This document shows, in pieces, positions 1 to 64,000 of a stretch of 64,000 nucleotides of DNA. How positions within the stretch are numbered: the first letter of the stretch is position 1; the number at the start of each line of letters is the position of its first letter. Source of the stretch: Methylobacter luteus IMV-B-3098 (GTDB taxonomy: Bacteria > Pseudomonadota > Gammaproteobacteria > Methylococcales > Methylomonadaceae); the NCBI RefSeq assembly GCF_000427625.1, contig NZ_KE386569.1:3466854-3530853 (forward strand). The letters run 5' to 3'. Under the pieces are notes generated by a model. It was given only the letters and a program-made list of their open reading frames with translations. It did no database searches and was not told the origin of the DNA. A program made the position numbers and the translations under genes.

Positions 1-2
1 CC

Positions 3-221
3 ATTGTTGAAGCGCACGGGGCGACGATCCAATATCTGCCGCCCTATAGTCCTGAGCTGAATCCGATCGAGCAAGTCTTCGCCAAACTGAAGGCGTTGCT
101 GCGCAAGGCCGCCGAGCGCACTTACGACAAGCTCTGGCAACTCATTGGTAAGCTGTTGGATGAGTTTCAAGCGGATGAGTGCCTCAATCTCTTCAGGCAT
201 TCAGGCTATGTTTCTACGTAA
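3..221 (+). pseudogene. IS630-family transposase, C-terminal part (cut by window edge)
   Basis: The reading frame is open from the window edge and ends in TAA at 219-221. It encodes the C-terminal end of a DDE transposase: the stretch LPPYSPELNPIEQVFAKLK carries the last catalytic Glu in the context typical of IS630/Tc1-like enzymes. The upstream part lies outside the window, so it cannot be said whether the element is intact. It abuts a decayed cysC relic, which suggests the element or a rearrangement damaged that gene. The terminal inverted repeat is not identifiable with one end only. Confidence 0.8.
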
Positions 222-249
222 TAGATAATTGCTCTAGTGGCCACTTCAA

Positions 250-593
250 TCAAAATATTCGTAATTTTTGGGGAAGCTTTAGCTATGGCAAGCGGAGCTA
301 ACGCTTTTATCCTACAGAATTTTTTGATGTCCTCTGATCTTCGTGCAGAACTTAATCAATAATTCGTTATCGAGTACACATCAAGTACGCACTGGCAATC
401 CGTTAGCAGCACGGTCTGAAATGTCTGTATAAAAATGCGGCAAGACGAAGTTAAAAACTTTACCGGTGCTGATTCTGTCTATGAACATCAGGAGAATCCT
501 GAATTAGTCATGGAAACACATATTCAACCATTTGAAAAAAGCGTTGAGCAGATGCTAAGCTATCTAATTGAACGGGGGATTTTGAATAAATGA
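250..593 (+). pseudogene. cysC: Adenylylsulfate kinase (cysC) relic with stops and frameshifts
   Basis: No intact frame exists, but fragments in different frames line up in order with the C-terminal half of APS kinase. They are GEALAMASGANAFI near 273-315, EVHIKYALAIR then a stop and QHGLKCLYKNA near 371-435, and an open stretch from 435 reading VKNFTGADSVYEHQENPELV and ending YLIERGILNK at the TGA 591-593. The family hallmark is GLYKKAR..(I/V)KxFTGxDSxYExPExPEL. The relic ends with an ATGA overlap into the DHH gene at 590, so the two were once translationally coupled. The N-terminal P-loop half is missing. Only the last 52 codons (435-593) remain open. Confidence 0.7.
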
Positions 594-1546
594 ATTATGA
601 TGTATTCAATGGCGATGCCGATGGCATATGCGCCTTATTGCAGCTTCGATTGGCCGAGCCAAAGTCGTCAGTATTGGTGACGGGCATAAAGCGCGATATC
701 GAGCTACTGGATCGGGTCAATGCGAAGCCGGGCGATGACGTAACCGTGCTGGATGTTTCCCTGCAGAAAAATCTTCCTCACGTGCAAAGGATACTCCAAC
801 AAGGCGCCCGCATTTTTTATGTCGATCATCATTTGCCCGGAGAGATACCCGAGCATGCCGCGCTTAAAACGCTGATCGATACCGATGCAAATATGTGCAC
901 CAGTCTTCTGGTTGACCGTTATCTGCAAGGACAATACCGTAGCTGGGCCGTTGTTGCGGCTTTCGGCGACAATTTGAATCAAAGCGCGGAGCAGGCGGCA
1001 GGCGGGCTGAAACTGTCGGCCTCCGAAATAGACCAGTTAAAAGAACTGGGCATTTGCATCAACTACAACAGCTATGGCAGTTGTGTGGAGGATCTGCATT
1101 ATCCGCCGGATCAGCTTTATAAGAGTTTATTGCCTTATAAATCGCCTTTAGACTTTATCGGCGATCAACAGTCAATCTATAAAGCACTTCAGGCTGGCTA
1201 TTATGACGATTTAATGCAGGCAAGCCGTATTAAACCCGAATACGATAATGATCATGTTGCAGTGATCGTATTGCCGGATAAAATCTGGGCCCGGCGCATC
1301 AATGGCGTTTATGGCAATGAGTTGGCCAATCAGGCTCCGGCCAAAGCGCATGCTATCGTGACGCATAATAATCGAGGAGGGTACCAAGTCAGTGTCCGGG
1401 CGCCACTGGTCAATAAAGCCGGCGCGGATGAATTGTGCAGCGAATTCCCCTCTGGCGGCGGACGCAAAGGCGCTGCCGGGATTAATCATTTGCCGGTAGA
1501 GCAATTAACTGATTTTATCAAAAGATTTAGCGAGAAATATGGCTAG
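590..1546 (+). CDS. DHH-family phosphoesterase
   Basis: A 318-residue protein of the DHH/DHHA1 phosphoesterase superfamily. The first Asp-rich motif is FNGDADG (residues 6-12), the signature VDHH is at 78-81, and the DHHA1-type glycine-rich end SGGGRKGAAG is near residue 295. Relatives hydrolyse phosphodiester or phosphoanhydride bonds (RecJ, oligoribonuclease NrnA, pyrophosphatases); the substrate here cannot be told. It is not RecJ, which is much longer. A GGGGGA ribosome site lies about 10 bases before the ATG, inside the overlapping cysC relic. The old coupling to an APS kinase hints at a nucleotide substrate such as PAP, but that is inference. Confidence 0.8.
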   Translation: MNYDVFNGDADGICALLQLRLAEPKSSVLVTGIKRDIELLDRVNAKPGDDVTVLDVSLQKNLPHVQRILQQGARIFYVDHHLPGEIPEHAALKTLIDTDANMCTSLLVDRYLQGQYRSWAVVAAFGDNLNQSAEQAAGGLKLSASEIDQLKELGICINYNSYGSCVEDLHYPPDQLYKSLLPYKSPLDFIGDQQSIYKALQAGYYDDLMQASRIKPEYDNDHVAVIVLPDKIWARRINGVYGNELANQAPAKAHAIVTHNNRGGYQVSVRAPLVNKAGADELCSEFPSGGGRKGAAGINHLPVEQLTDFIKRFSEKYG

Positions 1547-1746
1547 CATTGAGATGGGTAGGACTGTTCTGTACAGGCGCGCCATCCATTTATTTTATAT
1601 TGCCATACGCTAAAAAGCCGAAGCTTTAATGCAGTTTTAACAGAGATTGGTTACAACAGTGCAATTCAGCATTAAAGGCATTAAAATTAAGTATTGAAAA
1701 TCACAAGTCGCCTGGTTGCAGCAAATTTCTACCGTAAAATTAAAGA

Positions 1747-2292
1747 ATGAAAATAATCCCAACAAAAATCCCTGATGTATTTATCCTGGAGCCCAAGGTA
1801 TTTGGCGATCAGCGCGGCTTTTTTCTGGAAAGCTATAACCAACAAACATTTCAAGATATAACCGGCATAAAAGCAACCTTTGTGCAGGATAATCATTCCC
1901 GCTCGGGTAAAAACGTCCTAAGAGGGCTGCATTATCAGCTAAAGCATCCACAAGGCAAGCTGGTGCGTGTGGTGCGGGGCTGTGTCTTTGACGTGGCGGT
2001 TGATCTGAGGAAATCGTCATCGACATTCGGCCATTGGGTAGGCGTCGAATTAAGCGAAGAGAATCACCGGCAGTTCTGGGTGCCCGCCGGTTTTGCCCAT
2101 GGCTTTCTGGTGCTGTCCGAACAGGCGGACTTCTTGTATAAAACCACCGATTACTACGCGCCGGAATATGAATGCTGCATACGCTGGGACGATCCCGACA
2201 TTGGCATTGTATGGCCGGAAAACTGTACGCCCTGTCTTTCCGCCAAGGATCAGCAAGGCGTCTCGCTCCGTGAGGCCGAGGTGTTTGCATGA
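1747..2292 (+). CDS. rfbC: dTDP-4-dehydrorhamnose 3,5-epimerase
   Basis: A 181-residue cupin-fold epimerase, the usual length. It converts dTDP-4-keto-6-deoxy-glucose to dTDP-4-keto-L-rhamnose, third step of dTDP-rhamnose synthesis in the cytosol. Visible landmarks are FVQDNHSRS (45-53), LRGLHYQ with the catalytic His at about 62, WVPAGFAHGFLVLS (111-124) and the Tyr of DFLYKTTDYY near 131. It is the first gene of an rfbCDBA run and overlaps rfbD by four bases (ATGA). The 200 bases upstream hold no gene. A second, broken copy of rfbC lies at 22213-22662. Confidence 0.95.
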   Translation: MKIIPTKIPDVFILEPKVFGDQRGFFLESYNQQTFQDITGIKATFVQDNHSRSGKNVLRGLHYQLKHPQGKLVRVVRGCVFDVAVDLRKSSSTFGHWVGVELSEENHRQFWVPAGFAHGFLVLSEQADFLYKTTDYYAPEYECCIRWDDPDIGIVWPENCTPCLSAKDQQGVSLREAEVFA

Positions 2293-3176
2293 AAATCCTG
2301 CTGACCGGCTGTAATGGTCAGGTAGGCTGGGAACTGGCCAGAGCCTTATTGCCGCTTGGAGACGTCATTGCCGTCAGCCGCTCGCAGGTAGAACTTTCCG
2401 ATCCTGATGGATTGCGCCGCATTGTGCAGAAGGTTAGTCCGGACGTTATTGTCAATCCGGCTGCCTATACGGCTGTCGATAAAGCGGAAACGGACCGGGA
2501 TATGGCATTCCTGATCAATGCGGAAGCGCCTCGCGTGTTAGCCGAAGAAGCGGCGAAAAGAGCGGCGTTGCTGATTCATTATTCCACCGATTACGTCTTC
2601 GACGGCACGAAGAACGCGCCTTATACGGAAGACGACGCCACGCATCCCGTCAATGTCTATGGCCAAAGTAAACTGGCTGGCGAGCAGGCGATTCAGGCGG
2701 CCGGAGCGGACCATCTGATTCTTCGCACATCCTGGGTTTACGCGGCCAGAGGGCAAAATTTCCTGAAAACCATTTTGCGATTGGCGGCAGAGCGCGAAGA
2801 ACTGGCTATCGTTGCCGATCAGATCGGTTCGCCAACCTGGGCGCGTCTGATTGCCGAAACCACGGCGCATATTCTGAGACAATCCCTGCAGGAAAGACGG
2901 CAAGACCATTTTAATTCTGGTGTCTACAATCTGACTTCAGTGGGCGAAACTTCATGGCATGGATTTGCCCAGGCGATTGTTGAGATCGCCCGTCAGCAAG
3001 GCATGCCAGCATTAAAAAACCGCATCATCAATCCGATACCGACGACAGCTTATCCAGTGCCCGCCAAACGCCCACTCAACTCGCGGCTATCAACAGATCG
3101 CCTGGAGCAGCGTTTCGGTTTGAAAATGCCATCCTGGGATGCTGCATTGAGGCTTTGTATGGCGGATATGACTTAA
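2289..3176 (+). CDS. rfbD: dTDP-4-dehydrorhamnose reductase
   Basis: A 295-residue NAD(P)H-dependent reductase of the extended SDR type that makes dTDP-L-rhamnose, the last step of the pathway. The N-terminal nucleotide-binding motif GCNGQVGWEL starts at residue 7. The conserved NPAAYTAVDKAE follows, then STDYVFDG and the catalytic YGQSK motif near residue 128. The start overlaps the rfbC stop (ATGA), indicating translational coupling. Confidence 0.95.
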   Translation: MKILLTGCNGQVGWELARALLPLGDVIAVSRSQVELSDPDGLRRIVQKVSPDVIVNPAAYTAVDKAETDRDMAFLINAEAPRVLAEEAAKRAALLIHYSTDYVFDGTKNAPYTEDDATHPVNVYGQSKLAGEQAIQAAGADHLILRTSWVYAARGQNFLKTILRLAAEREELAIVADQIGSPTWARLIAETTAHILRQSLQERRQDHFNSGVYNLTSVGETSWHGFAQAIVEIARQQGMPALKNRIINPIPTTAYPVPAKRPLNSRLSTDRLEQRFGLKMPSWDAALRLCMADMT

Positions 3177-3278
3177 AAGCAGAGGCTTTAGCGTCAGTAG
3201 AAAATTAAGCTCCCGGTAAGTTCGGCGTGCGATAGTTGCCGGGAGTTGACCTTGGAACACAGCAATTAAACATAACCT

Positions 3279-4343
3279 ATGAAAATATTAGTCACTGGGG
3301 GCGCCGGGTTTATAGGCTCGGCTCTGGTTCGTTATCTGATCAATGAGACCGAGCACAGCGTTATCAATGTCGACAAACTCACCTATGCGGGCAATCTCGA
3401 ATCGCTCAAATCGATAGAAGCCAATGCGCGCTACCATTTTGAGCAGGTTGATATCTGCGACGCCGCCAAAATCGAGCAACTATTCCAGCGCTATCAGCCT
3501 GATACGGTGATGCACCTGGCGGCTGAATCCCATGTGGATCGCTCCATCGATGGTCCTGCGGCCTTCATACAAGCCAATATTATCGGCACTTATACCTTGC
3601 TGGAAGCCGCACGCCAGTACTGGCAGACATTGGCTGACGCGCAAAGGCAAGCGTTTCGTTTTCATCATATCTCGACCGATGAAGTCTATGGCGCCTTGGG
3701 CGAGACAGGGCTCTTTACGGAAGACACCGCTTATGATCCGAGCTCACCCTATTCAGCCAGCAAAGCCTCATCGGATCATTTAGTCAGAGCCTGGCATCGG
3801 ACCTACGGCTTGCCGGTGATCGTCACCAACTGCTCAAACAATTACGGGCCTTTCCATTTCCCCGAAAAACTCATACCGCTGGTGATTCTGAATGCCATTG
3901 AAGGCAAGCCGCTGCCTGTTTATGGCAAGGGCGATCAGATACGCGATTGGCTCTATGTCGAGGATCATGCGCGGGCGCTCTATAAAGTGGTGACCGAAGG
4001 CGCTGTCGGGCAGACCTACAATATCGGCGGTCACAACGAAAAAACCAATCTTGAGGTGGTCAAGACCATTTGCCGCATTCTGGATGAGTTGAAGCCCAAT
4101 CGTCCTGGCCATATAACGCGCTATGAAGAATTGATTACACACGTAACGGATCGCCCGGGGCATGATAAGCGCTATGCCATCGATGCGGGCAAAATCAACA
4201 AGGAACTCAATTGGACGCCGAAAGAAACCTTTGAAACCGGCATCAGGAAGACTGTGCAATGGTATATCGATAATCAAGCCTGGTGGCAACGCGTGCAGGA
4301 TGGCAGTTATCGGCGCGAACGGTTAGGCTTGGGCACGAAGTAA
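3279..4343 (+). CDS. rfbB: dTDP-glucose 4,6-dehydratase
   Basis: A 354-residue extended SDR, normal length for RmlB. It turns dTDP-glucose into dTDP-4-keto-6-deoxyglucose. It shows the Rossmann motif [14 protein letters not shown] at the N-terminus, [20 protein letters not shown] and the catalytic [10 protein letters not shown]. The 102-base gap after rfbD contains an imperfect inverted repeat (CTCCCGGTAA at about 3211 and TTGCCGGGAG at about 3236) without a T-run, possibly an mRNA processing or stability element. It is followed 48 bases later by rfbA. Confidence 0.95.
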
Positions 4344-4391
4344 TATAAAAACCCCGACAACTTTGAATCATTACCGACAGGAAAATAGAGC

Positions 4392-5258
4392 ATGAAAGGA
4401 ATAATACTGGCAGGCGGCTCAGGAACGCGCTTGCATCCCGTTACGCTGGGTATCTCAAAGCAGCTCCTGCCTGTTTACGACAAGCCCATGATTTATTACC
4501 CGCTGAGCATTCTGATGCTGGCGGGCATTAAGGAAGTGCTCATCATTTCAACACCGCAGGATATTGGCCGGTTCGAACAGCTCTTAGGTGACGGTAGCCA
4601 GTGGGGCATGCAGCTGGAATATGCCGTTCAGCCCTCACCGGACGGCTTGGCCCAGGCTTTTATTATTGGTGAAGAATTTATCGCGCATGATGCTTGCGCG
4701 TTAGTACTGGGAGACAACCTGTTCTATGGTCATGATTTAGAGAAACTGCTGAAGCGATCGGTACAGAAAACAGAAGGCGCGACCGTTTTTGCCTATCCCG
4801 TGCATGATCCGGAACGTTATGGCGTTGTTGAGTTTGATAAAGAAGGAACAGCCATCTCGCTGGAAGAAAAGCCGGCCAGGCCCAAATCCCGCTATGCCGT
4901 CACCGGTCTTTATTTTTATGACCATCAGGTCGTGGAGATTGCCAAATCGATCAAGCCTTCGGCCCGCGGCGAGCTGGAAATCACAGACGTCAACCGCTGC
5001 TATCTTGAGCAAAACACGCTGTCGGTTGAGTTAATGGGGCGCGGCATGGCCTGGCTGGATACCGGCACGCATGAATCCTTGCTGGATGCCTCGCAGTTTA
5101 TCCAGACCATTGAAAAACGGCAGGGCCTGAAAATAGCCTGTCTGGAAGAAATTGCCTGGCGCAACGGCTGGATTGTCGATGATCAGCTGAGGCAGTTGAC
5201 GAAGCCCTTGCTGAAAAGCGAATATGGCAATTATCTGATGCGGTTGCTTGAGCAGTGA
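4392..5258 (+). CDS. rfbA: Glucose-1-phosphate thymidylyltransferase
   Basis: A 288-residue nucleotidyltransferase that activates glucose-1-phosphate with dTTP, the entry step to dTDP-rhamnose. The signature [13 protein letters not shown] is at the N-terminus (about residues 6-18), followed by [28 protein letters not shown] and [14 protein letters not shown]. It closes the rfbCDBA set, so the window encodes a complete pathway for L-rhamnose, which the glycosyltransferases nearby can use. Confidence 0.95.
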
Positions 5259-5531
5259 ACTTGTTAACATGACACAATAGAACCTAGAGTCATGGCTTGG
5301 ATTCTGTTTGAAATCAGTGGCCTGTATGGAAAAACCGTCCAACAATGAATTTTTGGGTAAGCGCTCAAGACTATTTATCCATTTTTCAGCCACTGATAGC
5401 GTCTTTATGCTCAGCTCGAGGCAAGCAATGGGGGCTCAATTTCAGCGAGTGTTGTCAGCCGTTGCCGAGATGAATAAAATGCCTCCAAACTCATCAGGTA
5501 CAATATTTGCCACAAATTGAAGATATCCTTG
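5259..5531 (+). other. Convergent intergenic gap, no gene seen
   Basis: The rightward rfb genes and the leftward glycosyltransferase gene converge here. Short open frames exist but show no family features. ATCAGTGGC near 5304 and GCCACTGAT near 5390 are inverted copies too far apart to be a simple terminator. No canonical intrinsic terminator was found. Confidence 0.4.
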
Positions 5532-6629
5532 CTACATAATTCTTGCTGCTGTAAAGCGCGCTTCCCAAGTATTGCTATCTGTAAATTGCCGGGTTTTTTC
5601 CTCATCCGAACGATATAACAGCGCTTTTTGTACTAAACTGTTGATTTCTTGCCCTTTCTTGCTCAGAAAAGTTCCTTCCTCATCATTACGGAATGTCATC
5701 TCGCCAAATTCCGTAGAAACTACCGGCAATCCTAGCGCACGGTACTCATAATATTTGATCGGGTCAACCGAAGCGGTCAGCTCAGTATTCTTGAATGGGA
5801 TCAGTCCCACATCAAAGTCTTGCATCGCGATTAGGGCTTCTTGATGCGGGCAGGGTGGCAGAATCTCAATGTTTTCAGGCAGCGCATAGGATGACGGTGA
5901 AAATATCGGTCCGATCAATCTCACTATATCTACTGGCCGAGCATTGGCCAGAGAAATTATCCATTCCCAATCAAACCAAGAACCGATCGTTCCAACATAT
6001 CCCAGGATCTTTCTTTCTCGCGCTAACGTACTAATTTGGCGAGTTGGCAAAACACTGGCGTCCAATCCGTTAAGCACCCGCTGAACATCAGGCCTGACAT
6101 CGCTCCAGCGCTGCTTCAACGTAGTCGAAGATGTTAATACCTGAGTCACACGGCTAGCTAGTTTCTGCTCTCGCCAACGCATCGCCAGGCGAGAAAAACC
6201 GGAGTAAAAGCAAGGGAAATTATCCATTGCATCGTAAACTGAAGTAATGTCCTTGAGCCGATCAAAAACGGCCAAGGCTAATACGGATGGTTTGCCAATG
6301 ACCAGCATCGCCTGGCTTTGATGTGCAAATGTATCGATATGGTTTAACACCGGCCGCCACATGATGCCGTTTATCATGCCTGATCCCGGAAGAGGTTCTA
6401 TGGGCAGCGCAGGAGGAGTAATCACCTTAAGCCAGGCGGGACTTTGACGATTGATCGTGCTCTCTTGAACGCCTAATCGACGGAAATCAGAGAGCAAGGG
6501 AAAACGTGTCGGATAAGGATCAACCCATAAGACATCTCCGCCGGTACTCGCGTGAAACCACTCTACAAATTTGTGTGGGCGCTGCGCATAGCTTGTCCAG
6601 GAAACTGGGGAAAGATACACCAGGCGCAT
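5532..6629 (-). CDS. Glycosyltransferase, TuaH/GT4-like
   Basis: A 365-residue GT-B fold glycosyltransferase. It begins MRLVYLSPVSWTSYAQRPHK. Further landmarks are VYDAMDNFPCF near residue 138, KILGYVGTIGSWFDWEW and LIPFKNTELTASVDPIKYYE followed by GLPVVSTEFGE in the C-terminal sugar-nucleotide domain. The same landmarks recur in the middle domain of the 1091-residue protein at 16763-20038 (YDCMDHHEGF, RIIGYYGAIAEWFD, LLPFKVIPLTLATNPVKAYE), so the two are paralogues. The start overlaps the wecB stop by one base (TGATG), so they are coupled. Donor and acceptor sugars are unknown. Confidence 0.8.
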   Translation of the reverse strand: MRLVYLSPVSWTSYAQRPHKFVEWFHASTGGDVLWVDPYPTRFPLLSDFRRLGVQESTINRQSPAWLKVITPPALPIEPLPGSGMINGIMWRPVLNHIDTFAHQSQAMLVIGKPSVLALAVFDRLKDITSVYDAMDNFPCFYSGFSRLAMRWREQKLASRVTQVLTSSTTLKQRWSDVRPDVQRVLNGLDASVLPTRQISTLARERKILGYVGTIGSWFDWEWIISLANARPVDIVRLIGPIFSPSSYALPENIEILPPCPHQEALIAMQDFDVGLIPFKNTELTASVDPIKYYEYRALGLPVVSTEFGEMTFRNDEEGTFLSKKGQEINSLVQKALLYRSDEEKTRQFTDSNTWEARFTAARIM

Positions 6630-7723
6630 CAGGCAAAGTGCTCTCGAAGCACCTTGACGATACGCTCGGCGCTTCGGCCATCACCGTAAGGCGATATTCC
6701 CCGAGCCATTGCCTGATACGCTGACTCATTGTCCAGCAGGCGTTGTGCCTCTTCCACAATCCGCTCATAATTGGGACCGACCAGTTTGACTACCCCCTGT
6801 TCAACCGCCTCTGGGCGCTCGGTTTCGTCCCGCAATACCAGCACCGGCTTGCCCAGGGCTGGTGCTTCTTCCTGTACGCCGCCGGAGTCGCTGATGATCA
6901 GATAAGAACGCTTCATGGCGGCAACGAACGGAGCGTAATCCAGAGGTGCGCAAAGATGAATGTTCGAGCTGTCCCCCAGCATTTCATAAGCTACATCCTT
7001 GATATTCGGGTTCGGGTGCACAGGGTAAAGAAACTGAACATCAGGGTTACGCGCCGCCAGCGTTTGCAGCGCCCGACAAATATTGCGGAACGGCTCGCCG
7101 AAATTTTCACGGCGATGGGAGGTGATCAGCACAAGGCGCTTCTCGGGATCAAGTTCAATCCCGAGTTCCAGATCCTTGGCCGCCGTCATCAGTAATGCAT
7201 CGATCACGGTATTACCTGTAACAACGATATCGCTATCCATAATCCCTTCACGAAGCAGGTTCTGGCGCGAACTTTCCGTCGGCGCGAAGTGCCAGCGAGC
7301 CAACTTTCCTGCGATCACGCGATTGGCTTCTTCCGGAAAAGGATTCTGCATATCCCAGGTGCGTAAACCCGCTTCCACATGACCGAAAGGAATGCGGTGA
7401 TAAAAACAAGCCAGCGCCACCGCCATCACCGTAGTGGTATCGCCCTGGGCCAGAACCACGTCGGGCTTTTCTGATAGCAAGACCTTATCCAATTCCAGCA
7501 ACAGTCTTGCCGTTAATGTTGTCAGGGCCTGATTGGGGCGCATGATGTTCAGGTCTATATCCGGCTCGATCTGGAACAAGCTCATGACTTGATCCAGCAT
7601 ATGGCGATGCTGCGCCGTAGCCAATACGCGCACATCGACCCAAGGTTCGGCTTTGAGCGAGAGAATTACGGGAGCCATCTTAATGGCTTCAGGACGTGTG
7701 CCGATAGCACATATAATTTTCAT
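6629..7723 (-). CDS. wecB: UDP-N-acetylglucosamine 2-epimerase (non-hydrolysing)
   Basis: A 364-residue WecB-type epimerase that interconverts UDP-GlcNAc and UDP-ManNAc in the cytosol. Landmarks are the N-terminal ICAIGTRPEAIKMAPVI, VLAQGDTTT, HVEAGLRT, FPEEANR, SHRRENFGEPF and the C-terminal SDSGGVQEEAPALGKPVLVL with RPEA. It lies between the broken acyltransferase gene (11 bases upstream) and the glycosyltransferase with which it overlaps. A ManNAc dehydrogenase (wecC) is not seen, so the product may be used as ManNAc itself or converted elsewhere. Confidence 0.93.
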   Translation of the reverse strand: MKIICAIGTRPEAIKMAPVILSLKAEPWVDVRVLATAQHRHMLDQVMSLFQIEPDIDLNIMRPNQALTTLTARLLLELDKVLLSEKPDVVLAQGDTTTVMAVALACFYHRIPFGHVEAGLRTWDMQNPFPEEANRVIAGKLARWHFAPTESSRQNLLREGIMDSDIVVTGNTVIDALLMTAAKDLELGIELDPEKRLVLITSHRRENFGEPFRNICRALQTLAARNPDVQFLYPVHPNPNIKDVAYEMLGDSSNIHLCAPLDYAPFVAAMKRSYLIISDSGGVQEEAPALGKPVLVLRDETERPEAVEQGVVKLVGPNYERIVEEAQRLLDNESAYQAMARGISPYGDGRSAERIVKVLREHFA

Positions 7724-7734
7724 ATCGTAATTGT

Positions 7735-8847
7735 TTAATTCAAATGACTTTTTAAAGATGTTAAAACTAAATCGGCGCCACTTATGCTTAAATGGAATTT
7801 GTCGAAATACATTGCCTTGTTATTGATGACTGCATAACAGTTTATTTTATGGCAAAGTTTTTCTGCCGGATCCAATGCAATTAAGTTATCGTTCCAATCA
7901 AAATGCTCCAATTGTTCAATTAAAAATTGATTCTCCATCAAATAATCCGATTTCTGAATGCTCACAACAGACGAGGGAGACTTTGCGAAAAAAATATACT
8001 TATCAATATGACTATTCAATCTCGGCACCGGATATAAAACAAAAACCTTTTTACCCTTTTCCAAAAGTATATTGATAATTTTTATATAATTCGCCATGCG
8101 AAGAGATCTTTGATCCTGATTGTCGAATGAGTTCTGGCTATACGCCAGCAAGACATTTTTAATTTGTTTATCACGTACAATCCTTTCAATTGCTTTCTGA
8201 GTCCATTGATGACAGCCTTTTGTGACGATTGCCCCCTTTATCTCCATGGATGGCACACAGCCACTGAATGTCAGATGGACTAACCCTTCATTATTTGGTT
8301 TGAGCAGCTTGGATAATGAGTAACCTAATTCAACGCCAAAACTATTACCAAGAACAGCCCACGTAACATTGGTGCCGCCATAGGTGCAAGCGTCATCGGG
8401 CAATTTAAAATTCTTACCGCCCGTGTGGCACTTGTTACGCTCAGGGCTGTATTCGATTGAATCAATTAGATTTTTTTGCTGTTTATTGAACCTGTACTGG
8501 AATCCTTTGTTATAAACAGAAAGGGCACTAAGCGAAACAAATACGGCACTCATCAAAGAAGCCAAAAGGAAGATGCTTTTAGTGCTTATTTTATACTTAT
8601 CTCTAAATGGCGACTCAATGTATTTCCAGCTAAACCAGGCAAGCACGATTGTGCTTACAATTAACATAATAAACAGTAGTTGACTGGGTTGATCCAGGGA
8701 GCGCAAGCGTGCGAACGCGAACAAAGGCTGATGCCATAGGTAGGCGCTATAACTAATCAGTCCAATACCAACCAGCCATTTTTGGGAAAGCAGTTTACCG
8801 ATGGCCGTTTGTGATGAAGCAAACAAAATAACGAACGCGGCGCCTAG
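7735..8847 (-). pseudogene. OafA-like acyltransferase, 3' part, split by IS1182-type element
   Basis: This is the C-terminal part of a membrane acyltransferase of the AT3 (OafA/YrhL) type with a C-terminal SGNH domain. It has the end of the membrane region (LVGIGLISYSAYLWHQPLFAF) and an extracytoplasmic domain with GNSFGVELGYSL (the GDS-like block) and a late FDKFHLS block that carries the catalytic His. The gene was interrupted by the element at 8848-10396; removing it and one CTAG copy restores one frame from 11174 to 7735, 628 residues, reading TLIPTLGAAFVILFASSQTA across the junction. A TTG at 8826 could start a fragment, but it would lack the catalytic membrane domain. Confidence 0.9.
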
Positions 8848-10400
8848 GAGTCTGTCGGACTTATCAGCATTTAAATCTCATCAGTTGTAAAATAGTGATG
8901 AGTTCAATCATTTTACCGCCATGATTTCTGATGAGTCGCTTTATTCAGTTTGATCGTAACCAACAGTATTTGCTTCCGCCGTCCGTGGACGAATGGTTGC
9001 CGGAAGACCACCTGGCACGCTTTATCGTCGAAGTGATCGATCAGCTCGATCTATCAAAACTGACAGGCCATTATTCTGGACGGGGTTCAGCGGCTTATCA
9101 TCCGGCACTGCTGTTGGCCCTGCTGATCTATGGTTATGCGACCGGCACGTTCTCCAGTCGCAAGATCGAGCGGGCAACCTACGATTCAGTGGCGTTTCGG
9201 TTCATTGCTGCCAATCATCATCCCGATCATGACACCCTGGCTCATTTCCGCAAGACCTTTCTGGTGGAGTTGGAGGACTTGTTCGTACAAGTGCTGACAC
9301 TGGCGCAGACGATGAAACTCGTCAAGCTGGGACAGATTTCGCTGGATGGTACCAAAATCAAGGCCAATGCCTCGAAGCACAAGGCCTTGTCCCATGGCCA
9401 CATCGAAAAGCTGGAAGCGCAATTGCGTGAGGAAGTGCAGGCCCTGCTGAAAAAGGCAGCGGACGTTGATCAGGAAGAATTGGCCGACGGTATCGATTTG
9501 CCGGCGGAAGTCGCGCGTCGGGAAGATCGCTTGAAAGCCTTGGCGGAAGCCAAGGCCAAGATTGCCGAACGGGTTAAAGAACGGGACGAACAAGCCCAAA
9601 AAGACCACCAGGAGAGACTGGCTGACCGGGAGCGCCAGCGCCAGGCGGGCAAAAAACCCCGAGGCCAGGAGCCCAAGGCGCCCGAAACCGGCCCCCAAGC
9701 TAAGGACCAGATCAACCTGACCGACGAAGCATCGCGGATCATGCCGAGCAAGGACGGCTTCGTGCAGGGCTACAATGCCCAGGCGGCCGTCGATGTTGAC
9801 AGCCTGCTGGTGGTTGCCGCCACGCTCAGCCAGCATACCAACGACAAGCGGCAAGTCGAGCCGATGCTGAAAGCGCTGAACGCCTTGCCGGACAGCCTCG
9901 GCAAGCCGGAAATGCTGCTGGCCGACAACGGCTACTTCAGCAAAGACAACATCCAGGCCTGTGTGGAGCAAAAAATTACACCCCTCATCGCGCTGGGCCG
10001 GGAAGCCCATCATCTGCCATTGGCGGAACGCCTGACGCCGGATGCACCGGAACCTGAAAGCGATGACCCGCTGGTCAAAATGGCCTGGAAACTCAAAACC
10101 CAGAGTGGCCGCACGCTTTATGGTAAACGCAAAAGCACGGTCGAGCCGGTATTTGGGATCATCAAACAGGTACTGGGCTTCCGCCAATTCTCGCTGAGAG
10201 GTCTTGATGCGGTAGCTGGTGAGTGGAAACTGGTGACTATGGCCTTCAATTTAAAGCGAATGCATGTGCTGGCGGCCGGATAACGGAAAAATAACCCGAA
10301 ATAGCTCTTGGTTGGGCAGAACCGAAGACTCAATGCCGCCAATAATCCATATCGGTCAAATAAGAATCATAATACTGAACCCTGTCCGACAGACTCCTAG
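8844..10400 (+). mobile_element. IS1182-family insertion sequence with CTAG target duplication
   Basis: The element is 1549 bp (8848-10396) bounded by perfect 13-bp inverted repeats GAGTCTGTCGGAC (8848-8860) and GTCCGACAGACTC (10384-10396). Both ends are flanked by CTAG (8844-8847 and 10397-10400), a palindromic 4-base target duplication. It carries one transposase gene. The insertion splits an acyltransferase gene, and the target frame is otherwise undamaged, so the event looks recent. Confidence 0.95.
8931..10283 (+). CDS. IS1182-family transposase
   Basis: A 450-residue DDE transposase starting MSRFIQFDRNQQYLLPPSVD. The N-terminal domain has YHPALLLALLIYGYATGTFSSRKIE and HHPDHDTLAHFRK, typical of the IS1182 group. 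The catalytic residues appear as ISLDGTKIKANAS (first Asp), LLADNGYFSKDN (second Asp) and KSTVEPVFGIIKQ (Glu). The middle (about residues 160-240) is a charged, helical linker with KKPRGQEPKAPETG. The frame is intact, so the element may be active. Confidence 0.95.
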   Translation: MSRFIQFDRNQQYLLPPSVDEWLPEDHLARFIVEVIDQLDLSKLTGHYSGRGSAAYHPALLLALLIYGYATGTFSSRKIERATYDSVAFRFIAANHHPDHDTLAHFRKTFLVELEDLFVQVLTLAQTMKLVKLGQISLDGTKIKANASKHKALSHGHIEKLEAQLREEVQALLKKAADVDQEELADGIDLPAEVARREDRLKALAEAKAKIAERVKERDEQAQKDHQERLADRERQRQAGKKPRGQEPKAPETGPQAKDQINLTDEASRIMPSKDGFVQGYNAQAAVDVDSLLVVAATLSQHTNDKRQVEPMLKALNALPDSLGKPEMLLADNGYFSKDNIQACVEQKITPLIALGREAHHLPLAERLTPDAPEPESDDPLVKMAWKLKTQSGRTLYGKRKSTVEPVFGIIKQVLGFRQFSLRGLDAVAGEWKLVTMAFNLKRMHVLAAG

Positions 10401-11174
10401 TGTTGGAATTAGCGTGTAAAAACCCGGATACGGAATCGTTTTATTAAACAAAAAAACCGGCAATACGATTAGGGCGAATCCGATAGCAGATCCTGCTTGA
10501 TTTATGCCGGATGAAAAAGGGATATGTTTAGCCTCTTTTTGACTGTTAAGGTAAATTGCAATAAAGGAACCAATCAGTAGCTCTCCTGCGCGGCCTCGTG
10601 TATCAAAAAATATCTTTTGAGGATCAACAGCAGACTGCAATTCTGCAAAAATAAAACTAGTCATAGCAATCAGTATAAATACTGATGGCAACCACTTTTT
10701 ATCAATTCGCCAAAAAAAAATAGTTAGAAGGGGAAAAAATAAATAATATTGCTCTTCTACAGAAAGACTCCATGTGTGTAGCAGTGGTTTTTCTTCTGCT
10801 ACATTAGCGAAGTATCCGGTATCATTCCTAAAGTAAAGATTGGATACATATAGCATGACACTGATTAAACTCTTGGAGAAATCCAGGAGCGTGTTTGGTA
10901 ACATCCATAGCCAGGCAAATGGCAAACAGACCAATATCACAAAAAACAGAGCCGGCAGAATGCGTCTGCATCTGCGTTCATAAAAAGCGATAATTGAAAA
11001 TTGTCCAGTCTTTATTTCAGAAAATATGATGGACGTAATCAAATAGCCGCTTATGACAAAAAATACATCTACGCCTACATATCCACCACTGAACCAATCA
11101 AATCCAGCATGAAAAAATATGACAGGCAGCACAGCTATAGCACGCAAGCCGTCTATTTCTTTTCTATATAACAT
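10397..11174 (-). pseudogene. OafA-like acyltransferase, 5' part, split by IS1182-type element
   Basis: This is the N-terminal part of an acyltransferase-3 membrane protein. It starts MLYRKEIDGLRAIAVLPV with the conserved His of FFHAG, then GGYVGVDVFFVISGYLIT, ERRCRRILPALF and LLHTWSLSVEEQYYLFFP. These motifs define O-acyltransferases that modify surface glycans in the inner membrane. The start is ATG at 11174. Intact sequence ends at the CTAG duplication; beyond it the frame runs into the element. The other part is at 7735-8847. As it stands the glycan modification is probably lost. Confidence 0.9.
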
Positions 11175-11259
11175 CAAAATATATGATTCCTATGTGACTC
11201 TAGCCTTATTGAATAATTCTAAGCTATCCGGCCTTCTTATATAAATTTGACTGTTTCTC

Positions 11260-12342
11260 CTAATTAGCCTCATTGAGTCGTGGGTGCAGACAAAAAGATT
11301 CGGAGCGGAATTTCCTGCCTAATTTTGCCCCTAAGGAAATGCAGCGTTTTTCTATAAGGTGCCAAGAGATAAAACCGAGTATTATTGAAATACAGAGGGC
11401 CGATACCTGATTGAATAGCACCCCATATTCATGAAAATAACTGGCCAGGATTTGCTGGACCGGAAATCCCCATAAATAAATGCCATATGAAATATCTGAT
11501 TTAGGCTTGAGTTTTATAACAAAATCAAGGCTGGCTATATATATTATTGAAACAAATATTGCGTAGTATAAAAAATAAAATTTATAACCGCAGTTTCTGA
11601 ACAAATAAAATAATAACCATGCCCCTAAAATTAAAAAAAAGTTAATACTTATCTGATCCTTATAAAAAGCAAGTATTGAGCCAAAAGCGAAACACGGGGC
11701 AAGCATATTTATGTGGTGCTTATGTGGCAGCCATGTGAATAGAAGCTTATTTCCTAGTAACGGATCAATCAAAATAACGAGAAATAATATGAGTGGCAGT
11801 ATTTTCGATTTAAACAGTCCCACCATAAACAACGACAGGACAATAAGGTAAGCAGACACTTCGTATGAAATAGTCCATAAGGAACCGTTTACGCTATTTT
11901 TCCACGGGTTATCTACAAAAACGCCGGGAAGGGATAGTTGATAATTCAATATCAGACTTTTATAGAAATATCTAAAAGCATCGCCGGAGCCAAAGTATTC
12001 ATTAATGGGGAGTTTGGTGAGGACTGGCCCTAAAATAAAAGCCGAAATAAAAACAGTAATAAAAAGGGCTGGCCAAATCCTGAAAATTCTGGATATAACA
12101 AACTGGATTAGATTGCGTTTCTCCAGAAGGCTATTAGTAACAACAAGCCCGCTCAGAAAGAAAAATATATTTACCGCTAGCGATCCGGAGTAATCAAAAC
12201 GGACCAATCTGCGAACGATATCGATCTGGCCTGCTTCAGGAGAAAGAGGATACGCATGCCCATAAATTACCATGCAAGCAGCTATGACTCTGAAGATATC
12301 CAAATTATTTTTTTCTTTATTCAATATTTCTTCAAGCTTCAT
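11260..12342 (-). CDS. Acyltransferase family 3 membrane protein
   Basis: About 360 residues, with about ten hydrophobic segments. Landmarks are NNLDIFRVIAACMVIYGHAY near the N-terminus (with the conserved His), LAVNIFFFLSGLVV, SRIFRIWPAL, NGSLWTISYEVSAYL and DISYGIYLWGFPVQQ. It lacks the SGNH domain of its split neighbour, so it is the short membrane-only form. The ATG at 12342 is preferred over a TTG at 12384 because AAAGG lies about 10 bases before it. It probably transfers an acyl group to a lipid-linked sugar; the group and target are unknown. DNA here is AT-richer than the flanking housekeeping genes. Confidence 0.85.
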   Translation of the reverse strand: MKLEEILNKEKNNLDIFRVIAACMVIYGHAYPLSPEAGQIDIVRRLVRFDYSGSLAVNIFFFLSGLVVTNSLLEKRNLIQFVISRIFRIWPALFITVFISAFILGPVLTKLPINEYFGSGDAFRYFYKSLILNYQLSLPGVFVDNPWKNSVNGSLWTISYEVSAYLIVLSLFMVGLFKSKILPLILFLVILIDPLLGNKLLFTWLPHKHHINMLAPCFAFGSILAFYKDQISINFFLILGAWLLFYLFRNCGYKFYFLYYAIFVSIIYIASLDFVIKLKPKSDISYGIYLWGFPVQQILASYFHEYGVLFNQVSALCISIILGFISWHLIEKRCISLGAKLGRKFRSESFCLHPRLNEAN

Positions 12343-12485
12343 TGCAAAAGGGCCTTTAATAATTTTGGTGCTTATTAATTCCAAGGATACATGCTATTTA
12401 AACAATCCATTTTTAATGCATAAAAGGCATGATGCATAAGTATTTTTTCTGCGCGTCTCGCATCACTAATTAAATTTTTTAAAAA

Positions 12486-13544
12486 CTAATCAGATAATTC
12501 AACAATACCGACTTTTACTTTTTCATTGTTTTGGCGGCTGTACAAAAACACGGGATGACTGCCTGCATTGATCGTTTTCTGATGCACTGAAAAAAGACCA
12601 GTCACTAGCGTCGAACCTACGGTTGTATTAAGCGGCGTATCACTAACAAGAATAACAGAATCCCGCGGAGCGCAATGAGATGTTATCCATAAAGGGCTCT
12701 TATCCCCTTTAAGAAATTGCTCTAATGGCAATGATTTTGGTCCCCAGCCCTGTACTACGCCGAAATGCTTTGACTCATGCCCTTCTTCATTAATGGCGGG
12801 ACGCGATCTGTCAAATACCTCGAAAAAACCGACACGCTGCTTTAAGTTTCGGGATGGATCATAAATCATGACTTCTTGTTTGCCGGGATTGCTTATCAGG
12901 CCGTTTAGCAGCTTTCCTTCAATTTTTGTTGTCAAAACATCGACGCCTTTAGTTGTAGGCATTAAGGTTCCGTTTATATAGACTCTTAGCAGACCTGTAT
13001 AGGGGCCAATAAGAAACCAATGACTGGAATGCCCATCCGATTGCTGATTGAACCCCATATCAACACAAGTAGATTGAGGCCCCCAATCTTTAATATTCAA
13101 AAAATCAACAAGTACCGCATTTTGAAATGCATTAATCTCTTCCTTTATTTGCACGCCTTGCTTATTTTTCACGAGCAACGCGTAAAAAATCATGTCCCGC
13201 TCAAACTCGGAGACAATCCATCCGTCGATATCCACGATTTTGCCCGCTAGAAATTCCTCTCTGGTAATTTCACTGATCCGGTCGTAGAACGCTTCTTCAG
13301 TATCTATATTATGCCAGTTTTTAGAGATCAGCTTAGCTTCTAGCTGCGCAATTTGATCGACTGAAGAGTTTTTGAAACGGGCGCCTTTTAGCTGTAATCC
13401 AAAGTTTTGAACATAGGTTCTTATATTTTCGTCTGATTCATCAGTAAGGCTAAAGTCATAATAAAATTTCTTATAGGCTAAAGATCCAGCCGCGGCAGTC
13501 AGAATAAGCCCAAGAAATTTTCGGCGTTTCATCAATGGCATCAT
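12486..13544 (-). CDS. Tat-signal protein partner of the GMC oxidoreductase (unknown function)
   Basis: 352 residues from ATG 13544, chosen because GAGGTG lies five bases before it and two bases after the upstream stop. The N-terminus MMPLMKRRKFLGLILTAAAG is a twin-arginine signal (RRKFLG) followed by a hydrophobic stretch, so the protein is likely exported folded by Tat. An N-terminal domain (about 30-130) with LAGKIVDIDGWIVSEFE and a C-terminal beta-rich part (about 140-350) with VGFFEVFDRSRP and VKVGIVEL, possibly Ig-like, follow. No enzyme motif is recognised. The gene order, oxidoreductase then Tat-signal partner, resembles periplasmic sugar dehydrogenases where the small subunit carries the FAD subunit out. 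Confidence 0.6.
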   Translation of the reverse strand: MMPLMKRRKFLGLILTAAAGSLAYKKFYYDFSLTDESDENIRTYVQNFGLQLKGARFKNSSVDQIAQLEAKLISKNWHNIDTEEAFYDRISEITREEFLAGKIVDIDGWIVSEFERDMIFYALLVKNKQGVQIKEEINAFQNAVLVDFLNIKDWGPQSTCVDMGFNQQSDGHSSHWFLIGPYTGLLRVYINGTLMPTTKGVDVLTTKIEGKLLNGLISNPGKQEVMIYDPSRNLKQRVGFFEVFDRSRPAINEEGHESKHFGVVQGWGPKSLPLEQFLKGDKSPLWITSHCAPRDSVILVSDTPLNTTVGSTLVTGLFSVHQKTINAGSHPVFLYSRQNNEKVKVGIVELSD

Positions 13545-13546
13545 AA

Positions 13547-14989
13547 CTACACCTCTTCGCCAATATGATCTGCCAGGCGGACAGCCAGCGCGACAATCGT
13601 GAGCGTCGGATTGGAATAACCACACGTCGGGAAAATGGAACTCCCTGCCACATACAGGTCAGACGTTTCAAAAACCTTACAGTCTGAATCAACAACGCCA
13701 AACTCATGATTTGAAGCCATTCTAGTCGTTCCGATATGATGCATGCCGACTCCAAGGGGACGGCTTATTTCTGGAGGTTCCTTTATCTGGATTTTCAGGC
13801 GGCCTTGACCGGTTGCCCCAATAGTAGTGGCAAATTTGGTTATGAAAAAGGACGCATTTTCGAAATCTTCTTCCGCTATATTCCAGTCAAGTATGGTTCG
13901 TGGAACTCCGTTTACATCAAGATTAGAATCGAGCCGTACTCTACTGTTCCTATTGGGACGGTGTCCCGTCACTACTCGCAGGGTATAGTGCCAGCCTCGG
14001 CTGAGTCCTTGGAAAAAGCCTGGATTTTCCAAGTAAGAGGCGCCTAGCGACTTATCCTCGTCCGCAGGGTAGACATCAATCATCAAATTACCAAACCCCG
14101 GTTGACGCAGCATGCTTGCACTGGGCGTGATTCGTCCCATTACATCACCTGAACTGTTTGTCGTTCTGTCGTAATTAATTGCAGTCCTGGCAAGTACCCG
14201 CGATGTAGTTAGTGCAAAATGATCCATAAAACAACGACCAATCCAGTCACTGCCTAGGTTAATGCGGTTAAGTTCATTCGAATAAAGCAATGTTCTGGCA
14301 TTTTCAACACCTCCCATCGCTAGCACGTAACGTTTTGAATGCACTGTTACTCGTTTTTTATTCGCGTTAAGCAAGACTAAATGGCATTTTCCATTTTCGC
14401 CACGTTCAATGTGAAGCAGTTGAGTATTCAAAATGCAATAAACAGAGGGTGAATTTTTTATGTCGGCTCTATATCTATCGCCAAATCTGGTTGGAGGGCT
14501 AAATCTGAAAATAGAATTTCTAAATGCGGAATCCTTATCAAAGGAGAAAAGGTTTAACTGATCAATGCCATTAATCCTCTCTGGGTTATATTCGCTTCCG
14601 CGTACCTCGCAGATTTTATGGGCTTCATCATAATAAGGCGCAAGTGAATCGTAATTTATGGGCCATCCGCTATAAGGTATGCCTTCGTTTGCCTCAAAAT
14701 CTTCCCTATCTAATGGACGAACCCAGCCGCCCCAGTGATTTGAGCATCCACCAAAATATCTCAACCTGGACGCCTCAAGCGGATATGGGCGTGAGACTGT
14801 CCGGCCAACATAAGGATCGTTTTCCTCTTCCGTTGGATATTCAAAACCGCCTGCTTCGATCAACAGAACGCTTTTGCCTTTCGCGGAGAGCTTGAGTGCA
14901 AGAGTGATCCCCGCGGGGCCTGCGCCAATAATTGCGACGTCTGTTCCGTGATCAGCCAATTGGTCAAGTTTTTGTGTATCTATAAACAT
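13547..14989 (-). CDS. GMC-family FAD-dependent oxidoreductase
   Basis: 480 residues. The FAD-binding motif DVAIIGAGPAGITLALKLS is near residues 17-35 and is followed by VLLIEAGG. CSNHWGGWVRPLDREDF is the substrate-loop block, YVLAMGGVENARTLL follows, and the C-terminal GMC domain has MHHIGTTRMA and SNPTLTIVALAVRLADH. There is no signal peptide of its own. It oxidises an alcohol or sugar; the acceptor is not evident. The next gene, two bases on, encodes a Tat-signal protein that could piggy-back this subunit to the periplasm (inference). Such an oxidoreductase inside a polysaccharide cluster is unusual. Confidence 0.85.
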   Translation of the reverse strand: MFIDTQKLDQLADHGTDVAIIGAGPAGITLALKLSAKGKSVLLIEAGGFEYPTEEENDPYVGRTVSRPYPLEASRLRYFGGCSNHWGGWVRPLDREDFEANEGIPYSGWPINYDSLAPYYDEAHKICEVRGSEYNPERINGIDQLNLFSFDKDSAFRNSIFRFSPPTRFGDRYRADIKNSPSVYCILNTQLLHIERGENGKCHLVLLNANKKRVTVHSKRYVLAMGGVENARTLLYSNELNRINLGSDWIGRCFMDHFALTTSRVLARTAINYDRTTNSSGDVMGRITPSASMLRQPGFGNLMIDVYPADEDKSLGASYLENPGFFQGLSRGWHYTLRVVTGHRPNRNSRVRLDSNLDVNGVPRTILDWNIAEEDFENASFFITKFATTIGATGQGRLKIQIKEPPEISRPLGVGMHHIGTTRMASNHEFGVVDSDCKVFETSDLYVAGSSIFPTCGYSNPTLTIVALAVRLADHIGEEV

Positions 14990-15126
14990 TTCATATTTTT
15001 CCAGGACCGAATATAGCAGGCTTACTGCACCAATAATTCGTGTCTCAAATTAGTTGTAAACAATAAAGTAGAATCGTCTAATTCAAGAAATAGCACCAGG
15101 CAAATGGATTGAGTTATGCGTAGGCG

Positions 15127-16686
15127 TTAAGGTTTTGTCCTGGAGTAGTCAAGAAGTCTTGGCCGGTAGACACCAAATAGTTCGGTACCACGACCTCCTG
15201 CCCGAAAGTGCTCGAGCTCGGCATTAACCATGCGAACAATCCATTTTCGATCATCAGGGTTTTTCAGATCATAGTTGTCGCTATAAGTAAGATTGATTAA
15301 GCGCCAAAGAAAGCAGTTTCTCCGATATACATCGACCGGATGAAACCATCTATCCAGTAGCGGCTCAATGTTCTCGCTACGGATTCCTTCAAAGCAGCCC
15401 ACGGAGTAATCGTTGTCGGGAATCTCATAATCCAGTTCACTGGTATGATGGTTGATCCGATATTGCTTGGGCAATTGATGGAATAATTTATTTGCCTCTT
15501 CCCTGGCATCGGGCCAAAGTCGATTGCCATTTCTTCCCACGTATTCTCCGATGCTCCAAAATTCGCCGTCTTCATTGAGACTGTTGTGGCAAAACTTCAT
15601 AAGTCTCTCTAGCTCGACAATGTGATGCAACGCAGAGACGCAAAGAATGATATCCCACTTTTCTCCGGAGAATGACAACTCGTTAACATTCGCTTCAATT
15701 AAATCAAGCTTTATCTCTGGCGCGAATTGTTTTGATGCCAAACCAAGAAGATCGACATTGATATCTAAAAGAGACCACTCAACGTTAGTGCCAACTTGTG
15801 CCGCATAATCCGCTTCAATTCGCGCAGCTCCACTGCATAACGACAAAACCTTTACTCTGTTGCCGGATTTGGCACGTGATTTTAACCGCTCCAGGAAATT
15901 TGGAGGAGTCTGGGGAATGCACTCGGCCAGTAATCTTGTCGCATAGTCATAGGGGAACTCGCCAGGCAATGGTTCAGCGTCAGTAATTGCTGTGCCATTC
16001 GATATTTCAGCAACATCATTACCCTGTATAAACTTTCTTACCGGCCTAGGCTTACTGGCTGCAAGCTCAGCATGTTGGTCCTGGATCGATGAATACATGC
16101 TGTGTCTATAAACGATACTAAAGTGTTCAATCTCGTTTCTCGAACGATGCTCGTGGAATGATCGAGCTTTTAGTAATGACAACTGGTCTTCCCGTCCTAT
16201 GCATAAATCAGAAATGGCTAGCCAATCACCGGAAGGATCATTTTTCGCTCCTGGTTGGCATCGGAAAATTAGCCGCCCTTTATGACCTGCTAAATGTGAG
16301 ATATCCAAGTTGATCATCCTCCAATACGGCGGCTGCATTCCGCCAGCTATTGGAAGGGCACAAATCAAGTCCGCGATATGATTTTGATCTGATTCTAAAA
16401 AACAAATTTCAAATACCAAGCCATCCGCACTTATATTTGGCAGTGCGGCTGAATATCGAATATTAAGTCGCGTATCTTTTTTGATCTGTAAGTTATCCGG
16501 CAGTTCGATACTCTCTCCGGATAATAAAATCATAGAAAGTCGCTTGTCTTCGCAATGTGCTATTTGCATCCATCTCGGAAAATTAACGTTGCGTGGAGTG
16601 CCCGTAATCTCGAATATCGAAAATTCGTCTAAATAAAAGGCGTTGGAAACATAATTTTTTTCCAAGTTGTTGACTTTATGAAACAT
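15127..16686 (-). CDS. SAM-dependent methyltransferase with N-terminal accessory domain
   Basis: 519 residues. A class I methyltransferase core lies at about 270-400: VKVLSLCSGAARIEADYA (motif I), LLDINVDLLGLA (motif II), WDIILCVSALHHIVELERL (motif IV and V). The first 180 residues are beta-rich (for example ADGLVFEICFLESDQ and HKGRLIFRCQPGA) and look like a carbohydrate-binding jelly-roll rather than a catalytic domain. The C-terminal part resembles O-antigen or rhamnan methyltransferase tails. It probably methylates a sugar of the exported glycan, perhaps as a chain-end cap before Wzt recognition; that is inference. Confidence 0.7.
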   Translation of the reverse strand: MFHKVNNLEKNYVSNAFYLDEFSIFEITGTPRNVNFPRWMQIAHCEDKRLSMILLSGESIELPDNLQIKKDTRLNIRYSAALPNISADGLVFEICFLESDQNHIADLICALPIAGGMQPPYWRMINLDISHLAGHKGRLIFRCQPGAKNDPSGDWLAISDLCIGREDQLSLLKARSFHEHRSRNEIEHFSIVYRHSMYSSIQDQHAELAASKPRPVRKFIQGNDVAEISNGTAITDAEPLPGEFPYDYATRLLAECIPQTPPNFLERLKSRAKSGNRVKVLSLCSGAARIEADYAAQVGTNVEWSLLDINVDLLGLASKQFAPEIKLDLIEANVNELSFSGEKWDIILCVSALHHIVELERLMKFCHNSLNEDGEFWSIGEYVGRNGNRLWPDAREEANKLFHQLPKQYRINHHTSELDYEIPDNDYSVGCFEGIRSENIEPLLDRWFHPVDVYRRNCFLWRLINLTYSDNYDLKNPDDRKWIVRMVNAELEHFRAGGRGTELFGVYRPRLLDYSRTKP

Positions 16687-16762
16687 TAGATGGCCTGCTT
16701 AGCTTGATTAATATCGTGAACCAACTTTATTAAAGGCGCATGGCGTAATAAATTTTTTAATA

Positions 16763-19700
16763 TCACAAATTAGGTTCCCTATACACATGCGGCGTCCATT
16801 CGCCCCATTTGCTTTCATAAGTAGCTTTATTCTGTTCAAAAAGAGCCTGCCTCTCTGCGCTTCTTAATTTATTGAACGAGGCGGAAAGATGGTGATGAAT
16901 GAACACGTCCTCGGCGCACACAATACGCAAACCAATCTGTTCAATGCGACGACAGTAGTCATCGTCCTCGAAGAAGCCTCGGCCAAAAGTTTCATCAAGT
17001 GTGCCGACGCGTTCGTAAACATTGCGTCGCATCATTACGCAGAAGAACGCGGCGGTATGTAGGGGGAAAGTTTGGCCGATATGTTTGCGCGTGTAATCTG
17101 CGGAGGCAGCCAACATTTCTGTCATATCGCCGTAAGCAATATTAATCTTGGCTTCATTACCGATATTATTGGTAACCGGGCCGATTAAGCCGATGCTCTT
17201 GTCTAGCTGCAGATGTTTGAGCAGTGTGCGAATCCAGCCAGGCGTAACGAAAGTGTCATTATTGAGCAATACCAGATAGTCACCTGATGCAACGGCTAGT
17301 CCCTGGTTGTTAGCTGCAGCAAAACCCCGATTATCATCGTTGAGTATGAGCTTACGATCATGACCCTGGGCAGCCCATTCTTCCAGAAACTCCCTGGAGC
17401 CATCGCCGGAAGCGTTATCGACAATGATAATCTCCAGACTCGCGTAATCACTATGATCTTCAAGGCTGGCCAGGCAGGCACGAGTCAGTTCAAGGTTGTT
17501 ATAAGTAACAACAATAACACTGACCATCGGGTCATTCGCCGTCGATTCCGCTTGCTCGATAAGCATCTCCCCTCGATGAGACCAAGTCTGCCCAGCCGCA
17601 AAGGTTTTCCGACGCTGGATCACATCCTCAGGTTCCGGTTGAGCCAATATTGTCGTGATGGTGGCCAGAAATTGCTCCTGATCGGCTGATACATATACCA
17701 GTCCATCAAACTGCGCCATTTCGGGCAAATCCACAGTGACCACGGGCTTGCCGGCGCTCAAGTATTCATAGGCCTTGACAGGATTGGTTGCCAACGTAAG
17801 TGGAATCACCTTGAATGGCAACAGGCAAACGTCAAAACTGTAAAGGTAGAATGGCAGCTTGCTGTATGGGACCTCGCCTGTGAAAAGGACATTAGATAGT
17901 TTGCCAAGTTTGGACTTGCAATTGACTGTATCGGCGCCAATGAGCAAAACACAACAGTCCGGGTTCTGTTTCGCAACGGCCTCAACCAAATCCTGGTCGA
18001 ACCATTCGGCAATAGCGCCATAGTAGCCGATGATTCGCCGTCCTTGCGGCTCAACATATATTATGTCGGGTTTGCGGGCGAAGTGTTCGAATTCTCCGGC
18101 ATTTCTGATTAGCGCACGGTTTTGAGTATGTCCGGAAACAATTTGATCGAGCAAGGCGGATGAGGTCACTGTCAAATCGGCATCGCGCATCAGCGCGCGC
18201 TCCAAGGACAGCACTTCTTCTGCTGTGTTGCCGAAGCCTTCATGATGATCCATGCAGTCATAGACAACCCGGCAATTGGGTAACATCGAAGCAATGTCAT
18301 GCCAGAAAGGATGCTGCACAAGAGAAATAATGCCTCTCACATTAGCCCAGGCAAGAACACTACCGATGCTGTTACGAAGCTGCTCAACCGTTTCAATTCC
18401 GGGCGCCGACGAATAAATAACCGGAGCTCCTTTGGCGAATAGCTTGATCTGGAACAGACGGCCTCTGGTATCCAGTGGCTCTAGATCAAACCCCGGCTGT
18501 CCATTGTCTATCAGGTTGGCGGACACGTAGAAGACACGCCGCCCAGAGGCTGCTATGGCTTCTGCCAGGTGTTGAGGGCGCTGGTGGCGAAAATGCCAAT
18601 CAATGACACCCCAGACGATATAGTCGGGTGCATCCGTTTGTTCCGCTACTTGATTTATTTGCGGTGGCTGGGCTTGGGTGGTGACTGAAAATGTTCTGTG
18701 AACATCATGATACGAATTACCAAAAGCTTTGTTATAGAGCCTCTTTAATATCCTTTTCATAAACAAAGGCAGAGGCAGGCGAGTATATATCGTTTGCATT
18801 ACTCGGGTCAGGCTACGACGATCATCATCAATTAACCCGTATCGCAACAGGCGAGCTGTAAACCGCAGCGGGCGTGTGATGCGCCAGGATTGGCTGTTAT
18901 GCATTGTTTCAATGATTTCCAGCAACGCTTCGCGCTGAGCCGCAAGCTGGTTGAGGCTGGCGATTTGCCTGTCGCGTTCAGCCACCATATCGCTGAGGCT
19001 GGCGATCTGCCCGTCGCGCTCGACCAGCGTATCACTGAGGCTGGCGATCTGCTTGCCACGCTCGACCAGCATGTCACTGAGGCTGGTGATCTGCCCGTCG
19101 CGCTCGACCAGCGTATCACTGAGGCTGGCGATCTGCTTGCCGCGCTCGACCACCATGTCGCTGAGGCTGGCGATCTGCCCGTCGCGCTCGACCAGCGTAT
19201 CACTGAGGTTGGCGATCTGCTTGCCACGCTCGACCACCATATCGCTGAGGCTGGTGATTTGCTCGTCGCGCTCTGCAGCAACCATTTTCCAGGATTGAAC
19301 AATTTCAGAATCCTCGACAGGATGCTCAAAAACACCAGAAGAGAGTTGAGGAAGTTGAGCGTCCGAAGCCAGTGCAATCCAGTAAACAGGCTTGGCAAGT
19401 CCTAAGGCTTCTTTTATAAATTCATTTTCTTGCCAATAACTTAAAGTGGGAGTGGCTAGTGATTCTGCGAATATGCCAGAGCCGTAAATAATGCGTTGTC
19501 CAAAGTAAGCGGTATTTTTAAAGTAATTTCCAAGAAATTGTTTGAACTCGTGCTGATACAGTTCCTTGACGTGATAGGGATTGTTATAACCGGATTCAAC
19601 AGAATAATGATATTTGTCCGGGCTAGAAATCAATAAAATTCCATCAGGGCGCAAAACACGCTTAATTTCCTGCATCATCTGTTCGTGTTGATCGTGATGC

Positions 19701-20038
19701 TCGATTGTTTCAAAGCTCACTACCATATCAACGCTCGCATCAGGCAGGGGAATATCGGCGCAACTCCCTACCATGTATTCCAGATTTTCTTTTTGATAGC
19801 ACTTGCGAGCGTGTTTAACGGCCTCGGCGGAGATATCGACGCCAATCACCTTATTAGCCTTATTGGCCAGCATCGCGGAACCATAGCCTTCGCCACTGGC
19901 GATATCTAAAACGACTTTCCCTGCAGCAATTTCACAAGCTTCCAGATATCGGTGCAAGTGTTCAAGTTCGATATTGCCGTGCACATTCGGGACAAAGCGT
20001 TCGCCGGTAAATAGCATATTTTCCCATTCTTTCTTCAT
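16763..20038 (-). CDS. Methyltransferase-coiled coil-GT4-GT2 fusion protein
   Basis: 1091 residues with four parts. Residues 1-210 form a class I methyltransferase (GKVVLDIASGEGYGSAMLA, then GVDISAEAV, DMVVSFETIEHHDQHEQMM). Residues about 250-380 are a heptad coiled coil made of 14-residue repeats. About 465-800 is a TuaH/GT4-like glycosyltransferase paralogous to the gene at 5532-6629. About 832-1085 is a GT2 glycosyltransferase (SVIVVTYNNLELTRACLASL, VDNASGDGS, LLNNDTFVTPGW, FFEDDDYCRR). The ATG at 20038 has AAGGA eight bases upstream and overlaps the wzt stop (ATGA). The design resembles WbdD-type chain-length regulators, where a coiled coil links a capping methyltransferase to chain extension. 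Confidence 0.85.
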   Translation of the reverse strand: MKKEWENMLFTGERFVPNVHGNIELEHLHRYLEACEIAAGKVVLDIASGEGYGSAMLANKANKVIGVDISAEAVKHARKCYQKENLEYMVGSCADIPLPDASVDMVVSFETIEHHDQHEQMMQEIKRVLRPDGILLISSPDKYHYSVESGYNNPYHVKELYQHEFKQFLGNYFKNTAYFGQRIIYGSGIFAESLATPTLSYWQENEFIKEALGLAKPVYWIALASDAQLPQLSSGVFEHPVEDSEIVQSWKMVAAERDEQITSLSDMVVERGKQIANLSDTLVERDGQIASLSDMVVERGKQIASLSDTLVERDGQITSLSDMLVERGKQIASLSDTLVERDGQIASLSDMVAERDRQIASLNQLAAQREALLEIIETMHNSQSWRITRPLRFTARLLRYGLIDDDRRSLTRVMQTIYTRLPLPLFMKRILKRLYNKAFGNSYHDVHRTFSVTTQAQPPQINQVAEQTDAPDYIVWGVIDWHFRHQRPQHLAEAIAASGRRVFYVSANLIDNGQPGFDLEPLDTRGRLFQIKLFAKGAPVIYSSAPGIETVEQLRNSIGSVLAWANVRGIISLVQHPFWHDIASMLPNCRVVYDCMDHHEGFGNTAEEVLSLERALMRDADLTVTSSALLDQIVSGHTQNRALIRNAGEFEHFARKPDIIYVEPQGRRIIGYYGAIAEWFDQDLVEAVAKQNPDCCVLLIGADTVNCKSKLGKLSNVLFTGEVPYSKLPFYLYSFDVCLLPFKVIPLTLATNPVKAYEYLSAGKPVVTVDLPEMAQFDGLVYVSADQEQFLATITTILAQPEPEDVIQRRKTFAAGQTWSHRGEMLIEQAESTANDPMVSVIVVTYNNLELTRACLASLEDHSDYASLEIIIVDNASGDGSREFLEEWAAQGHDRKLILNDDNRGFAAANNQGLAVASGDYLVLLNNDTFVTPGWIRTLLKHLQLDKSIGLIGPVTNNIGNEAKINIAYGDMTEMLAASADYTRKHIGQTFPLHTAAFFCVMMRRNVYERVGTLDETFGRGFFEDDDYCRRIEQIGLRIVCAEDVFIHHHLSASFNKLRSAERQALFEQNKATYESKWGEWTPHVYREPNL
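18955..19275 (-). repeat. 42-bp in-frame tandem repeat coding a coiled coil
   Basis: About seven to eight units of 42 bp encode the 14-residue repeats SDTLVERDGQIASL and SDMVVERGKQIASL in alternation, giving an 84-bp super-repeat. The two unit types are nearly identical at the DNA level. Every gain or loss of a unit keeps the frame, so the coiled-coil length can vary without destroying the protein. Confidence 0.9.
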
Positions 20039-21402
20039 TTGAGATTCCTTAGGACATCAAGTTTTATTTGTTGCATGGGGATGCCAATGAGACCTGTTAC
20101 AGCACTGCTGGACTCTGACTTGAAGAGTAGCGCATCGTGTATCCAATGATGTTGCACATGCTGATCCTGGGTTCCACTGGCAATGGCTACGTTTACGCTG
20201 TAATTGCCAACAGGCAGTATGGGCATTAGAAATGTGAATTCTGCTTGAATTGCATGCTCTGCTTCACAAAATAAAGGGGCGTCTCTGTAGCTAAGATAAG
20301 TATTGTCCCCAAACAGCGCTTGTCCTAGGCGATCTTTAACCGTAAAACCGATAATTGGAGCGTCCAGCGGTTCGTGCGCTATTGCATGAATACGGAGGAT
20401 AACCTGTTCGCCCCCTACTACCCAGGCAAGCGGTGAGCCATCGCTGTCGAGAAATTCAACGTCAGTAATTTGCGCGCTACCTTTGCCAAAAGAGGGCGCA
20501 TCAGGGTTAAACTCGAATAATTGAATATCATTGCGCAAGTTGCTGGCATTTATAAATTTCTGACGCTGGTCCTTCGCGCTAGTTATCGGAGGGTTGGCGC
20601 GATTTGGTTTGATACGTGTTATTGTTCCTTTGCCTTGTTGGTCTTCAAAAAAGGCTTCCAAGTAGTTTTCACAAACATCTTTCGGCGAACCTTGTTGAAG
20701 CACGTTCCCTTTCTCAATCCAAATTGCTCTGCTACATAAATTTCTAACAGAGGCAGTGTCGTGACTAACAAATAATACCGTTCCTGTTTTCATGAAATTA
20801 CGCAAGAAGCGCATGCATTTTTGGGTGAAGAATGCATCTCCTACCGCCAGTGCCTCATCTATTACCAGAATATCGGCATCCACATGGGCGATAACGGCGA
20901 ATGCCAGTCGTACCATCATGCCGCTGGAATAGGTTTTGACCGGTTGTTCAATAAAGTCGCTAATATCGGCAAAAGTAATGATGTCATTAAAGCGTTCATC
21001 GGTTTCTTCTTTGCTCAATCCGAGCACAGCGGCATTCATATAGATATTTTCGCGCCCGGTAAATTCTGGATTGAAGCCTGAACCAAGCTCCAGTAGGGCT
21101 GCGATACGTCCATGGGTTTGAATGCTGCCGCCGGTTGGATTGAGTGTGCCGCAGATCAGTTGCAGTAGCGTGGATTTGCCGCTGCCATTGCGTCCGATGA
21201 TGCCGACAGTTTCTCCTTTCCTTATTTCAAACGATACATCTTTCAGCGCCCAAAATTCACGGAAATACTGTTTGGGCTGTTGTTTGCCGGCAAGCCGCTG
21301 CAAACGCGGATATATCGACTGCTTGAGGCGGTGATGCGGCTGCTCGTAAATCTGGTAACATTTGCTGAGATTTTCTACCTTGATGGCAATTTCAGAGGAC
21401 AT
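20035..21402 (-). CDS. wzt: Wzt-type ABC transporter ATPase with C-terminal glycan-binding domain
   Basis: 455 residues from ATG 21402, chosen for AGAGGA seven bases upstream; it overlaps the permease end by 11 bases. Walker A is GIIGRNGSGKSTLL, the signature is YSSGMMVRLAFA, Walker B is ILVIDEALAVGD and the switch is VSHD. Residues about 260-455 form an extra beta-sandwich domain like the O-antigen-binding domain of Wzt. It powers export of a completed lipid-linked polysaccharide across the inner membrane. The following gene is the methyltransferase fusion, matching systems in which Wzt recognises a modified chain end. Confidence 0.92.
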   Translation of the reverse strand: MSSEIAIKVENLSKCYQIYEQPHHRLKQSIYPRLQRLAGKQQPKQYFREFWALKDVSFEIRKGETVGIIGRNGSGKSTLLQLICGTLNPTGGSIQTHGRIAALLELGSGFNPEFTGRENIYMNAAVLGLSKEETDERFNDIITFADISDFIEQPVKTYSSGMMVRLAFAVIAHVDADILVIDEALAVGDAFFTQKCMRFLRNFMKTGTVLFVSHDTASVRNLCSRAIWIEKGNVLQQGSPKDVCENYLEAFFEDQQGKGTITRIKPNRANPPITSAKDQRQKFINASNLRNDIQLFEFNPDAPSFGKGSAQITDVEFLDSDGSPLAWVVGGEQVILRIHAIAHEPLDAPIIGFTVKDRLGQALFGDNTYLSYRDAPLFCEAEHAIQAEFTFLMPILPVGNYSVNVAIASGTQDQHVQHHWIHDALLFKSESSSAVTGLIGIPMQQIKLDVLRNLK

Positions 21403-22213
21403 CGGCGAATCCTCTGCGAGTTTTCTGAAACCAAACAAATCCTCCCCATGCAATCAATATACCTATTGCTAACATGATGCCCCACTGCCCCATATCCGGT
21501 ACTTTGCCGAAAATCAGCGTGTTGCGCCCTTCTTCGATAATGAAGGTGAGAGGATTGATTTGCAGCCAGGTTTGGTAGCGAGCAGGCAGCGCGCTAATGG
21601 GATAAAACACAGGGGAAAGAAACATCAATACGGTCGTGAACATACCCGTAATTTGCCCTATATCTCGAATATATACGCCAAGCCCAGCTAAAAACCAGGC
21701 AAAGCCCATAGTGGCAAACACGAGAGGCAATAACACAAAAGGGAACAATATTGCAGTCCACACAAGCTGTTGGGTAAGAATCAGTTGCGCAACCAACAAA
21801 ACGAGCAAGCTGATGGCAGTGTGGAACAGCGCCGAGCCGAATGCCACCCATGGCAGAATTTCCAAAGGAAAGATGACTTTCTTGACGAAATTGACGTTGG
21901 AAAGAATCAATCCTGGGGCGCGGTTCAGACATTCAGCAAACAAGCCATGCACGATCATGCCGACAAAAAGCACAATGGCAAAATCGGTTTTGCTTTCCTC
22001 GCCGCCGAGTCCCCAGCGTGCTTTGAACACTACAGAAAATACAAATGTGTAAATGGTCAACATTAGGATCGGATTGAAGAGCGACCACGCCAATCCCATA
22101 ATCGAGCCGCGATAGCGTCCCACCACCTCCCGCTTGGTCAAAGCAAAGATGAGGTTCCGGTTGCGCCAGAGGCTGGCCGCCATTTCACTAGGAGATATAC
22201 GAAATTGCTGCAT
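21392..22213 (-). CDS. wzm: ABC-2 polysaccharide export permease
   Basis: 273 residues with six hydrophobic segments and the family motif LTKREVVGRYRGSIMGLAWSL near the N-terminus. It forms the membrane channel of the Wzm/Wzt exporter. The C-terminus overlaps wzt. Its first base lies against the stop of the rfbC relic (22213), suggesting that the original operon read rfb genes then wzm and wzt. Confidence 0.92.
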   Translation of the reverse strand: MQQFRISPSEMAASLWRNRNLIFALTKREVVGRYRGSIMGLAWSLFNPILMLTIYTFVFSVVFKARWGLGGEESKTDFAIVLFVGMIVHGLFAECLNRAPGLILSNVNFVKKVIFPLEILPWVAFGSALFHTAISLLVLLVAQLILTQQLVWTAILFPFVLLPLVFATMGFAWFLAGLGVYIRDIGQITGMFTTVLMFLSPVFYPISALPARYQTWLQINPLTFIIEEGRNTLIFGKVPDMGQWGIMLAIGILIAWGGFVWFQKTRRGFADVL

Positions 22214-22662
22214 CAGATAAAAACCTCAATCTCAGTGGGCAGCTTGCCCTGCGCATTTTTTCCCGAAAGAAACGGTGTGTTTTGTATTGGCGATCCGGTC
22301 CCCAAATTTTGCCCGCTCCAAACAATGCTGCATTTGAACTCTGGAACGTGGTAATTGGTGGTCTTGTAGAGAAGCTCGGCAAAACCGGAAAGGGCCACAA
22401 AATCGTGGACGAAGCACTTGGGAGTCCAGAGTTGTTTTTTGTTTTCTTTGTTGGGCAACTCGCCCAGCCATTGATCAAACGCTAAAGGGGATTTGCGAAT
22501 ATTCACCATCATATCAAAAGCTCTTCCGATTAACTACGCGCACCAGCTTGCGCTCAGAATAGCGCGGCGGCTATTCAGGTCGAGGCGGTTTCTCACAAAA
22601 GTAATTTGTGCGGAGTAAGGCTTGCCGTTTGCGCGGGAACTATATTCGTAGATATGGCTATT
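22213..22662 (-). pseudogene. rfbC: rfbC relic (dTDP-4-dehydrorhamnose 3,5-epimerase)
   Basis: The C-terminal part from about 22512 reads VNIRKSPLAFDQWLGELP, ELLYKTTNYHVPEFKCSIVW and KNAQGKLPTEIEVF, collinear with the intact rfbC at 1747-2292. The conserved GFAHGF is CFVHDF, so it would be inactive even if made. Upstream, KLVRVVNRK and TFVRNRLDLNSRRAIL continue the alignment in other frames, so frameshifts and small deletions are present. A frame of 99 codons (22213-22512) remains open. Confidence 0.8.
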
Positions 22663-22791
22663 AATATTCGCCATATTGCAAGTGTAAATTAGATTGTCGA
22701 GGTTGGTGACAGGCTTGTTATTTTGATATAGCCAGTCGAGCACAAAATTTGAACCGATAAACCCAGTCACGCCGGTAACAAGAATGCTCAT
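22663..22791 (-). pseudogene. rfbB: rfbB relic, N-terminal fragment
   Basis: The first 43 codons match the start of dTDP-glucose 4,6-dehydratase: MSILVTGVTGFIGSNFVLDW and NLDNLIYTCNMANI, compared with the intact copy's [20 protein letters not shown] and [13 protein letters not shown]. The frame then runs directly into rfbC-like sequence, so the rest of rfbB was deleted. An old rhamnose operon copy has decayed here, its function covered by rfbCDBA at 1747-5258. Confidence 0.8.
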
Positions 22792-22799
22792 TGATTATT

Positions 22800-23080
22800 T
22801 GAATTTCCTGATTGCTGTTTTGCAGCGCTTACTAAGTTATCGCCCCGCTGCAAGGCTAAAGCCTCTCAATCTTGGAATTCAGAATGGAATTTTCAGGGGG
22901 CAACCGAAATTCGATCGCCAAGAATGCGCAACTGCTTGTAAAAAGGGCAAGTATACATTTCGAGGTGATAGGGGGCAAGTTTTACGACAAATTAGCAGGG
23001 CAATCGCGTTATACTCCATTGATGGACCAAGGTGTATAAAAATAGCCGCTTTGCAGAGAGAATAAGGCTGCTTTCCAAGC
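22800..23080. other. Non-coding remnant stretch
   Basis: About 280 bases between the rfbB relic and the ISAs1 relic. Open frames occur on both strands but none shows a recognisable domain, and none has a convincing start. It is probably further debris of mobile elements. Confidence 0.4.
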
Positions 23081-23082
23081 CG

Positions 23083-23400
23083 ATGTCGCATATTGAAAAC
23101 CTCGAAGACCTTCCTCGCGGCGAGAGACGAAAAACAAATTGCACAAGCTGAGTGATATTGTAATGATCGTCTTATGGGCGTGCTGAGTGATATAGAAAAT
23201 TGGGCAGGCATGGAAGAATTTGCCGAGGAGAAAGAATCTTGACTGCGCGGATTTCAGTTGCCGGATGGCAGTCCACGCAGGTTAAGCAATGTGGTGAAGA
23301 GAAGCGATCCTATAGCTTTTCAGGACGCGTTTTTGCTTTGGGTTCAAGTGGCGTTGCCGAGCCTGGCGGGCGGAAAAGTCTGTCTGGACGGCAAGCTTGC
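23083..23400 (+). pseudogene. ISAs1-family transposase relic, N-terminal part
   Basis: Starting at ATG 23083, MSHIENLEDLPRGERRKTNC is followed by a frameshift and, from about 23180, VLSDIENWAGMEEFAEEKES, a stop, then LRGF, LPDGSP, SNVVKRSDPIAFQDAF, LLWVQVALPSLAGGK and LDGK. This order matches the N-terminal half of ISAs1-type transposases up to the first catalytic Asp (DGK at 23387). Two or more frame changes and an in-frame stop inactivate it. The sequence breaks off into an inverted IS256-type relic. Confidence 0.75.
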
Positions 23401-23690
23401 GATCTTTCCAGCTGACAAAGGCGAAGGAATTGCGCATTATGGGGCCATACAAATTGACGCTTAGCGCCTGCGCCGCCTTGTTAATAACGCGCTTGTCCAG
23501 GCGAATTTTGACGATAATGCAGTCTGGATACAGGATCGGATGGAGCGTATCCAGCGGTCGTGTCCGCCATTCAATGACCTTTTCCAGTACCGAATCAGCC
23601 ACTTATGAAACCACGGGCGGCAAAATAAGCGGTATCGTGCCGCCGTATTGTGTGACTTTGAAAATAAGCGGTTTATAAGGAATTATTTAC
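23395..23690 (-). pseudogene. IS256-family transposase relic
   Basis: A leftward open stretch encodes VADSVLEKVIEWRTRPLDTL, LYPDCIIVKIRLDKRVINKA and SVNLYG, which is the conserved first-Asp region of IS256-family (mutator-like) transposases. It then jumps to RNSFAFVSWKDRK, which belongs further along the protein, so an internal deletion has removed the region between. Upstream codons to about 23690 continue the similarity with a stop. Its 3' end is fused to the ISAs1 relic in the opposite orientation. Confidence 0.75.
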
Positions 23691-24125
23691 ACCCTCTTGG
23701 TTGTTACATAATGGATATGGATTCAGACTATTTTTCCCGTTTATGTTAGATATCCTTATTTGTATGTTCCTGAATTGGTCGTATATCATATAGGTCTAGC
23801 GCTTACCGGCAAGATGGCGATTTCTCCATATCATGTAGCCTTGTAAACTAGTCTAAATATTTATTAAGAGCATGCTTAGAGGCTTATTCTGGATGTTGCT
23901 ACCGATCTGAGAACCTTAATTTAGTCACATTATATTCTTTGCTCTACACAGAGAGACAAGGTGATCTTAATAGTAGAGATGCAATATATAATTTCAGGGA
24001 CAGCTACAGCATGGTGTGAATAGCAATATACTTAATTAGCTCACGTTATATCTGTGTGCGAGATTTAGCTAATAAACAACGAATCGTTCCTGCAAAATGA
24101 TGCAGCGGAGAAAAGTTTGAGGTTA
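23691..24125. other. AT-rich gap upstream of the GT2 gene, no gene seen
   Basis: About 435 bases of AT-rich sequence with frequent stops in all frames. No RNA gene or intrinsic terminator was recognised. It must contain the promoter of the rightward cluster starting at 24126, but I could not single out a convincing box pair. Confidence 0.4.
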
Positions 24126-25034
24126 ATGAATAAACAACTTGATGCTGTTACCTTGGTGACTGTCAATTATAACGCAGGGGATATGCTTCGGAACTGTATT
24201 CACTCTGCAGCTGATCAGGTAGGAGAAATTATTGTCGTGGATAACGCTTCTTCCGACCAAAGTTTGGCGAATTTGAGTACCCAGGATGAGTCGCAGGGAG
24301 CAGTCAGGATTATCCGGAATTCACAGAATTTGGGATTTGCCGCAGCCTGCAATATCGGAGCGAAAGCCGCTAAAGGGAGCTATTTATTGTTTCTTAATCC
24401 GGACTGTGAACTTAATCCGAATGCCATTCAAGCTATGCTGGATGTTTTTCATGAATATGCGGAGGTTGGTATGGTAGGCGGATTGCTGATTGGTCCCGAT
24501 GGCACGGAGCAGGGCGGCGGACGACGGGCTATTCCAACGCCCTGGCGGTCTTTTGTAAGAGCCTTCGGTTTGTCCCGATTTGAGCAGCGCTGGCCGAAAC
24601 TGTTCTTTGATTTCTATTTGCACAAACAGCCCTTGCCTGTTCATCCTGTCGAAATGGAGGCCATCTCCGGCGCCTGCATGTTAGTGAAGCGTGAAGCGGT
24701 TGAAGATGTCGGGCTTTGGGATGAAGGTTATTTCCTGCATTGTGAAGATCTGGACTGGTGCATGCGCTTTCGTCAGAGAGGCTGGAAAATTTTATTTGCG
24801 CCGGGTGCGCGAATAGTACATCACAAAGGCGTATGTGGCCGTTCTCGTCCCATATTTGTAGAGTGGCACAAGCATAAGGGCATGATGCGCTTTTACCGCA
24901 AGTTTTTCAGTCATCAGTACCCAGGGCCGTTGATGTGGCTGGTTGCTGCCGGGATCGGTCTGCGGTTCTGCATGTTGGCAGTTTATTTTACTGGTTGTCG
25001 TATTGTGCATCGCCTGGGGTTGTCCAATGGATAA
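24126..25034 (+). CDS. GT2 glycosyltransferase (rhamnosyltransferase-like)
   Basis: 302 residues from ATG 24126. TTG at 24117 is an alternative because GGAG lies six bases before it. GT2 landmarks are TLVTVNYNAGDMLRNCIHSA, IIVVDNASSDQS, NLGFAAACNIGAKAA, LLFLNPDCELNP (the DXD-type block) and ISGACMLVKREAVEDVGLWD with YFLHCEDLDWCMRF. The C-terminus is hydrophobic, so it is membrane-associated. It probably adds a sugar, possibly rhamnose, to a lipid-linked glycan. It overlaps the next gene by eight bases. Confidence 0.88.
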   Translation: MNKQLDAVTLVTVNYNAGDMLRNCIHSAADQVGEIIVVDNASSDQSLANLSTQDESQGAVRIIRNSQNLGFAAACNIGAKAAKGSYLLFLNPDCELNPNAIQAMLDVFHEYAEVGMVGGLLIGPDGTEQGGGRRAIPTPWRSFVRAFGLSRFEQRWPKLFFDFYLHKQPLPVHPVEMEAISGACMLVKREAVEDVGLWDEGYFLHCEDLDWCMRFRQRGWKILFAPGARIVHHKGVCGRSRPIFVEWHKHKGMMRFYRKFFSHQYPGPLMWLVAAGIGLRFCMLAVYFTGCRIVHRLGLSNG

Positions 25035-25914
25035 ACAGCAGATAGGGATTATTGGTGCGACCAGCTTTGTCGGAGAATATCTCTTAGATAGATTGGCCGG
25101 GCTGGATATTGAAATTACGGCATTTTCGCGAAAACCCCAAGAAATTAGCACTGATTGTTATACGTCAAATATAAGTTGGCGTGTTCTAGGAAAGGGCACT
25201 GATTCGTCGGGCGCGCCTTACTCTGATGAGATGCAAGCGATTGAAAACTGGATAAGCCTGGGGCCTGTCTGGGCTTTGGCTGAGCTGTTTCCGATGCTGG
25301 AAGCCTATGGTGCACGTCGTATCGTGGCCTTGAGTTCAACCAGTCGCTTTACCAAGACGGCGTCCAGGGACGAATCGGAGCAGGCACTCGCCGAGCACCT
25401 GATCAGCGGTGAGGAAAGCTTAACGACGTGGGCCGAAAAACAAGGCGTGGAATGGGTCATTATTCAGCCGACCATGATCTATGGCTATGGCAAGGACAGA
25501 AACATTGCCAGGATAGCGCGTTTTATTGAACGCTTCAGCTTTTTTCCTTTGCTTGGCAAAGCCACAGGCAAGCGGCAGCCCGTACATGTCGAGGATGTTG
25601 TTGATGCTTGTTGTTCGGCTCTTTTTTCAGGGCAAGCACTAAACCGCTCTTATATTGTGTCTGGTAAAGAGCAGTTGACTTACCGGGCAATGGTTGAGCG
25701 CATATTTTTATCGATGGGGAAAACGCCCGTTTTTTTATCACTGCCATTAGGCATGTTTCGATACGCCGTGATGTTGTTACGAATCCTGCCCAGATTCAAG
25801 TCTTTAAACGTTGAAATGGTGTCTCGCATGAATCAGGATATGATTTTTGACCATGAGGAGGCGGCACAGGATCTGGGGTTTAGGCCGAGAGGTTTTTTAA
25901 ACAATAAAGACTGA
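25027..25914 (+). CDS. NAD-dependent epimerase/dehydratase family protein
   Basis: 295 residues from ATG 25027, inside the end of the GT2 gene. It is SDR-like: QIGIIGATSFVGEYLLDRL is the dinucleotide motif, RIVALSSTSRFTK follows, and VIIQPTMIYGYGKDRNIARI is the atypical SDR loop with a Tyr. RQPVHVEDVVDACC is the conserved late block. The usual YxxxK pair is not obvious, so it may be an atypical SDR acting as reductase or as a binding protein. Its position next to glycosyltransferases suggests work on a nucleotide or lipid-linked sugar. Confidence 0.7.
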   Translation: MDKQQIGIIGATSFVGEYLLDRLAGLDIEITAFSRKPQEISTDCYTSNISWRVLGKGTDSSGAPYSDEMQAIENWISLGPVWALAELFPMLEAYGARRIVALSSTSRFTKTASRDESEQALAEHLISGEESLTTWAEKQGVEWVIIQPTMIYGYGKDRNIARIARFIERFSFFPLLGKATGKRQPVHVEDVVDACCSALFSGQALNRSYIVSGKEQLTYRAMVERIFLSMGKTPVFLSLPLGMFRYAVMLLRILPRFKSLNVEMVSRMNQDMIFDHEEAAQDLGFRPRGFLNNKD

Positions 25915-26032
25915 CAGCATATTAACAACCTATAAATCGAGGGCTTAAGCTCGACTAAGATAGTTTATCCTGCAAAATCTCGACGTAACGTATAGCCGCT
26001 ATTTTGGGCTAGGCGTAGCACCCGTCATAATT

Positions 26033-26051
26033 GAATGGATGTTATCCATTC
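26033..26051. repeat. Inverted repeat GAATGGAT-3-ATCCATTC
   Basis: A perfect 8-bp inverted repeat with a three-base centre lies in the 177-base gap before the flippase gene. No T-run follows. It could be an operator or an mRNA hairpin; nothing else decides between these. Confidence 0.4.
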
Positions 26052-26091
26052 CCTCTAAAATTCCAATCTTGACATAAAGCTGTTAGTAGCA

Positions 26092-27363
26092 ATGAAATTT
26101 ATTTTTTCCCTGGGGGGATTAGCCGCTCTGAATCTGGCTATTGCCATGGCTACCCAATGGCTGGTTCTGGTCTATATAGGTCCCGGCGCCGATACCGATG
26201 CCTATTTTTCGGCACAGGTGCTGACCTTAATTCCACTGACAATTTTGAGCGATATTCTGATCAGGGTGCTGGTGCCTTTGTTAACGGGGTTATCCAGGGA
26301 ATATTTGACCGGAACCGTAAAATCTTTGCTGCTACAGTCACTTTTAGGTTATGTTGTGATGGCGGTCATACTGGGATTATCGGCTTATTTGTGGGTTCCG
26401 CTGTTATCGCCGGGACTTTCGGGCCAGTCGCTCGACTTGACGATTGAAATGGCTGAAGTGATGTCCGTTACACTGATTTTTGGCGGGCTGACAACGGTGT
26501 TGAAATCGGCTTATCATGCCGAGCAACGTTTCATTTATCCGGAACTGTCGCAATTGATCGCCAGTATTGTCGTGCTAGTCGGCGTGTTCCATGCCATACC
26601 CGTTTATGGCATCACATCAGTCGCCTGGGGGGCTGTCATACGATGGACATTATGGACTGTGATGTTGTGCAGATGGGTCGATTGGCGGGCGCCCTCACTA
26701 TATGATCGTGCGATGGTTAAAACGGTCCGGCAACGCGCGCGCGTCCTGTTATTGGGCGCATCCATTTACAAAACCGGTCCTGTTATTGACCGTTATTTGG
26801 CTTCACTCGGTCCCGTAGGTGGTATCAGCTTGTTGACCTTCGGCAATCAGCTTTATGGGGCATTTCTGGCGATCACAGATAAAGTATTCGCCACGCCTTT
26901 GCTGTCGTTTGCGGCAAAGAATATGAAATCGGGCGATAATTCTCAGCTTTGGCGGAATTACCGGCAGAAACTGCTGCTGACCGGGGCGATGACACTGGCC
27001 GTATGGGCTTTAGTTGGTTTATGCGGGAAATGGGGGTTGAATGTGCTGGTCGGCTATGGGAAATTCGGCGCGGGACAAATCGATATGTTGTGGCAGCTCA
27101 TGACGGTGATGGGCGGCATGCTGGTTGCAGGCATGGCGGGTCAGTTGGCGAGCAATTGCCTTTATGCATTGGGCCGAACAACTGTAGTCGTCAGGCTTGC
27201 GATGATCAATTTTTTCATTTGCGCGGGTATAAAAGTGCTGGCGTTTAATGCATTGGGCATTGTCGGCATCGCAACCGGAATTGTCGCTTATCAGTTATTA
27301 AATGCTGTTGGATTACATGTCGCGCTGATGCGTGAATTAAAGCAAGTCGGTAATTTGGCCTGA
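26092..27363 (+). CDS. MurJ/MviN-like lipid flippase (Wzx-like role)
   Basis: 423 residues, almost entirely hydrophobic with about twelve membrane segments. The N-terminus LAALNLAIAMATQWLVLVYI followed by GPGADTDAYFSAQ is typical of the MurJ branch of the MOP exporter superfamily, and LVPLLTGLSRE and LKSAYHAEQRF fit too. In this cluster it more likely flips an undecaprenyl-linked glycan unit than lipid II, because it sits among glycosyltransferases and is shorter than housekeeping MurJ (about 510 residues). That role is inference. Confidence 0.75.
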   Translation: MKFIFSLGGLAALNLAIAMATQWLVLVYIGPGADTDAYFSAQVLTLIPLTILSDILIRVLVPLLTGLSREYLTGTVKSLLLQSLLGYVVMAVILGLSAYLWVPLLSPGLSGQSLDLTIEMAEVMSVTLIFGGLTTVLKSAYHAEQRFIYPELSQLIASIVVLVGVFHAIPVYGITSVAWGAVIRWTLWTVMLCRWVDWRAPSLYDRAMVKTVRQRARVLLLGASIYKTGPVIDRYLASLGPVGGISLLTFGNQLYGAFLAITDKVFATPLLSFAAKNMKSGDNSQLWRNYRQKLLLTGAMTLAVWALVGLCGKWGLNVLVGYGKFGAGQIDMLWQLMTVMGGMLVAGMAGQLASNCLYALGRTTVVVRLAMINFFICAGIKVLAFNALGIVGIATGIVAYQLLNAVGLHVALMRELKQVGNLA

Positions 27364-27394
27364 GATCGCCTGGTGAAAGGTGAGGGATTTGTCA

Positions 27395-27400
27395 TATAAT
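27395..27400 (+). promoter_or_regulatory. Promoter -10 candidate
   Basis: TATAAT lies 45 bases before the ATG at 27445. The matching -35 (GGTGAA at 27372-27377, 17-base spacer) is weak. It may give the glycosyltransferase genes from 27445 their own transcript. Confidence 0.35.
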
Positions 27401-27444
27401 GCGTTAGCTAGCGTCTATAGCGATATTAAAAAACCGGGAATTTT

Positions 27445-28116
27445 ATGATTCGTATCATTATAGGTTTCGATCAGCGAGAGGCTGTCGCATACCATACATT
27501 TTGTCAGAGTATTCTGGAAAAGGCTTCGGAGCCTGTTTCATTTACGCCATTGGCATTAAATTCTCTCAATATTTACCGGGAAACCCATACAGACGGCAGC
27601 AATACCTTTATTTATTCGCGTTTCCTTACGCCTTTTCTGTGTGATTTTCAAGGCTGGGCGATTTTTGCCGATGGTGACATGATTTGCCGCGATGATATCG
27701 CCAAATTGTGGGCATTGCGCGATGACAGTAAAGCGGTGTTATGCATCAAGCACGATTACAAAACCAAGGAACACAACAAATACCTTGGCAATAAAAATCT
27801 TGATTACCCCAGAAAAAACTGGTCCAGTCTGGTTTTGTGGAATTGTTCTCACCCTAAGCATAAAATCCTGACGCCTGAATTCGTCATGCAACAGACAGGC
27901 GCTTTCCTGCACCGCTTTACATGGCTTGACGATAATGAAATAGGCGAATTGCCCAAGGAATGGAACTGGCTGACCACCGAATACGAAGACAATTACGAGG
28001 CGAAACTGCTGCACTATACGCTCGGAACACCTTGCTTCAAGGATTACTGGGATGCTGACATGGCGGATGAGTGGCATGATTGTTTTGCTCGCACACAAGA
28101 CGGCATGCACGTATAA
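27445..28116 (+). CDS. GT8-like glycosyltransferase
   Basis: 223 residues. It starts MIRIIIGFDQREAVAYHTF, a pattern of short GT8-like transferases. The DXD metal motif is in IFADGDMICRDDI near residue 75. YETDYKTKE-like and KNWSSLVLWNC blocks follow, and LPKEWNWLTTEYED is near the C-terminus. It probably transfers a sugar in the cytoplasm to the growing glycan. The gene downstream may overlap its end depending on the start used. Confidence 0.75.
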   Translation: MIRIIIGFDQREAVAYHTFCQSILEKASEPVSFTPLALNSLNIYRETHTDGSNTFIYSRFLTPFLCDFQGWAIFADGDMICRDDIAKLWALRDDSKAVLCIKHDYKTKEHNKYLGNKNLDYPRKNWSSLVLWNCSHPKHKILTPEFVMQQTGAFLHRFTWLDDNEIGELPKEWNWLTTEYEDNYEAKLLHYTLGTPCFKDYWDADMADEWHDCFARTQDGMHV

Positions 28117-28153
28117 AAACAATCATTGCCTTGGCCTGAAACATTCGTTTAGC

Positions 28154-29314
28154 GTGACCATTCCAATTTATCATAAACTGTCCACTTTTCTGGGCCATAT
28201 ACGGCTTTTTGCAAAAAAAGAACCCGAACCCTATCATTTGTTCATCATTGATGGGCCGAATGCCATTAAAATCTCGGAATTGCTGGTCAATAGCGGTTCG
28301 TCTCTCGCGCTTAGATTCATCGCCTCGGCGCACTATCTGACCCGACTGGATAAAACGGATGCCTCGCTGGAACAGCGCATGGTTGGCTGGCAGTTAGCCA
28401 CGCTTTTTAAAGGCGCATGGCGTTATTTGCGAGCCTGCAAAAATGCGCATCAGAAAATTCCGTCTATTTCGGAACTTACAGCGTTAACCAATCGCGAATG
28501 CATAGAAAGCCACATTAAAAGCAATGTCCGGCAAATTAAGTCGGTGGTCGTCTTTAACGAACGAAACCCTTTTCCGGCATACGCGGTAGCCAGCGCCAAA
28601 AAACATGCTATCGCTACAGCCTGCATCCAGCATGGCGCGGTTGTTGAAAATTATTTTCCGGTTTACGTTGATAGTTATTTTACCTGGTCTGATTATTATT
28701 CCTGGCTTTTAGAACGGCGCGTTCCGGGACTCAAGACACGCTGCATCGGGCGTCTGGGCTACAAAATGCCTTTACCCTCACCGCGAAGCGAAAAACCCAA
28801 CAAGTTATTATTGGTGCTGCAACCTGCCGATGTCAGTATCGCCAGAGAGGAGCTTTTGTCGCATTTTCAACAAATCCTTGAGGTCTGCTACCGCTTTTTC
28901 GATACTATTACCCTGCGCCCTCATCCCAGCGACAATATTATGCCGGATATTGCCGCGTTCATAGGCAACCGCTCTTTTTCCGTTGACTCGGGACCTCTCG
29001 AGACTGCGTTGTCCCGGCATGCCATCACCCTTTCGCTTTACTCCACCGTCCTGTTTGAAGCGCCGCTGTTTGACAGCCTGCCTGTGCAATATCTTGCCAG
29101 TTATTTGTCCGTCGAACTGATGCACAGATGCGAACTGCAGGCCGAATCTCCGGAAGATCTACAAGCCATTATCAAAAGCCTGCAAGATAAAACCTATTTT
29201 GACGCCTGTCTGGAGAATGCAAAGCAATACGCCGAACAACGGATGATGGCCGGTGATAGCGCCGCCTTGTTTAGCCTACTCGAACAAAACGCAACCCCCA
29301 TGAATATGCTATGA
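28154..29314 (+). CDS. Putative glycosyltransferase, GT-B-like, uncertain start
   Basis: About 386 residues from GTG 28154. The frame is open back to 28052, but that part overlaps the previous gene and reads unlike a protein N-terminus, so I prefer 28154 although no strong ribosome site precedes it. Landmarks are VVFNERNPFPAYAVASA, ATACIQHGAVVENYFP and ITLRPHPSDNIMPD, with LSLYSTVLFEAPLFD late. The QHG and RPHPSD blocks recall capsule and teichoic polymerase-type GT-B enzymes. The exact family is not recognised. It overlaps the next gene by four bases (ATGA). Confidence 0.6.
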   Translation: MTIPIYHKLSTFLGHIRLFAKKEPEPYHLFIIDGPNAIKISELLVNSGSSLALRFIASAHYLTRLDKTDASLEQRMVGWQLATLFKGAWRYLRACKNAHQKIPSISELTALTNRECIESHIKSNVRQIKSVVVFNERNPFPAYAVASAKKHAIATACIQHGAVVENYFPVYVDSYFTWSDYYSWLLERRVPGLKTRCIGRLGYKMPLPSPRSEKPNKLLLVLQPADVSIAREELLSHFQQILEVCYRFFDTITLRPHPSDNIMPDIAAFIGNRSFSVDSGPLETALSRHAITLSLYSTVLFEAPLFDSLPVQYLASYLSVELMHRCELQAESPEDLQAIIKSLQDKTYFDACLENAKQYAEQRMMAGDSAALFSLLEQNATPMNML

Positions 29315-30225
29315 CCGAAGTCCATGTCATTCTCTCAACTTACAATGGCGAGCGTTTTTTAAAGGAACAGCTCGAATCCATTCTTGCTCAGCGCTCGGTG
29401 TCAATCAAACTCTACATACGTGATGACGGATCAAGCGATGGAACTCGGACTATATTGACGTCCTTTGCGCAAAACCATGCCCATATCGAAATAGACTATG
29501 GCGATAACATGGGTGTCATAAACAGTTTTTTTGCTTTGCTTAAGAAGATTCCGCCGGATGCCGGGTTTGTGGCTTTTGCCGACCAGGACGACATCTGGTT
29601 GCCCGACAAGCTCACCCGTGCAGTTGATCGGATAAAAAACTCGTCAGGGCCGGCCATGTACTGTTCCTGCTATAAAGCCATTGACGAAAACGGGCGTTTT
29701 CTCTGGCAATCTCAGTTGCCTGCAAAAGAGATCAGCTTCAAAAATGCCATCGTGCAAAATATCACGACAGGTTGCACAGTGGTTATAAACAAGAGCCTGT
29801 TGAGTATGCTGAAAATAAACCAGGTTAATACCAAAAATCTGGTCATGCATGATTGGTGGGTCTATCTGGTGGCCACCTGCTTCGGACAGGTCATCTACGA
29901 CCAGGAGCCTTCTATGCTGTACAGGCAGCATGGCGGCAATGTAGTCGGCGCAAAAAACGGCTTCGCTTTTTGGCTGGGCAGGATCAAACGTTTTTTTCTG
30001 AATCGGAAGAAGAACTCCAGAATTGCCCAGTCCAAGGAATTTCTTGAACGGTATAAAAGCGATCTAAGCGCCGATGACGTACACTTGCTTTCGACCTTTA
30101 TTGCTTACCGGCAAGCCGGGTTATTACAGAGAATAGGTTATGCTATTGAAACTCCGTTATACATGCAAAAAAAAACTGATAATCTCATTTTAAAACTACA
30201 GTTGATTCTAAACAGTGCATACTGA
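29311..30225 (+). CDS. GT2 glycosyltransferase, rhamnosyltransferase-like
   Basis: 304 residues. Family A landmarks are VHVILSTYNGERFLKEQLES, IRDDGSSDGT, AFADQDDIWLPDKL (DXD block) and VMHDWWVYLVATCFG with YRQHGGNVVGA. These match rhamnosyltransferases of the RfbF/RgpF-neighbour type. It would use dTDP-rhamnose from the rfb genes. An intrinsic terminator follows 10 bases after the stop. Confidence 0.88.
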   Translation: MTEVHVILSTYNGERFLKEQLESILAQRSVSIKLYIRDDGSSDGTRTILTSFAQNHAHIEIDYGDNMGVINSFFALLKKIPPDAGFVAFADQDDIWLPDKLTRAVDRIKNSSGPAMYCSCYKAIDENGRFLWQSQLPAKEISFKNAIVQNITTGCTVVINKSLLSMLKINQVNTKNLVMHDWWVYLVATCFGQVIYDQEPSMLYRQHGGNVVGAKNGFAFWLGRIKRFFLNRKKNSRIAQSKEFLERYKSDLSADDVHLLSTFIAYRQAGLLQRIGYAIETPLYMQKKTDNLILKLQLILNSAY

Positions 30226-30234
30226 CATCAGGCC

Positions 30235-30263
30235 AAACTCATCGCGGAAGGCGCGAGTTTTTT
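30235..30263 (+). terminator. Intrinsic terminator
   Basis: AAACTC-at-CGC-ggaag-GCG-c-GAGTTT followed by TTT forms a hairpin with a T-run right after the GT2 gene. It probably ends the transcript that begins upstream of 24126 or 27445. Confidence 0.65.
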
Positions 30264-30264
30264 G

Positions 30265-30290
30265 CTATCATTGAAAATCAAAAATGATAG
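30265..30290. repeat. Inverted repeat CTATCATT-10-AATGATAG
   Basis: A perfect 8-bp inverted repeat immediately follows the terminator. It has no T-run. It could be a second hairpin or a regulatory site for the gene at 30462. Confidence 0.35.
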
Positions 30291-30461
30291 GCGAATACTC
30301 CGATATGTCTTCATATATCTTGTCTTTTAAGCATAATTGTCCTGCCTGGCTGTACATGAAGCTGGACATTGAATTTAAAACTGAATTTACCGGGCTCAAA
30401 AACTAACGAGGCGGTATACTCGTCGTTTTGTTCCTAAAATTTCTGAACTATATTGCTTAAT

Positions 30462-30980
30462 ATGATCAGGCGCTTATATAACTGGATTAGATATAGAAAC
30501 AACCCCATCGGCTATTTCAGGAAGCAAGGGGTGACTTTCGGCGATAATTGCCGGTTAATCGGTAAAAATGATTTTGGTTCGGAACCTTATTTGATAACGA
30601 TAGGCAATCATGTCAGTATCACTTCCAGCACGTTTATCACTCATGACGGAGGCGTCTGGATTTTTCGTGAAAAAGCCCCTTCCATCGATATAATCAAGCC
30701 GATCAAAATAGGCAATAATGTGTTTATTGGTGCTGAGTGCTTGATTTTACCAGGTGCCACGATAGGTGATAATGTCGTCATTGGCGCAAGAAGCGTCGTC
30801 ACCAAAGATTTGCCGGCAAATGCTGTTTACGCGGGCGTTCCCGCAAGGTTTATCAAGACAGCCGAGGATTATTGGAACGGTATGCAGGCCAATATTATTC
30901 ATACAAAAGGCCTTTCTAGAGCTAAAAAAAAGGCTTTTTTAATACAACAAGCATCATTGATGAGTAAAAAACAGCTTTAG
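30462..30980 (+). CDS. Hexapeptide-repeat O-acetyltransferase
   Basis: 172 residues from ATG 30462 (TTG at 30453 is an alternative). It contains left-handed beta-helix repeats: [59 protein letters not shown] and the closing [11 protein letters not shown]. The catalytic-type His is in FITHDGG. It is the size of WbbJ/NeuO-like sugar O-acetyltransferases and would use acetyl-CoA to modify a sugar. It stands alone, with gaps of about 230 bases on both sides. Confidence 0.85.
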
Positions 30981-31207
30981 GAGTTGTAGTTGTTGAAGCG
31001 GATTCATAGCCCTATGTTTTCGATAACAGTGGCTCTTTAATGTCAAAGATTAGAATCTTGTTTTAGAATGGACCAATTTATAGACAGTCCGCAAGATATT
31101 CTTTCTATGTCTGCCCATTGATAATAGAAAGCCGATGCCCTTATTTGCGAACGCTATAAAGCGCATAAATATCCAAACTTGTGTTTCATCAGGCATGCGC
31201 CTAATAA

Positions 31208-32371
31208 ATGAGAGCTGTTTTGCATAATTTTGAGAAAGCCCCCATCTTCGTCTATGTCATTAATGTAGACTGGTATTTTGAGCTACACTGGCTCCAGCGC
31301 GCGCTTGCGACCTTGAATTCCGGGGCGGAGGTTCATCTGGTGATGGGGATGACGGATACTCGGCTGACGGACAGCTTCAGCCAATACGGGCTTGTTTGTC
31401 ATCAATGGAATATTGATCGCAAGTCTTTGAACCCCTTCTTTAATTTGAAAGGGCTAGTGGATCTTTATCAGTTGCTTAAATCCATTTCACCGGATGTAGT
31501 TCATGCCATTACCATCAAGCCTAATATTTATGTAGGATTGATTTGCCACTTACTAAAAATACCTTATTTATTAAGTATTACTGGCACCGGCATTATTTTT
31601 TCTGGCAAAGCTCTATCGACCAGATTGATAAGACCCGCTATTAGGCTGCTCTATAAGGCGTCAAAGAAAAAAGATATCAAACGCAGAATCATATTCGAAA
31701 ACAATGAGGACAGGGCATACTTCATCAATACCGGATTATGTGACAGTCACGAAGCGGTGACTATTCTTGGCGCTGGAGTGAATCCGGACATCTATGAACC
31801 AGCCGCTGAACGTGAAACCGATACGCCCATTATTTTGTTCGCGGCCCGGCTGTTATGGGATAAAGGCCTTGGCGATTTGATCGAAGCGGCAAAACGCCTG
31901 CGTAGTCAGGGCCTGAAATTTTCGATACAGGTTGCGGGTATCATCGATAATTCAACGGTTAATGCCATCGATCAACGGGTTCTGGAAGCCTGGAGCCGTG
32001 AAGGGGCAATAAAATGGCTGGGCACTGAAAAAAACATGCCCCGCTTGCTTGCGCAAGCCAATATCGTGGTATTGCCCACCTTTTATGGCGAGGGTGTGCC
32101 GCGCATTTTGATTGAGGCCGCATCTTGCGAAAGAGCGATTGTTGCGTCTGATATCCCCGGCTGTCGTGAAATAGTAAAACACGGTATTAACGGTTTGCTG
32201 GTGCCGGCCCGCGATATAGAAGCGCTGGCAGAGGCGCTTGCGCAGTTGATTCAAAATCCGGAGATCAGAAAAATGATGGGAAAACAAGGCCGAGAAATTG
32301 TCGAGCGTGACTTTTCCGAGCAGCAAGTGATTTCTGAAACACTGTCTTTATATAAAGAATTATTGCCATGA
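31208..32371 (+). CDS. GT4 glycosyltransferase
   Basis: 387 residues with GT-B fold. ILFAARLLWDKGLGDLIEAA is the donor-domain start, WLGTEKNMPRLLAQANIVVL and PTFYGEGVPRILIEAASCER contain the conserved acidic EGxPxxxxE motif, and HGINGLLVPARDIEALAEAL follows. It resembles the WbpH/WbjE-type transferases that add N-acetyl amino sugars next to WbpV, WbpL and WbpM. The stop overlaps the next ATG (ATGA). Confidence 0.88.
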   Translation: MRAVLHNFEKAPIFVYVINVDWYFELHWLQRALATLNSGAEVHLVMGMTDTRLTDSFSQYGLVCHQWNIDRKSLNPFFNLKGLVDLYQLLKSISPDVVHAITIKPNIYVGLICHLLKIPYLLSITGTGIIFSGKALSTRLIRPAIRLLYKASKKKDIKRRIIFENNEDRAYFINTGLCDSHEAVTILGAGVNPDIYEPAAERETDTPIILFAARLLWDKGLGDLIEAAKRLRSQGLKFSIQVAGIIDNSTVNAIDQRVLEAWSREGAIKWLGTEKNMPRLLAQANIVVLPTFYGEGVPRILIEAASCERAIVASDIPGCREIVKHGINGLLVPARDIEALAEALAQLIQNPEIRKMMGKQGREIVERDFSEQQVISETLSLYKELLP

Positions 32372-33318
32372 ATAAAGTGTTAGTTACGGGCGCCAATGGT
32401 TTTATAGGCAAAGCCTTGCTCGCAGAGCTTATTGCCGCCGGTTTTGATGTAAAAGGCGCAGTTCGCTCATCCGTATCCTGCACCGATCAGTCTGCTGCCA
32501 TTGTGGTTGGCGATATCAATGCCGGAACATTATGGCAGGACGCTTTGCTGGATATTGATGTCGTGGTGCATCTGGCCGCGCGCGTGCATGTCATGAAAGA
32601 AACGGTGGCTGATTCCCTACAGGCTTTTCGCGAAGTCAATGTGGCAGGGACTGAAAACCTTGCACGGCAGGCTGCGGCCAATGGCGTCAGGCGCTTTATT
32701 TATCTGAGTTCGATTAAGGTGAACGGCGACCAGACTGACAGGGCATTTTCTGCCGGCGATAATGTCACCCCTCAGGGCCCTTACGCCTTGTCCAAATGGG
32801 AAGCCGAGCAGGTACTGGGAAAAGTCAGTGCTGAAACCGGGCTGGAGATCGTGATTATCCGCCCGCCTTTGGCTTATGGGCCTGGCGTTAAAGGCAATTT
32901 TTTGCGTTTATTGAAGTTGGTCAAGTCGGGGTGCCCCTTGCCGCTGGGCAAGGTCAATAACAAGCGCAGCATGGTTAGCGTCGATAATCTATGTGATTTG
33001 ATCAAGACCTGTATTGATCATCCCAGTGCTGATGGCCAGGTCTTTCTGGTATCTGACGGCTATGATATGTCTACACTTGATCTGGTCAAAATGATGGCTA
33101 CTCATATGCGGCGATCGGTGCGATTGCTCTCGCTGCCTTTAGGCTGGTTATACGGATTAGGCAAAATAGCCGGTAAAAAGCCCGAGATAAGCCGGCTTTG
33201 TGCTTCATTGCAAGTTGATATTCAGCAAACCTGCAATAAGTTGCAATGGACACCGCCGTATTCAGTGGATGAAGAGGTAAGAAAAACGGTTGCCTGGTTT
33301 ATGGGGCAAAAGCAATAA
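32368..33318 (+). CDS. wbpV: NAD-dependent epimerase/reductase, WbpV-like
   Basis: 316 residues, extended SDR. The dinucleotide motif is KVLVTGANGFIGKALLAEL, followed by VVHLAARVHVMKE, the catalytic Ser in FIYLSSIKVNG, and YALSKWEAEQVL (YxxxK). This pattern is found in WbpV-type enzymes that make UDP-N-acetyl-fucosamine or quinovosamine from the WbpM product. It is coupled to the GT4 gene before it and ten bases from the WbpL-like gene after it. Confidence 0.8.
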   Translation: MNKVLVTGANGFIGKALLAELIAAGFDVKGAVRSSVSCTDQSAAIVVGDINAGTLWQDALLDIDVVVHLAARVHVMKETVADSLQAFREVNVAGTENLARQAAANGVRRFIYLSSIKVNGDQTDRAFSAGDNVTPQGPYALSKWEAEQVLGKVSAETGLEIVIIRPPLAYGPGVKGNFLRLLKLVKSGCPLPLGKVNNKRSMVSVDNLCDLIKTCIDHPSADGQVFLVSDGYDMSTLDLVKMMATHMRRSVRLLSLPLGWLYGLGKIAGKKPEISRLCASLQVDIQQTCNKLQWTPPYSVDEEVRKTVAWFMGQKQ

Positions 33319-33327
33319 AAGAACTGC

Positions 33328-34323
33328 ATGCTTATAATATTACTGTCAATTGGCGTATTATCGCTGTCATGGCTGAGCGTTTATTTTCTCAAGGCTTACG
33401 CACAAAATAATCTTTTGGATGTTCCAAACCAGCGCAGTTCCCATCGGATGCCGACCCCTAGAGGCGGTGGTTTGGGCATCGTTCTGGCCTTTTTCGTGGC
33501 TACTTTGATGCTGTTTCTTGGCGGAAGCATAGCTCTGACCGGTTTTCTGCCTATAATGACGAGTCTGCTGGTGGCCGGGATCGGTTTCTGGGATGATCAT
33601 CGGCACATACCGGCCCGTTGGCGTTTTTTAGTGCATATGGCAGCAGCGGGAATAGCTCTTTATATGATACAAGGGTTTCCATCTTTAGTCATAGGCGATT
33701 TACATGTGGAATTGGGTCTTTTGAGTTATGCGCTAGGCGTGGTTTATTTGGTCTGGCTGCTTAATCTGTTCAATTTTATGGATGGCATTGACGGGATCGC
33801 CGCTTCCGAAGCCATATTTATATCAGGAGCGTTGGCCGGCTTTTTGAGCTTTGTCGGTCATGAGCTTGCGCTTATCGCTTTTGCGTTGTGTTTTGCTTCA
33901 CTGGGTTTTTTATTGTGGAATTGGCCGAGGGCGAAAATTTTTATGGGCGATGTCGGCAGCGGATTTCTGGGGTTTGTATTGGGCCTGTTGATTTTAATGG
34001 CCGGCCATAGTGATCCCGTTTATGTTTATATCGGGCTGATTCTGTTCGCGGTCTTTATAACGGATGCTACTGTTACCTTGGTACGCCGTTATATTACCGG
34101 GCGGAAATGGTACGAAGCACATTGTTCTCATGCCTATCAGCAAGCCGCAAAACGATATGGTCACTTGAAAGTGATTCTGGTCGTATGGGGCATTAATTTA
34201 TGCTGGTTGTTGCCGGCCGCATCAGTTGTATTCAGATACCCGGCCTATGCGTTACCCGGATTAATAATAGCCTATTTGCCGCTGATTTATGTTACTGTTA
34301 AGTTTGAAGCAGGCAACGCATGA
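33328..34323 (+). CDS. wbpL: WbpL/WecA-family undecaprenyl-phosphate sugar-1-phosphate transferase
   Basis: 331 residues with about ten membrane segments. Landmarks are DVPNQRSSHRMPTPRGGGLG near residue 31, GFWDDHRHIPARWRF, the catalytic NLFNFMDGIDGIAA and the MGDVGSGFLGF loop. It starts glycan synthesis by transferring a sugar-1-phosphate (probably QuiNAc or FucNAc) from UDP to undecaprenyl phosphate in the inner membrane. The neighbours wbpV-like and wbpM-like supply that sugar. Confidence 0.9.
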   Translation: MLIILLSIGVLSLSWLSVYFLKAYAQNNLLDVPNQRSSHRMPTPRGGGLGIVLAFFVATLMLFLGGSIALTGFLPIMTSLLVAGIGFWDDHRHIPARWRFLVHMAAAGIALYMIQGFPSLVIGDLHVELGLLSYALGVVYLVWLLNLFNFMDGIDGIAASEAIFISGALAGFLSFVGHELALIAFALCFASLGFLLWNWPRAKIFMGDVGSGFLGFVLGLLILMAGHSDPVYVYIGLILFAVFITDATVTLVRRYITGRKWYEAHCSHAYQQAAKRYGHLKVILVVWGINLCWLLPAASVVFRYPAYALPGLIIAYLPLIYVTVKFEAGNA

Positions 34324-34376
34324 ACCAATGATAGTTTGGTATACTGCAGTGTTTTGTAAGATGTTACTTTTTCTTC

Positions 34377-36284
34377 GTGACAGGCATATCCCAATTTGTG
34401 AAATTTAAATTCCGCTCCCGCACGACTATTTTTATCCATGATCTGGCCATGGTGGCCGTGGCCTGGTTTGGCGCGTACTGGCTGCGTTTTAATTTGGATG
34501 TCATTCCCGATAGGTTTTTACAGGATATCAAGCAAGATTTGCCTTATGTCGTTGTTATCCAGGGGGGTGTTTTTTGGTTTCTAGGCTTGTATCGCGGCGT
34601 TTGGCGTTTTTCTTCCATGCCGGATTTAATCCGAATCACTAAAGCGGTTTTGATCGGCATAGGCTTGATTGCCTTGAGTTTCTTTTTGTACAACCGCCTG
34701 GACGGTGTGCCACGCGCCGCACTGCCACTGTATTTGTTCTTATTGTTGCTACTGTTGAGCGTGCCCCGCTTTTGCTATCGATTCTGGAAGGAAAATATTC
34801 TGATGGAGCGCTCAGGCAAGAGAGCCCTGATTGTCGGTGCTGGTGCGGCGGGAGAAATGCTGGTCAGGGATTTGCTGGGCAAAACCAATTCCGGCTATTT
34901 ACCGGTTGCCTTTGTCGATGATGATCGTCATAAGCGGAAAAGAGAAATTAGAGGCATTCGGGTAGTCGGCGATATCGAACAATTACCGGTATTTATAAAA
35001 AAGCTGGGCATTGAGGTGATACTGATCGCCATTCCTTCGGCGACAGATAGCCAAATGCGGCGCATCATCGAAACATGCGAGCTGTGTGAGGTGCCTTTTC
35101 AAACCTTGCCATCGGTTAAGGATTTATTGTCAGGCAGGATTTCGCGTGGCAGTTTGCGTGACGTTTCGATTGAGGATATTTTAGGCCGTGATCCGATTCA
35201 TCTGGATTGGCGACTGATTGCTGACAATCTTCACGGCAAAAGCATCATGGTGACCGGCGGAGGCGGATCGATCGGCTCGGAACTCTGTAAGCAGCTGGCC
35301 AGAGTCAATCCGGCCAAGCTGATTATTTTCGATCAGTCGGAATTTAATTTATACAAAATAGATGCCGAGTTAAGAGCGTCCCACCCTGAAATAAAGCTCA
35401 AGGCTGTTTTAGGGGATGTCGCAGACAGGTTATCGGTGCGTCATGTTATCCGAAAATTAAAGCCCGATGTTATTTTTCATGCCGCAGCTTATAAGCATGT
35501 ACCGTTACTGGAAAATCAGATACGAGAAGCTGTGCATAATAATGTCATTGGCACCAAGACGGTTGCCGAAGAGGCGATCGCGGTCGGTATTGAGCGCTTT
35601 GTCTTGATTTCCACCGATAAGGCCGTTAACCCGACCAATGTCATGGGCGCAACCAAAAGGGCGGCCGAGATACTCTGCCAAAATTTGAACAGCCGTGATG
35701 GCACGCGTTTTATGACTGTGCGCTTTGGAAACGTACTGGATTCCGCCGGTAGTGTCGTGCCTTTGTTCAGAGCGCAAATCAAAGCCGGAGGACCGGTTAC
35801 GGTGACTCATCCCGATATTACGCGTTATTTTATGACGATTCCGGAAGCCTGCCAGTTGATTATGCAGGCTGAAGTCGCCGGCAAAGGCGGTGAGGTTTTT
35901 GTCTTGGATATGGGAGAGCCTATAAAGATTGCTTATCTGGCCGAGCAAATGATTCGTTTGAGCGGCAAGCGGGTCGGCGATGATATAGAAGTTAAATTCG
36001 TAGGTTTAAGACCCGGTGAGAAACTGCACGAGGAATTATTTCATGAACATGAGCAACTCAGATCTACCGGTTATGAAAAATTATTATTGGCTAATGCGCG
36101 GTTATATGACGAAGTTTTGTGGACAACCCATATTGAGAAGCTAGTTCAGGTCTGTCAACAGGATAATGAAACTGAGATTTTGAGAGTTTTACGAAGTCTT
36201 GTGCCCGAATATCAAGATGAGTTTCCCGAATATGAAGCTAAGGGCGAGATTGCGGTGAATAATTTGATGTCGGCTAACCTGTAG
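34377..36284 (+). CDS. wbpM: WbpM/CapD-like nucleotide-sugar 4,6-dehydratase
   Basis: 635 residues starting at GTG 34377. Four N-terminal membrane segments (residues about 15-130) are followed by a CoA-binding-like Rossmann region (RALIVGAGAAGEMLVRDLLG) and the catalytic SDR domain (IMVTGGGGSIGSELCKQLAR, near 287). VFHAAAYKHVPLLE, STDKAVNPTNVMGATKR and RFGNVLDSAGSVVPLF complete it. The active Tyr of YxxxK is replaced by Met in NVMGATK, as is normal in WbpM-like large dehydratases. It makes UDP-4-keto-6-deoxy-GlcNAc. It closes the cluster. Confidence 0.92.
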   Translation: MTGISQFVKFKFRSRTTIFIHDLAMVAVAWFGAYWLRFNLDVIPDRFLQDIKQDLPYVVVIQGGVFWFLGLYRGVWRFSSMPDLIRITKAVLIGIGLIALSFFLYNRLDGVPRAALPLYLFLLLLLLSVPRFCYRFWKENILMERSGKRALIVGAGAAGEMLVRDLLGKTNSGYLPVAFVDDDRHKRKREIRGIRVVGDIEQLPVFIKKLGIEVILIAIPSATDSQMRRIIETCELCEVPFQTLPSVKDLLSGRISRGSLRDVSIEDILGRDPIHLDWRLIADNLHGKSIMVTGGGGSIGSELCKQLARVNPAKLIIFDQSEFNLYKIDAELRASHPEIKLKAVLGDVADRLSVRHVIRKLKPDVIFHAAAYKHVPLLENQIREAVHNNVIGTKTVAEEAIAVGIERFVLISTDKAVNPTNVMGATKRAAEILCQNLNSRDGTRFMTVRFGNVLDSAGSVVPLFRAQIKAGGPVTVTHPDITRYFMTIPEACQLIMQAEVAGKGGEVFVLDMGEPIKIAYLAEQMIRLSGKRVGDDIEVKFVGLRPGEKLHEELFHEHEQLRSTGYEKLLLANARLYDEVLWTTHIEKLVQVCQQDNETEILRVLRSLVPEYQDEFPEYEAKGEIAVNNLMSANL

Positions 36285-36286
36285 AT

Positions 36287-36319
36287 AAAAAAAACCTCCC
36301 TATGCTTTGCATAGGGAGG
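36287..36319 (-). terminator. Strong intrinsic terminator for leftward transcription
   Basis: A perfect 11-bp stem CCTCCCTATGC/GCATAGGGAGG (36295-36305 and 36309-36319) with a TTT loop. The T-run is on the minus strand (36294 to about 36287, eight T). On the plus strand the hairpin is followed by CAAAAAA, so it would work poorly for the wbpM transcript. Confidence 0.75.
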
Positions 36320-36412
36320 CAAAAAATCAAGCAGAGTGTTATGAGGAGGATCTGCTTGTAGGTATAACACTAGGAGTGTAGTTAATCCTGCCGAGCTTAA
36401 CTGTTCAATTTG
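36287..36412 (-). ncRNA. Candidate small RNA with UCCUCCUC loop
   Basis: On the minus strand a promoter-like pair precedes a structured stretch. From 5' to 3' it holds AGTGTTAT (36371-36364), then a hairpin with CAAGCAGA (36358-36351) and TCTGCTTG (36335-36328) around a 15-base loop containing TCCTCCTC, and then the terminator at 36287-36319. ATAACACT in the loop side can instead pair with AGTGTTAT upstream, so two folds compete. Loops rich in UCCUCC in other bacterial sRNAs bind Shine-Dalgarno sequences. No leftward gene lies near. Length about 125 nt. It is not a known Rfam family that I recognise. Confidence 0.5.
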
Positions 36413-36418
36413 ACTCTT

Positions 36419-36446
36419 ATTGTATTGTTTCTGCGAGTTGCAGCAA
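36419..36446 (-). promoter_or_regulatory. Promoter candidate for the small RNA
   Basis: Reading leftward, TTGCTG (36446-36441) and TACAAT (36424-36419) are separated by 16 bases. The -10 is five of six to consensus. Transcription would begin near 36412. Confidence 0.5.
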
Positions 36447-36805
36447 TTACAAAAAAGATAATTGGAAGATTTAGACCAGTAGCTTTATAGCCAAAAGTTT
36501 TAAGTTGAGCTAAAACAATAAGCCCAGCTTGACTAGTTTATTTATCTGTCAGTTAGAATCTACTATACAGTGGATATTTATTGGATACAATATGATAAAT
36601 AATAAATGAATTGTTTCTTATTAAGAAATAAATAACAATCTAATTTTTAGTTCATTATCATCCATGATCCAAGATCATCCTGAGCTTGGCGCATCTATCA
36701 TTTCAATCAATCCTGTATAAATATCCAGAAAAAGTGACGAATCATAATTCTAAAAATTAAAACAGAACTCAAAATTTGTTATTTTCAAGATGAAGAGGGA
36801 AAGCA
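36447..36805. other. AT-rich gap upstream of the LysR gene
   Basis: About 360 bases of AT-rich sequence with no open frame of note. It holds the control region of the LysR gene. A GAGGG ribosome site lies about seven bases before the GTG at 36806. I could not identify a LysR operator with certainty. Confidence 0.4.
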
Positions 36806-37714
36806 GTGGATAAATTGACCAGCATGAATGTTTTTGTTCGGGTGGCAAAGGCCGGAAGCTTTGCTGGCGGTGCACGTGATTTGGGGATTTCACGGGCGAT
36901 GGCAACCAAGCACATCATGCAACTAGAGAGTAATTTGGGTACGCGCTTATTCAACCGAACTACGCGCAGCTTAAGCCTGACCGATGTGGGCTCCCAATAT
37001 CTGGAACGTTGTCAGCAGGTGCTCGGTGATGTTGAAGAGATGGAAGCGGCCGTAACGCATCTACAGACTGAGCCGCGAGGTGTCTTAAAAATCAGTGCCC
37101 CACCTGTGATTGGCGCGACGCACATTTCCCGCGCTTTGGCTGAATTTCTTAAAATACACCCGGATTTAAACGTTGACATGATTTTACAAGGCAGTCCGGG
37201 GGATCTGATCGACGAAGGGATTGATCTTGCTATTCATCTGGGCGCATTGGAAGATACCAGCATGGTGGCCCGGAAACTGGCCAGTTCGTCATTGGTCGTC
37301 TGTGGCTCACCCGAATATCTGGAACAGTACGGTATTCCGCAGACGCCGGAAGATTTGGCGCATCATAGCTGTCTGGTCAATTGGGCGATTCCTCCAAGGG
37401 GTAAATGGGAATTTAAAGATGAAGGCGGTTATAAGGCTATACATGTGTCCGGGCGGATGCAAGCCAATGCGGCGCATCCGATCCGTATCGCCGCCATCAA
37501 TGGCTTAGGTTTGGTTATGCTGCCCACTTATATCGTCGGGAGCGATATAGAAAAAGGCAAACTGAAGCTGGTGCTGGAAAATTACATACTGCCGCCATTG
37601 GATATTCATGCGGTTTATCCGCACAGGAAATACTTGTCGGCTAAGGTCAGAAGCTTTATGGATTTTCTGCAGGAATGGCTGGAGCACAGGGTCAGTATGC
37701 CTGGGACTGAATAA
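36806..37714 (+). CDS. LysR-family transcriptional regulator
   Basis: 302 residues from GTG 36806. The N-terminal helix-turn-helix (about 1-60) reads FVRVAKAGSFAGGARDLGIS, then LESNLGTRLFNRTTRSLSLT. Residues about 90-295 form the periplasmic-binding-like effector domain (LKISAPPVIGATHISRALAE, IDLAIHLGALEDTSMVARKL). It resembles the DsdC/CrgA-type LysR group. The target is unknown. It overlaps the next gene by one base (TAATG), so it may be co-transcribed with the methyltransferase and rhodanese. Confidence 0.9.
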   Translation: MDKLTSMNVFVRVAKAGSFAGGARDLGISRAMATKHIMQLESNLGTRLFNRTTRSLSLTDVGSQYLERCQQVLGDVEEMEAAVTHLQTEPRGVLKISAPPVIGATHISRALAEFLKIHPDLNVDMILQGSPGDLIDEGIDLAIHLGALEDTSMVARKLASSSLVVCGSPEYLEQYGIPQTPEDLAHHSCLVNWAIPPRGKWEFKDEGGYKAIHVSGRMQANAAHPIRIAAINGLGLVMLPTYIVGSDIEKGKLKLVLENYILPPLDIHAVYPHRKYLSAKVRSFMDFLQEWLEHRVSMPGTE

Positions 37715-38298
37715 TGGATGCGTTAATCGGCAAATGGGACCGCATTTATAGTCAATCCGGGCATGAAGCATATTTGCCGGCTCAGGTGCTCGCCGACAAT
37801 GTGTTTTTACTGCCTGAAGTTGGAACCGCTCTGGATCTGGCTTGCGGTCTAGGCGCCAATGCTATTTTTTTAGCACAACAGGGATTGGCAGTGACAGCCT
37901 TGGATATTTCGTCTGTCGCAATTGAAAAATTAACAGCTTATGCGGCTCTGCAGGGGTTAAATATCAATGCCCGCCAGCAAAAAATCGATTGTCACAGCTT
38001 GGCAGAATTGAAGTTTGATGTTATCGTCGTGAGCCGGTTTCTTGACCGCGCCCTAAGTGGTGCGATAATAGACGCACTTAATCCGGCCGGATTGCTTTTT
38101 TATCAGACTTATACGCGAGAAAAAGTTAACCGGCATGGTCCCAATAATCCTGACTATCTGCTGGCAGAAAACGAGTTACTGGGTTTGTTCTCGCCGTTGC
38201 GCGTGGTTTTTTTCAGAGACAATGGCTTAATCGGCAATAAAAATCTGGGTTTAAGGGGCGAGGCTCAGTTTATCGGCCAGAAATACATAGAGACTTAG
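37714..38298 (+). CDS. Class I SAM-dependent methyltransferase
   Basis: 194 residues. GTALDLACGLGANAIFLAQQ is motif I and VTALDISSVAIEKL is motif II; FDVIVVSRFLDRAL is motif IV. The size and pattern fit the TehB/UbiE-like small methyltransferases. The substrate is unknown. It is followed eight bases later by a rhodanese gene, a pair that could handle a sulfur or selenium compound (inference). Confidence 0.75.
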   Translation: MDALIGKWDRIYSQSGHEAYLPAQVLADNVFLLPEVGTALDLACGLGANAIFLAQQGLAVTALDISSVAIEKLTAYAALQGLNINARQQKIDCHSLAELKFDVIVVSRFLDRALSGAIIDALNPAGLLFYQTYTREKVNRHGPNNPDYLLAENELLGLFSPLRVVFFRDNGLIGNKNLGLRGEAQFIGQKYIET

Positions 38299-38305
38299 TT
38301 GAACG

Positions 38306-38698
38306 ATGATAGAAAATTTAGATCCTAGACAGTGCTGGGATTTGCTGCAACAAAATGCTCATGCGGTATTAGTGGATGTAAGAACCAAGATGGAACACAC
38401 GTTTGTCGGCCATCCGCCAGGTGCCGTACATATTCCCTGGAAAGAAGCGCCCGATTGGCAAATTAATCCACAATTCGTTGCCGAGGTCGAAAAGGCTGTG
38501 CCTGACAAGCAGGCGCCGGTTTTACTGCTTTGCCGTAGCGGTCAGCGATCGCTGGATGCGGCCAAGGCGCTGGAAGAGGCGGGCTACCAGCATTTAATCA
38601 ATATTGCTGACGGTTTCGAAGGTGCTTTGGATGAGAACAAGCATCGCGGTAACCTAAATGGCTGGCGATTCAAAGGTCTGCCCTGGGAGCAAAGTTAA
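38306..38698 (+). CDS. Rhodanese-like sulfurtransferase
   Basis: 130 residues, one rhodanese domain. HAVLVDVRTKMEHTFVGHPP is the N-terminal CH2A motif and VLLLCRSGQRSLDAAKALEE carries the catalytic Cys loop CRSGQR near residue 75. Single-domain rhodaneses move sulfane sulfur. Gene position suggests it is the last gene of the LysR-methyltransferase group. Confidence 0.88.
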   Translation: MIENLDPRQCWDLLQQNAHAVLVDVRTKMEHTFVGHPPGAVHIPWKEAPDWQINPQFVAEVEKAVPDKQAPVLLLCRSGQRSLDAAKALEEAGYQHLINIADGFEGALDENKHRGNLNGWRFKGLPWEQS

Positions 38699-38859
38699 TC
38701 TCCATTTCCTTGTCAGGTTGGACCAAGCCGGGCGTGTCCAGCATCCTCTTAAACTGCCGTTATGATGGCCTCCTGCCATCTTTTCCCTGCCCGATTTTTT
38801 AACCGGAGCGCGCTCGATTCCGCGCGCCTGTTCATTTAAACATTAGAGTATATTTAAAA

Positions 38860-40671
38860 GTGATCCAAAAATTAAGAAACATTGCCATTATTGCCCACGT
38901 AGACCACGGTAAAACGACGCTGGTTGACAAGCTGCTACAACAATCAGGAACTTTCGCCGCACATGCCAAGGTTTCAGAGCGGATTATGGACTCTAATGAT
39001 CTTGAAAAAGAGCGTGGTATCACGATTTTGGCCAAGAATACTGCGCTGGACTGGAACGGTTATCACATCAATATTGTGGATACGCCGGGCCACGCAGATT
39101 TTGGTGGCGAAGTTGAGCGCGTCTTGTCGATGGTTGATTCCGTATTATTGCTGGTTGACGCCGTTGACGGACCTATGCCGCAGACACGATTCGTTACTCA
39201 AAAGGCCTTTGCCTTGGGCTTAAAGCCGATTGTGGTTATCAACAAAATTGACCGTCCTGGCGCCCGTCCTGATTGGGTGGTTGACCAAACTTTTGATCTG
39301 TTTGACCGCCTTGGTGCAACCGATGAGCAGCTGGATTTTCCGATTGTCTATGCATCGGCATTAAACGGCTATGCTGGTCTTGATCCATCGGTCACAGGTG
39401 GCGATATGACGCCTTTGTTTGAGACAATTGTTGATAAAGTCAGTCCGCCGGCCGTTGATTTAGACGGTCCTTTCCAAATGCAGGTAACTACGCTCGATTA
39501 CAACACCTATGTTGGCGTAATAGGTATTGGCCGCATCCAACGCGGCACAATTAAGCCGAATATGCCACTGGTGATCATTAATAGAGAAGGCGTTGAGCGT
39601 AAAGGCCGCATGCTGCAGGTTTTCGGCTTTCACGGGTTGGACCGCGTCGAAGTGCCCGAAGCACGTGCCGGCGATATTATCGCATTTACCGGTATTGAAA
39701 AGTTGGAAATATCCGATACGATCTGCCATCCGGATGCAGTAGAAATATTACCACCGTTAACGGTCGATGAGCCGACAGTGACGATGACTTTTCAGGTCAA
39801 TAATTCACCATTTGCCGGCAAAGAAGGCAAGTTCGTGACTTCTCGGCAGATCCGCGACCGTTTGGAAAAAGAATTGCAGCACAACGTGGCGCTAAGAGTT
39901 GAAGATACGGCTGATCCGGACAAATTTAAAGTATCCGGCCGCGGCGAGTTGCATTTATCGGTCCTGATTGAAAATATGCGTCGTGAAGGTTTTGAACTGG
40001 GCGTTTCCCGGCCTGAAGTGATTATGAAAGAAATCGACGGTGAAAAATGCGAGCCTTTCGAGATGGTCACGATTGAGGTAGAGGAGGCTCATCAAGGCAC
40101 AATCATGGAAAGAATGGGTGAGCGTAAAGGCGACTTGCTGAACATGGTGCCCGATGGCAAAGGTCGTATTCGTCTGGAATATATGATTCCGTCACGCGGG
40201 TTAATCGGTTTTCAAACCGAATTTATGACCGCTACATCAGGTTCAGGTCTGTTGTACCACGTGTTTGATCACTACGGTCCAGTGAAAAAAGGCGAACTGG
40301 GCACACGCAAACGAGGCGTGATGGTTTCCATGGTGCAGGGTAAGGCGTTGGCTTATGCATTGTTTGCTTTGCAGGAGCGTGGCGAGTTGTTCCTGGTTCA
40401 TGCCGATGAAGTGTATGAAGGAATGTTGGTAGGCATACATTCACGCGCCAATGATTTAGTTGTCAACCCGACCAAAGCTAAACAGCTAACGAATATTCGC
40501 GCTGCCGGTACAGACGAAAACTTGATTTTAACAGCGATTCAAAAAATGACTTTAGAGCAAGCTCTGGAGTTTATTGGTGAGGATGAACTGGTAGAAGTGA
40601 CGCCAAAATCAATCCGCTTGAGGAAGAAGCATTTAACTGAGAACGAGCGTAAACGTGCTGCTAAAGGCTAA
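38860..40671 (+). CDS. typA: Translational GTPase TypA/BipA
   Basis: 603 residues from GTG 38860 (E. coli about 607). G1 is [15 protein letters not shown] (12-26), the switch is [14 protein letters not shown]3 is [15 protein letters not shown] and G4 is [10 protein letters not shown]. Domains like EF-G III and V follow, and the C-terminal BipA domain ends [15 protein letters not shown]. It binds the ribosome and helps subunit assembly at low temperature. The 160 bases before it have no clear promoter. Confidence 0.97.
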
Positions 40672-40684
40672 GCAATGTATAAGC

Positions 40685-40720
40685 GATACAGGTGGCAGGG
40701 AGGTCCCTGCCACCTGTATC
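40685..40720. repeat. Perfect 16-bp hairpin after typA
   Basis: GATACAGGTGGCAGGG and CCCTGCCACCTGTATC flank an AGGT loop 13 bases after the typA stop. No T-run follows on either strand, so it is more likely an mRNA 3'-end stabiliser than an intrinsic terminator. Confidence 0.6.
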
Positions 40721-40769
40721 CTGGCCATTGTCGTTTAACATTGCAGTTCGGCAGGGATTTGAATTTTAT

Positions 40770-40803
40770 AAAAAAGCCCCAGGGCACTAAAGTGCGCTGG
40801 GGC
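40770..40803 (-). terminator. Intrinsic terminator of the Rsm-like RNA
   Basis: Leftward, GCCCCAGCGCACT and AGTGCCCTGGGGC form a 13-bp stem with one mismatch (40803-40791 and 40788-40776), followed by six T at 40775-40770. The T-run exists only on the minus strand. Confidence 0.8.
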
Positions 40804-40893
40804 CTAAAATCGCCAGCTTGGTTGGCTTAGTTCCATCCTTGGCAACATCCTATTGAAAAGTCCTTGAAATCCTTATCCTGTTTGGCGATGTAA
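40770..40893 (-). ncRNA. RsmY/RsmZ/CsrB-like regulatory RNA
   Basis: About 120 nt on the minus strand. Six GGA motifs lie between 40878 and 40832, in contexts such as ACAGGAT, TAAGGAT, CAAGGAC, ATAGGAT and CAAGGATGGA, as in RNAs that titrate CsrA/RsmA. ATCGCC at the 5' end (40889-40884) pairs with GGCGAT (40814-40809) and closes the whole repeat region, followed at once by the terminator. A GacA-box-like palindrome lies 50-75 bases upstream. Length, motif density and architecture match Pseudomonas and Legionella RsmY/Z. It sits alone between typA and hisB, both rightward. Confidence 0.75.
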
Positions 40894-40944
40894 CTATTCT
40901 CTCAAAAAGTTCCAAGAAAAAAAGCCGGCTAAGGCGGAAATTGT

Positions 40945-40962
40945 TGTAAGCAAAAGATTACG
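40945..40962 (-). promoter_or_regulatory. GacA-box-like palindrome
   Basis: On the plus strand TGTAAG-CAAAAG-ATTACG; read leftward it is CGTAAT-N6-CTTACA, compared with TGTAAG-N6-CTTACA known for GacA upstream sites (10 of 12). A second, less regular half-site pair (TGTAAG at 40981 and CTTCA at 40992) lies just upstream. The distance to the inferred RNA start fits activation by a GacA-type response regulator. Confidence 0.55.
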
Positions 40963-41115
40963 TGCAAAATTGTCGCCTTTTGTAAGGCAGGCTTCATCTT
41001 TTATATTGCTAAAAAAACAGTATACCCGGCCCGAGCGACAATGATTTAACAATCACTGCGAAATCCGCTAATTCATAGTAAAATGCTGATAGACATTAAT
41101 TCAGCCCTTTAAATC

Positions 41116-41709
41116 ATGAATCAACGCACTGCCGAAGTAGAGCGCAATACGCTTGAAACTCAAATTAATATTAAAATTAACCTGGATGGATCGGGAAAAG
41201 CCTCATTTCTAACCGGAATACCTTTTCTTGAGCATATGCTGGATCAGGTTGCCAGACATGGATTGATCGACATCGAAATCGATGCCAAAGGTGACTTGGA
41301 AATTGATGATCATCATACGGTGGAAGATATCGGGATTACATTGGGCCAAGCCTTTGCTGCAGCTATCGGCGATAAAAAAGGCATTTATCGTTACGGGCAT
41401 GCCTATGTGCCTCTGGATGAAGCATTGTCCAGAGTGGTGATTGATTTTTCAGGTCGTCCAGGCCTGTTTTACGAAGTGAAATTCCCGAAGGCCATGATCG
41501 GCAGTTTTGATGTGGATTTGTTCCGCGAATTTTTCCAAGGGTTTGTCAATCATGCCGGCGTTACGCTTCACATTGATAATTTGAAGGGCGCTAACGCTCA
41601 TCATATTGCAGAAACGATCTTCAAAGCCATGGGGCGGGCAATACGCATGGCCATCGCCGCCGACCCAAGAATGGCTGGCATGATGCCTTCAACCAAAGGC
41701 AGCCTTTAA
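41116..41709 (+). CDS. hisB: Imidazoleglycerol-phosphate dehydratase
   Basis: 197 residues, the monofunctional form without a histidinol-phosphatase domain. Metal-binding motifs are [24 protein letters not shown] and [17 protein letters not shown]. It catalyses the sixth step of histidine synthesis. It begins the run hisB-hisH-hisA-hisF-hisI-hisE, which is followed by tatABC. Confidence 0.97.
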
Positions 41710-41745
41710 TTTCGAACCCGTTTTTAACTTTTACTCTTGTGTTTT

Positions 41746-42387
41746 ATGTCTTCTGTTGCCGTTATTGATTATGGAATGGGCAATCTGCATTCGATTGCAA
41801 AAGCCCTGCAGCATGCTGCTCCGCAAGTAGATGTGCGAATAGTATCCGATGCCGATGCGATCTTGCACGCTGATCGGGTTGTTTTTCCCGGCGTCGGCGC
41901 CATACGCGATTGCATGCAGGCATTGAATCAGTCGGGTTTGTCCGAGGTCATAAAGAGCGTTGCCGAAACAAAGCCTTTGCTGGGCATTTGTTTAGGTATG
42001 CAGGCTTTATTGACTGACAGCGAGGAAAACGGCAATACGCAATGTCTGAATATTTTTTCGGGTCATGTTGTGCATTTTCGTGAGCCATTAGAAGACAGTG
42101 TCGGCAATCGTCTGAAAATTCCTCATATGGGTTGGAATCAGGTTCATTTTGCGCCTCATCCGCTATGGGACGGTATTGCCCAGGACAGCCGGTTTTATTT
42201 TGTGCACAGCTATTATGCGTGCCCCGACGAAACTTCCGTCGTCGCGGCAACCACGGACTATCCTGACCCATTTGCTTGCGCTTTGGCGCGAAACAATGTT
42301 TTTGCCGTACAATTTCACCCCGAAAAAAGTCAGGCAGCCGGTTTGCAACTGCTGAAAAACTTTTTACATTGGAATGGACAAGTTTAA
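41746..42387 (+). CDS. hisH: Imidazole glycerol phosphate synthase, glutaminase subunit
   Basis: 213 residues from ATG 41746 (an upstream TTG at 41737 in the same frame is less likely). Class I glutamine amidotransferase: oxyanion/Cys motif LLGICLGMQALL, and the His-Glu pair in AVQFHPEKSQ. It supplies ammonia to HisF through a tunnel. Confidence 0.96.
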   Translation: MSSVAVIDYGMGNLHSIAKALQHAAPQVDVRIVSDADAILHADRVVFPGVGAIRDCMQALNQSGLSEVIKSVAETKPLLGICLGMQALLTDSEENGNTQCLNIFSGHVVHFREPLEDSVGNRLKIPHMGWNQVHFAPHPLWDGIAQDSRFYFVHSYYACPDETSVVAATTDYPDPFACALARNNVFAVQFHPEKSQAAGLQLLKNFLHWNGQV

Positions 42388-42411
42388 ATTTACCATTGAG
42401 GTTCTACGTGT

Positions 42412-43143
42412 ATGTTGCTAATACCAGCAATTGATTTAAAAGAAGGAAAATGTGTCCGTTTACGGCAGGGGCGCATGGACGATGACACCGTGTTTTCGGA
42501 TGACCCGGTAGCCGTCGCAGGCAAGTGGGTGGCTGCCGGCGCCAAAAGAATTCATCTGGTCGATCTGGACGGCGCCTTTGCTGGAAAACCCAGAAATGCC
42601 GATGTGATTCATGCCATCGCGGCCGCTTACCCAGATGTGCCTGTGCAGATTGGCGGCGGTATTCGCGATGAAGATACGATACAAGGTTACCTCGATGCCG
42701 GCGTTCAATACGTTATTATCGGCACCAAGGCCGTCAGTGAGCCGCACTTTGTCAGGGATGTAGCGCTTGAATTTCCCGGCCATATTATTGTCGGGCTGGA
42801 TGCTAAAGACGGCAAGGTTGCCGTGGATGGCTGGTCCAAGCTGTCTCGCCATGACGTAATCGATCTGGCCCAGCACTTTGAGGAAGACGGGGTCGAGGCG
42901 ATCATTTATACCGATATTTCCAGAGACGGCATGATGTCTGGCGTCAATGTCGAGGCTACTGCGAAGCTGGCGCGAGCTATTCGTATTCCGGTCATAGCTT
43001 CCGGCGGCATTACCAATATGGACGATATCAGAGCCTTGGGTGCTGTAGCCGGCGACGGCATTATGGGCGCCATTACCGGCAGGGCTATTTACGAAGGTAC
43101 GCTGGATTTTGCCGAAGCGGAAAAACTGGCCGAGTCATTCTGA
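42412..43143 (+). CDS. hisA: Phosphoribosylformimino-AICAR-ribotide isomerase
   Basis: 243 residues, (beta/alpha)8 barrel. It begins [20 protein letters not shown] with the catalytic Asp at residue 8. The second Asp is in [14 protein letters not shown], and phosphate-binding loops are [10 protein letters not shown] and VIASGGITN. Fourth step of the pathway. Eight bases separate it from hisF. Confidence 0.97.
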
Positions 43144-43151
43144 AGAAAACC

Positions 43152-43928
43152 ATGAGCTTAGCTAAACGTATTATTCCCTGCCTCGATGTCGACAATGGTC
43201 GTGTCGTTAAAGGCGTAAAATTTGTCGATATCCGCGATGCCGGCGATCCGGTTGAAATTGCCAGACGCTATGACCGTGAAGGTGCCGACGAAATCACATT
43301 TCTGGATATTACCGCGACCCATCATGATCGTGACACTATTGTGCATGTGGTCGAGCAGGTTGCCGGTGAAGTCTTCATACCGCTGACTGTGGGAGGCGGT
43401 ATCAGAACGTTGGACGATATCCGTCGCATGCTCAATGCTGGCGCCGATAAAGTCGGCATTAACAGTGCAGCGGTTTCTAATCCGGAATTTGTGCGCGAAG
43501 CCGCAGAGCGCTTTGGCTCTCAGTGCATCGTGGTCGCCATTGATGCCAAGAAAGTCAGCCAACCGGGCGAAGACAATCGCTGGGAAATTTTTACGCATGG
43601 TGGTCGTAAAGCCACAGGCATTGATGCCGTTGAATGGGCCAAAAAAATGGTGGCCTATGGTGCGGGCGAGATTCTGTTAACGAGTATGGACCGGGACGGT
43701 ACCCGGGAAGGCTTTGATTTGCTGTTAACGCGAGCTATCAGCGAAGCGGTGCCCGTGCCGGTTATTGCATCGGGCGGCGTTGGCAATCTCGACCATCTGG
43801 CTGAAGGCGTGATTGAAGGCAAAGCCGATGCGGTATTGGCGGCCAGTATCTTTCACTTCGCTGAGTACAGTATTCAGCAGGCAAAAGAACATATGGCGTC
43901 ACGCGGTATAGAGGTGCGTTTAACATGA
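43152..43928 (+). CDS. hisF: Imidazole glycerol phosphate synthase, cyclase subunit
   Basis: 258 residues, barrel fold. [20 protein letters not shown] has the catalytic Asp at about residue 12; the second is in [30 protein letters not shown] and [13 protein letters not shown] bind phosphate. It forms a complex with HisH. The stop overlaps hisI by four bases (ATGA). Confidence 0.97.
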
Positions 43929-44317
43929 GCGCGCCCTGGCTTGATGAAATTCGCTGGACCGAAGAGGGTCTGGTACCGGTGATTGCGCAGCAGGCGGAAA
44001 CGGGAAAAATACTGATGTTTGCCTGGATGAATCGTGAATCATTAGCTTTGACGGCCCAGGAAGGCTATGCCGTTTACTGGTCAAGATCGCGCAATAAACT
44101 ATGGCGCAAGGGCGAAGAATCCGGCCATAGGCAGAAAGTGATCGGCTTGTTTCTGGACTGTGATGAGGACGTTATCCTGCTTAAAATTGAACAGGAGGGT
44201 GGTATTGCTTGTCATACCGGCCGCGAAAGTTGTTTTTATCGGAGTCTGGTCGATGGGCAATGGCAATCTGTCGAGCCGGTGTTGAAAAATCCTGAAGCTA
44301 TTTATGGAAAGCAATGA
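43925..44317 (+). CDS. hisI: Phosphoribosyl-AMP cyclohydrolase
   Basis: 130 residues, separate from HisE (the two are fused in enterics). Landmarks are [33 protein letters not shown], the metal-binding DCDEDVIL, and [11 protein letters not shown]. Third step of the pathway. Overlaps hisE by four bases. Confidence 0.96.
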
Positions 44318-44640
44318 GCGACGTATTACATCAATTGGCACAGATTCTGGAGCAGCGTAAGCAGGAGTCGGCCGACAAATCTTATGTGGCCAGTCTTTAT
44401 GCGAAAGGGCTGGACAGTATACTGAAGAAAATCGGCGAGGAAGCCACAGAAACAGTCATTGCGGCCAAAGACGGCGATAAAAAGCAGATTGTTTATGAAA
44501 CCGCCGATCTTTGGTTTCATTGCATGGTTTTATTAGCCGCTCAAGGACTGGGGCCGGACGATGTGCTGCAGGAACTGCAGCGGCGCTTTGGCTTGTCCGG
44601 ACTGGAAGAAAAAGCCCAGCGTAATAAACAAGTTAAATAA
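44314..44640 (+). CDS. hisE: Phosphoribosyl-ATP pyrophosphatase
   Basis: 108 residues, all-alpha NTP pyrophosphohydrolase. [34 protein letters not shown] and [15 protein letters not shown] contain the metal-binding acidic residues. Second step of the pathway. A 31-base gap leads to tatA. Confidence 0.96.
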
Positions 44641-44671
44641 GGCCGGCTTTGAGTCGGCATTTGGAGTTTAA

Positions 44672-44887
44672 ATGGGTATAAGTGTCACTCAACTGTTAAT
44701 CGTGTTGGCCATTATCATGATTGTTTTTGGCACTAAGCGCCTGCGCAATTTGGGATCTGATTTGGGCGGAGCCATCAAGAGTTTTCGTGCAGCCGTTAAA
44801 GAAGGCAGCGACGAACAAAAAGTCGCCGAAGAAAAAGGGATAACCATTGACGGCGAAGTCACATCCAAGAAAAACGAAGAAGTCTGA
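44672..44887 (+). CDS. tatA: Sec-independent translocase subunit TatA
   Basis: 71 residues: one N-terminal membrane helix ([20 protein letters not shown]), the hinge [19 protein letters not shown] and a charged amphipathic tail. It oligomerises to form the Tat pore. First gene of tatABC, and directly after hisE. Confidence 0.95.
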
Positions 44888-44889
44888 TT

Positions 44890-45216
44890 ATGTTTGATAT
44901 CGGTTTTTCAGAGCTTTGTATGGTCGGATTAGTCACCCTGCTGGTGGTTGGTCCCGAACGCCTGCCTAAAGTTGCACGGTATGCAGGATTCTGGATTGGC
45001 AAGACACGGCATATGATTGCCTCCGTTAAGGCTGAGATCAGGGAGGAATTGCAAGCCGAAGAAATGCGTCAGATATTTAAAGAGCAGGCGGAATTGAAAG
45101 AAGTCCGGCGCATGCTCGATGACGCTTCCGATGCGGCAAACGCCATAAAGTCTTCGCTTGAACAGTCGCAGCAAGAGAATGTAAAGCAGGTTAAGCAGTC
45201 GCATGAGTCAGAATAA
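44890..45216 (+). CDS. tatB: Sec-independent translocase subunit TatB
   Basis: 108 residues. [20 protein letters not shown] is followed by [13 protein letters not shown], typical of TatB. A long helical charged tail follows. It receives twin-arginine substrates with TatC. It overlaps tatC by 14 bases. Confidence 0.95.
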
Positions 45217-46012
45217 TTTTGAAGAAGAGGCTGCAGAGCAACCTTTTATCAGTCATTTGATTGAATTGCGCAACCGCCTTTTGCGTGTAGTTCTGTTTGT
45301 ATTGGTTATTTTCGGCGGACTATCTTTCTATGCCAATGATATCTATACGATTCTGGCTGGTCCTTTAATGCGGTACATGCCGGCCAATAGCTCGATGATC
45401 GCTATTGATGTCGCTTCGCCTTTTTTCACGCCATTCAAGCTGGCGCTCGTTTTAGCCGCATTTATTTCCGTCCCTTTTATTCTTTATCAATTTTGGGCCT
45501 TTGTCGCGCCGGGGCTATACAAGCGCGAGCGGCGCATGGTTTTGCCGCTGCTAATTGCCAGCACGTTTCTGTTTTATTTAGGCGTAGCTTTTGCCTATTT
45601 TGTTGTTTTTCCTCTGATGTTCCAGTTCTTGACGGCGGCAGCGCCAGCAGGTGTCACGGTTATGACCGACATCACCAAGTATCTGGATTTTGTCTTGACA
45701 ATTTTCTTTGCTTTCGGCGTTTGCTTCGAAGTGCCGATATTTACGATCGTCATGGTCTGGACAGGGCTGACTACTCCGGAAAGTCTGGCTGAGAAACGGC
45801 CTTATGTCATTGTAGGCGCATTTATTGTCGGTATGGTGTTAACGCCTCCTGATGCGATTTCGCAAACCTTGTTGGCAATACCAATGTGGATGCTGTTTGA
45901 GGTGGGATTGCTGTTTTCGCGCTTATTCGTACGCAAGCCGGATGATGCTTATCTGGATGATATAGCATTGGAAGCCAGAATGGATGCGATCGAAAAGCAG
46001 GAAGATGAGTAG
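45203..46012 (+). CDS. tatC: Sec-independent translocase subunit TatC
   Basis: 269 residues with six membrane helices. The N-terminal motif [20 protein letters not shown] (about 15-34), [15 protein letters not shown] and the [14 protein letters not shown]-like block ([15 protein letters not shown]) identify TatC, the receptor for RR signals. A candidate substrate in the window is the protein at 12486-13544 (RRKFLG). Confidence 0.97.
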
Positions 46013-46025
46013 GGCTACAGAAAAT

Positions 46026-46631
46026 TCATAGTGCTCCGGCTTCGCGAAGTAATTTGAAAATATTGTCGGCCATTAGCTGATAGCCGGCATCATTGGGATG
46101 AATCATGTCGGATTTCAAATTATTGTTGCCCAGAATGTCGGGCAGGGTATTGAGATCGACAGGGACATTCCGGTCTTCTGCAATACGCTGATAAAAATCC
46201 GCACTGGCCAACATCCATAGATTAGGCTGGGGCACGCCAAGCATAACAACATCTATATGGCGGCTGGCGGCCTCTTCGACCATCTTGTTCAGATGATCGG
46301 CGGTTTGCTCAGGTGGAATTTTTCTTAACATATCATTACCGCCATGTATCAGAATCAGCAACTTCGGCTGATATTCGTCAAGCAAAGCCGGAAGTCTTTT
46401 TAAGCCCTCACTGCTGATTTCACCGGGCACACCTTCATTAATCACTTTAAGTGAAGTCAGTTCGGCAAGAATATTGGGATAATCCTTGAGTCCGGATGCG
46501 CCTGTGCCATACGTCAGACTATCGCCAAAGGCCAAAATTACGGCATCATTGGGCAGTTTAGTCAGGTTTTTAGGGGAATCGCTGCAGGCCGTGAGCGAGA
46601 GGAAGATTAAAGATAATAATTTTTTTCTCAT
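46026..46631 (-). CDS. GDSL/SGNH-family lipoprotein esterase (TesA-like)
   Basis: 201 residues. A lipoprotein signal (LSLIFLSLTAC, lipobox LTAC near residue 16) suggests membrane attachment. Block I is FGDSLTYGTGASG with the catalytic Ser, block III is IHGGNDMLR, and the last block is MIHPNDAGYQLMAD with Asp and His. Related to TesA/arylesterase, which cleaves thioesters or lysophospholipids in the periplasm. It lies between the rightward tatC and folM genes, and reads leftward. Confidence 0.88.
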   Translation of the reverse strand: MRKKLLSLIFLSLTACSDSPKNLTKLPNDAVILAFGDSLTYGTGASGLKDYPNILAELTSLKVINEGVPGEISSEGLKRLPALLDEYQPKLLILIHGGNDMLRKIPPEQTADHLNKMVEEAASRHIDVVMLGVPQPNLWMLASADFYQRIAEDRNVPVDLNTLPDILGNNNLKSDMIHPNDAGYQLMADNIFKLLREAGAL

Positions 46632-46648
46632 AATTCGGGATAGTGAAG

Positions 46649-47380
46649 ATGCAAAAAAACATTTTGATTACAGGTGCAGCAAAGCGCATAGGCGCTGCTT
46701 GTGCGCGGTTATTGCATAGTGAAGGCGGCAACATTGTTTTGCATTATAGATCGTCAAAAGACGACGCGCTGCAGCTTTGCAATGAATTAAATCAAAAGCG
46801 TCCTGATTCGGCAAAACTGATTCAGGCCGATTTGCTGAACATGCATGAATTGGAAGCGGTTGCCAGAGAGGCGGCCTTGGCTTGGGGTGGCATAGATGTG
46901 TTGATCAATAATGCCTCGGCGTTTTACCCAACTGCGGTTAATGATGTGAGCGAGTGGCAGTGGGATGAACTGTTGGGGAGTAATCTGAAGGCGCCTTTTT
47001 TTCTGGCGAAATCATTGGTGGAAACTCTTACAGATAATAAAGGCTGTATTGTCAATATTGTCGACATTCATGCGGAGCGCGGCTTGAAAGGGTATCCCGT
47101 CTACAGCATTGCCAAAGCCGGGCTGGCGGCTATGACTCGCGTTTTGGCTAAGGAATTGGGGCCGGTCGTTAGAGTGAATGCGGTTTCACCGGGAGCCATA
47201 TTATGGCCTGAGAGTGAGTTGTCCGAACAAGACAAAGCTGAGATTTTGCAGCGGATCATATTAAATCGGCGCGGTGAGCCGCTCGATATTGCCAAGGCGG
47301 TGCTTTTTTTGATTAAGGATGCCGATTATATGACTGGGCAAATTCTTACCGTGGACGGTGGGAGAACCTTATTTTGTTAA
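46649..47380 (+). CDS. folM: Pteridine reductase-type SDR (FolM-like)
   Basis: 243 residues from ATG 46649 (GTG at 46643 is possible). SDR motifs: NILITGAAKRIGAACARLLH, LINNASAFYPTAV, the catalytic YSIAKAGLAAMTR and ADYMTGQILTVDGGRT. RIG and the DIHAERGLKGYPVYSIAK block are typical for pteridine reductases. It faces folK, with which it overlaps by 12 bases, consistent with folate metabolism. Confidence 0.85.
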   Translation: MQKNILITGAAKRIGAACARLLHSEGGNIVLHYRSSKDDALQLCNELNQKRPDSAKLIQADLLNMHELEAVAREAALAWGGIDVLINNASAFYPTAVNDVSEWQWDELLGSNLKAPFFLAKSLVETLTDNKGCIVNIVDIHAERGLKGYPVYSIAKAGLAAMTRVLAKELGPVVRVNAVSPGAILWPESELSEQDKAEILQRIILNRRGEPLDIAKAVLFLIKDADYMTGQILTVDGGRTLFC

Positions 47381-47869
47381 CATCCAGGAAGGTGTTATGC
47401 GTTTCTGCTTGAGGTTGGTTTTATCGAATTTATCCCATAGTTCGGCATAGCTTATATGGTTGATGGGATGTTTCAGAGTCGGTGCAATTTCCGCTAAAGG
47501 CTCAAGAACGAAGGCATAGCGCTCAATCTCATCACGCGGTATCTGCAATTGCTCATCGCGAAGCACGAGATTGCCATAGAGGATCAGATCCAGATCCAGC
47601 GTTCGGGCGGTAAATTTTTGGCAATCGCGGGTGCGGCCTCGGTCCAGTTCGATTTGCCTGAGCTGTTGGGCAACTTCCTTCACGTCCAGATCGGAATCAA
47701 AACCTACAATCAGGTTATAGAATAGATCACCCGAAAATCCGACCGGCTCGGTTTCATAGATGCTTGAGACAATCAATTTGCCAAAGCGGTGTTCAAGTGC
47801 CTGTAGGCTGGCAGGAATATTCTTATCCCTGTCTATATTGCTGCCAATGCTGATATAGCCGCGCGGCAT
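47369..47869 (-). CDS. folK: 2-amino-4-hydroxy-6-hydroxymethyldihydropteridine pyrophosphokinase
   Basis: 166 residues. YISIGSNIDRDKNI, the Trp/Phe region YETEPVGFSGDLFYN and the catalytic RTLDLDLILYGN followed by IPRDEIERYAFVL (usual IPHPxxxxRxFVL). It activates the pterin for folate synthesis with ATP. It is three bases downstream of folB. Confidence 0.95.
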   Translation of the reverse strand: MPRGYISIGSNIDRDKNIPASLQALEHRFGKLIVSSIYETEPVGFSGDLFYNLIVGFDSDLDVKEVAQQLRQIELDRGRTRDCQKFTARTLDLDLILYGNLVLRDEQLQIPRDEIERYAFVLEPLAEIAPTLKHPINHISYAELWDKFDKTNLKQKRITPSWMLTK

Positions 47870-47872
47870 GGC

Positions 47873-48226
47873 TTACTTTGCACCCCGCTCGATTATGATG
47901 CCTACATCTCTTGCGCTGCTAATAGCGCCCCTCTTGTTTAGTATGATTCTAACCCAAGATACATTAAATTCATTGCGGATAATCGTCGCGATTTCTTCAA
48001 TGAGCTTTTCTACCAGAAAAAAACGGCTTTGTTCGACAAAGGAAATAATGCGTTGGGAAACAGCCTTGTAATCAAGTGTGTATTGAATGTCATCGGTTTC
48101 GGCGGCTTTTTCAATGTCATAAGCCATCTCAATATCAAGAACAATGGTTTGTTTGGTTTCTCTTTCCCAATCGTAAATACCGATAATGGTCTGAATTTCA
48201 AGCCCGCCTAAAAATATGATGTCCAT
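47873..48226 (-). CDS. folB: Dihydroneopterin aldolase
   Basis: 117 residues. MDIIFLGGLEIQTIIGIYDW and ERETKQTIVLDIEM are the N-terminal landmarks; the catalytic Lys is in FLVEKLIEEIATII. It cleaves dihydroneopterin in the folate pathway. Divergent from plsY. Confidence 0.95.
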   Translation of the reverse strand: MDIIFLGGLEIQTIIGIYDWERETKQTIVLDIEMAYDIEKAAETDDIQYTLDYKAVSQRIISFVEQSRFFLVEKLIEEIATIIRNEFNVSWVRIILNKRGAISSARDVGIIIERGAK

Positions 48227-48319
48227 AGTGATTTCCGGTTATGATGTGCAATTTTAAAATCGGTTAAGTATCGGGGAAACAGCCCTGGCTTACAAGTTCT
48301 GAATGATAAAAGGTATAGA

Positions 48320-48904
48320 ATGTTTGAATGGTTGTTTGTTCCGGCTGCCTATCTGATAGGCTCGATTTCCAGTGCAATTATTATTTGTCGCTTGATGGGA
48401 TTGCCTGATCCCCGCGAGCAGGGCTCGGGCAATCCGGGGGCTACCAATGTCATGCGCATCGGTGGGAAAAAAGCGGCCGGTATTACCTTGTTGGGCGACA
48501 TGCTAAAGGGTTTGATCCCGGTCTATATAGCAAAATCACTGGGAGTATCTACGGAATTGTTAGCTGTTGCCGGCTTGGCCGCATTTTTTGGACATCTTTA
48601 TCCGGTATTTTTTGGTTTTAAAGGCGGCAAAGGAGTCGCTACGTCAGTCGGTGTATTGCTCGGCTTTTCCTGGTGGCTGGGGTTGTCATTCATGGGCACC
48701 TGGGTTCTGATCTACAAGCTGGGCAAAATATCCTCTTTATCTGCGTTGGTAGCATCAATTCTATCACCGGTCTATGCCTGGTTTCTTGTCGGGGATGTGG
48801 CGATAGTTGCGGCATCAGTAGTCATGATGGTGTTTTTGTTATGGCGACATGAAAGCAATATTCAACGTTTGTTATCCGGCGAAGAGGGCAAATTAAAGAC
48901 CTGA
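48320..48904 (+). CDS. plsY: Glycerol-3-phosphate acyltransferase PlsY
   Basis: 194 residues, multispanning. The three PlsY motifs are [20 protein letters not shown] then [33 protein letters not shown], and a late [17 protein letters not shown]. It acylates glycerol-3-phosphate with acyl-phosphate, first step of phospholipid synthesis. Its end overlaps the end of the convergent tsaD gene by 12 bases. Confidence 0.96.
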
Positions 48905-49903
48905 CAACTCGTTGATTGACCAGCGAGGCCGGGCAAAAATTTCAAGCCCTTGCTGCTGGCCGGCCAATAGTCGTTGGCAGCCGGCATAAGCAATCATGGC
49001 GCCGTTGTCGGTGCAGAACTCCGGCCGGGGAAAATAGATTTCCGTATTTTCATGGTTAGCCATTTCGGTTAGCGATGTGCGTATATGCTTGTTGGCACTG
49101 ACACCTCCGGCTACGACCAGCTTTTTTAGTCCGGTTTGTTTCAGGGCTCGCCTGCATTTGATGCTGAGCGTGTCGGCAACGGCATTTTGAAAGGCCATGG
49201 CGATATCGGCTTTATCCTGCTCGGTTTTTTGCGAAGTGTTGAGCGTATTCATGGTATAAGTCTTCAATCCACTAAAACTGAAATCTAGTCCCGGTCTGTC
49301 GGTCATCGGGCGCGGAAATTGAAAAACTGGCTGGCCGCGTTCGGCAAGCTTGGACAGTTTGGGGCCTCCGGGATAGCCGAGTCCCAGCATTTTTGCCGTT
49401 TTGTCAAACGCTTCGCCGGCAGCGTCATCGAGCGATTCGCCCAATAAATGGTAATGACCAATACCGTCGACTTGCACAAGTAACGTATGTCCGCCGGAAA
49501 TCAGCAAAGCGACAAAAGGAAAGGTCGGCGGTTTTTCTTCCAGCATGGGTGCCAGGAGGTGTCCTTCCATGTGATGAACGGCAATTGCAGGAATTTGCCA
49601 TGACCACGCCAGACTGCGGGCTGTAGCAGCGCCGACCAGCAGGGCTCCCATAAGGCCAGGGCCTGCCGTATAGGCGATGCCATTAATTTCGGCACTGGTT
49701 AGCTTGCTTTCTTGCAGGGATTGCTTAATGAGCGGGACTAATTTTCGGATGTGATCCCGCGAAGCCAGTTCCGGTACAACGCCGCCATACTCGCTGTGCA
49801 TTTCGATCTGACTATACAATAAATGCTTGAGCAATCCGTATTCGGCGTGATAAATGGCGACGCCGGTTTCATCACATGATGTTTCTATGCCTAAAACGTA
49901 CAT
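48893..49903 (-). CDS. tsaD: tRNA N6-threonylcarbamoyladenosine synthase subunit TsaD
   Basis: 336 residues. ASKHA-fold motifs: [18 protein letters not shown], the metal-binding [30 protein letters not shown], and [14 protein letters not shown]. It transfers threonylcarbamoyl to A37 of ANN-decoding tRNAs. It is divergent from rpsU, the classical arrangement. Confidence 0.97.
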
Positions 49904-49910
49904 TGAGTTT

Positions 49911-49938
49911 TTGAAAATTGTAAAAGTAAAGGTATAAT
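49911..49938 (+). promoter_or_regulatory. rpsU promoter
   Basis: TTGAAA (49911-49916) and TATAAT (49933-49938) are separated by 16 bases, a near-consensus sigma-70 promoter about 70 bases before the rpsU start. It should drive rpsU-yqeY-dnaG. Confidence 0.7.
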
Positions 49939-50010
49939 TAAGGGTTCTGTTTATTCAGTGGGTCGCAAGGCCTTTAATTTTTTAGATACTAACACATTTG
50001 GGTCATTAAT

Positions 50011-50244
50011 ATGCCGTCAGTTAAAGTTAAAGAAAACGAACCTTTCGATATCGCGATTCGTCGCTTCAAACGTGCTTGCGAAAAAGCGGGCGTCTTGTCA
50101 GAAGTCCGTCGCCGCGAGTTTTATGAAAAACCAACCGCAGAGCGCAAACGCAAAGGCGCTGCGGCTGTTAAGCGTCACCTGAAAAAATTGGCCCGTGAAC
50201 GCTATGCATTGAAGAATTTACGTCGCGGACGTCCTCAGCTGTAA
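50011..50244 (+). CDS. rpsU: 30S ribosomal protein S21
   Basis: 77 residues, very basic. [20 protein letters not shown] and [19 protein letters not shown] are conserved; the tail [12 protein letters not shown] makes it a few residues longer than in E. coli (71). It helps mRNA binding by the small subunit. First gene of the macromolecular synthesis operon. Confidence 0.97.
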
Positions 50245-50259
50245 AGCAAGGTTAATGAG

Positions 50260-50709
50260 ATGGATTTGATATTAGATCGTATCAAGGATGATATGAAAGC
50301 CTCCATGAAAGGCGGCAATAAATCTAGATTGGCGGTGATTCGTTTAATTCTGGCCGCAACCAAGCAGGTTGAGGTTGATGAGCGGATTGAGCTGGATAAT
50401 GATCGTGTTATCCAGGTTCTCGATAAGATGCTGAAGCAACGCCGTGAATCTATCCGACAGTATGCTGATGCTGGTCGAAATGATCTGGTAGAGATTGAAG
50501 AGGCTGAAATTTTGGTAATCCAGGATTTTCTGCCTCAGCCTCTTGCCGAAGCCGAAATTGACGCTATGATCAAAGAAGCGGTAGCAGAGTCTGGCGCGGT
50601 ATCGGTTAAAGACATGGGTAAGGTCATGGGCTTGCTTAAGGCAAAAATGCAAGGTCGCGCTGATATGGCGATCGTCGGTGCGAAAATTAAGGCTGTCTTG
50701 GCCGAATAG
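50260..50709 (+). CDS. GatB/YqeY-domain protein
   Basis: 149 residues, all-helical. MDLILDRIKDDMKASMKGGN, then RLILAATKQVEVDERI and KDMGKVMGLLKAKMQGRADM. It matches the YqeY family, whose tail domain occurs in the amidotransferase subunit GatB and is thought to bind tRNA. Free-standing copies between rpsU and dnaG are common in gammaproteobacteria and others. Confidence 0.93.
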   Translation: MDLILDRIKDDMKASMKGGNKSRLAVIRLILAATKQVEVDERIELDNDRVIQVLDKMLKQRRESIRQYADAGRNDLVEIEEAEILVIQDFLPQPLAEAEIDAMIKEAVAESGAVSVKDMGKVMGLLKAKMQGRADMAIVGAKIKAVLAE

Positions 50710-50740
50710 TTTGCTTGTGCCGATTTTGTCCGGGTAAATC

Positions 50741-52477
50741 ATGTCCGGTAGGATTCCTCGCGAGTTTATTGATGAGCTTTTAGTGCGGGTTGATATTGTC
50801 GATTTAATCGATTCGCACGTTCCTCTAAAAAAAACGGGTGCTAATTATGTCGCCCGCTGTCCTTTTCATACTGAAAAAACCCCCAGTTTTTCAGTAAATC
50901 GCAGAAAGCAATTTTTTCATTGTTTTGGTTGTGGAGCCAGTGGTAATGCCATCAGTTTTTTGATGGATTTTAACCATTTAAATTTTGTCGAAGCAATTGA
51001 GGATTTGGCGGCTTTTGTCGGCCTTGACGTGCCTCGGGAGTCGGCAGTTTCTCAACCTGGGCAAAAGCAAAAGAAAGATGATTTGAGCAGCTTGTATCAG
51101 GTTATGGAAGATGTGGCGGCTTTTTATGTGGAGCAGCTGCGTATTGACGCTCAGGGAAAAAAGGCAGTTGACTATTTGAAAGTGCGAGGAGTTAGTGGCC
51201 AGATTGCCCGTGATTTTATGCTTGGTTACGCGCCTGGCGAATGGACGGCCTTGGCTGGTCGATTTAATCAGGCGTTGCTGTTGGAAGCTGGATTGCTGGT
51301 CAGCAACGAAGGTGGGCAGGTCTATGATCGGTTTCGCGGCCGGATTATGTTTCCCATCAGGGATAGACGGGCTCGTATTGTCGGGTTCGGTGGGCGGGTG
51401 CTTGATGATTCTTTGCCCAAGTACTTGAATTCTCCTGAAACATCCCTATTTCATAAAGGCAGGGAAGTTTATGGTCTGTACGAGCTTCTGAAAAAGAATT
51501 CGAAACCAGAGCGGATTTTAATTGTCGAGGGTTATATGGATGTTATCGCCTTGGCTCAGTTTGGAATTAATTATACAGTGGCAGCGTTAGGGACGGCGGC
51601 ATCGCAAGCGCATTTTGATCTTTTGTTTCGGTTCTCCTCGGAGCTGATATTTTGCTTTGATGGTGATAAAGCAGGGCGCCAAGCGGCATGGCGAGCTATG
51701 GAGCCGGCTTTTTCCAGTTTAAGGGATGGGCGATTGATACGCATCATGCTGTTGCCGCAGAATCAGGATCCAGATTCGTTAATACGCTTGGAAGGAGTGG
51801 ATAAATTTTCAGAGCGTGTACGGACGGCTACGACCTTGTCGGATTATTTTTTCGGGCATTTCGCGGAAGAGTTGAATTTATCTGAAATGGAAGGGCGTGC
51901 GCAACTGGTTGGCAGGGCTAAGCCATATCTGGAGAAATTACCGGAAGGTGTGTTTCGGGAGATGATGTTTGCGCGGCTTAAGCAATTATCGGGCTTTTCA
52001 GCGCTGGATGTTTCAACAAATGCGACTACACTTAGACCGACGAAGGAAAATAATAAGCGTAAAGAGCATGATCGTCGACTATCATCGGCGCGTGTGGCGA
52101 TTGCTTTATTGATTCAGAATCCAGGGTTGGCTGAGATTGTTGAGCAGAGAGAGATTGATTGGCGCGGATTGGGGTTTCCTGGCATTGATCTGTTTAAGAG
52201 TGTGCTACACATGATTCTCGATAAAAAACCGGCGAATGCTGCGGTTTTGGTTGAGTCCTACCGAGATGCGCCAGAAGAGAAATTAGTCAAGGCGCTGGCT
52301 TTTCTGGACTTGCTGGTTCCGGATGAGGGTATGGAGACAGTGTTTTGTGATGCACTGGATCGGTTGCTTGATCAGGCGCGAAAATCGAGCATAGATAGAT
52401 TGCTAGCCAAAGCGAAAGTCAAGGGATTGGATGCACAGGAAAAAGAGGTGTTGCGGAAAATGTTGGCAAACAAATAA
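50741..52477 (+). CDS. dnaG: DNA primase
   Basis: 578 residues. The zinc-ribbon is C40, H43, C61 and C64 in RCPFHTEKTPSF and FFHCFGCGASGNA. The TOPRIM core is ILIVEGYMDVIALAQFGI with FCFDGDKAGRQAAWRA. The C-terminal helicase-binding domain follows. It makes RNA primers for replication. Confidence 0.97.
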   Translation: MSGRIPREFIDELLVRVDIVDLIDSHVPLKKTGANYVARCPFHTEKTPSFSVNRRKQFFHCFGCGASGNAISFLMDFNHLNFVEAIEDLAAFVGLDVPRESAVSQPGQKQKKDDLSSLYQVMEDVAAFYVEQLRIDAQGKKAVDYLKVRGVSGQIARDFMLGYAPGEWTALAGRFNQALLLEAGLLVSNEGGQVYDRFRGRIMFPIRDRRARIVGFGGRVLDDSLPKYLNSPETSLFHKGREVYGLYELLKKNSKPERILIVEGYMDVIALAQFGINYTVAALGTAASQAHFDLLFRFSSELIFCFDGDKAGRQAAWRAMEPAFSSLRDGRLIRIMLLPQNQDPDSLIRLEGVDKFSERVRTATTLSDYFFGHFAEELNLSEMEGRAQLVGRAKPYLEKLPEGVFREMMFARLKQLSGFSALDVSTNATTLRPTKENNKRKEHDRRLSSARVAIALLIQNPGLAEIVEQREIDWRGLGFPGIDLFKSVLHMILDKKPANAAVLVESYRDAPEEKLVKALAFLDLLVPDEGMETVFCDALDRLLDQARKSSIDRLLAKAKVKGLDAQEKEVLRKMLANK

Positions 52478-52557
52478 TTTAATGCCAAATAGCAAAGTTT
52501 ATAGTACAATTTCCGGTTCAGCGAAGTCGTGCTGAACCGAGCATTCAGTGAGTAAAT

Positions 52558-54363
52558 ATGAATCAAGAACAGCAACAATCCCAACTTAAACAATTGATAG
52601 CCAAAGGCAAGATTCAGGGATATCTGACTTATGCCGAGGTTAATGATCACCTGCCCAGTGATATTGTCGATCCGGAACAGATCGAAGATATCATTAGTAT
52701 GATCAATGATATGGGGATTCAGGTTTACGAGGTTGCGCCGGATGAAGATTCCCTGATCACCGATTCAGCAGCTGTTACCACCGATGACGAGGATGCCGAA
52801 GAAGTCGCGGCTTTAGCGTCTGTTGACAGCGAGTTTGGCAGAACTACGTACCCGGTGCGCATGTACATGCGCGAAATGGGCTCGGTTGAGCTATTAACGC
52901 GTGATGATGAATTAAAAATCGCCAAACGGATTGAGGATGGACAGCAGCAGGTCGTTAAGGCCATTGCCAGATCTTGCGTTGCTGTTGAGCATTTTTTACA
53001 GTCATTTGATGCTATTTCCGGAGAAGAAGGCGGAATCAGGCTGGCTGATTTGATTTCAGGTTTTGTTGATTTAAGCGAATCGGAGCCTTTGGTCAGTGCA
53101 TCATCTGCGAGTGATGATGAAGAAACAGCAGTTGAAGATGAAGCAAAAGGTCTCGATTACGAAGAGGTCAAGCTGAAAGTGGAAGAACTCCGGAAACAGC
53201 TTAAAACAGCTTCCGCAGCAATCAAAAAATACGGCTATTCCAGTGATAAAACAGAGCAAACCTTCGAGGCTTTGGCTGATTTGTTCATGGAGTTCAAGTG
53301 GACTCCACAATATTTGAAAAAATTGACGGCTATTATTCCTGACGGTGTCGCTACTGTCCGTGAGCAGGAAAAAGTGATTATGGATATTTGCGTAAGGCAT
53401 GCAAAAATGCCTCGCAAAGAATTCATCGCCCTCTTTACTGAGAGCGAGGTGAACGCGGAGTGGTTTGACCGGTTATTGAGCAACGACAATAAGTATGCGG
53501 CAGCCCTGAAAGAGCACGAAAAGGACATAAGAAAGGCACAAAAGGTATTGTCGGATATTGAAGCCGAATATGGTCTGACCATTAACGGGCTGAAGGATAT
53601 CAACCGACGCATGTCTATTGGTGAGGCCAAAGCCAGACGCGCGAAAAAAGAAATGATCGAAGCGAATTTAAGGCTGGTTATTTCGATCGCTAAAAAATAT
53701 ACTAATCGAGGTTTGCAATTTCTGGATCTGATTCAGGAAGGTAATATCGGTTTAATGAAAGCGGTTGATAAATTTGAATACCGTCGCGGTTACAAGTTTT
53801 CAACGTATGCAACCTGGTGGATTAGGCAGGCGATTACCCGCTCCATTGCGGATCAAGCCAGAACTATTCGTATTCCAGTGCATATGATCGAAACAATCAA
53901 TAAATTAAATCGTATTTCCAGGCAGATTCTGCAGGAAATGGGGCGTGAAGCAACGCCGGAAGAACTGGCCGAGCGGATGGAGATGCCTGAAGATAAAGTT
54001 CGTAAGGTATTGAAAATAGCTAAAGAACCAATTTCTATGGAAACACCGATAGGGGATGATGAAGATTCTCATTTGGGAGATTTCATAGAAGATGCTAAAG
54101 TATTGTCCCCGGTTGAGTCTGCTACAATTGCAGGGTTGCGTGAATCAACACAAAATGTATTGGCTGGATTAACGGCAAGGGAAGCTAAAGTTCTGCGCAT
54201 GCGTTTCGGTATCAATATGAATACCGATCATACACTGGAAGAAGTCGGCAAACAGTTTGATGTGACGCGTGAAAGAATTCGTCAGATTGAAGCTAAGGCA
54301 TTGAGAAAGCTCAGACATCCATCGAGGTCAGAGCAATTAAGATGCTTTTTGGATGGCGAATAG
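52558..54363 (+). CDS. rpoD: RNA polymerase primary sigma factor RpoD
   Basis: 601 residues. Region 1.1 is N-terminal, region 1.2 is [20 protein letters not shown], region 2 is [20 protein letters not shown] to [20 protein letters not shown], and region 4.2 is [20 protein letters not shown]. It directs housekeeping transcription. An inverted repeat (GGTTCAGC and GCTGAACC) sits in the 80-base gap before it. Confidence 0.97.
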
Positions 54364-54374
54364 GTAACAGTTAA

Positions 54375-54451
54375 GGGCCCTTAGCTCAGTTGGTTAGAGC
54401 TTCCGACTCATAATCGGCAGGTCGTAGGTTCAAGTCCTACAGGGCCCACCA
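54375..54451 (+). tRNA. tRNA with CAU anticodon, probably tRNA-Ile2 (lysidine-modified)
   Basis: 77 nt with CCA encoded. The acceptor GGGCCCT pairs with AGGGCCC, D arm GCTC/GAGC, anticodon loop CTCATAA and T arm GTAGG/CCTAC with TTCAAGT. Anticodon CAU alone fits Met or Ile2. The body matches tRNA-Ile2 of E. coli (CCTTAGCTCAG and GACTCATAATCG) better than elongator Met, and E. coli ileX also lies near rpoD. The TilS enzyme would turn C34 to lysidine. Position 27-43 is a mismatch in my fold. Confidence 0.9.
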
Positions 54452-54459
54452 CAAATAAA

Positions 54460-54482
54460 AAAGGCTGCCTCGGCAGCCTTTT
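54460..54482 (+). terminator. Intrinsic terminator after the tRNA
   Basis: AAAGGCTGCC and GGCAGCCTTTT form a tight hairpin ending in four T, with A before it, so it may work in both directions. It separates rpoD-tRNA from metK. Confidence 0.75.
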
Positions 54483-54518
54483 GTATATCTGGGTTTTATA
54501 TTTTTAGAAGGCAGCATC

Positions 54519-55679
54519 GTGAGCAATAATTTCATTTTTACATCAGAATCAGTTTCAGAAGGACATCCGGATAAGGTTGCGGATCAAATTTCAGATGCGG
54601 TATTGGATGCAATATTAGCGCAGGATCCTAAGTCGCGGGTTGCTTGTGAAACATTGGTAAAAACCGGCATGGTCATTTTGGCCGGTGAAATTACTACGAA
54701 TGCGTGGGTTGATACCGAAGAGCTAGTGCGCAAAGTTGTTTGCGGAATCGGCTATGACCACGGTGATATAGGCTTTGACGGTCAAAGCTGCGCGGTACTG
54801 AATGCGATCGGCAAACAATCACCTGATATCGCGATGGGCGTTGATGAGTCCGCAAATCATGAGCAGGGTGCAGGCGATCAGGGTTTGATGTTCGGTTATG
54901 CAAGCAATGAAACCGATGTCTTGATGCCGGCGCCGATTACTTATGCGCATCTGTTGGTAAAACGTCAGGCTGAAGTCCGTAAGAATAAAACGTTGCCCTG
55001 GTTGCGTCCTGATGCAAAAAGCCAGATTACATTCCGTTATGAAAATAACAAGCCGGTCGCGATAGAGGCGGTTGTCTTATCCACTCAACATTCGCCTGAA
55101 ATCGGTATAAAACAACTGCATGAAGCAGTCATGGATGAAATCATCCTGCCGACGCTACCTAAGGAATGGCTACACAAAGGCACTAAATATTTTATCAATC
55201 CGACCGGACAGTTTATTGTCGGCGGCCCTGTTGGTGATTGCGGTCTGACAGGCCGTAAAATTATCGTCGATACCTACGGTGGCATGGCAAGACACGGAGG
55301 CGGCGCATTCTCGGGCAAAGATCCGTCAAAAGTTGACCGTTCCGCAGCTTATATGTGTCGGTATGTGGCAAAAAATATTGTCGCGGCCGAATTGGCGGAG
55401 CGTTGTGAAATTCAGGTGTCCTATGCGATCGGTGTTGCCGAGCCGACTTCTATCAGTGTGGAAACATTCGGCACTGGCAAAATCAGTGAAGACAGATTAG
55501 TGCAAATTATCCGCGATAATTTTGACCTGAGACCTAAAGGCCTGATTGCGCAGCTCGACCTGATGCGGCCTATTTATCAGTCGACAGCATCTTACGGACA
55601 CTTTGGCCGTACGGAAGAGAATTTTACCTGGGAAAGAACTGACAAAGTGGACGCTTTGAAAGCAGCGGCCGGGCTTTAA
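54519..55679 (+). CDS. metK: S-adenosylmethionine synthetase
   Basis: 386 residues from GTG 54519. [20 protein letters not shown] is the ATP/Met-binding start, [12 protein letters not shown] and [19 protein letters not shown] are the signature loops. It makes SAM from methionine and ATP. It is followed by ahcY and metF, a methyl-cycle group that feeds the methyltransferases of the window. Confidence 0.97.
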
Positions 55680-55702
55680 TCTTTTAACATAGGGAGAAAA
55701 CA

Positions 55703-56995
55703 ATGAGCTTACCAGATTATAAAGTTGCCGATATCGCTTTGGCAGAATGGGGTCGCAAAGAAATCAATATTGCTGAAACGGAAATGCCGGGCTTGATGGC
55801 ATTGCGGGAAGAATATGGTCTGGAGCAGCCGTTAAAAGGTGCGCGTATCGCCGGCTGTTTGCATATGACCATTCAAACGGCGGTATTGATTGAAACCTTG
55901 ACCGCATTAGGCGCAGAAGTGCGCTGGTCGTCATGCAATATTTTTTCAACCCAGGATCATGCTGCGGCGGCAGTGGCCGTGGCCGGTATTCCCGTTTTCG
56001 CCTGGAAAGGTGAAACGGAAGCCGAAGCTGAGTGGTGTATTGCACAGACTATTGAAGGTCCTAATGGTTGGCGCCCGAATATGATTTTGGATGATGGCGG
56101 TGATTTGACTCTCATGATGCATGAGAAATACCCTGAATTAATGTCAGGGGTTAAAGGTCTATCAGAAGAGACGACAACCGGTGTTTTGCGGCTCTATGAA
56201 ATGGTGTCCAAAGGCACGTTAAGAGTGCCAGCGTTCAACGTCAATGACTCGGTGACTAAATCAAAATTCGATAATCTGTACGGTTGCCGTGAATCGTTGG
56301 TTGACGGCATCAAGCGGGCCACCGACGTCATGGTAGCCGGCAAAATTGCCTTGGTTTGCGGTTATGGCGATGTTGGCAAAGGTTGCGCGCAATCGTTGCG
56401 AGGCTTGGGCGCGACGGTTTGGGTAACTGAAATCGATCCGATTTGCGCATTGCAAGCCGCAATGGAAGGTTATCGTGTCGTAACCATGGAAGAAGCCGCG
56501 CCTGTCGCCAATATTTTTGTGACCGCAACCGGTAACGTCAATGTCATTACGCATAGTCATATGGCCGCTATGAGAGACCAGGCTATTGTATGTAATATTG
56601 GCCATTTCGATGCCGAGATTGATATTGCCTCATTGCGTCAGTACACGTGGGAAAATATTAAACCACAGGTTGATCATGTCATTTTCCCTGATGGCAAGCG
56701 ATTGATTGTGCTGGCGGAAGGTCGATTGGTGAACCTGGGCTGTGCAACGGGGCATCCGAGCTTTGTTATGTCCAATTCTTTCTGTAACCAGGTTCTGGCT
56801 CAGATAGAACTCTGGAAAAACTCAGATCAGTATGAAAACAAGGTTTATATTCTGCCTAAGAAACTTGATGAAAAAGTAGCGGCTGCGCACCTGAAGCAGT
56901 TGGGTGTCAAACTGACCCGTTTGACTGATGAGCAGGCTAGATATATCAGTGTCTCTGTTGATGGTCCTTATAAGGCCGATCATTACCGTTACTGA
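55703..56995 (+). CDS. ahcY: Adenosylhomocysteinase
   Basis: 430 residues. [15 protein letters not shown] and [14 protein letters not shown] are substrate loops; [20 protein letters not shown] is the NAD site. [14 protein letters not shown] is the canonical C-terminus with the conserved Lys and Tyr. It removes SAH, the inhibitor left by methyl transfer. An AGGGAG ribosome site lies eight bases before the ATG. The gap from metK is 23 bases, so there is no room for a SAH riboswitch. Confidence 0.97.
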
Positions 56996-57005
56996 TCAAG
57001 TAAAT

Positions 57006-57029
57006 GGGTTTGCCAGCATTGGCAAACCC
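57006..57029. repeat. Hairpin between ahcY and metF
   Basis: GGGTTTGCC and GGCAAACCC pair around AGCATT, 9 bp perfect. No T-run follows. It overlaps a longer reading frame upstream of metF and argues that metF starts after it. Confidence 0.6.
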
Positions 57030-57096
57030 GTTCGGCTATAGTATAAGTGCCGGAATGTCTGAAGCAGGTTTTTACATTTCCCTCATTCAAATAAAA

Positions 57097-57954
57097 ATGC
57101 AATCACAAAAAAAGCATCCACAGTTGTTCAGTTTTGAGTTTTATCCGCCCAAATCAGAAGAAGGCGCCGCAAACTTACAGGTGGTGCATGGCAAACTGGC
57201 TAAACTCAACCCGGACTTTTTTTCAGTTACCTTCGGTGCAGGCGGTTCGACTCGCGATAAGACTTTCGAATCAGTTATCGAGATTCAGTCTAAGGGAATT
57301 GCCGCGGCACCGCATTTATCCTGTGTGGCATCGACCAAAGATAATATTCGCGAGATCCTGAAACGCTACCAGGACCATGGCATATCAAAAATCGTGGCCT
57401 TAAGAGGCGATCTGCCGTCCGGCATGCTGTCAGCCGGTGAATTCCGGTATGCCAACGAGCTGGTGGAATTTATCCGGCAGGAAACTGGGGATCATTTTCA
57501 AATTCATGTGGCCGCCTATCCGGAAGTACATCCTCAGGCCATAAGCGGCGACCAGGATTTTAAAAACTTCAAGCGCAAAGTCGAAGCCGGCGCCAACGCG
57601 GCTATTACGCAGTATTTTTATAATGCCGAAGCGTATTTTTATTTTATTGACCGGTGCGAGAAAAACGGTATCGATATTCCTATCGTGCCCGGTATCATGC
57701 CAATTACCAATTATTCGCAATTATTCAGATTTTCAGAAATGTGCGGTGCCGACATCCCTCGCTGGATGAGAAAACGACTGGAATGTTTCGGCGATGACCG
57801 CAAGGCTATACAGGCTTTCGGCATTGAGGTGGTGACGGCGCTTTGCCAGCGTTTGCTCGATAGTGGCGCGCCGGGTCTGCATTTTTATACCATGAATCAG
57901 TCCGGCCCGACATTGGCTATCTGCGAAAATCTGCATATCGGGCAGGCTGAATAA
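57097..57954 (+). CDS. metF: Methylenetetrahydrofolate reductase
   Basis: 285 residues from ATG 57097. Upstream in-frame ATGs (57004, 57055) would add a tail without family similarity. LFSFEFYPPKSEEG is the N-terminal signature, FFSVTFGAGGSTRDKTF follows, and VALRGDLPSG is the FAD-loop. It makes 5-methyl-THF for methionine synthesis and completes the methyl cycle with metK and ahcY. Confidence 0.95.
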   Translation: MQSQKKHPQLFSFEFYPPKSEEGAANLQVVHGKLAKLNPDFFSVTFGAGGSTRDKTFESVIEIQSKGIAAAPHLSCVASTKDNIREILKRYQDHGISKIVALRGDLPSGMLSAGEFRYANELVEFIRQETGDHFQIHVAAYPEVHPQAISGDQDFKNFKRKVEAGANAAITQYFYNAEAYFYFIDRCEKNGIDIPIVPGIMPITNYSQLFRFSEMCGADIPRWMRKRLECFGDDRKAIQAFGIEVVTALCQRLLDSGAPGLHFYTMNQSGPTLAICENLHIGQAE

Positions 57955-57974
57955 GGCTCTGCTCGCGCCTGTTC

Positions 57975-59324
57975 ATGACCAACCGGACATTTTCCGATCG
58001 TGACTTATCTGTTTTGTGGCATCCATGCACACAAATGAAAGATCATGAAGCGTTCCCGATTATTCCAATAAAAAAAGGCCGCGGCGTTTGGCTCGAAGAC
58101 TTCGACGGCAACCGCTATCTGGATGCTATCAGCTCCTGGTGGGTCAATTTATTCGGACATGCCAATCCCATTATCAATGCCGCGATAAAAGATCAGCTCG
58201 ATACGCTGGAGCACGTGATTCTTGCAGGCTTCACGCATGAAGCGGCTGTCAGCCTGGCCGAAAAGCTGGTCGAGATCACACCCCAAGGGCTTACTCGGTG
58301 TTTCTATGCCGATAACGGTTCCTCGGCCGTAGAAGTCGCGCTCAAAATGAGCTTCCATTACTGGCGCAATCTCGGTCAGACGCAAAAAACAAAATTCATC
58401 ACGCTGGAAAACAGCTATCACGGCGAAACCCTGGGGGCTCTGGCAGTCGGCAATGTACCGCTATATAAGGAAACGTATGGTCCCTTACTGATGGATGTTA
58501 TTACGGTGCCAGGTCCAGACTGTTATTATCGGGAGCCCGGTGAATCCTGGGCGGATTATTGCATACGCCGGTTCTCACTCATGGACGCAACACTTGCTCA
58601 ACATGCCGATACAGCCTGTGCCGTCATCGTCGAGCCTTTGGTGCAGTGCGCCGGCAACATGCGGATGCATGATCCCGTCTACCTGAAATTGCTGCGCGAG
58701 GCTTGCGATAAATACAACGTGCATCTGATTGCCGATGAAATAGCGGTCGGCTTTGGCCGGACAGGTTCGCTGTTCGCCTGTGAGCAGGCCGCGATCACGC
58801 CAGACTTCATCTGTCTATCCAAAGGCTTGACCGGTGGTTATTTGCCTTTGTCAGCCGTCCTGACTACCGATCAGGTCTATCGAGCCTTCTATGATGATTA
58901 TCAAAAGTTGGCGGCCTTTTTGCATTCCCACAGTTATACCGGCAATGCCCTGGCCTGTAGGGCCGGTTTGGCAACCATAGCTATTTTTCAGCAGCAAAAT
59001 ATCATAGAGAAGAACAAAAAATTGGCCGGGACGATGGCTAAGGCGGCGGCGCGCTTCAGCGAGCATCCGCAGGTGGCGGAAGTCAGACAGATTGGCATGA
59101 TATTGGCTATTGAATTGGTCAAAAACAAACAGACGCGGGAGCCCTATCCCTGGCAGGAACGCCGCGGTCTACGGGTTTATCAGTATGCGTTATCCAAAGG
59201 CGTCTTATTGAGACCTTTGGGCAATGTCATTTATTTTATGCCTCCCTATGTGGTGACCGAGGACGAGCTTTGGCTGATAGCGGATGTGGCCTGGGCTGGC
59301 ATACAACAGGCTGTTCAGGATTAA
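57975..59324 (+). CDS. bioA: Adenosylmethionine-8-amino-7-oxononanoate aminotransferase
   Basis: 449 residues, PLP-dependent class III. LWHPCTQMKDHEAFPII is the N-terminus typical for BioA, ADNGSSAVEVALKMSFHYW and the HGETLGALAVG block follow, and CLSKGLTGGYLPLSAVL has the PLP Lys. It uses SAM as amino donor in biotin synthesis. Twenty bases after metF. Confidence 0.95.
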   Translation: MTNRTFSDRDLSVLWHPCTQMKDHEAFPIIPIKKGRGVWLEDFDGNRYLDAISSWWVNLFGHANPIINAAIKDQLDTLEHVILAGFTHEAAVSLAEKLVEITPQGLTRCFYADNGSSAVEVALKMSFHYWRNLGQTQKTKFITLENSYHGETLGALAVGNVPLYKETYGPLLMDVITVPGPDCYYREPGESWADYCIRRFSLMDATLAQHADTACAVIVEPLVQCAGNMRMHDPVYLKLLREACDKYNVHLIADEIAVGFGRTGSLFACEQAAITPDFICLSKGLTGGYLPLSAVLTTDQVYRAFYDDYQKLAAFLHSHSYTGNALACRAGLATIAIFQQQNIIEKNKKLAGTMAKAAARFSEHPQVAEVRQIGMILAIELVKNKQTREPYPWQERRGLRVYQYALSKGVLLRPLGNVIYFMPPYVVTEDELWLIADVAWAGIQQAVQD

Positions 59325-59326
59325 TC

Positions 59327-60064
59327 ATGCGTATTTCACGATTATATATACCAGTAGATCTGGCCGAAGGTCGGCAAATAATACTCAATGAGGATAGCGC
59401 GCATTATGTCAGGACGGTACTGCGGCTGAAGAAAGATTTACAGATCATTTTGTTTAACGGCAATGGCGGTGACTATCTATGTAAATTGGTCGAAGTCAGC
59501 CGCAAGCAGGTTCTGGTCGATGTGCAGCATTGGCTGGACCGCAGTGTCGAGTCGCCGTTAAAGGTAATCTTCGGTTTAGGCATTTCGCGCGGCGATAGGA
59601 TGGATCTTTCGGTGCAAAAAGCCGTGGAGCTTGGTGTTAATGCCATGACACCGCTACTGACCGAACGTTGCGTTGTGCAATTTAAAGGCGAAAAAAAACA
59701 CCAGCGCTTACAGCACTGGCAAAAAATAGTCCAGCATGCCGCCGAGCAAAGTGGCAGAACGCTACTGCCTGAATTAGCCGATATCGAGCATTTGTCGAAT
59801 TGGGTGGATAAACAAAGCGGTTTGAAGGTTTTTCTAGATCCGTATGCTGAAGTATCTTTAGCCGATCTAAAACCCGAAGACATGAAAGTCACATTGCTGT
59901 CCGGCCCTGAAGGCGGTTTTTCTGATCAGGAGCGGGAATTTGCGAAAGCGGCGGGCTTTATTCCGGTACGGTTAGGCGGCCGGATATTAAGAACAGAAAC
60001 GGCCTCATTGGCCGCATTATCGGCCGTGCAGATGCTGTGGGGCGATTTCGGTAGTTGGAAATGA
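59327..60064 (+). CDS. rsmE: 16S rRNA m3U1498 methyltransferase
   Basis: 245 residues from ATG 59327, just after the bioA stop. N-terminal PUA-like domain (MRISRLYIPVDLAEGRQI) and SPOUT methyltransferase domain with LLSGPEGGFSDQEREFA and RLGGRILRTETASLAAL, the trefoil-knot SAM site. The TGA overlaps the next start (ATGA). Confidence 0.95.
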   Translation: MRISRLYIPVDLAEGRQIILNEDSAHYVRTVLRLKKDLQIILFNGNGGDYLCKLVEVSRKQVLVDVQHWLDRSVESPLKVIFGLGISRGDRMDLSVQKAVELGVNAMTPLLTERCVVQFKGEKKHQRLQHWQKIVQHAAEQSGRTLLPELADIEHLSNWVDKQSGLKVFLDPYAEVSLADLKPEDMKVTLLSGPEGGFSDQEREFAKAAGFIPVRLGGRILRTETASLAALSAVQMLWGDFGSWK

Positions 60065-60957
60065 TCAAGACTATTTATTACGCCCTCGTGCCGCTGCTAG
60101 TTCTGCTAGGAGCTATCTTTATAGCTTGCCTGGTTGGTTATTTTGTCGCGCTGGGTATTGGTGATCAGTTCACGATAAATAAAATAATTCATAAGTTGGC
60201 GCAGCTCTTTCTGGTGCTGAGCATTTTTCCGGCCATGGCCTATTTCAAATTCAAAAAAACCGATATCGGCTTTGCCGGCAAAGCTGTTTTTTTAAAGCAA
60301 CTGCTGCAGGGTTTCGGGCTCGGCTTTGTAACCTTGATGCCGGTTGTTATTGTACTGTATGGGCTCGGCGTCAATGTTATCGATCAGAGTCAAGGCTGGA
60401 CAGTCTCGCTGCTGGTAAAGAAAATGACGCTGTCATTATTGCTGGCACTGATTGTCTCCTGGATTGAAGAGCCCCTGTTTCGCGGCATACTGTTGACGGG
60501 ACTGAAGCGCAAAATGTCCGTCATCACTGCCGTTATCATTAGCGCCATCTACTATGCGATGCTGCATTTTCTAGACAGCGACACCAATATTTCATACCAG
60601 GATCTGACGCTATTGAGTGGGTTTAAACTGCTGGGTGAGGCGTTCGCCAATCTTTTGAATCCAGACATTCTGTCGGCATTCTGGGCCCTGGTCATGGTCG
60701 GTATTTTTTTGGGCGTTCTCAGGACAGAGTTCAAAGCCAGCCTGGGCTTATGTATCGGTTGTCATACCAGTTGGGTCTGGCAGATTAAGATGAGCAAGAG
60801 TCTGTTCAATACCAATTTCAGCTCGGAGTATCTTTATCTGGTCAACAGATACTATGACGGCTTGATTGGGCCTCTGGTGACCGGCTGGCTCAGTCTGGCG
60901 ATACTCGGGTATCTTGTTTACCGGCAGATTAACAAGCCCGCATTCATTAATCCCTGA
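60061..60957 (+). CDS. CPBP-family intramembrane metalloprotease-like protein
   Basis: 298 residues from ATG 60061 with about eight membrane segments. The CPBP motifs are EEPLFRGILLTGLKRK (EExxxR, near 138) and the later conserved His in MLHFLDS and CHTSWVW. The family includes CAAX prenyl proteases and bacteriocin-immunity proteins, but the substrate is unknown. It is translationally coupled to rsmE and overlaps the convergent yajQ by 11 bases. Confidence 0.85.
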   Translation: MIKTIYYALVPLLVLLGAIFIACLVGYFVALGIGDQFTINKIIHKLAQLFLVLSIFPAMAYFKFKKTDIGFAGKAVFLKQLLQGFGLGFVTLMPVVIVLYGLGVNVIDQSQGWTVSLLVKKMTLSLLLALIVSWIEEPLFRGILLTGLKRKMSVITAVIISAIYYAMLHFLDSDTNISYQDLTLLSGFKLLGEAFANLLNPDILSAFWALVMVGIFLGVLRTEFKASLGLCIGCHTSWVWQIKMSKSLFNTNFSSEYLYLVNRYYDGLIGPLVTGWLSLAILGYLVYRQINKPAFINP

Positions 60958-61429
60958 AGTTGATGAACTGTAGCGGCATGTCGATTTTTTCATCCCTGAT
61001 CATCTGAATCACTTCCTGCAGGTCGTCCCTTTTCTTACCAGTTACCCTGACCTGATCGCCTTGAATAGCGGCCTGGACTTTCAGTTTTTTGTCCTTGATC
61101 AATTTGACGATTTTTTTCGCTAATGCCGAATCCAGACCTTGTTTCAGTGTAATCTCCTGACGCATGCCTTTGCCGCTAGGTTTGGGATCGGCAACGTCCA
61201 TGCAGGCGATATCGATACCGCGCCTGCTGAGTTTCGAGCAGGCGATACTGAACATTTGCTGTAACTGAAACGTGGATTCAGAAATCATGGTCAGTTTGTC
61301 ATCATTCAATTCAAAGCTTGAATCTGTGCCTTTGAAATCAAAACGGGCGCTGATTTCTTTATTGGCCTGATCAACGGCATTTCTAACTTCGTGTTTATCA
61401 AATTCGGAAACGATGTCAAATGAAGGCAT
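60947..61429 (-). CDS. YajQ-family nucleotide-binding protein
   Basis: 160 residues. MPSFDIVSEFDKHEVRNAVD at the N-terminus, EISARFDFKGTDSSFEL, and the C-terminal FINFRD are the family landmarks. Members bind RNA or cyclic di-GMP (XC_3703). Its role here is not known. Confidence 0.93.
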   Translation of the reverse strand: MPSFDIVSEFDKHEVRNAVDQANKEISARFDFKGTDSSFELNDDKLTMISESTFQLQQMFSIACSKLSRRGIDIACMDVADPKPSGKGMRQEITLKQGLDSALAKKIVKLIKDKKLKVQAAIQGDQVRVTGKKRDDLQEVIQMIRDEKIDMPLQFINFRD

Positions 61430-61477
61430 GGTGTATGATTAAGTCAGAAAATTTTTACTATAATTCGATTGAGTTCA

Positions 61478-62704
61478 TTATTCAACTGCAATAAATTCCA
61501 CCACTGCCTTAATTCTTAAACGACGTATGGCTTCGCCGATTTCAGCGCCTTGAAGATTGCTCTTTAAAATTGCCGAGGTGTCCACCGATGCAGCGGCTTT
61601 GGCCGCGCCTTTTATGTAATCAGCCTGAGGATAAGGATTGTTCTCATGATTTATTCGGCCTTTGGCATCGGCTTCACAAGCCAGCAAGAAATGATCCAGC
61701 TTGTTGTTAGTCGATTTAAAAGCGCCTAAATCTGCCAGCATGTCCGTTAAGGTCGAAGCGCGCAATTCAAATACCCGATGGCAGTGCGTGTGATGGCGCA
61801 TAACCAGCCAGGCCAGCGATTTGAATGAATTGGGCACACGCAGACGGGCACATAAATTCTCCAATATAGGCAGGCCGTTTTTTTCATGATGATAATGATG
61901 CGGCCAATTTTCCTTGGGCGATACGGCCTTGCCGAGATCATGCGCTAGGGCTGCAAATCTGACCTCAGGGCTCGAAGATAATGCCGCGGCTTGCTCCAGG
62001 CAGAGCATAACATGAACGCCGGTATCGATTTCAGGGTGATGCTTTTCCGGTTGCGGCACGCCGAATAGGTTATGAATTTCAGGAAAAATTCTCTCCAGTG
62101 CAGAACAGTCTTTTAGCGTATAAAAAAAAGCGGAGGGTGATTTTTCGTTAAGTGCTTTGAATAACTCCGCCCACACGCGTTCCGGCACGAGGTGATCGAC
62201 TTCTCCATCCGTCACCATTTGCTGCATTAGCTCCCGGGTTTCTTCAGCCAGCGTGAAGCCGAGGTGGCTGTATCGGGCTGCAAAACGGGCTACACGCAGT
62301 ATGCGCACAGGATCTTCGGCGAAAGCGGGCGATATATGACGGAAAGTGCGGTTTTCAATATCATCTTTGCCTCCGTAGGGATCAATGATTTCGCCCTTTG
62401 GCGTCATCGCGATCGCATTGATCGTCAAGTCACGGCGCATTAAGTCTTGTTCCAGGCTGACATCGGGAGACGCATGAACGACAAAACCTTTATAGCCAGG
62501 AGCGGTTTTTCTTTCGGTTCTGGCTAACGCATATTCTTCACCGCTTTGCGGATGTAGAAATACAGGAAAATCCTTGCCCACCGGGCGAAACCCTTTTTTT
62601 ACCATTGAATCAGGCGTTTCACCGATGACGACCCAATCCCTTTCCTTGACAGGGTAATTGAGTAGTTTGTCGCGTACGGCGCCACCTACCAGAAATGTTT
62701 TCAT
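61478..62704 (-). CDS. cca: CCA-adding enzyme (tRNA nucleotidyltransferase)
   Basis: 408 residues from ATG 62704 (a longer frame to 62791 adds a non-conserved tail). MKTFLVGGAVRDKLLNYPVK and ERDWVVIGETPD form the nucleotidyltransferase head, QDLMRRDLTINAIAMTP the primary-binding loop, and VRFAALAHDLGKAVSP with HHTHCHRVFEL the HD phosphohydrolase domain. It matches the class II enzyme with HD domain, as in E. coli (412). It repairs tRNA 3' ends. Confidence 0.96.
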   Translation of the reverse strand: MKTFLVGGAVRDKLLNYPVKERDWVVIGETPDSMVKKGFRPVGKDFPVFLHPQSGEEYALARTERKTAPGYKGFVVHASPDVSLEQDLMRRDLTINAIAMTPKGEIIDPYGGKDDIENRTFRHISPAFAEDPVRILRVARFAARYSHLGFTLAEETRELMQQMVTDGEVDHLVPERVWAELFKALNEKSPSAFFYTLKDCSALERIFPEIHNLFGVPQPEKHHPEIDTGVHVMLCLEQAAALSSSPEVRFAALAHDLGKAVSPKENWPHHYHHEKNGLPILENLCARLRVPNSFKSLAWLVMRHHTHCHRVFELRASTLTDMLADLGAFKSTNNKLDHFLLACEADAKGRINHENNPYPQADYIKGAAKAAASVDTSAILKSNLQGAEIGEAIRRLRIKAVVEFIAVE

Positions 62705-62793
62705 CACGTTACACAAGCGCTCTATTAATGTTGGACTTAGAATAGCACAATCAGTGATTATCGAACGCTGGCAGTTATTTATAGAGGACAATA

Positions 62794-63582
62794 ATGATAT
62801 TTTTCTTGTTGAGTGTGATATTAGGGATGGTTTCCGGAGTGCTGGCCGGTCTTTTCGGCATTGGAGGCGGAATGGTCATTGTGCCGGTTCTGGTTTTGCT
62901 ATTTGTTATGCAAGGTATTCCTAATGATCTGATCATGATTATGTCGGTGGCAACTTCGTTGGCGACGATAATCGTCACCTCGACAGCATCTGTGCTGGCA
63001 CATCATCGTTTAGGCTCTGTAGTCTGGAGAAAAGTGCTCCGATTGGCGCCGGGTATTATGGTCGGATCGGCGCTCGGGGCTGTAGTAGCGGACCAAATAG
63101 ACGCTGATGTATTGCGCTATATCTTTATCGTGTTTTTACTGTATGTCGGTGTGCAAATGGCTCTTCAGATAACACCGACACCCGGAGCGGTAAAGGAATC
63201 GAAAGTGCTGGATTTTAGCGTGGCGAACCTTATCGGCTTGATGTCGTCGATAGTAGGGATAGGCGGAGGGACGCTAACCGTGCCTTATCTGGTGCGTTGC
63301 CGGTATGCTATGCGTAATGCAGTGGCGATATCAAGCGCTTGTGGTTTGCCGATAGCTGTGGCGGGTACCATCAGTTATATTGCATTGGGCTGGGATCAAA
63401 CGCAGCTGCCGGAATGGAGCTTGGGCTATATCTATTTGCCTGCTTTTTTGGGCATCAGTCTGGGCAGCTTTCCTACGGCTCCGGTTGGCGCCAGGCTTGC
63501 TCACCAGCTGCCGGCACAGAAATTAAAACGCTATTTTTCGATTTTGATTTTTTTAATGGCGGCTAAATTGATTTGGTATTAG
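62794..63582 (+). CDS. TauE/SafE-family sulfite/sulfonate exporter-like permease
   Basis: 262 residues with eight membrane segments. GMVSGVLAGLFGIGGGMVIVP and IGLMSSIVGIGGGTLTVPYL are the two repeated glycine-rich motifs. Members transport organosulfur or inorganic anions. The substrate is not told by context. It is divergent from cca with about 90 bases between. Confidence 0.9.
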   Translation: MIFFLLSVILGMVSGVLAGLFGIGGGMVIVPVLVLLFVMQGIPNDLIMIMSVATSLATIIVTSTASVLAHHRLGSVVWRKVLRLAPGIMVGSALGAVVADQIDADVLRYIFIVFLLYVGVQMALQITPTPGAVKESKVLDFSVANLIGLMSSIVGIGGGTLTVPYLVRCRYAMRNAVAISSACGLPIAVAGTISYIALGWDQTQLPEWSLGYIYLPAFLGISLGSFPTAPVGARLAHQLPAQKLKRYFSILIFLMAAKLIWY

Positions 63583-63711
63583 TAGCTATAGCCGCAAGCA
63601 CTGCCAAGCGTAAGCCAACTATGGATAGGCATTTCGGATTTTTGATTCAGAATGCTCTTAGGGTAGTAATCAAGTATGCTTGATTGATGCGTTTTTGTAT
63701 GATTGCTTTAA

Positions 63712-63736
63712 CTCCTCTCCCAAGGCAGGAGAGGAG
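63712..63736. repeat. Hairpin CTCCTCTCC-7-GGAGAGGAG
   Basis: A 9-bp perfect stem in the convergent gap between the TauE-like gene and the partial leftward gene. No T-run; it may serve both transcripts as a termination or stability element. Confidence 0.45.
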
Positions 63737-63765
63737 CATAAAGGTAACTGCCTGAGCTATTGGAT

Positions 63766-64000
63766 TTATTTAGCTACGGCTTGAGTTGCTGGTAAAGTTG
63801 CAGCAATTGCCTTCTCTCCATGGCCACAGTCAGGATGCTCAAAGCCTGCTGCACCAGCACCAGTGTCGCCGGTATAAATGATCTGGTCATTCTTAGCGGC
63901 ATTCGGGCCTGCTGGCACAAAGTCCAGGTTGGCGGCATGACGCATACGCCAGGCGATATTATGGTCTGCGCATGATGAATCGCCGCTTACGCCAACGGCG
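63766..64000 (-). CDS. Heme-binding/GlcG-HbpS-like protein, C-terminal part (cut by window edge)
   Basis: Open from the window edge to TAA at 63768-63766, 77 codons visible. The visible part reads AVGVSGDSSCADHNIAWRMR, then HAANLDFVPAGPN, IIYTGDTGAGAAGFEHPDCG and AATLPATQAVAK. The VSGDSSCxDHxIAW block resembles GlcG/HbpS-type heme-binding domain proteins. The start is outside the window. Confidence 0.55.
   Translation of the reverse strand, partial: AVGVSGDSSCADHNIAWRMRHAANLDFVPAGPNAAKNDQIIYTGDTGAGAAGFEHPDCGHGEKAIAATLPATQAVAK

Follow-up and report, generated by a model that had tools for sequence, protein, structure and literature searches.

Judged by sequence comparison, the gap between typA and hisB of Methylobacter luteus IMV-B-3098 holds a real, conserved small-RNA gene, and this gene very probably represents a new, unannotated family of CsrA-titrating RNAs of the RsmX/Y/Z-CsrB type in Methylococcales, controlled by the Gac system. 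The gene was analysed in a window of 64,000 nucleotides, the whole stretch of DNA that was examined, and coordinates are those of the window unless another locus is named. It is a compact gene that is read leftward on the minus strand, from 40962 to 40770. The original prediction, which was made from the letters of the window, had described it as an RsmY/RsmZ-like RNA with two rightward neighbours, typA and hisB, and had listed six GGA motifs in about 47 nt of the minus strand, a closing stem ATCGCC/GGCGAT, a 13-bp terminator with T6 on that strand only, and a box, CGTAAT-N6-CTTACA, upstream of the RNA. All of these elements are present at the places where they had been noted. Here, we describe the parts of the gene, follow them through 39 homologous loci, and weigh the role of the RNA as a CsrA sponge against other explanations.

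Architecture of the predicted RNA gene

The RNA gene is flanked by two protein-coding genes of the plus strand, whose identity is confirmed by Pfam. The first, typA/bipA (38860..40671; BipA_C and GTP_EFTU), converges on the RNA gene, and the second, hisB (41116..41709; IGPD), diverges from it. The elements of the RNA gene, all on the minus strand, start with a palindrome that resembles the GacA/UvrY box, CGTAAT-N6-CTTACA (40945..40962), which has 2 mismatches in 12 positions to TGTAAG-N6-CTTACA. The box is followed by a conserved, T-rich linker that runs towards the -10 element; it reads TTAGCCGGCTTTTTTTC here (40916..40932) and CTTTAACCGGCTTTTTTT in several relatives, as seen by eye in the upstream regions of 39 homologues. 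An extended -10 element, TGA-GAGAAT (40896..40904), was assigned by eye, and many of the 39 upstream regions show a TGn-(G/C)AnAAT-like element at the corresponding position. Transcription would start near 40890, and the predicted small RNA of about 120 nt would span 40770..40890, as deduced from the sequence, the fold and the alignment of homologues. Neither the promoter nor the terminator of this gene was picked up by an automatic scan for sigma-70 promoters and terminators.

The closing stem of the RNA, P1, is made of a 5' arm AUCGCC (40884..40889) and a 3' arm GGCGAU (40809..40814), which are supported by their pairing over 38 distinct sequences. The cluster of six GGA motifs (40832..40878), which are candidate CsrA sites, has GGA starts at 40878, 40872, 40863, 40850, 40838 and 40834. 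Comparison of homologues places two of the motifs in hairpin loops, one in P2, CAAU[AGGAU]GUUG (40843..40855), and one in the mini-hairpin P3, CCA[AGGA]UGG (40833..40842), for which the support is weaker. Homologue comparison also defines a conserved motif, GCCAACCAAGC (40816..40826), that is unpaired in the model. The last element is the intrinsic terminator (40770..40805), composed of a 13-pair stem and T6, which was recognised from the fold and from double changes. The GGA cluster is the single place in the 64-kb window, both strands searched, with six GGA inside 60 nt, and among 5000 dinucleotide-shuffled versions of the typA-hisB gap a single one reached six GGA in 50 nt.

When the window's RNA is folded, the minimum-energy structure contains both the closing stem AUCGCC/GGCGAU and the 13-pair terminator stem followed by T6. 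On the plus strand, the terminator stem is followed by CTAAAATCG, so that there is no T run, and the strand-specific terminator of the original prediction is confirmed. The folding energy of the window RNA is modestly better than that of shuffled sequences (z of -1.9 and -2.2), and six copies folded singly gave z from -1.7 to -3.4. Hairpins P2 and P3 are absent from the minimum-energy fold of the window's own RNA, and P2 is found, by reading, in the minimum-energy fold of one of the six copies (L017); therefore, both hairpins rest on comparison. No ATG reading frame is conserved across the 39 copies, in which the longest frame per copy has at most 25 codons and these frames are mostly unalike.

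An inverted repeat with two 18-base arms and no spacer (40685-40720) lies between the typA stop and the terminator of the small RNA. No second copy of it is present in the window when up to 3 mismatches are allowed, and it may serve as the terminator of typA or be a mobile palindrome.

Distribution, covariation and conservation

When 201 family genomes were searched at the DNA level, 28 gave a match; five of the weakest matches (L024 and L026-L029) were judged by reading to be chance and were dropped, while L025 was retained. An alignment of 23 copies, A1, on which the structure was drawn after the alignment had been inspected, was used to build the covariance model R1. This model gave a match at E<=0.01 in 55 of 237 family genomes and a match in 7 of 274 genomes of the class, where only one locus outside the family, L094, was gene-like. 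The refined model, R2, matched 47 of the 237 family genomes at E<=1e-3, and 42 family genomes, which belong to 9 of 29 genera, reached at least 48 bits. This count of 42 excludes G164, G199 and G047, with 33-41 bits by R2, and second matches in G002 and G065. Two of the five R2 genomes beyond the 42 (L105 and L108) were read as terminators, and the same was concluded for the weak matches under about 43 bits (L095-L102, L104, L105, L108, L110 and L111), which have 0-2 GGA. One copy of the RNA gene was found per genome; in the window's genome, the next model matches, of 30 and 21.5 bits, were considered as a second copy and read as terminators.

For comparative work we used a second alignment, A2, of 39 chosen loci (38 distinct rows), from which duplicates and presumed terminators were left out; it does not represent all 42 genomes, and L042 and L087 look like one contig met twice. 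Thirty-eight of these loci adjoin typA and/or hisB (both genes at 21 loci, typA only at 5, hisB only at 12), and every neighbour found is encoded on the other strand from the RNA. The sole locus with neither gene is L094, from another family of the class, which combines a GGA-rich body with a TGTAAG-N6-CCTACG box and the motif AATGCCAACCGAGC. The L094 copy, at 1501-1624, is flanked on one side by a small basic frame that is S20-like and on the other by one that resembles a sensor kinase, both recognised by eye.

Named genomes were also scanned with a pattern, which gave 22 records, and 13 of these are true copies by reading. They comprise ten Methylobacter records, including M. tundripaludum (with strain SV96, locus L061), M. 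marinus A45 and Candidatus Methylobacter oryzae, one Methylomonas MAG, one Gammaproteobacteria MAG and one record labelled Methylophaga. The record labelled Methylophaga (L059, 3091-3216) has the same typA-RNA-hisB locus, and its label may perhaps come from a mis-assigned metagenome bin. The nine other records, from Terracidiphilus, Granulicella, Paenibacillus and Cohnella, were dropped, as the rest of the gene is absent from them.

The paired structure is supported by both alignments. In A1, 92.8% of the cells are paired and 41 cells show double changes, compared with 12.1 in shuffles, none of 500 of which was as high, and with 6-15 in slid controls; further pair types, at 27 compared with 25.3 (124 of 500 shuffles), were no better than shuffled. 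In A2, whose rows were fitted to the model and are biased in favour of the model structure, 93.1% of the cells are paired and 98 show double changes, compared with 26.5 in shuffles (0 of 500 as high) and 5-23 in slid controls. The shuffles used for these pair statistics do not preserve relatedness. Stem P1 has 98.2% of its cells paired over the 38 distinct sequences, and two of its pairs change from C-G to U-A in 8 and 4 sequences, respectively; the closing stem that had been read from one sequence thus has compensatory changes among homologues. Hairpin P2, with the consensus CAAY[AGGAN]GUUG, has double changes at all 4 of its pairs and 92.4% of its cells paired in A2. With 81.5% of cells paired in A2, P3 is weaker than P2. 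Furthermore, 8 of the 11 modelled pairs of the terminator show double changes in A2. A pairing of GUUG with the CAAC of the 3' motif was considered by eye and rejected, since P2 keeps its pairing through changes that break this alternative.

The box taken alone is not significant: the window has 11 sites at up to 3 mismatches compared with 19.9 expected, and the genome has 78 sites at up to 2 mismatches compared with 113 for the reversed control pattern. It gains weight because it stands at one fixed position in the homologues: it begins 71-72 bases ahead of the model start, and 30 of the 39 have no more than 3 mismatches in its 12 positions. The mean best mismatch at the fixed offset is 3.08, compared with 6.76 (sd 0.86) over all offsets in the 39 homologues. 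Nine copies have no box of up to 3 mismatches at this place: in L017, L019 and L021 the best site is off position, L090 has 6 mismatches, and L020, L023, L025, L107 and L109 have 4-5. The box of the original prediction, weak by itself, is in this way supported as a putative regulator site by its fixed position. Two better boxes in the genome, a perfect one at C1:3262678 and a one-mismatch one at C1:2473044, were inspected by eye and have no comparable GGA cluster within 300 bases.

At least 4 GGA motifs are present in 30 of the 39 homologues. The count goes down to 2 in L020 and L084 and to 0 in L109, all three from genus g19, and these copies keep the box, the closing stem and the terminator despite having few or no GGA. 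All three copies are syntenic, the one of L109 being at 1439-1543. The original prediction had made its fate depend in part on conservation of the GGA motifs and the terminator between species; these are conserved in most copies, and this one syntenic copy departs from the rule in having no GGA. Because several GGA motifs are reported, in a part of PMC2375449, to be necessary for sequestration, the low-GGA copies of genus g19 may not titrate CsrA. In this genus, the RNA is either losing its part in CsrA control or has some other role besides it.

A predicted Gac-Csr switch and competing explanations

A single csrA, which passes all cut-offs, is present in the genome and follows an aspartate-kinase-like frame, as seen by eye. 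Residues 1-48 of this CsrA are identical to those of the solved CsrA chains 2bti, 1y00 and 5z38, and for this reason its recognition of GGA should be the same as in solved CsrA. The best GacA/UvrY-type candidate scores 252 bits, below the curated cut-off of 280, and the next one 162; the best GacS/BarA-type candidate scores 459 bits, below the curated cut-off of 890, and the next one 316. Among the 237 family genomes, 194 have csrA and about 42 have the RNA. Of the 42 RNA-bearing genomes, 37 have csrA, and the other five are assemblies of 90% completeness or less. Since most of the relatives with csrA have no recognisable RNA, the co-occurrence of the two is uninformative.

From these features we infer transcription of the RNA, its binding and titration of CsrA, and its control by GacA. 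In the mechanism that we propose, a phosphorylated regulator of the GacA/UvrY type, with GacS/BarA as its kinase, would bind the palindrome, whose start lies about 72 bases upstream, and would thereby switch on the extended -10 promoter and leftward transcription. Within the loop that P1 closes, the resulting RNA of about 120 nt would expose several GGA motifs, of which two sit in the loops of small hairpins. It would bind several CsrA dimers, remove CsrA from the leaders of mRNAs, and change the translation of those mRNAs.

The motif GCCAACCAAGC appears to point to something beyond GGA, as it is unpaired in the model and is yet found with no more than 2 mismatches in at least 31 of the 39 homologues (RNA positions 51-105 were scanned, and short copies may be missed). 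This conservation would suit a structured RNA whose main activity is base pairing, by way of GCCAACCAAGC or of other unpaired regions, with CsrA binding secondary or lost in places, and so would L109, which still has the promoter and the stem with no GGA. In four genomes of the genus, the complement, GCTTGGTTGG, also has 34 occurrences, of which 4 are the RNA gene itself, compared with 16 for the reversed control; in the window's genome there are 6 places, one of them the RNA gene itself, and the control has 2. None of the 30 places that were read, out of the 34, could be seen to lie in a conserved leader. However, among these 30 the non-self GCTTGGTTGG sites that are shared between genomes form three groups that are coding-like by eye and do not involve the window's genome, and most copies keep the GGA motifs and the GGA-loop hairpin, which makes an RNA acting mainly by base pairing quite unlikely. 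The two activities could be combined in a dual-function RNA, whose GGA part titrates CsrA and whose GCCAACCAAGC arm pairs with other RNAs or binds a different partner; the GGA part would then be eroding in genus g19, with the promoter, closing stem and terminator retained, turning a sponge to another regulatory role under the same GacA switch. We consider this proposal unlikely.

The box could also belong to the other side of the gap, as it is a palindrome and lies 153 bp ahead of the start of hisB. The box and promoter elements would then serve hisB, rightward, and the leftward RNA would be incidental. This is very improbable given that the distance from the box to the start of the leftward RNA is fixed, whereas the distance to hisB varies from 147 to 771 bp among loci. 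In addition, typA but no hisB was found alongside the RNA at five loci, L094 has the RNA and the box with neither gene, and the RNA body and the terminator covary. We find it hardly credible that a GGA-rich stretch came to lie ahead of an ordinary terminator by chance; the weak model matches elsewhere, where read, are indeed terminators, but conservation, covariation and the fixed position of the box extend over 39 loci.

As a Gac-controlled RNA that titrates CsrA, which is the reading we prefer, the gene gives the aerobic methane-oxidising gammaproteobacteria a concrete predicted Gac-Csr switch with named parts. It makes testable the control by CsrA of carbon flow, surface polysaccharide or secondary products in methanotrophs, which limit methane release and have industrial use. 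The alignment of homologues could also seed a new Rfam family. A polysaccharide cluster lies 4.5-16 kb from the RNA gene, and the control of nearby polysaccharide genes by this RNA, which had been suggested earlier, is a speculation prompted by their proximity. Polysaccharide-type genes occupy 24943-36281 and 5532-21453 of the window and encode glycosyltransferases, a MurJ-like flippase, epimerases and Polysacc_synt_2. A UDP-GlcNAc 2-epimerase, a Wzt-type ABC transporter and an acyltransferase are also found in these regions, with a transposase at 8931-10280.

Comparison with known Csr and Rsm RNAs

A check against the Rfam models of CsrB, RsmY and RsmZ had been suggested, and no Rsm or Csr model matches the locus. 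Over the window, Rfam (4227 families) gave only a tRNA at gathering score. Over the gap, it gave eight weak matches at E<=10, none of them Csr/Rsm and the best one on the terminator, and over 20 homologue loci it gave no Csr/Rsm match at E<=0.5 and one weak unrelated match. The PrrB_RsmZ model (RF00166, gathering score 44 bits) has 5 matches in the whole genome, the best at 25 bits and none at the locus; the three of these five that were read are all ends of reading frames with terminators, as judged by eye. The best match (L120, G000:C1:1227280-1227401, minus strand, 25 bits) is at the 3' end of a reading frame, where about four GGA precede a terminator by eye, and it is a possible 3'-UTR-derived RNA.

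Among the matches listed in the open-access full-text literature, a scope in which subscription papers are mostly not covered, there was no Csr/Rsm small RNA in methanotrophs. By term search, PMC11072679 contains no 'Gac', 'CsrA' or 'Rsm', PMC10992012 no 'CsrA', and PMC5568370 no 'Methylo'. Since a machine-learning predictor of such RNAs exists, as described in a part of PMC5568370, earlier predictions of this RNA in supplements or web tools are possible.

Several features of the CsrA-titrating class are found in the sequence, namely several GGA motifs, some of them in hairpin loops, a GacA/UvrY-like box, and a csrA gene in the genome. A further feature of the class, a stand-alone non-coding RNA with an intrinsic terminator, is predicted from the sequence only. 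The RsmY/RsmZ-like design appears to hold, as the GGA hairpin, the box and the terminator survive the comparative tests.

In Pseudomonas aeruginosa, the GacA site is reported to be 75 bp upstream in the case of rsmY and 196 bp upstream in that of rsmZ, and the consensus is TGTAAG-N6-CTTACA (PMC4950607; also PMC4682653). For SS101, PMC4353343 gives predicted sizes of 118 bp for rsmY and 133 bp for rsmZ, both of which have eight GGA, three of them in loops. The methanotroph RNA is like the Pseudomonas RsmX/Y/Z RNAs in its length of about 120 nt, its multiple GGA motifs, some in hairpin loops, and its box of the TGTAAG-N6-CTTACA type. Pseudomonas RsmY and RsmZ end in an intrinsic terminator, as does the predicted RNA described here. 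Unlike the Pseudomonas Rsm RNAs, the methanotroph RNA has no Rfam Rsm match, adjoins typA/hisB, and has a closing stem around the GGA region together with the conserved GCCAACCAAGC. One copy was found per methanotroph genome, compared with two or more in Pseudomonas.

The RNA would share with enterobacterial CsrB and CsrC the logic of CsrA titration and a box of the UvrY consensus type. CsrB and CsrC are much longer and have many more sites than the methanotroph RNA. The UvrY consensus is given as TGTAAGNNNNNNCTTACA in a part of PMC4682653, where crosslinking places the UvrY site upstream of csrB at -222 to -142, further upstream than the box of the methanotroph RNA.
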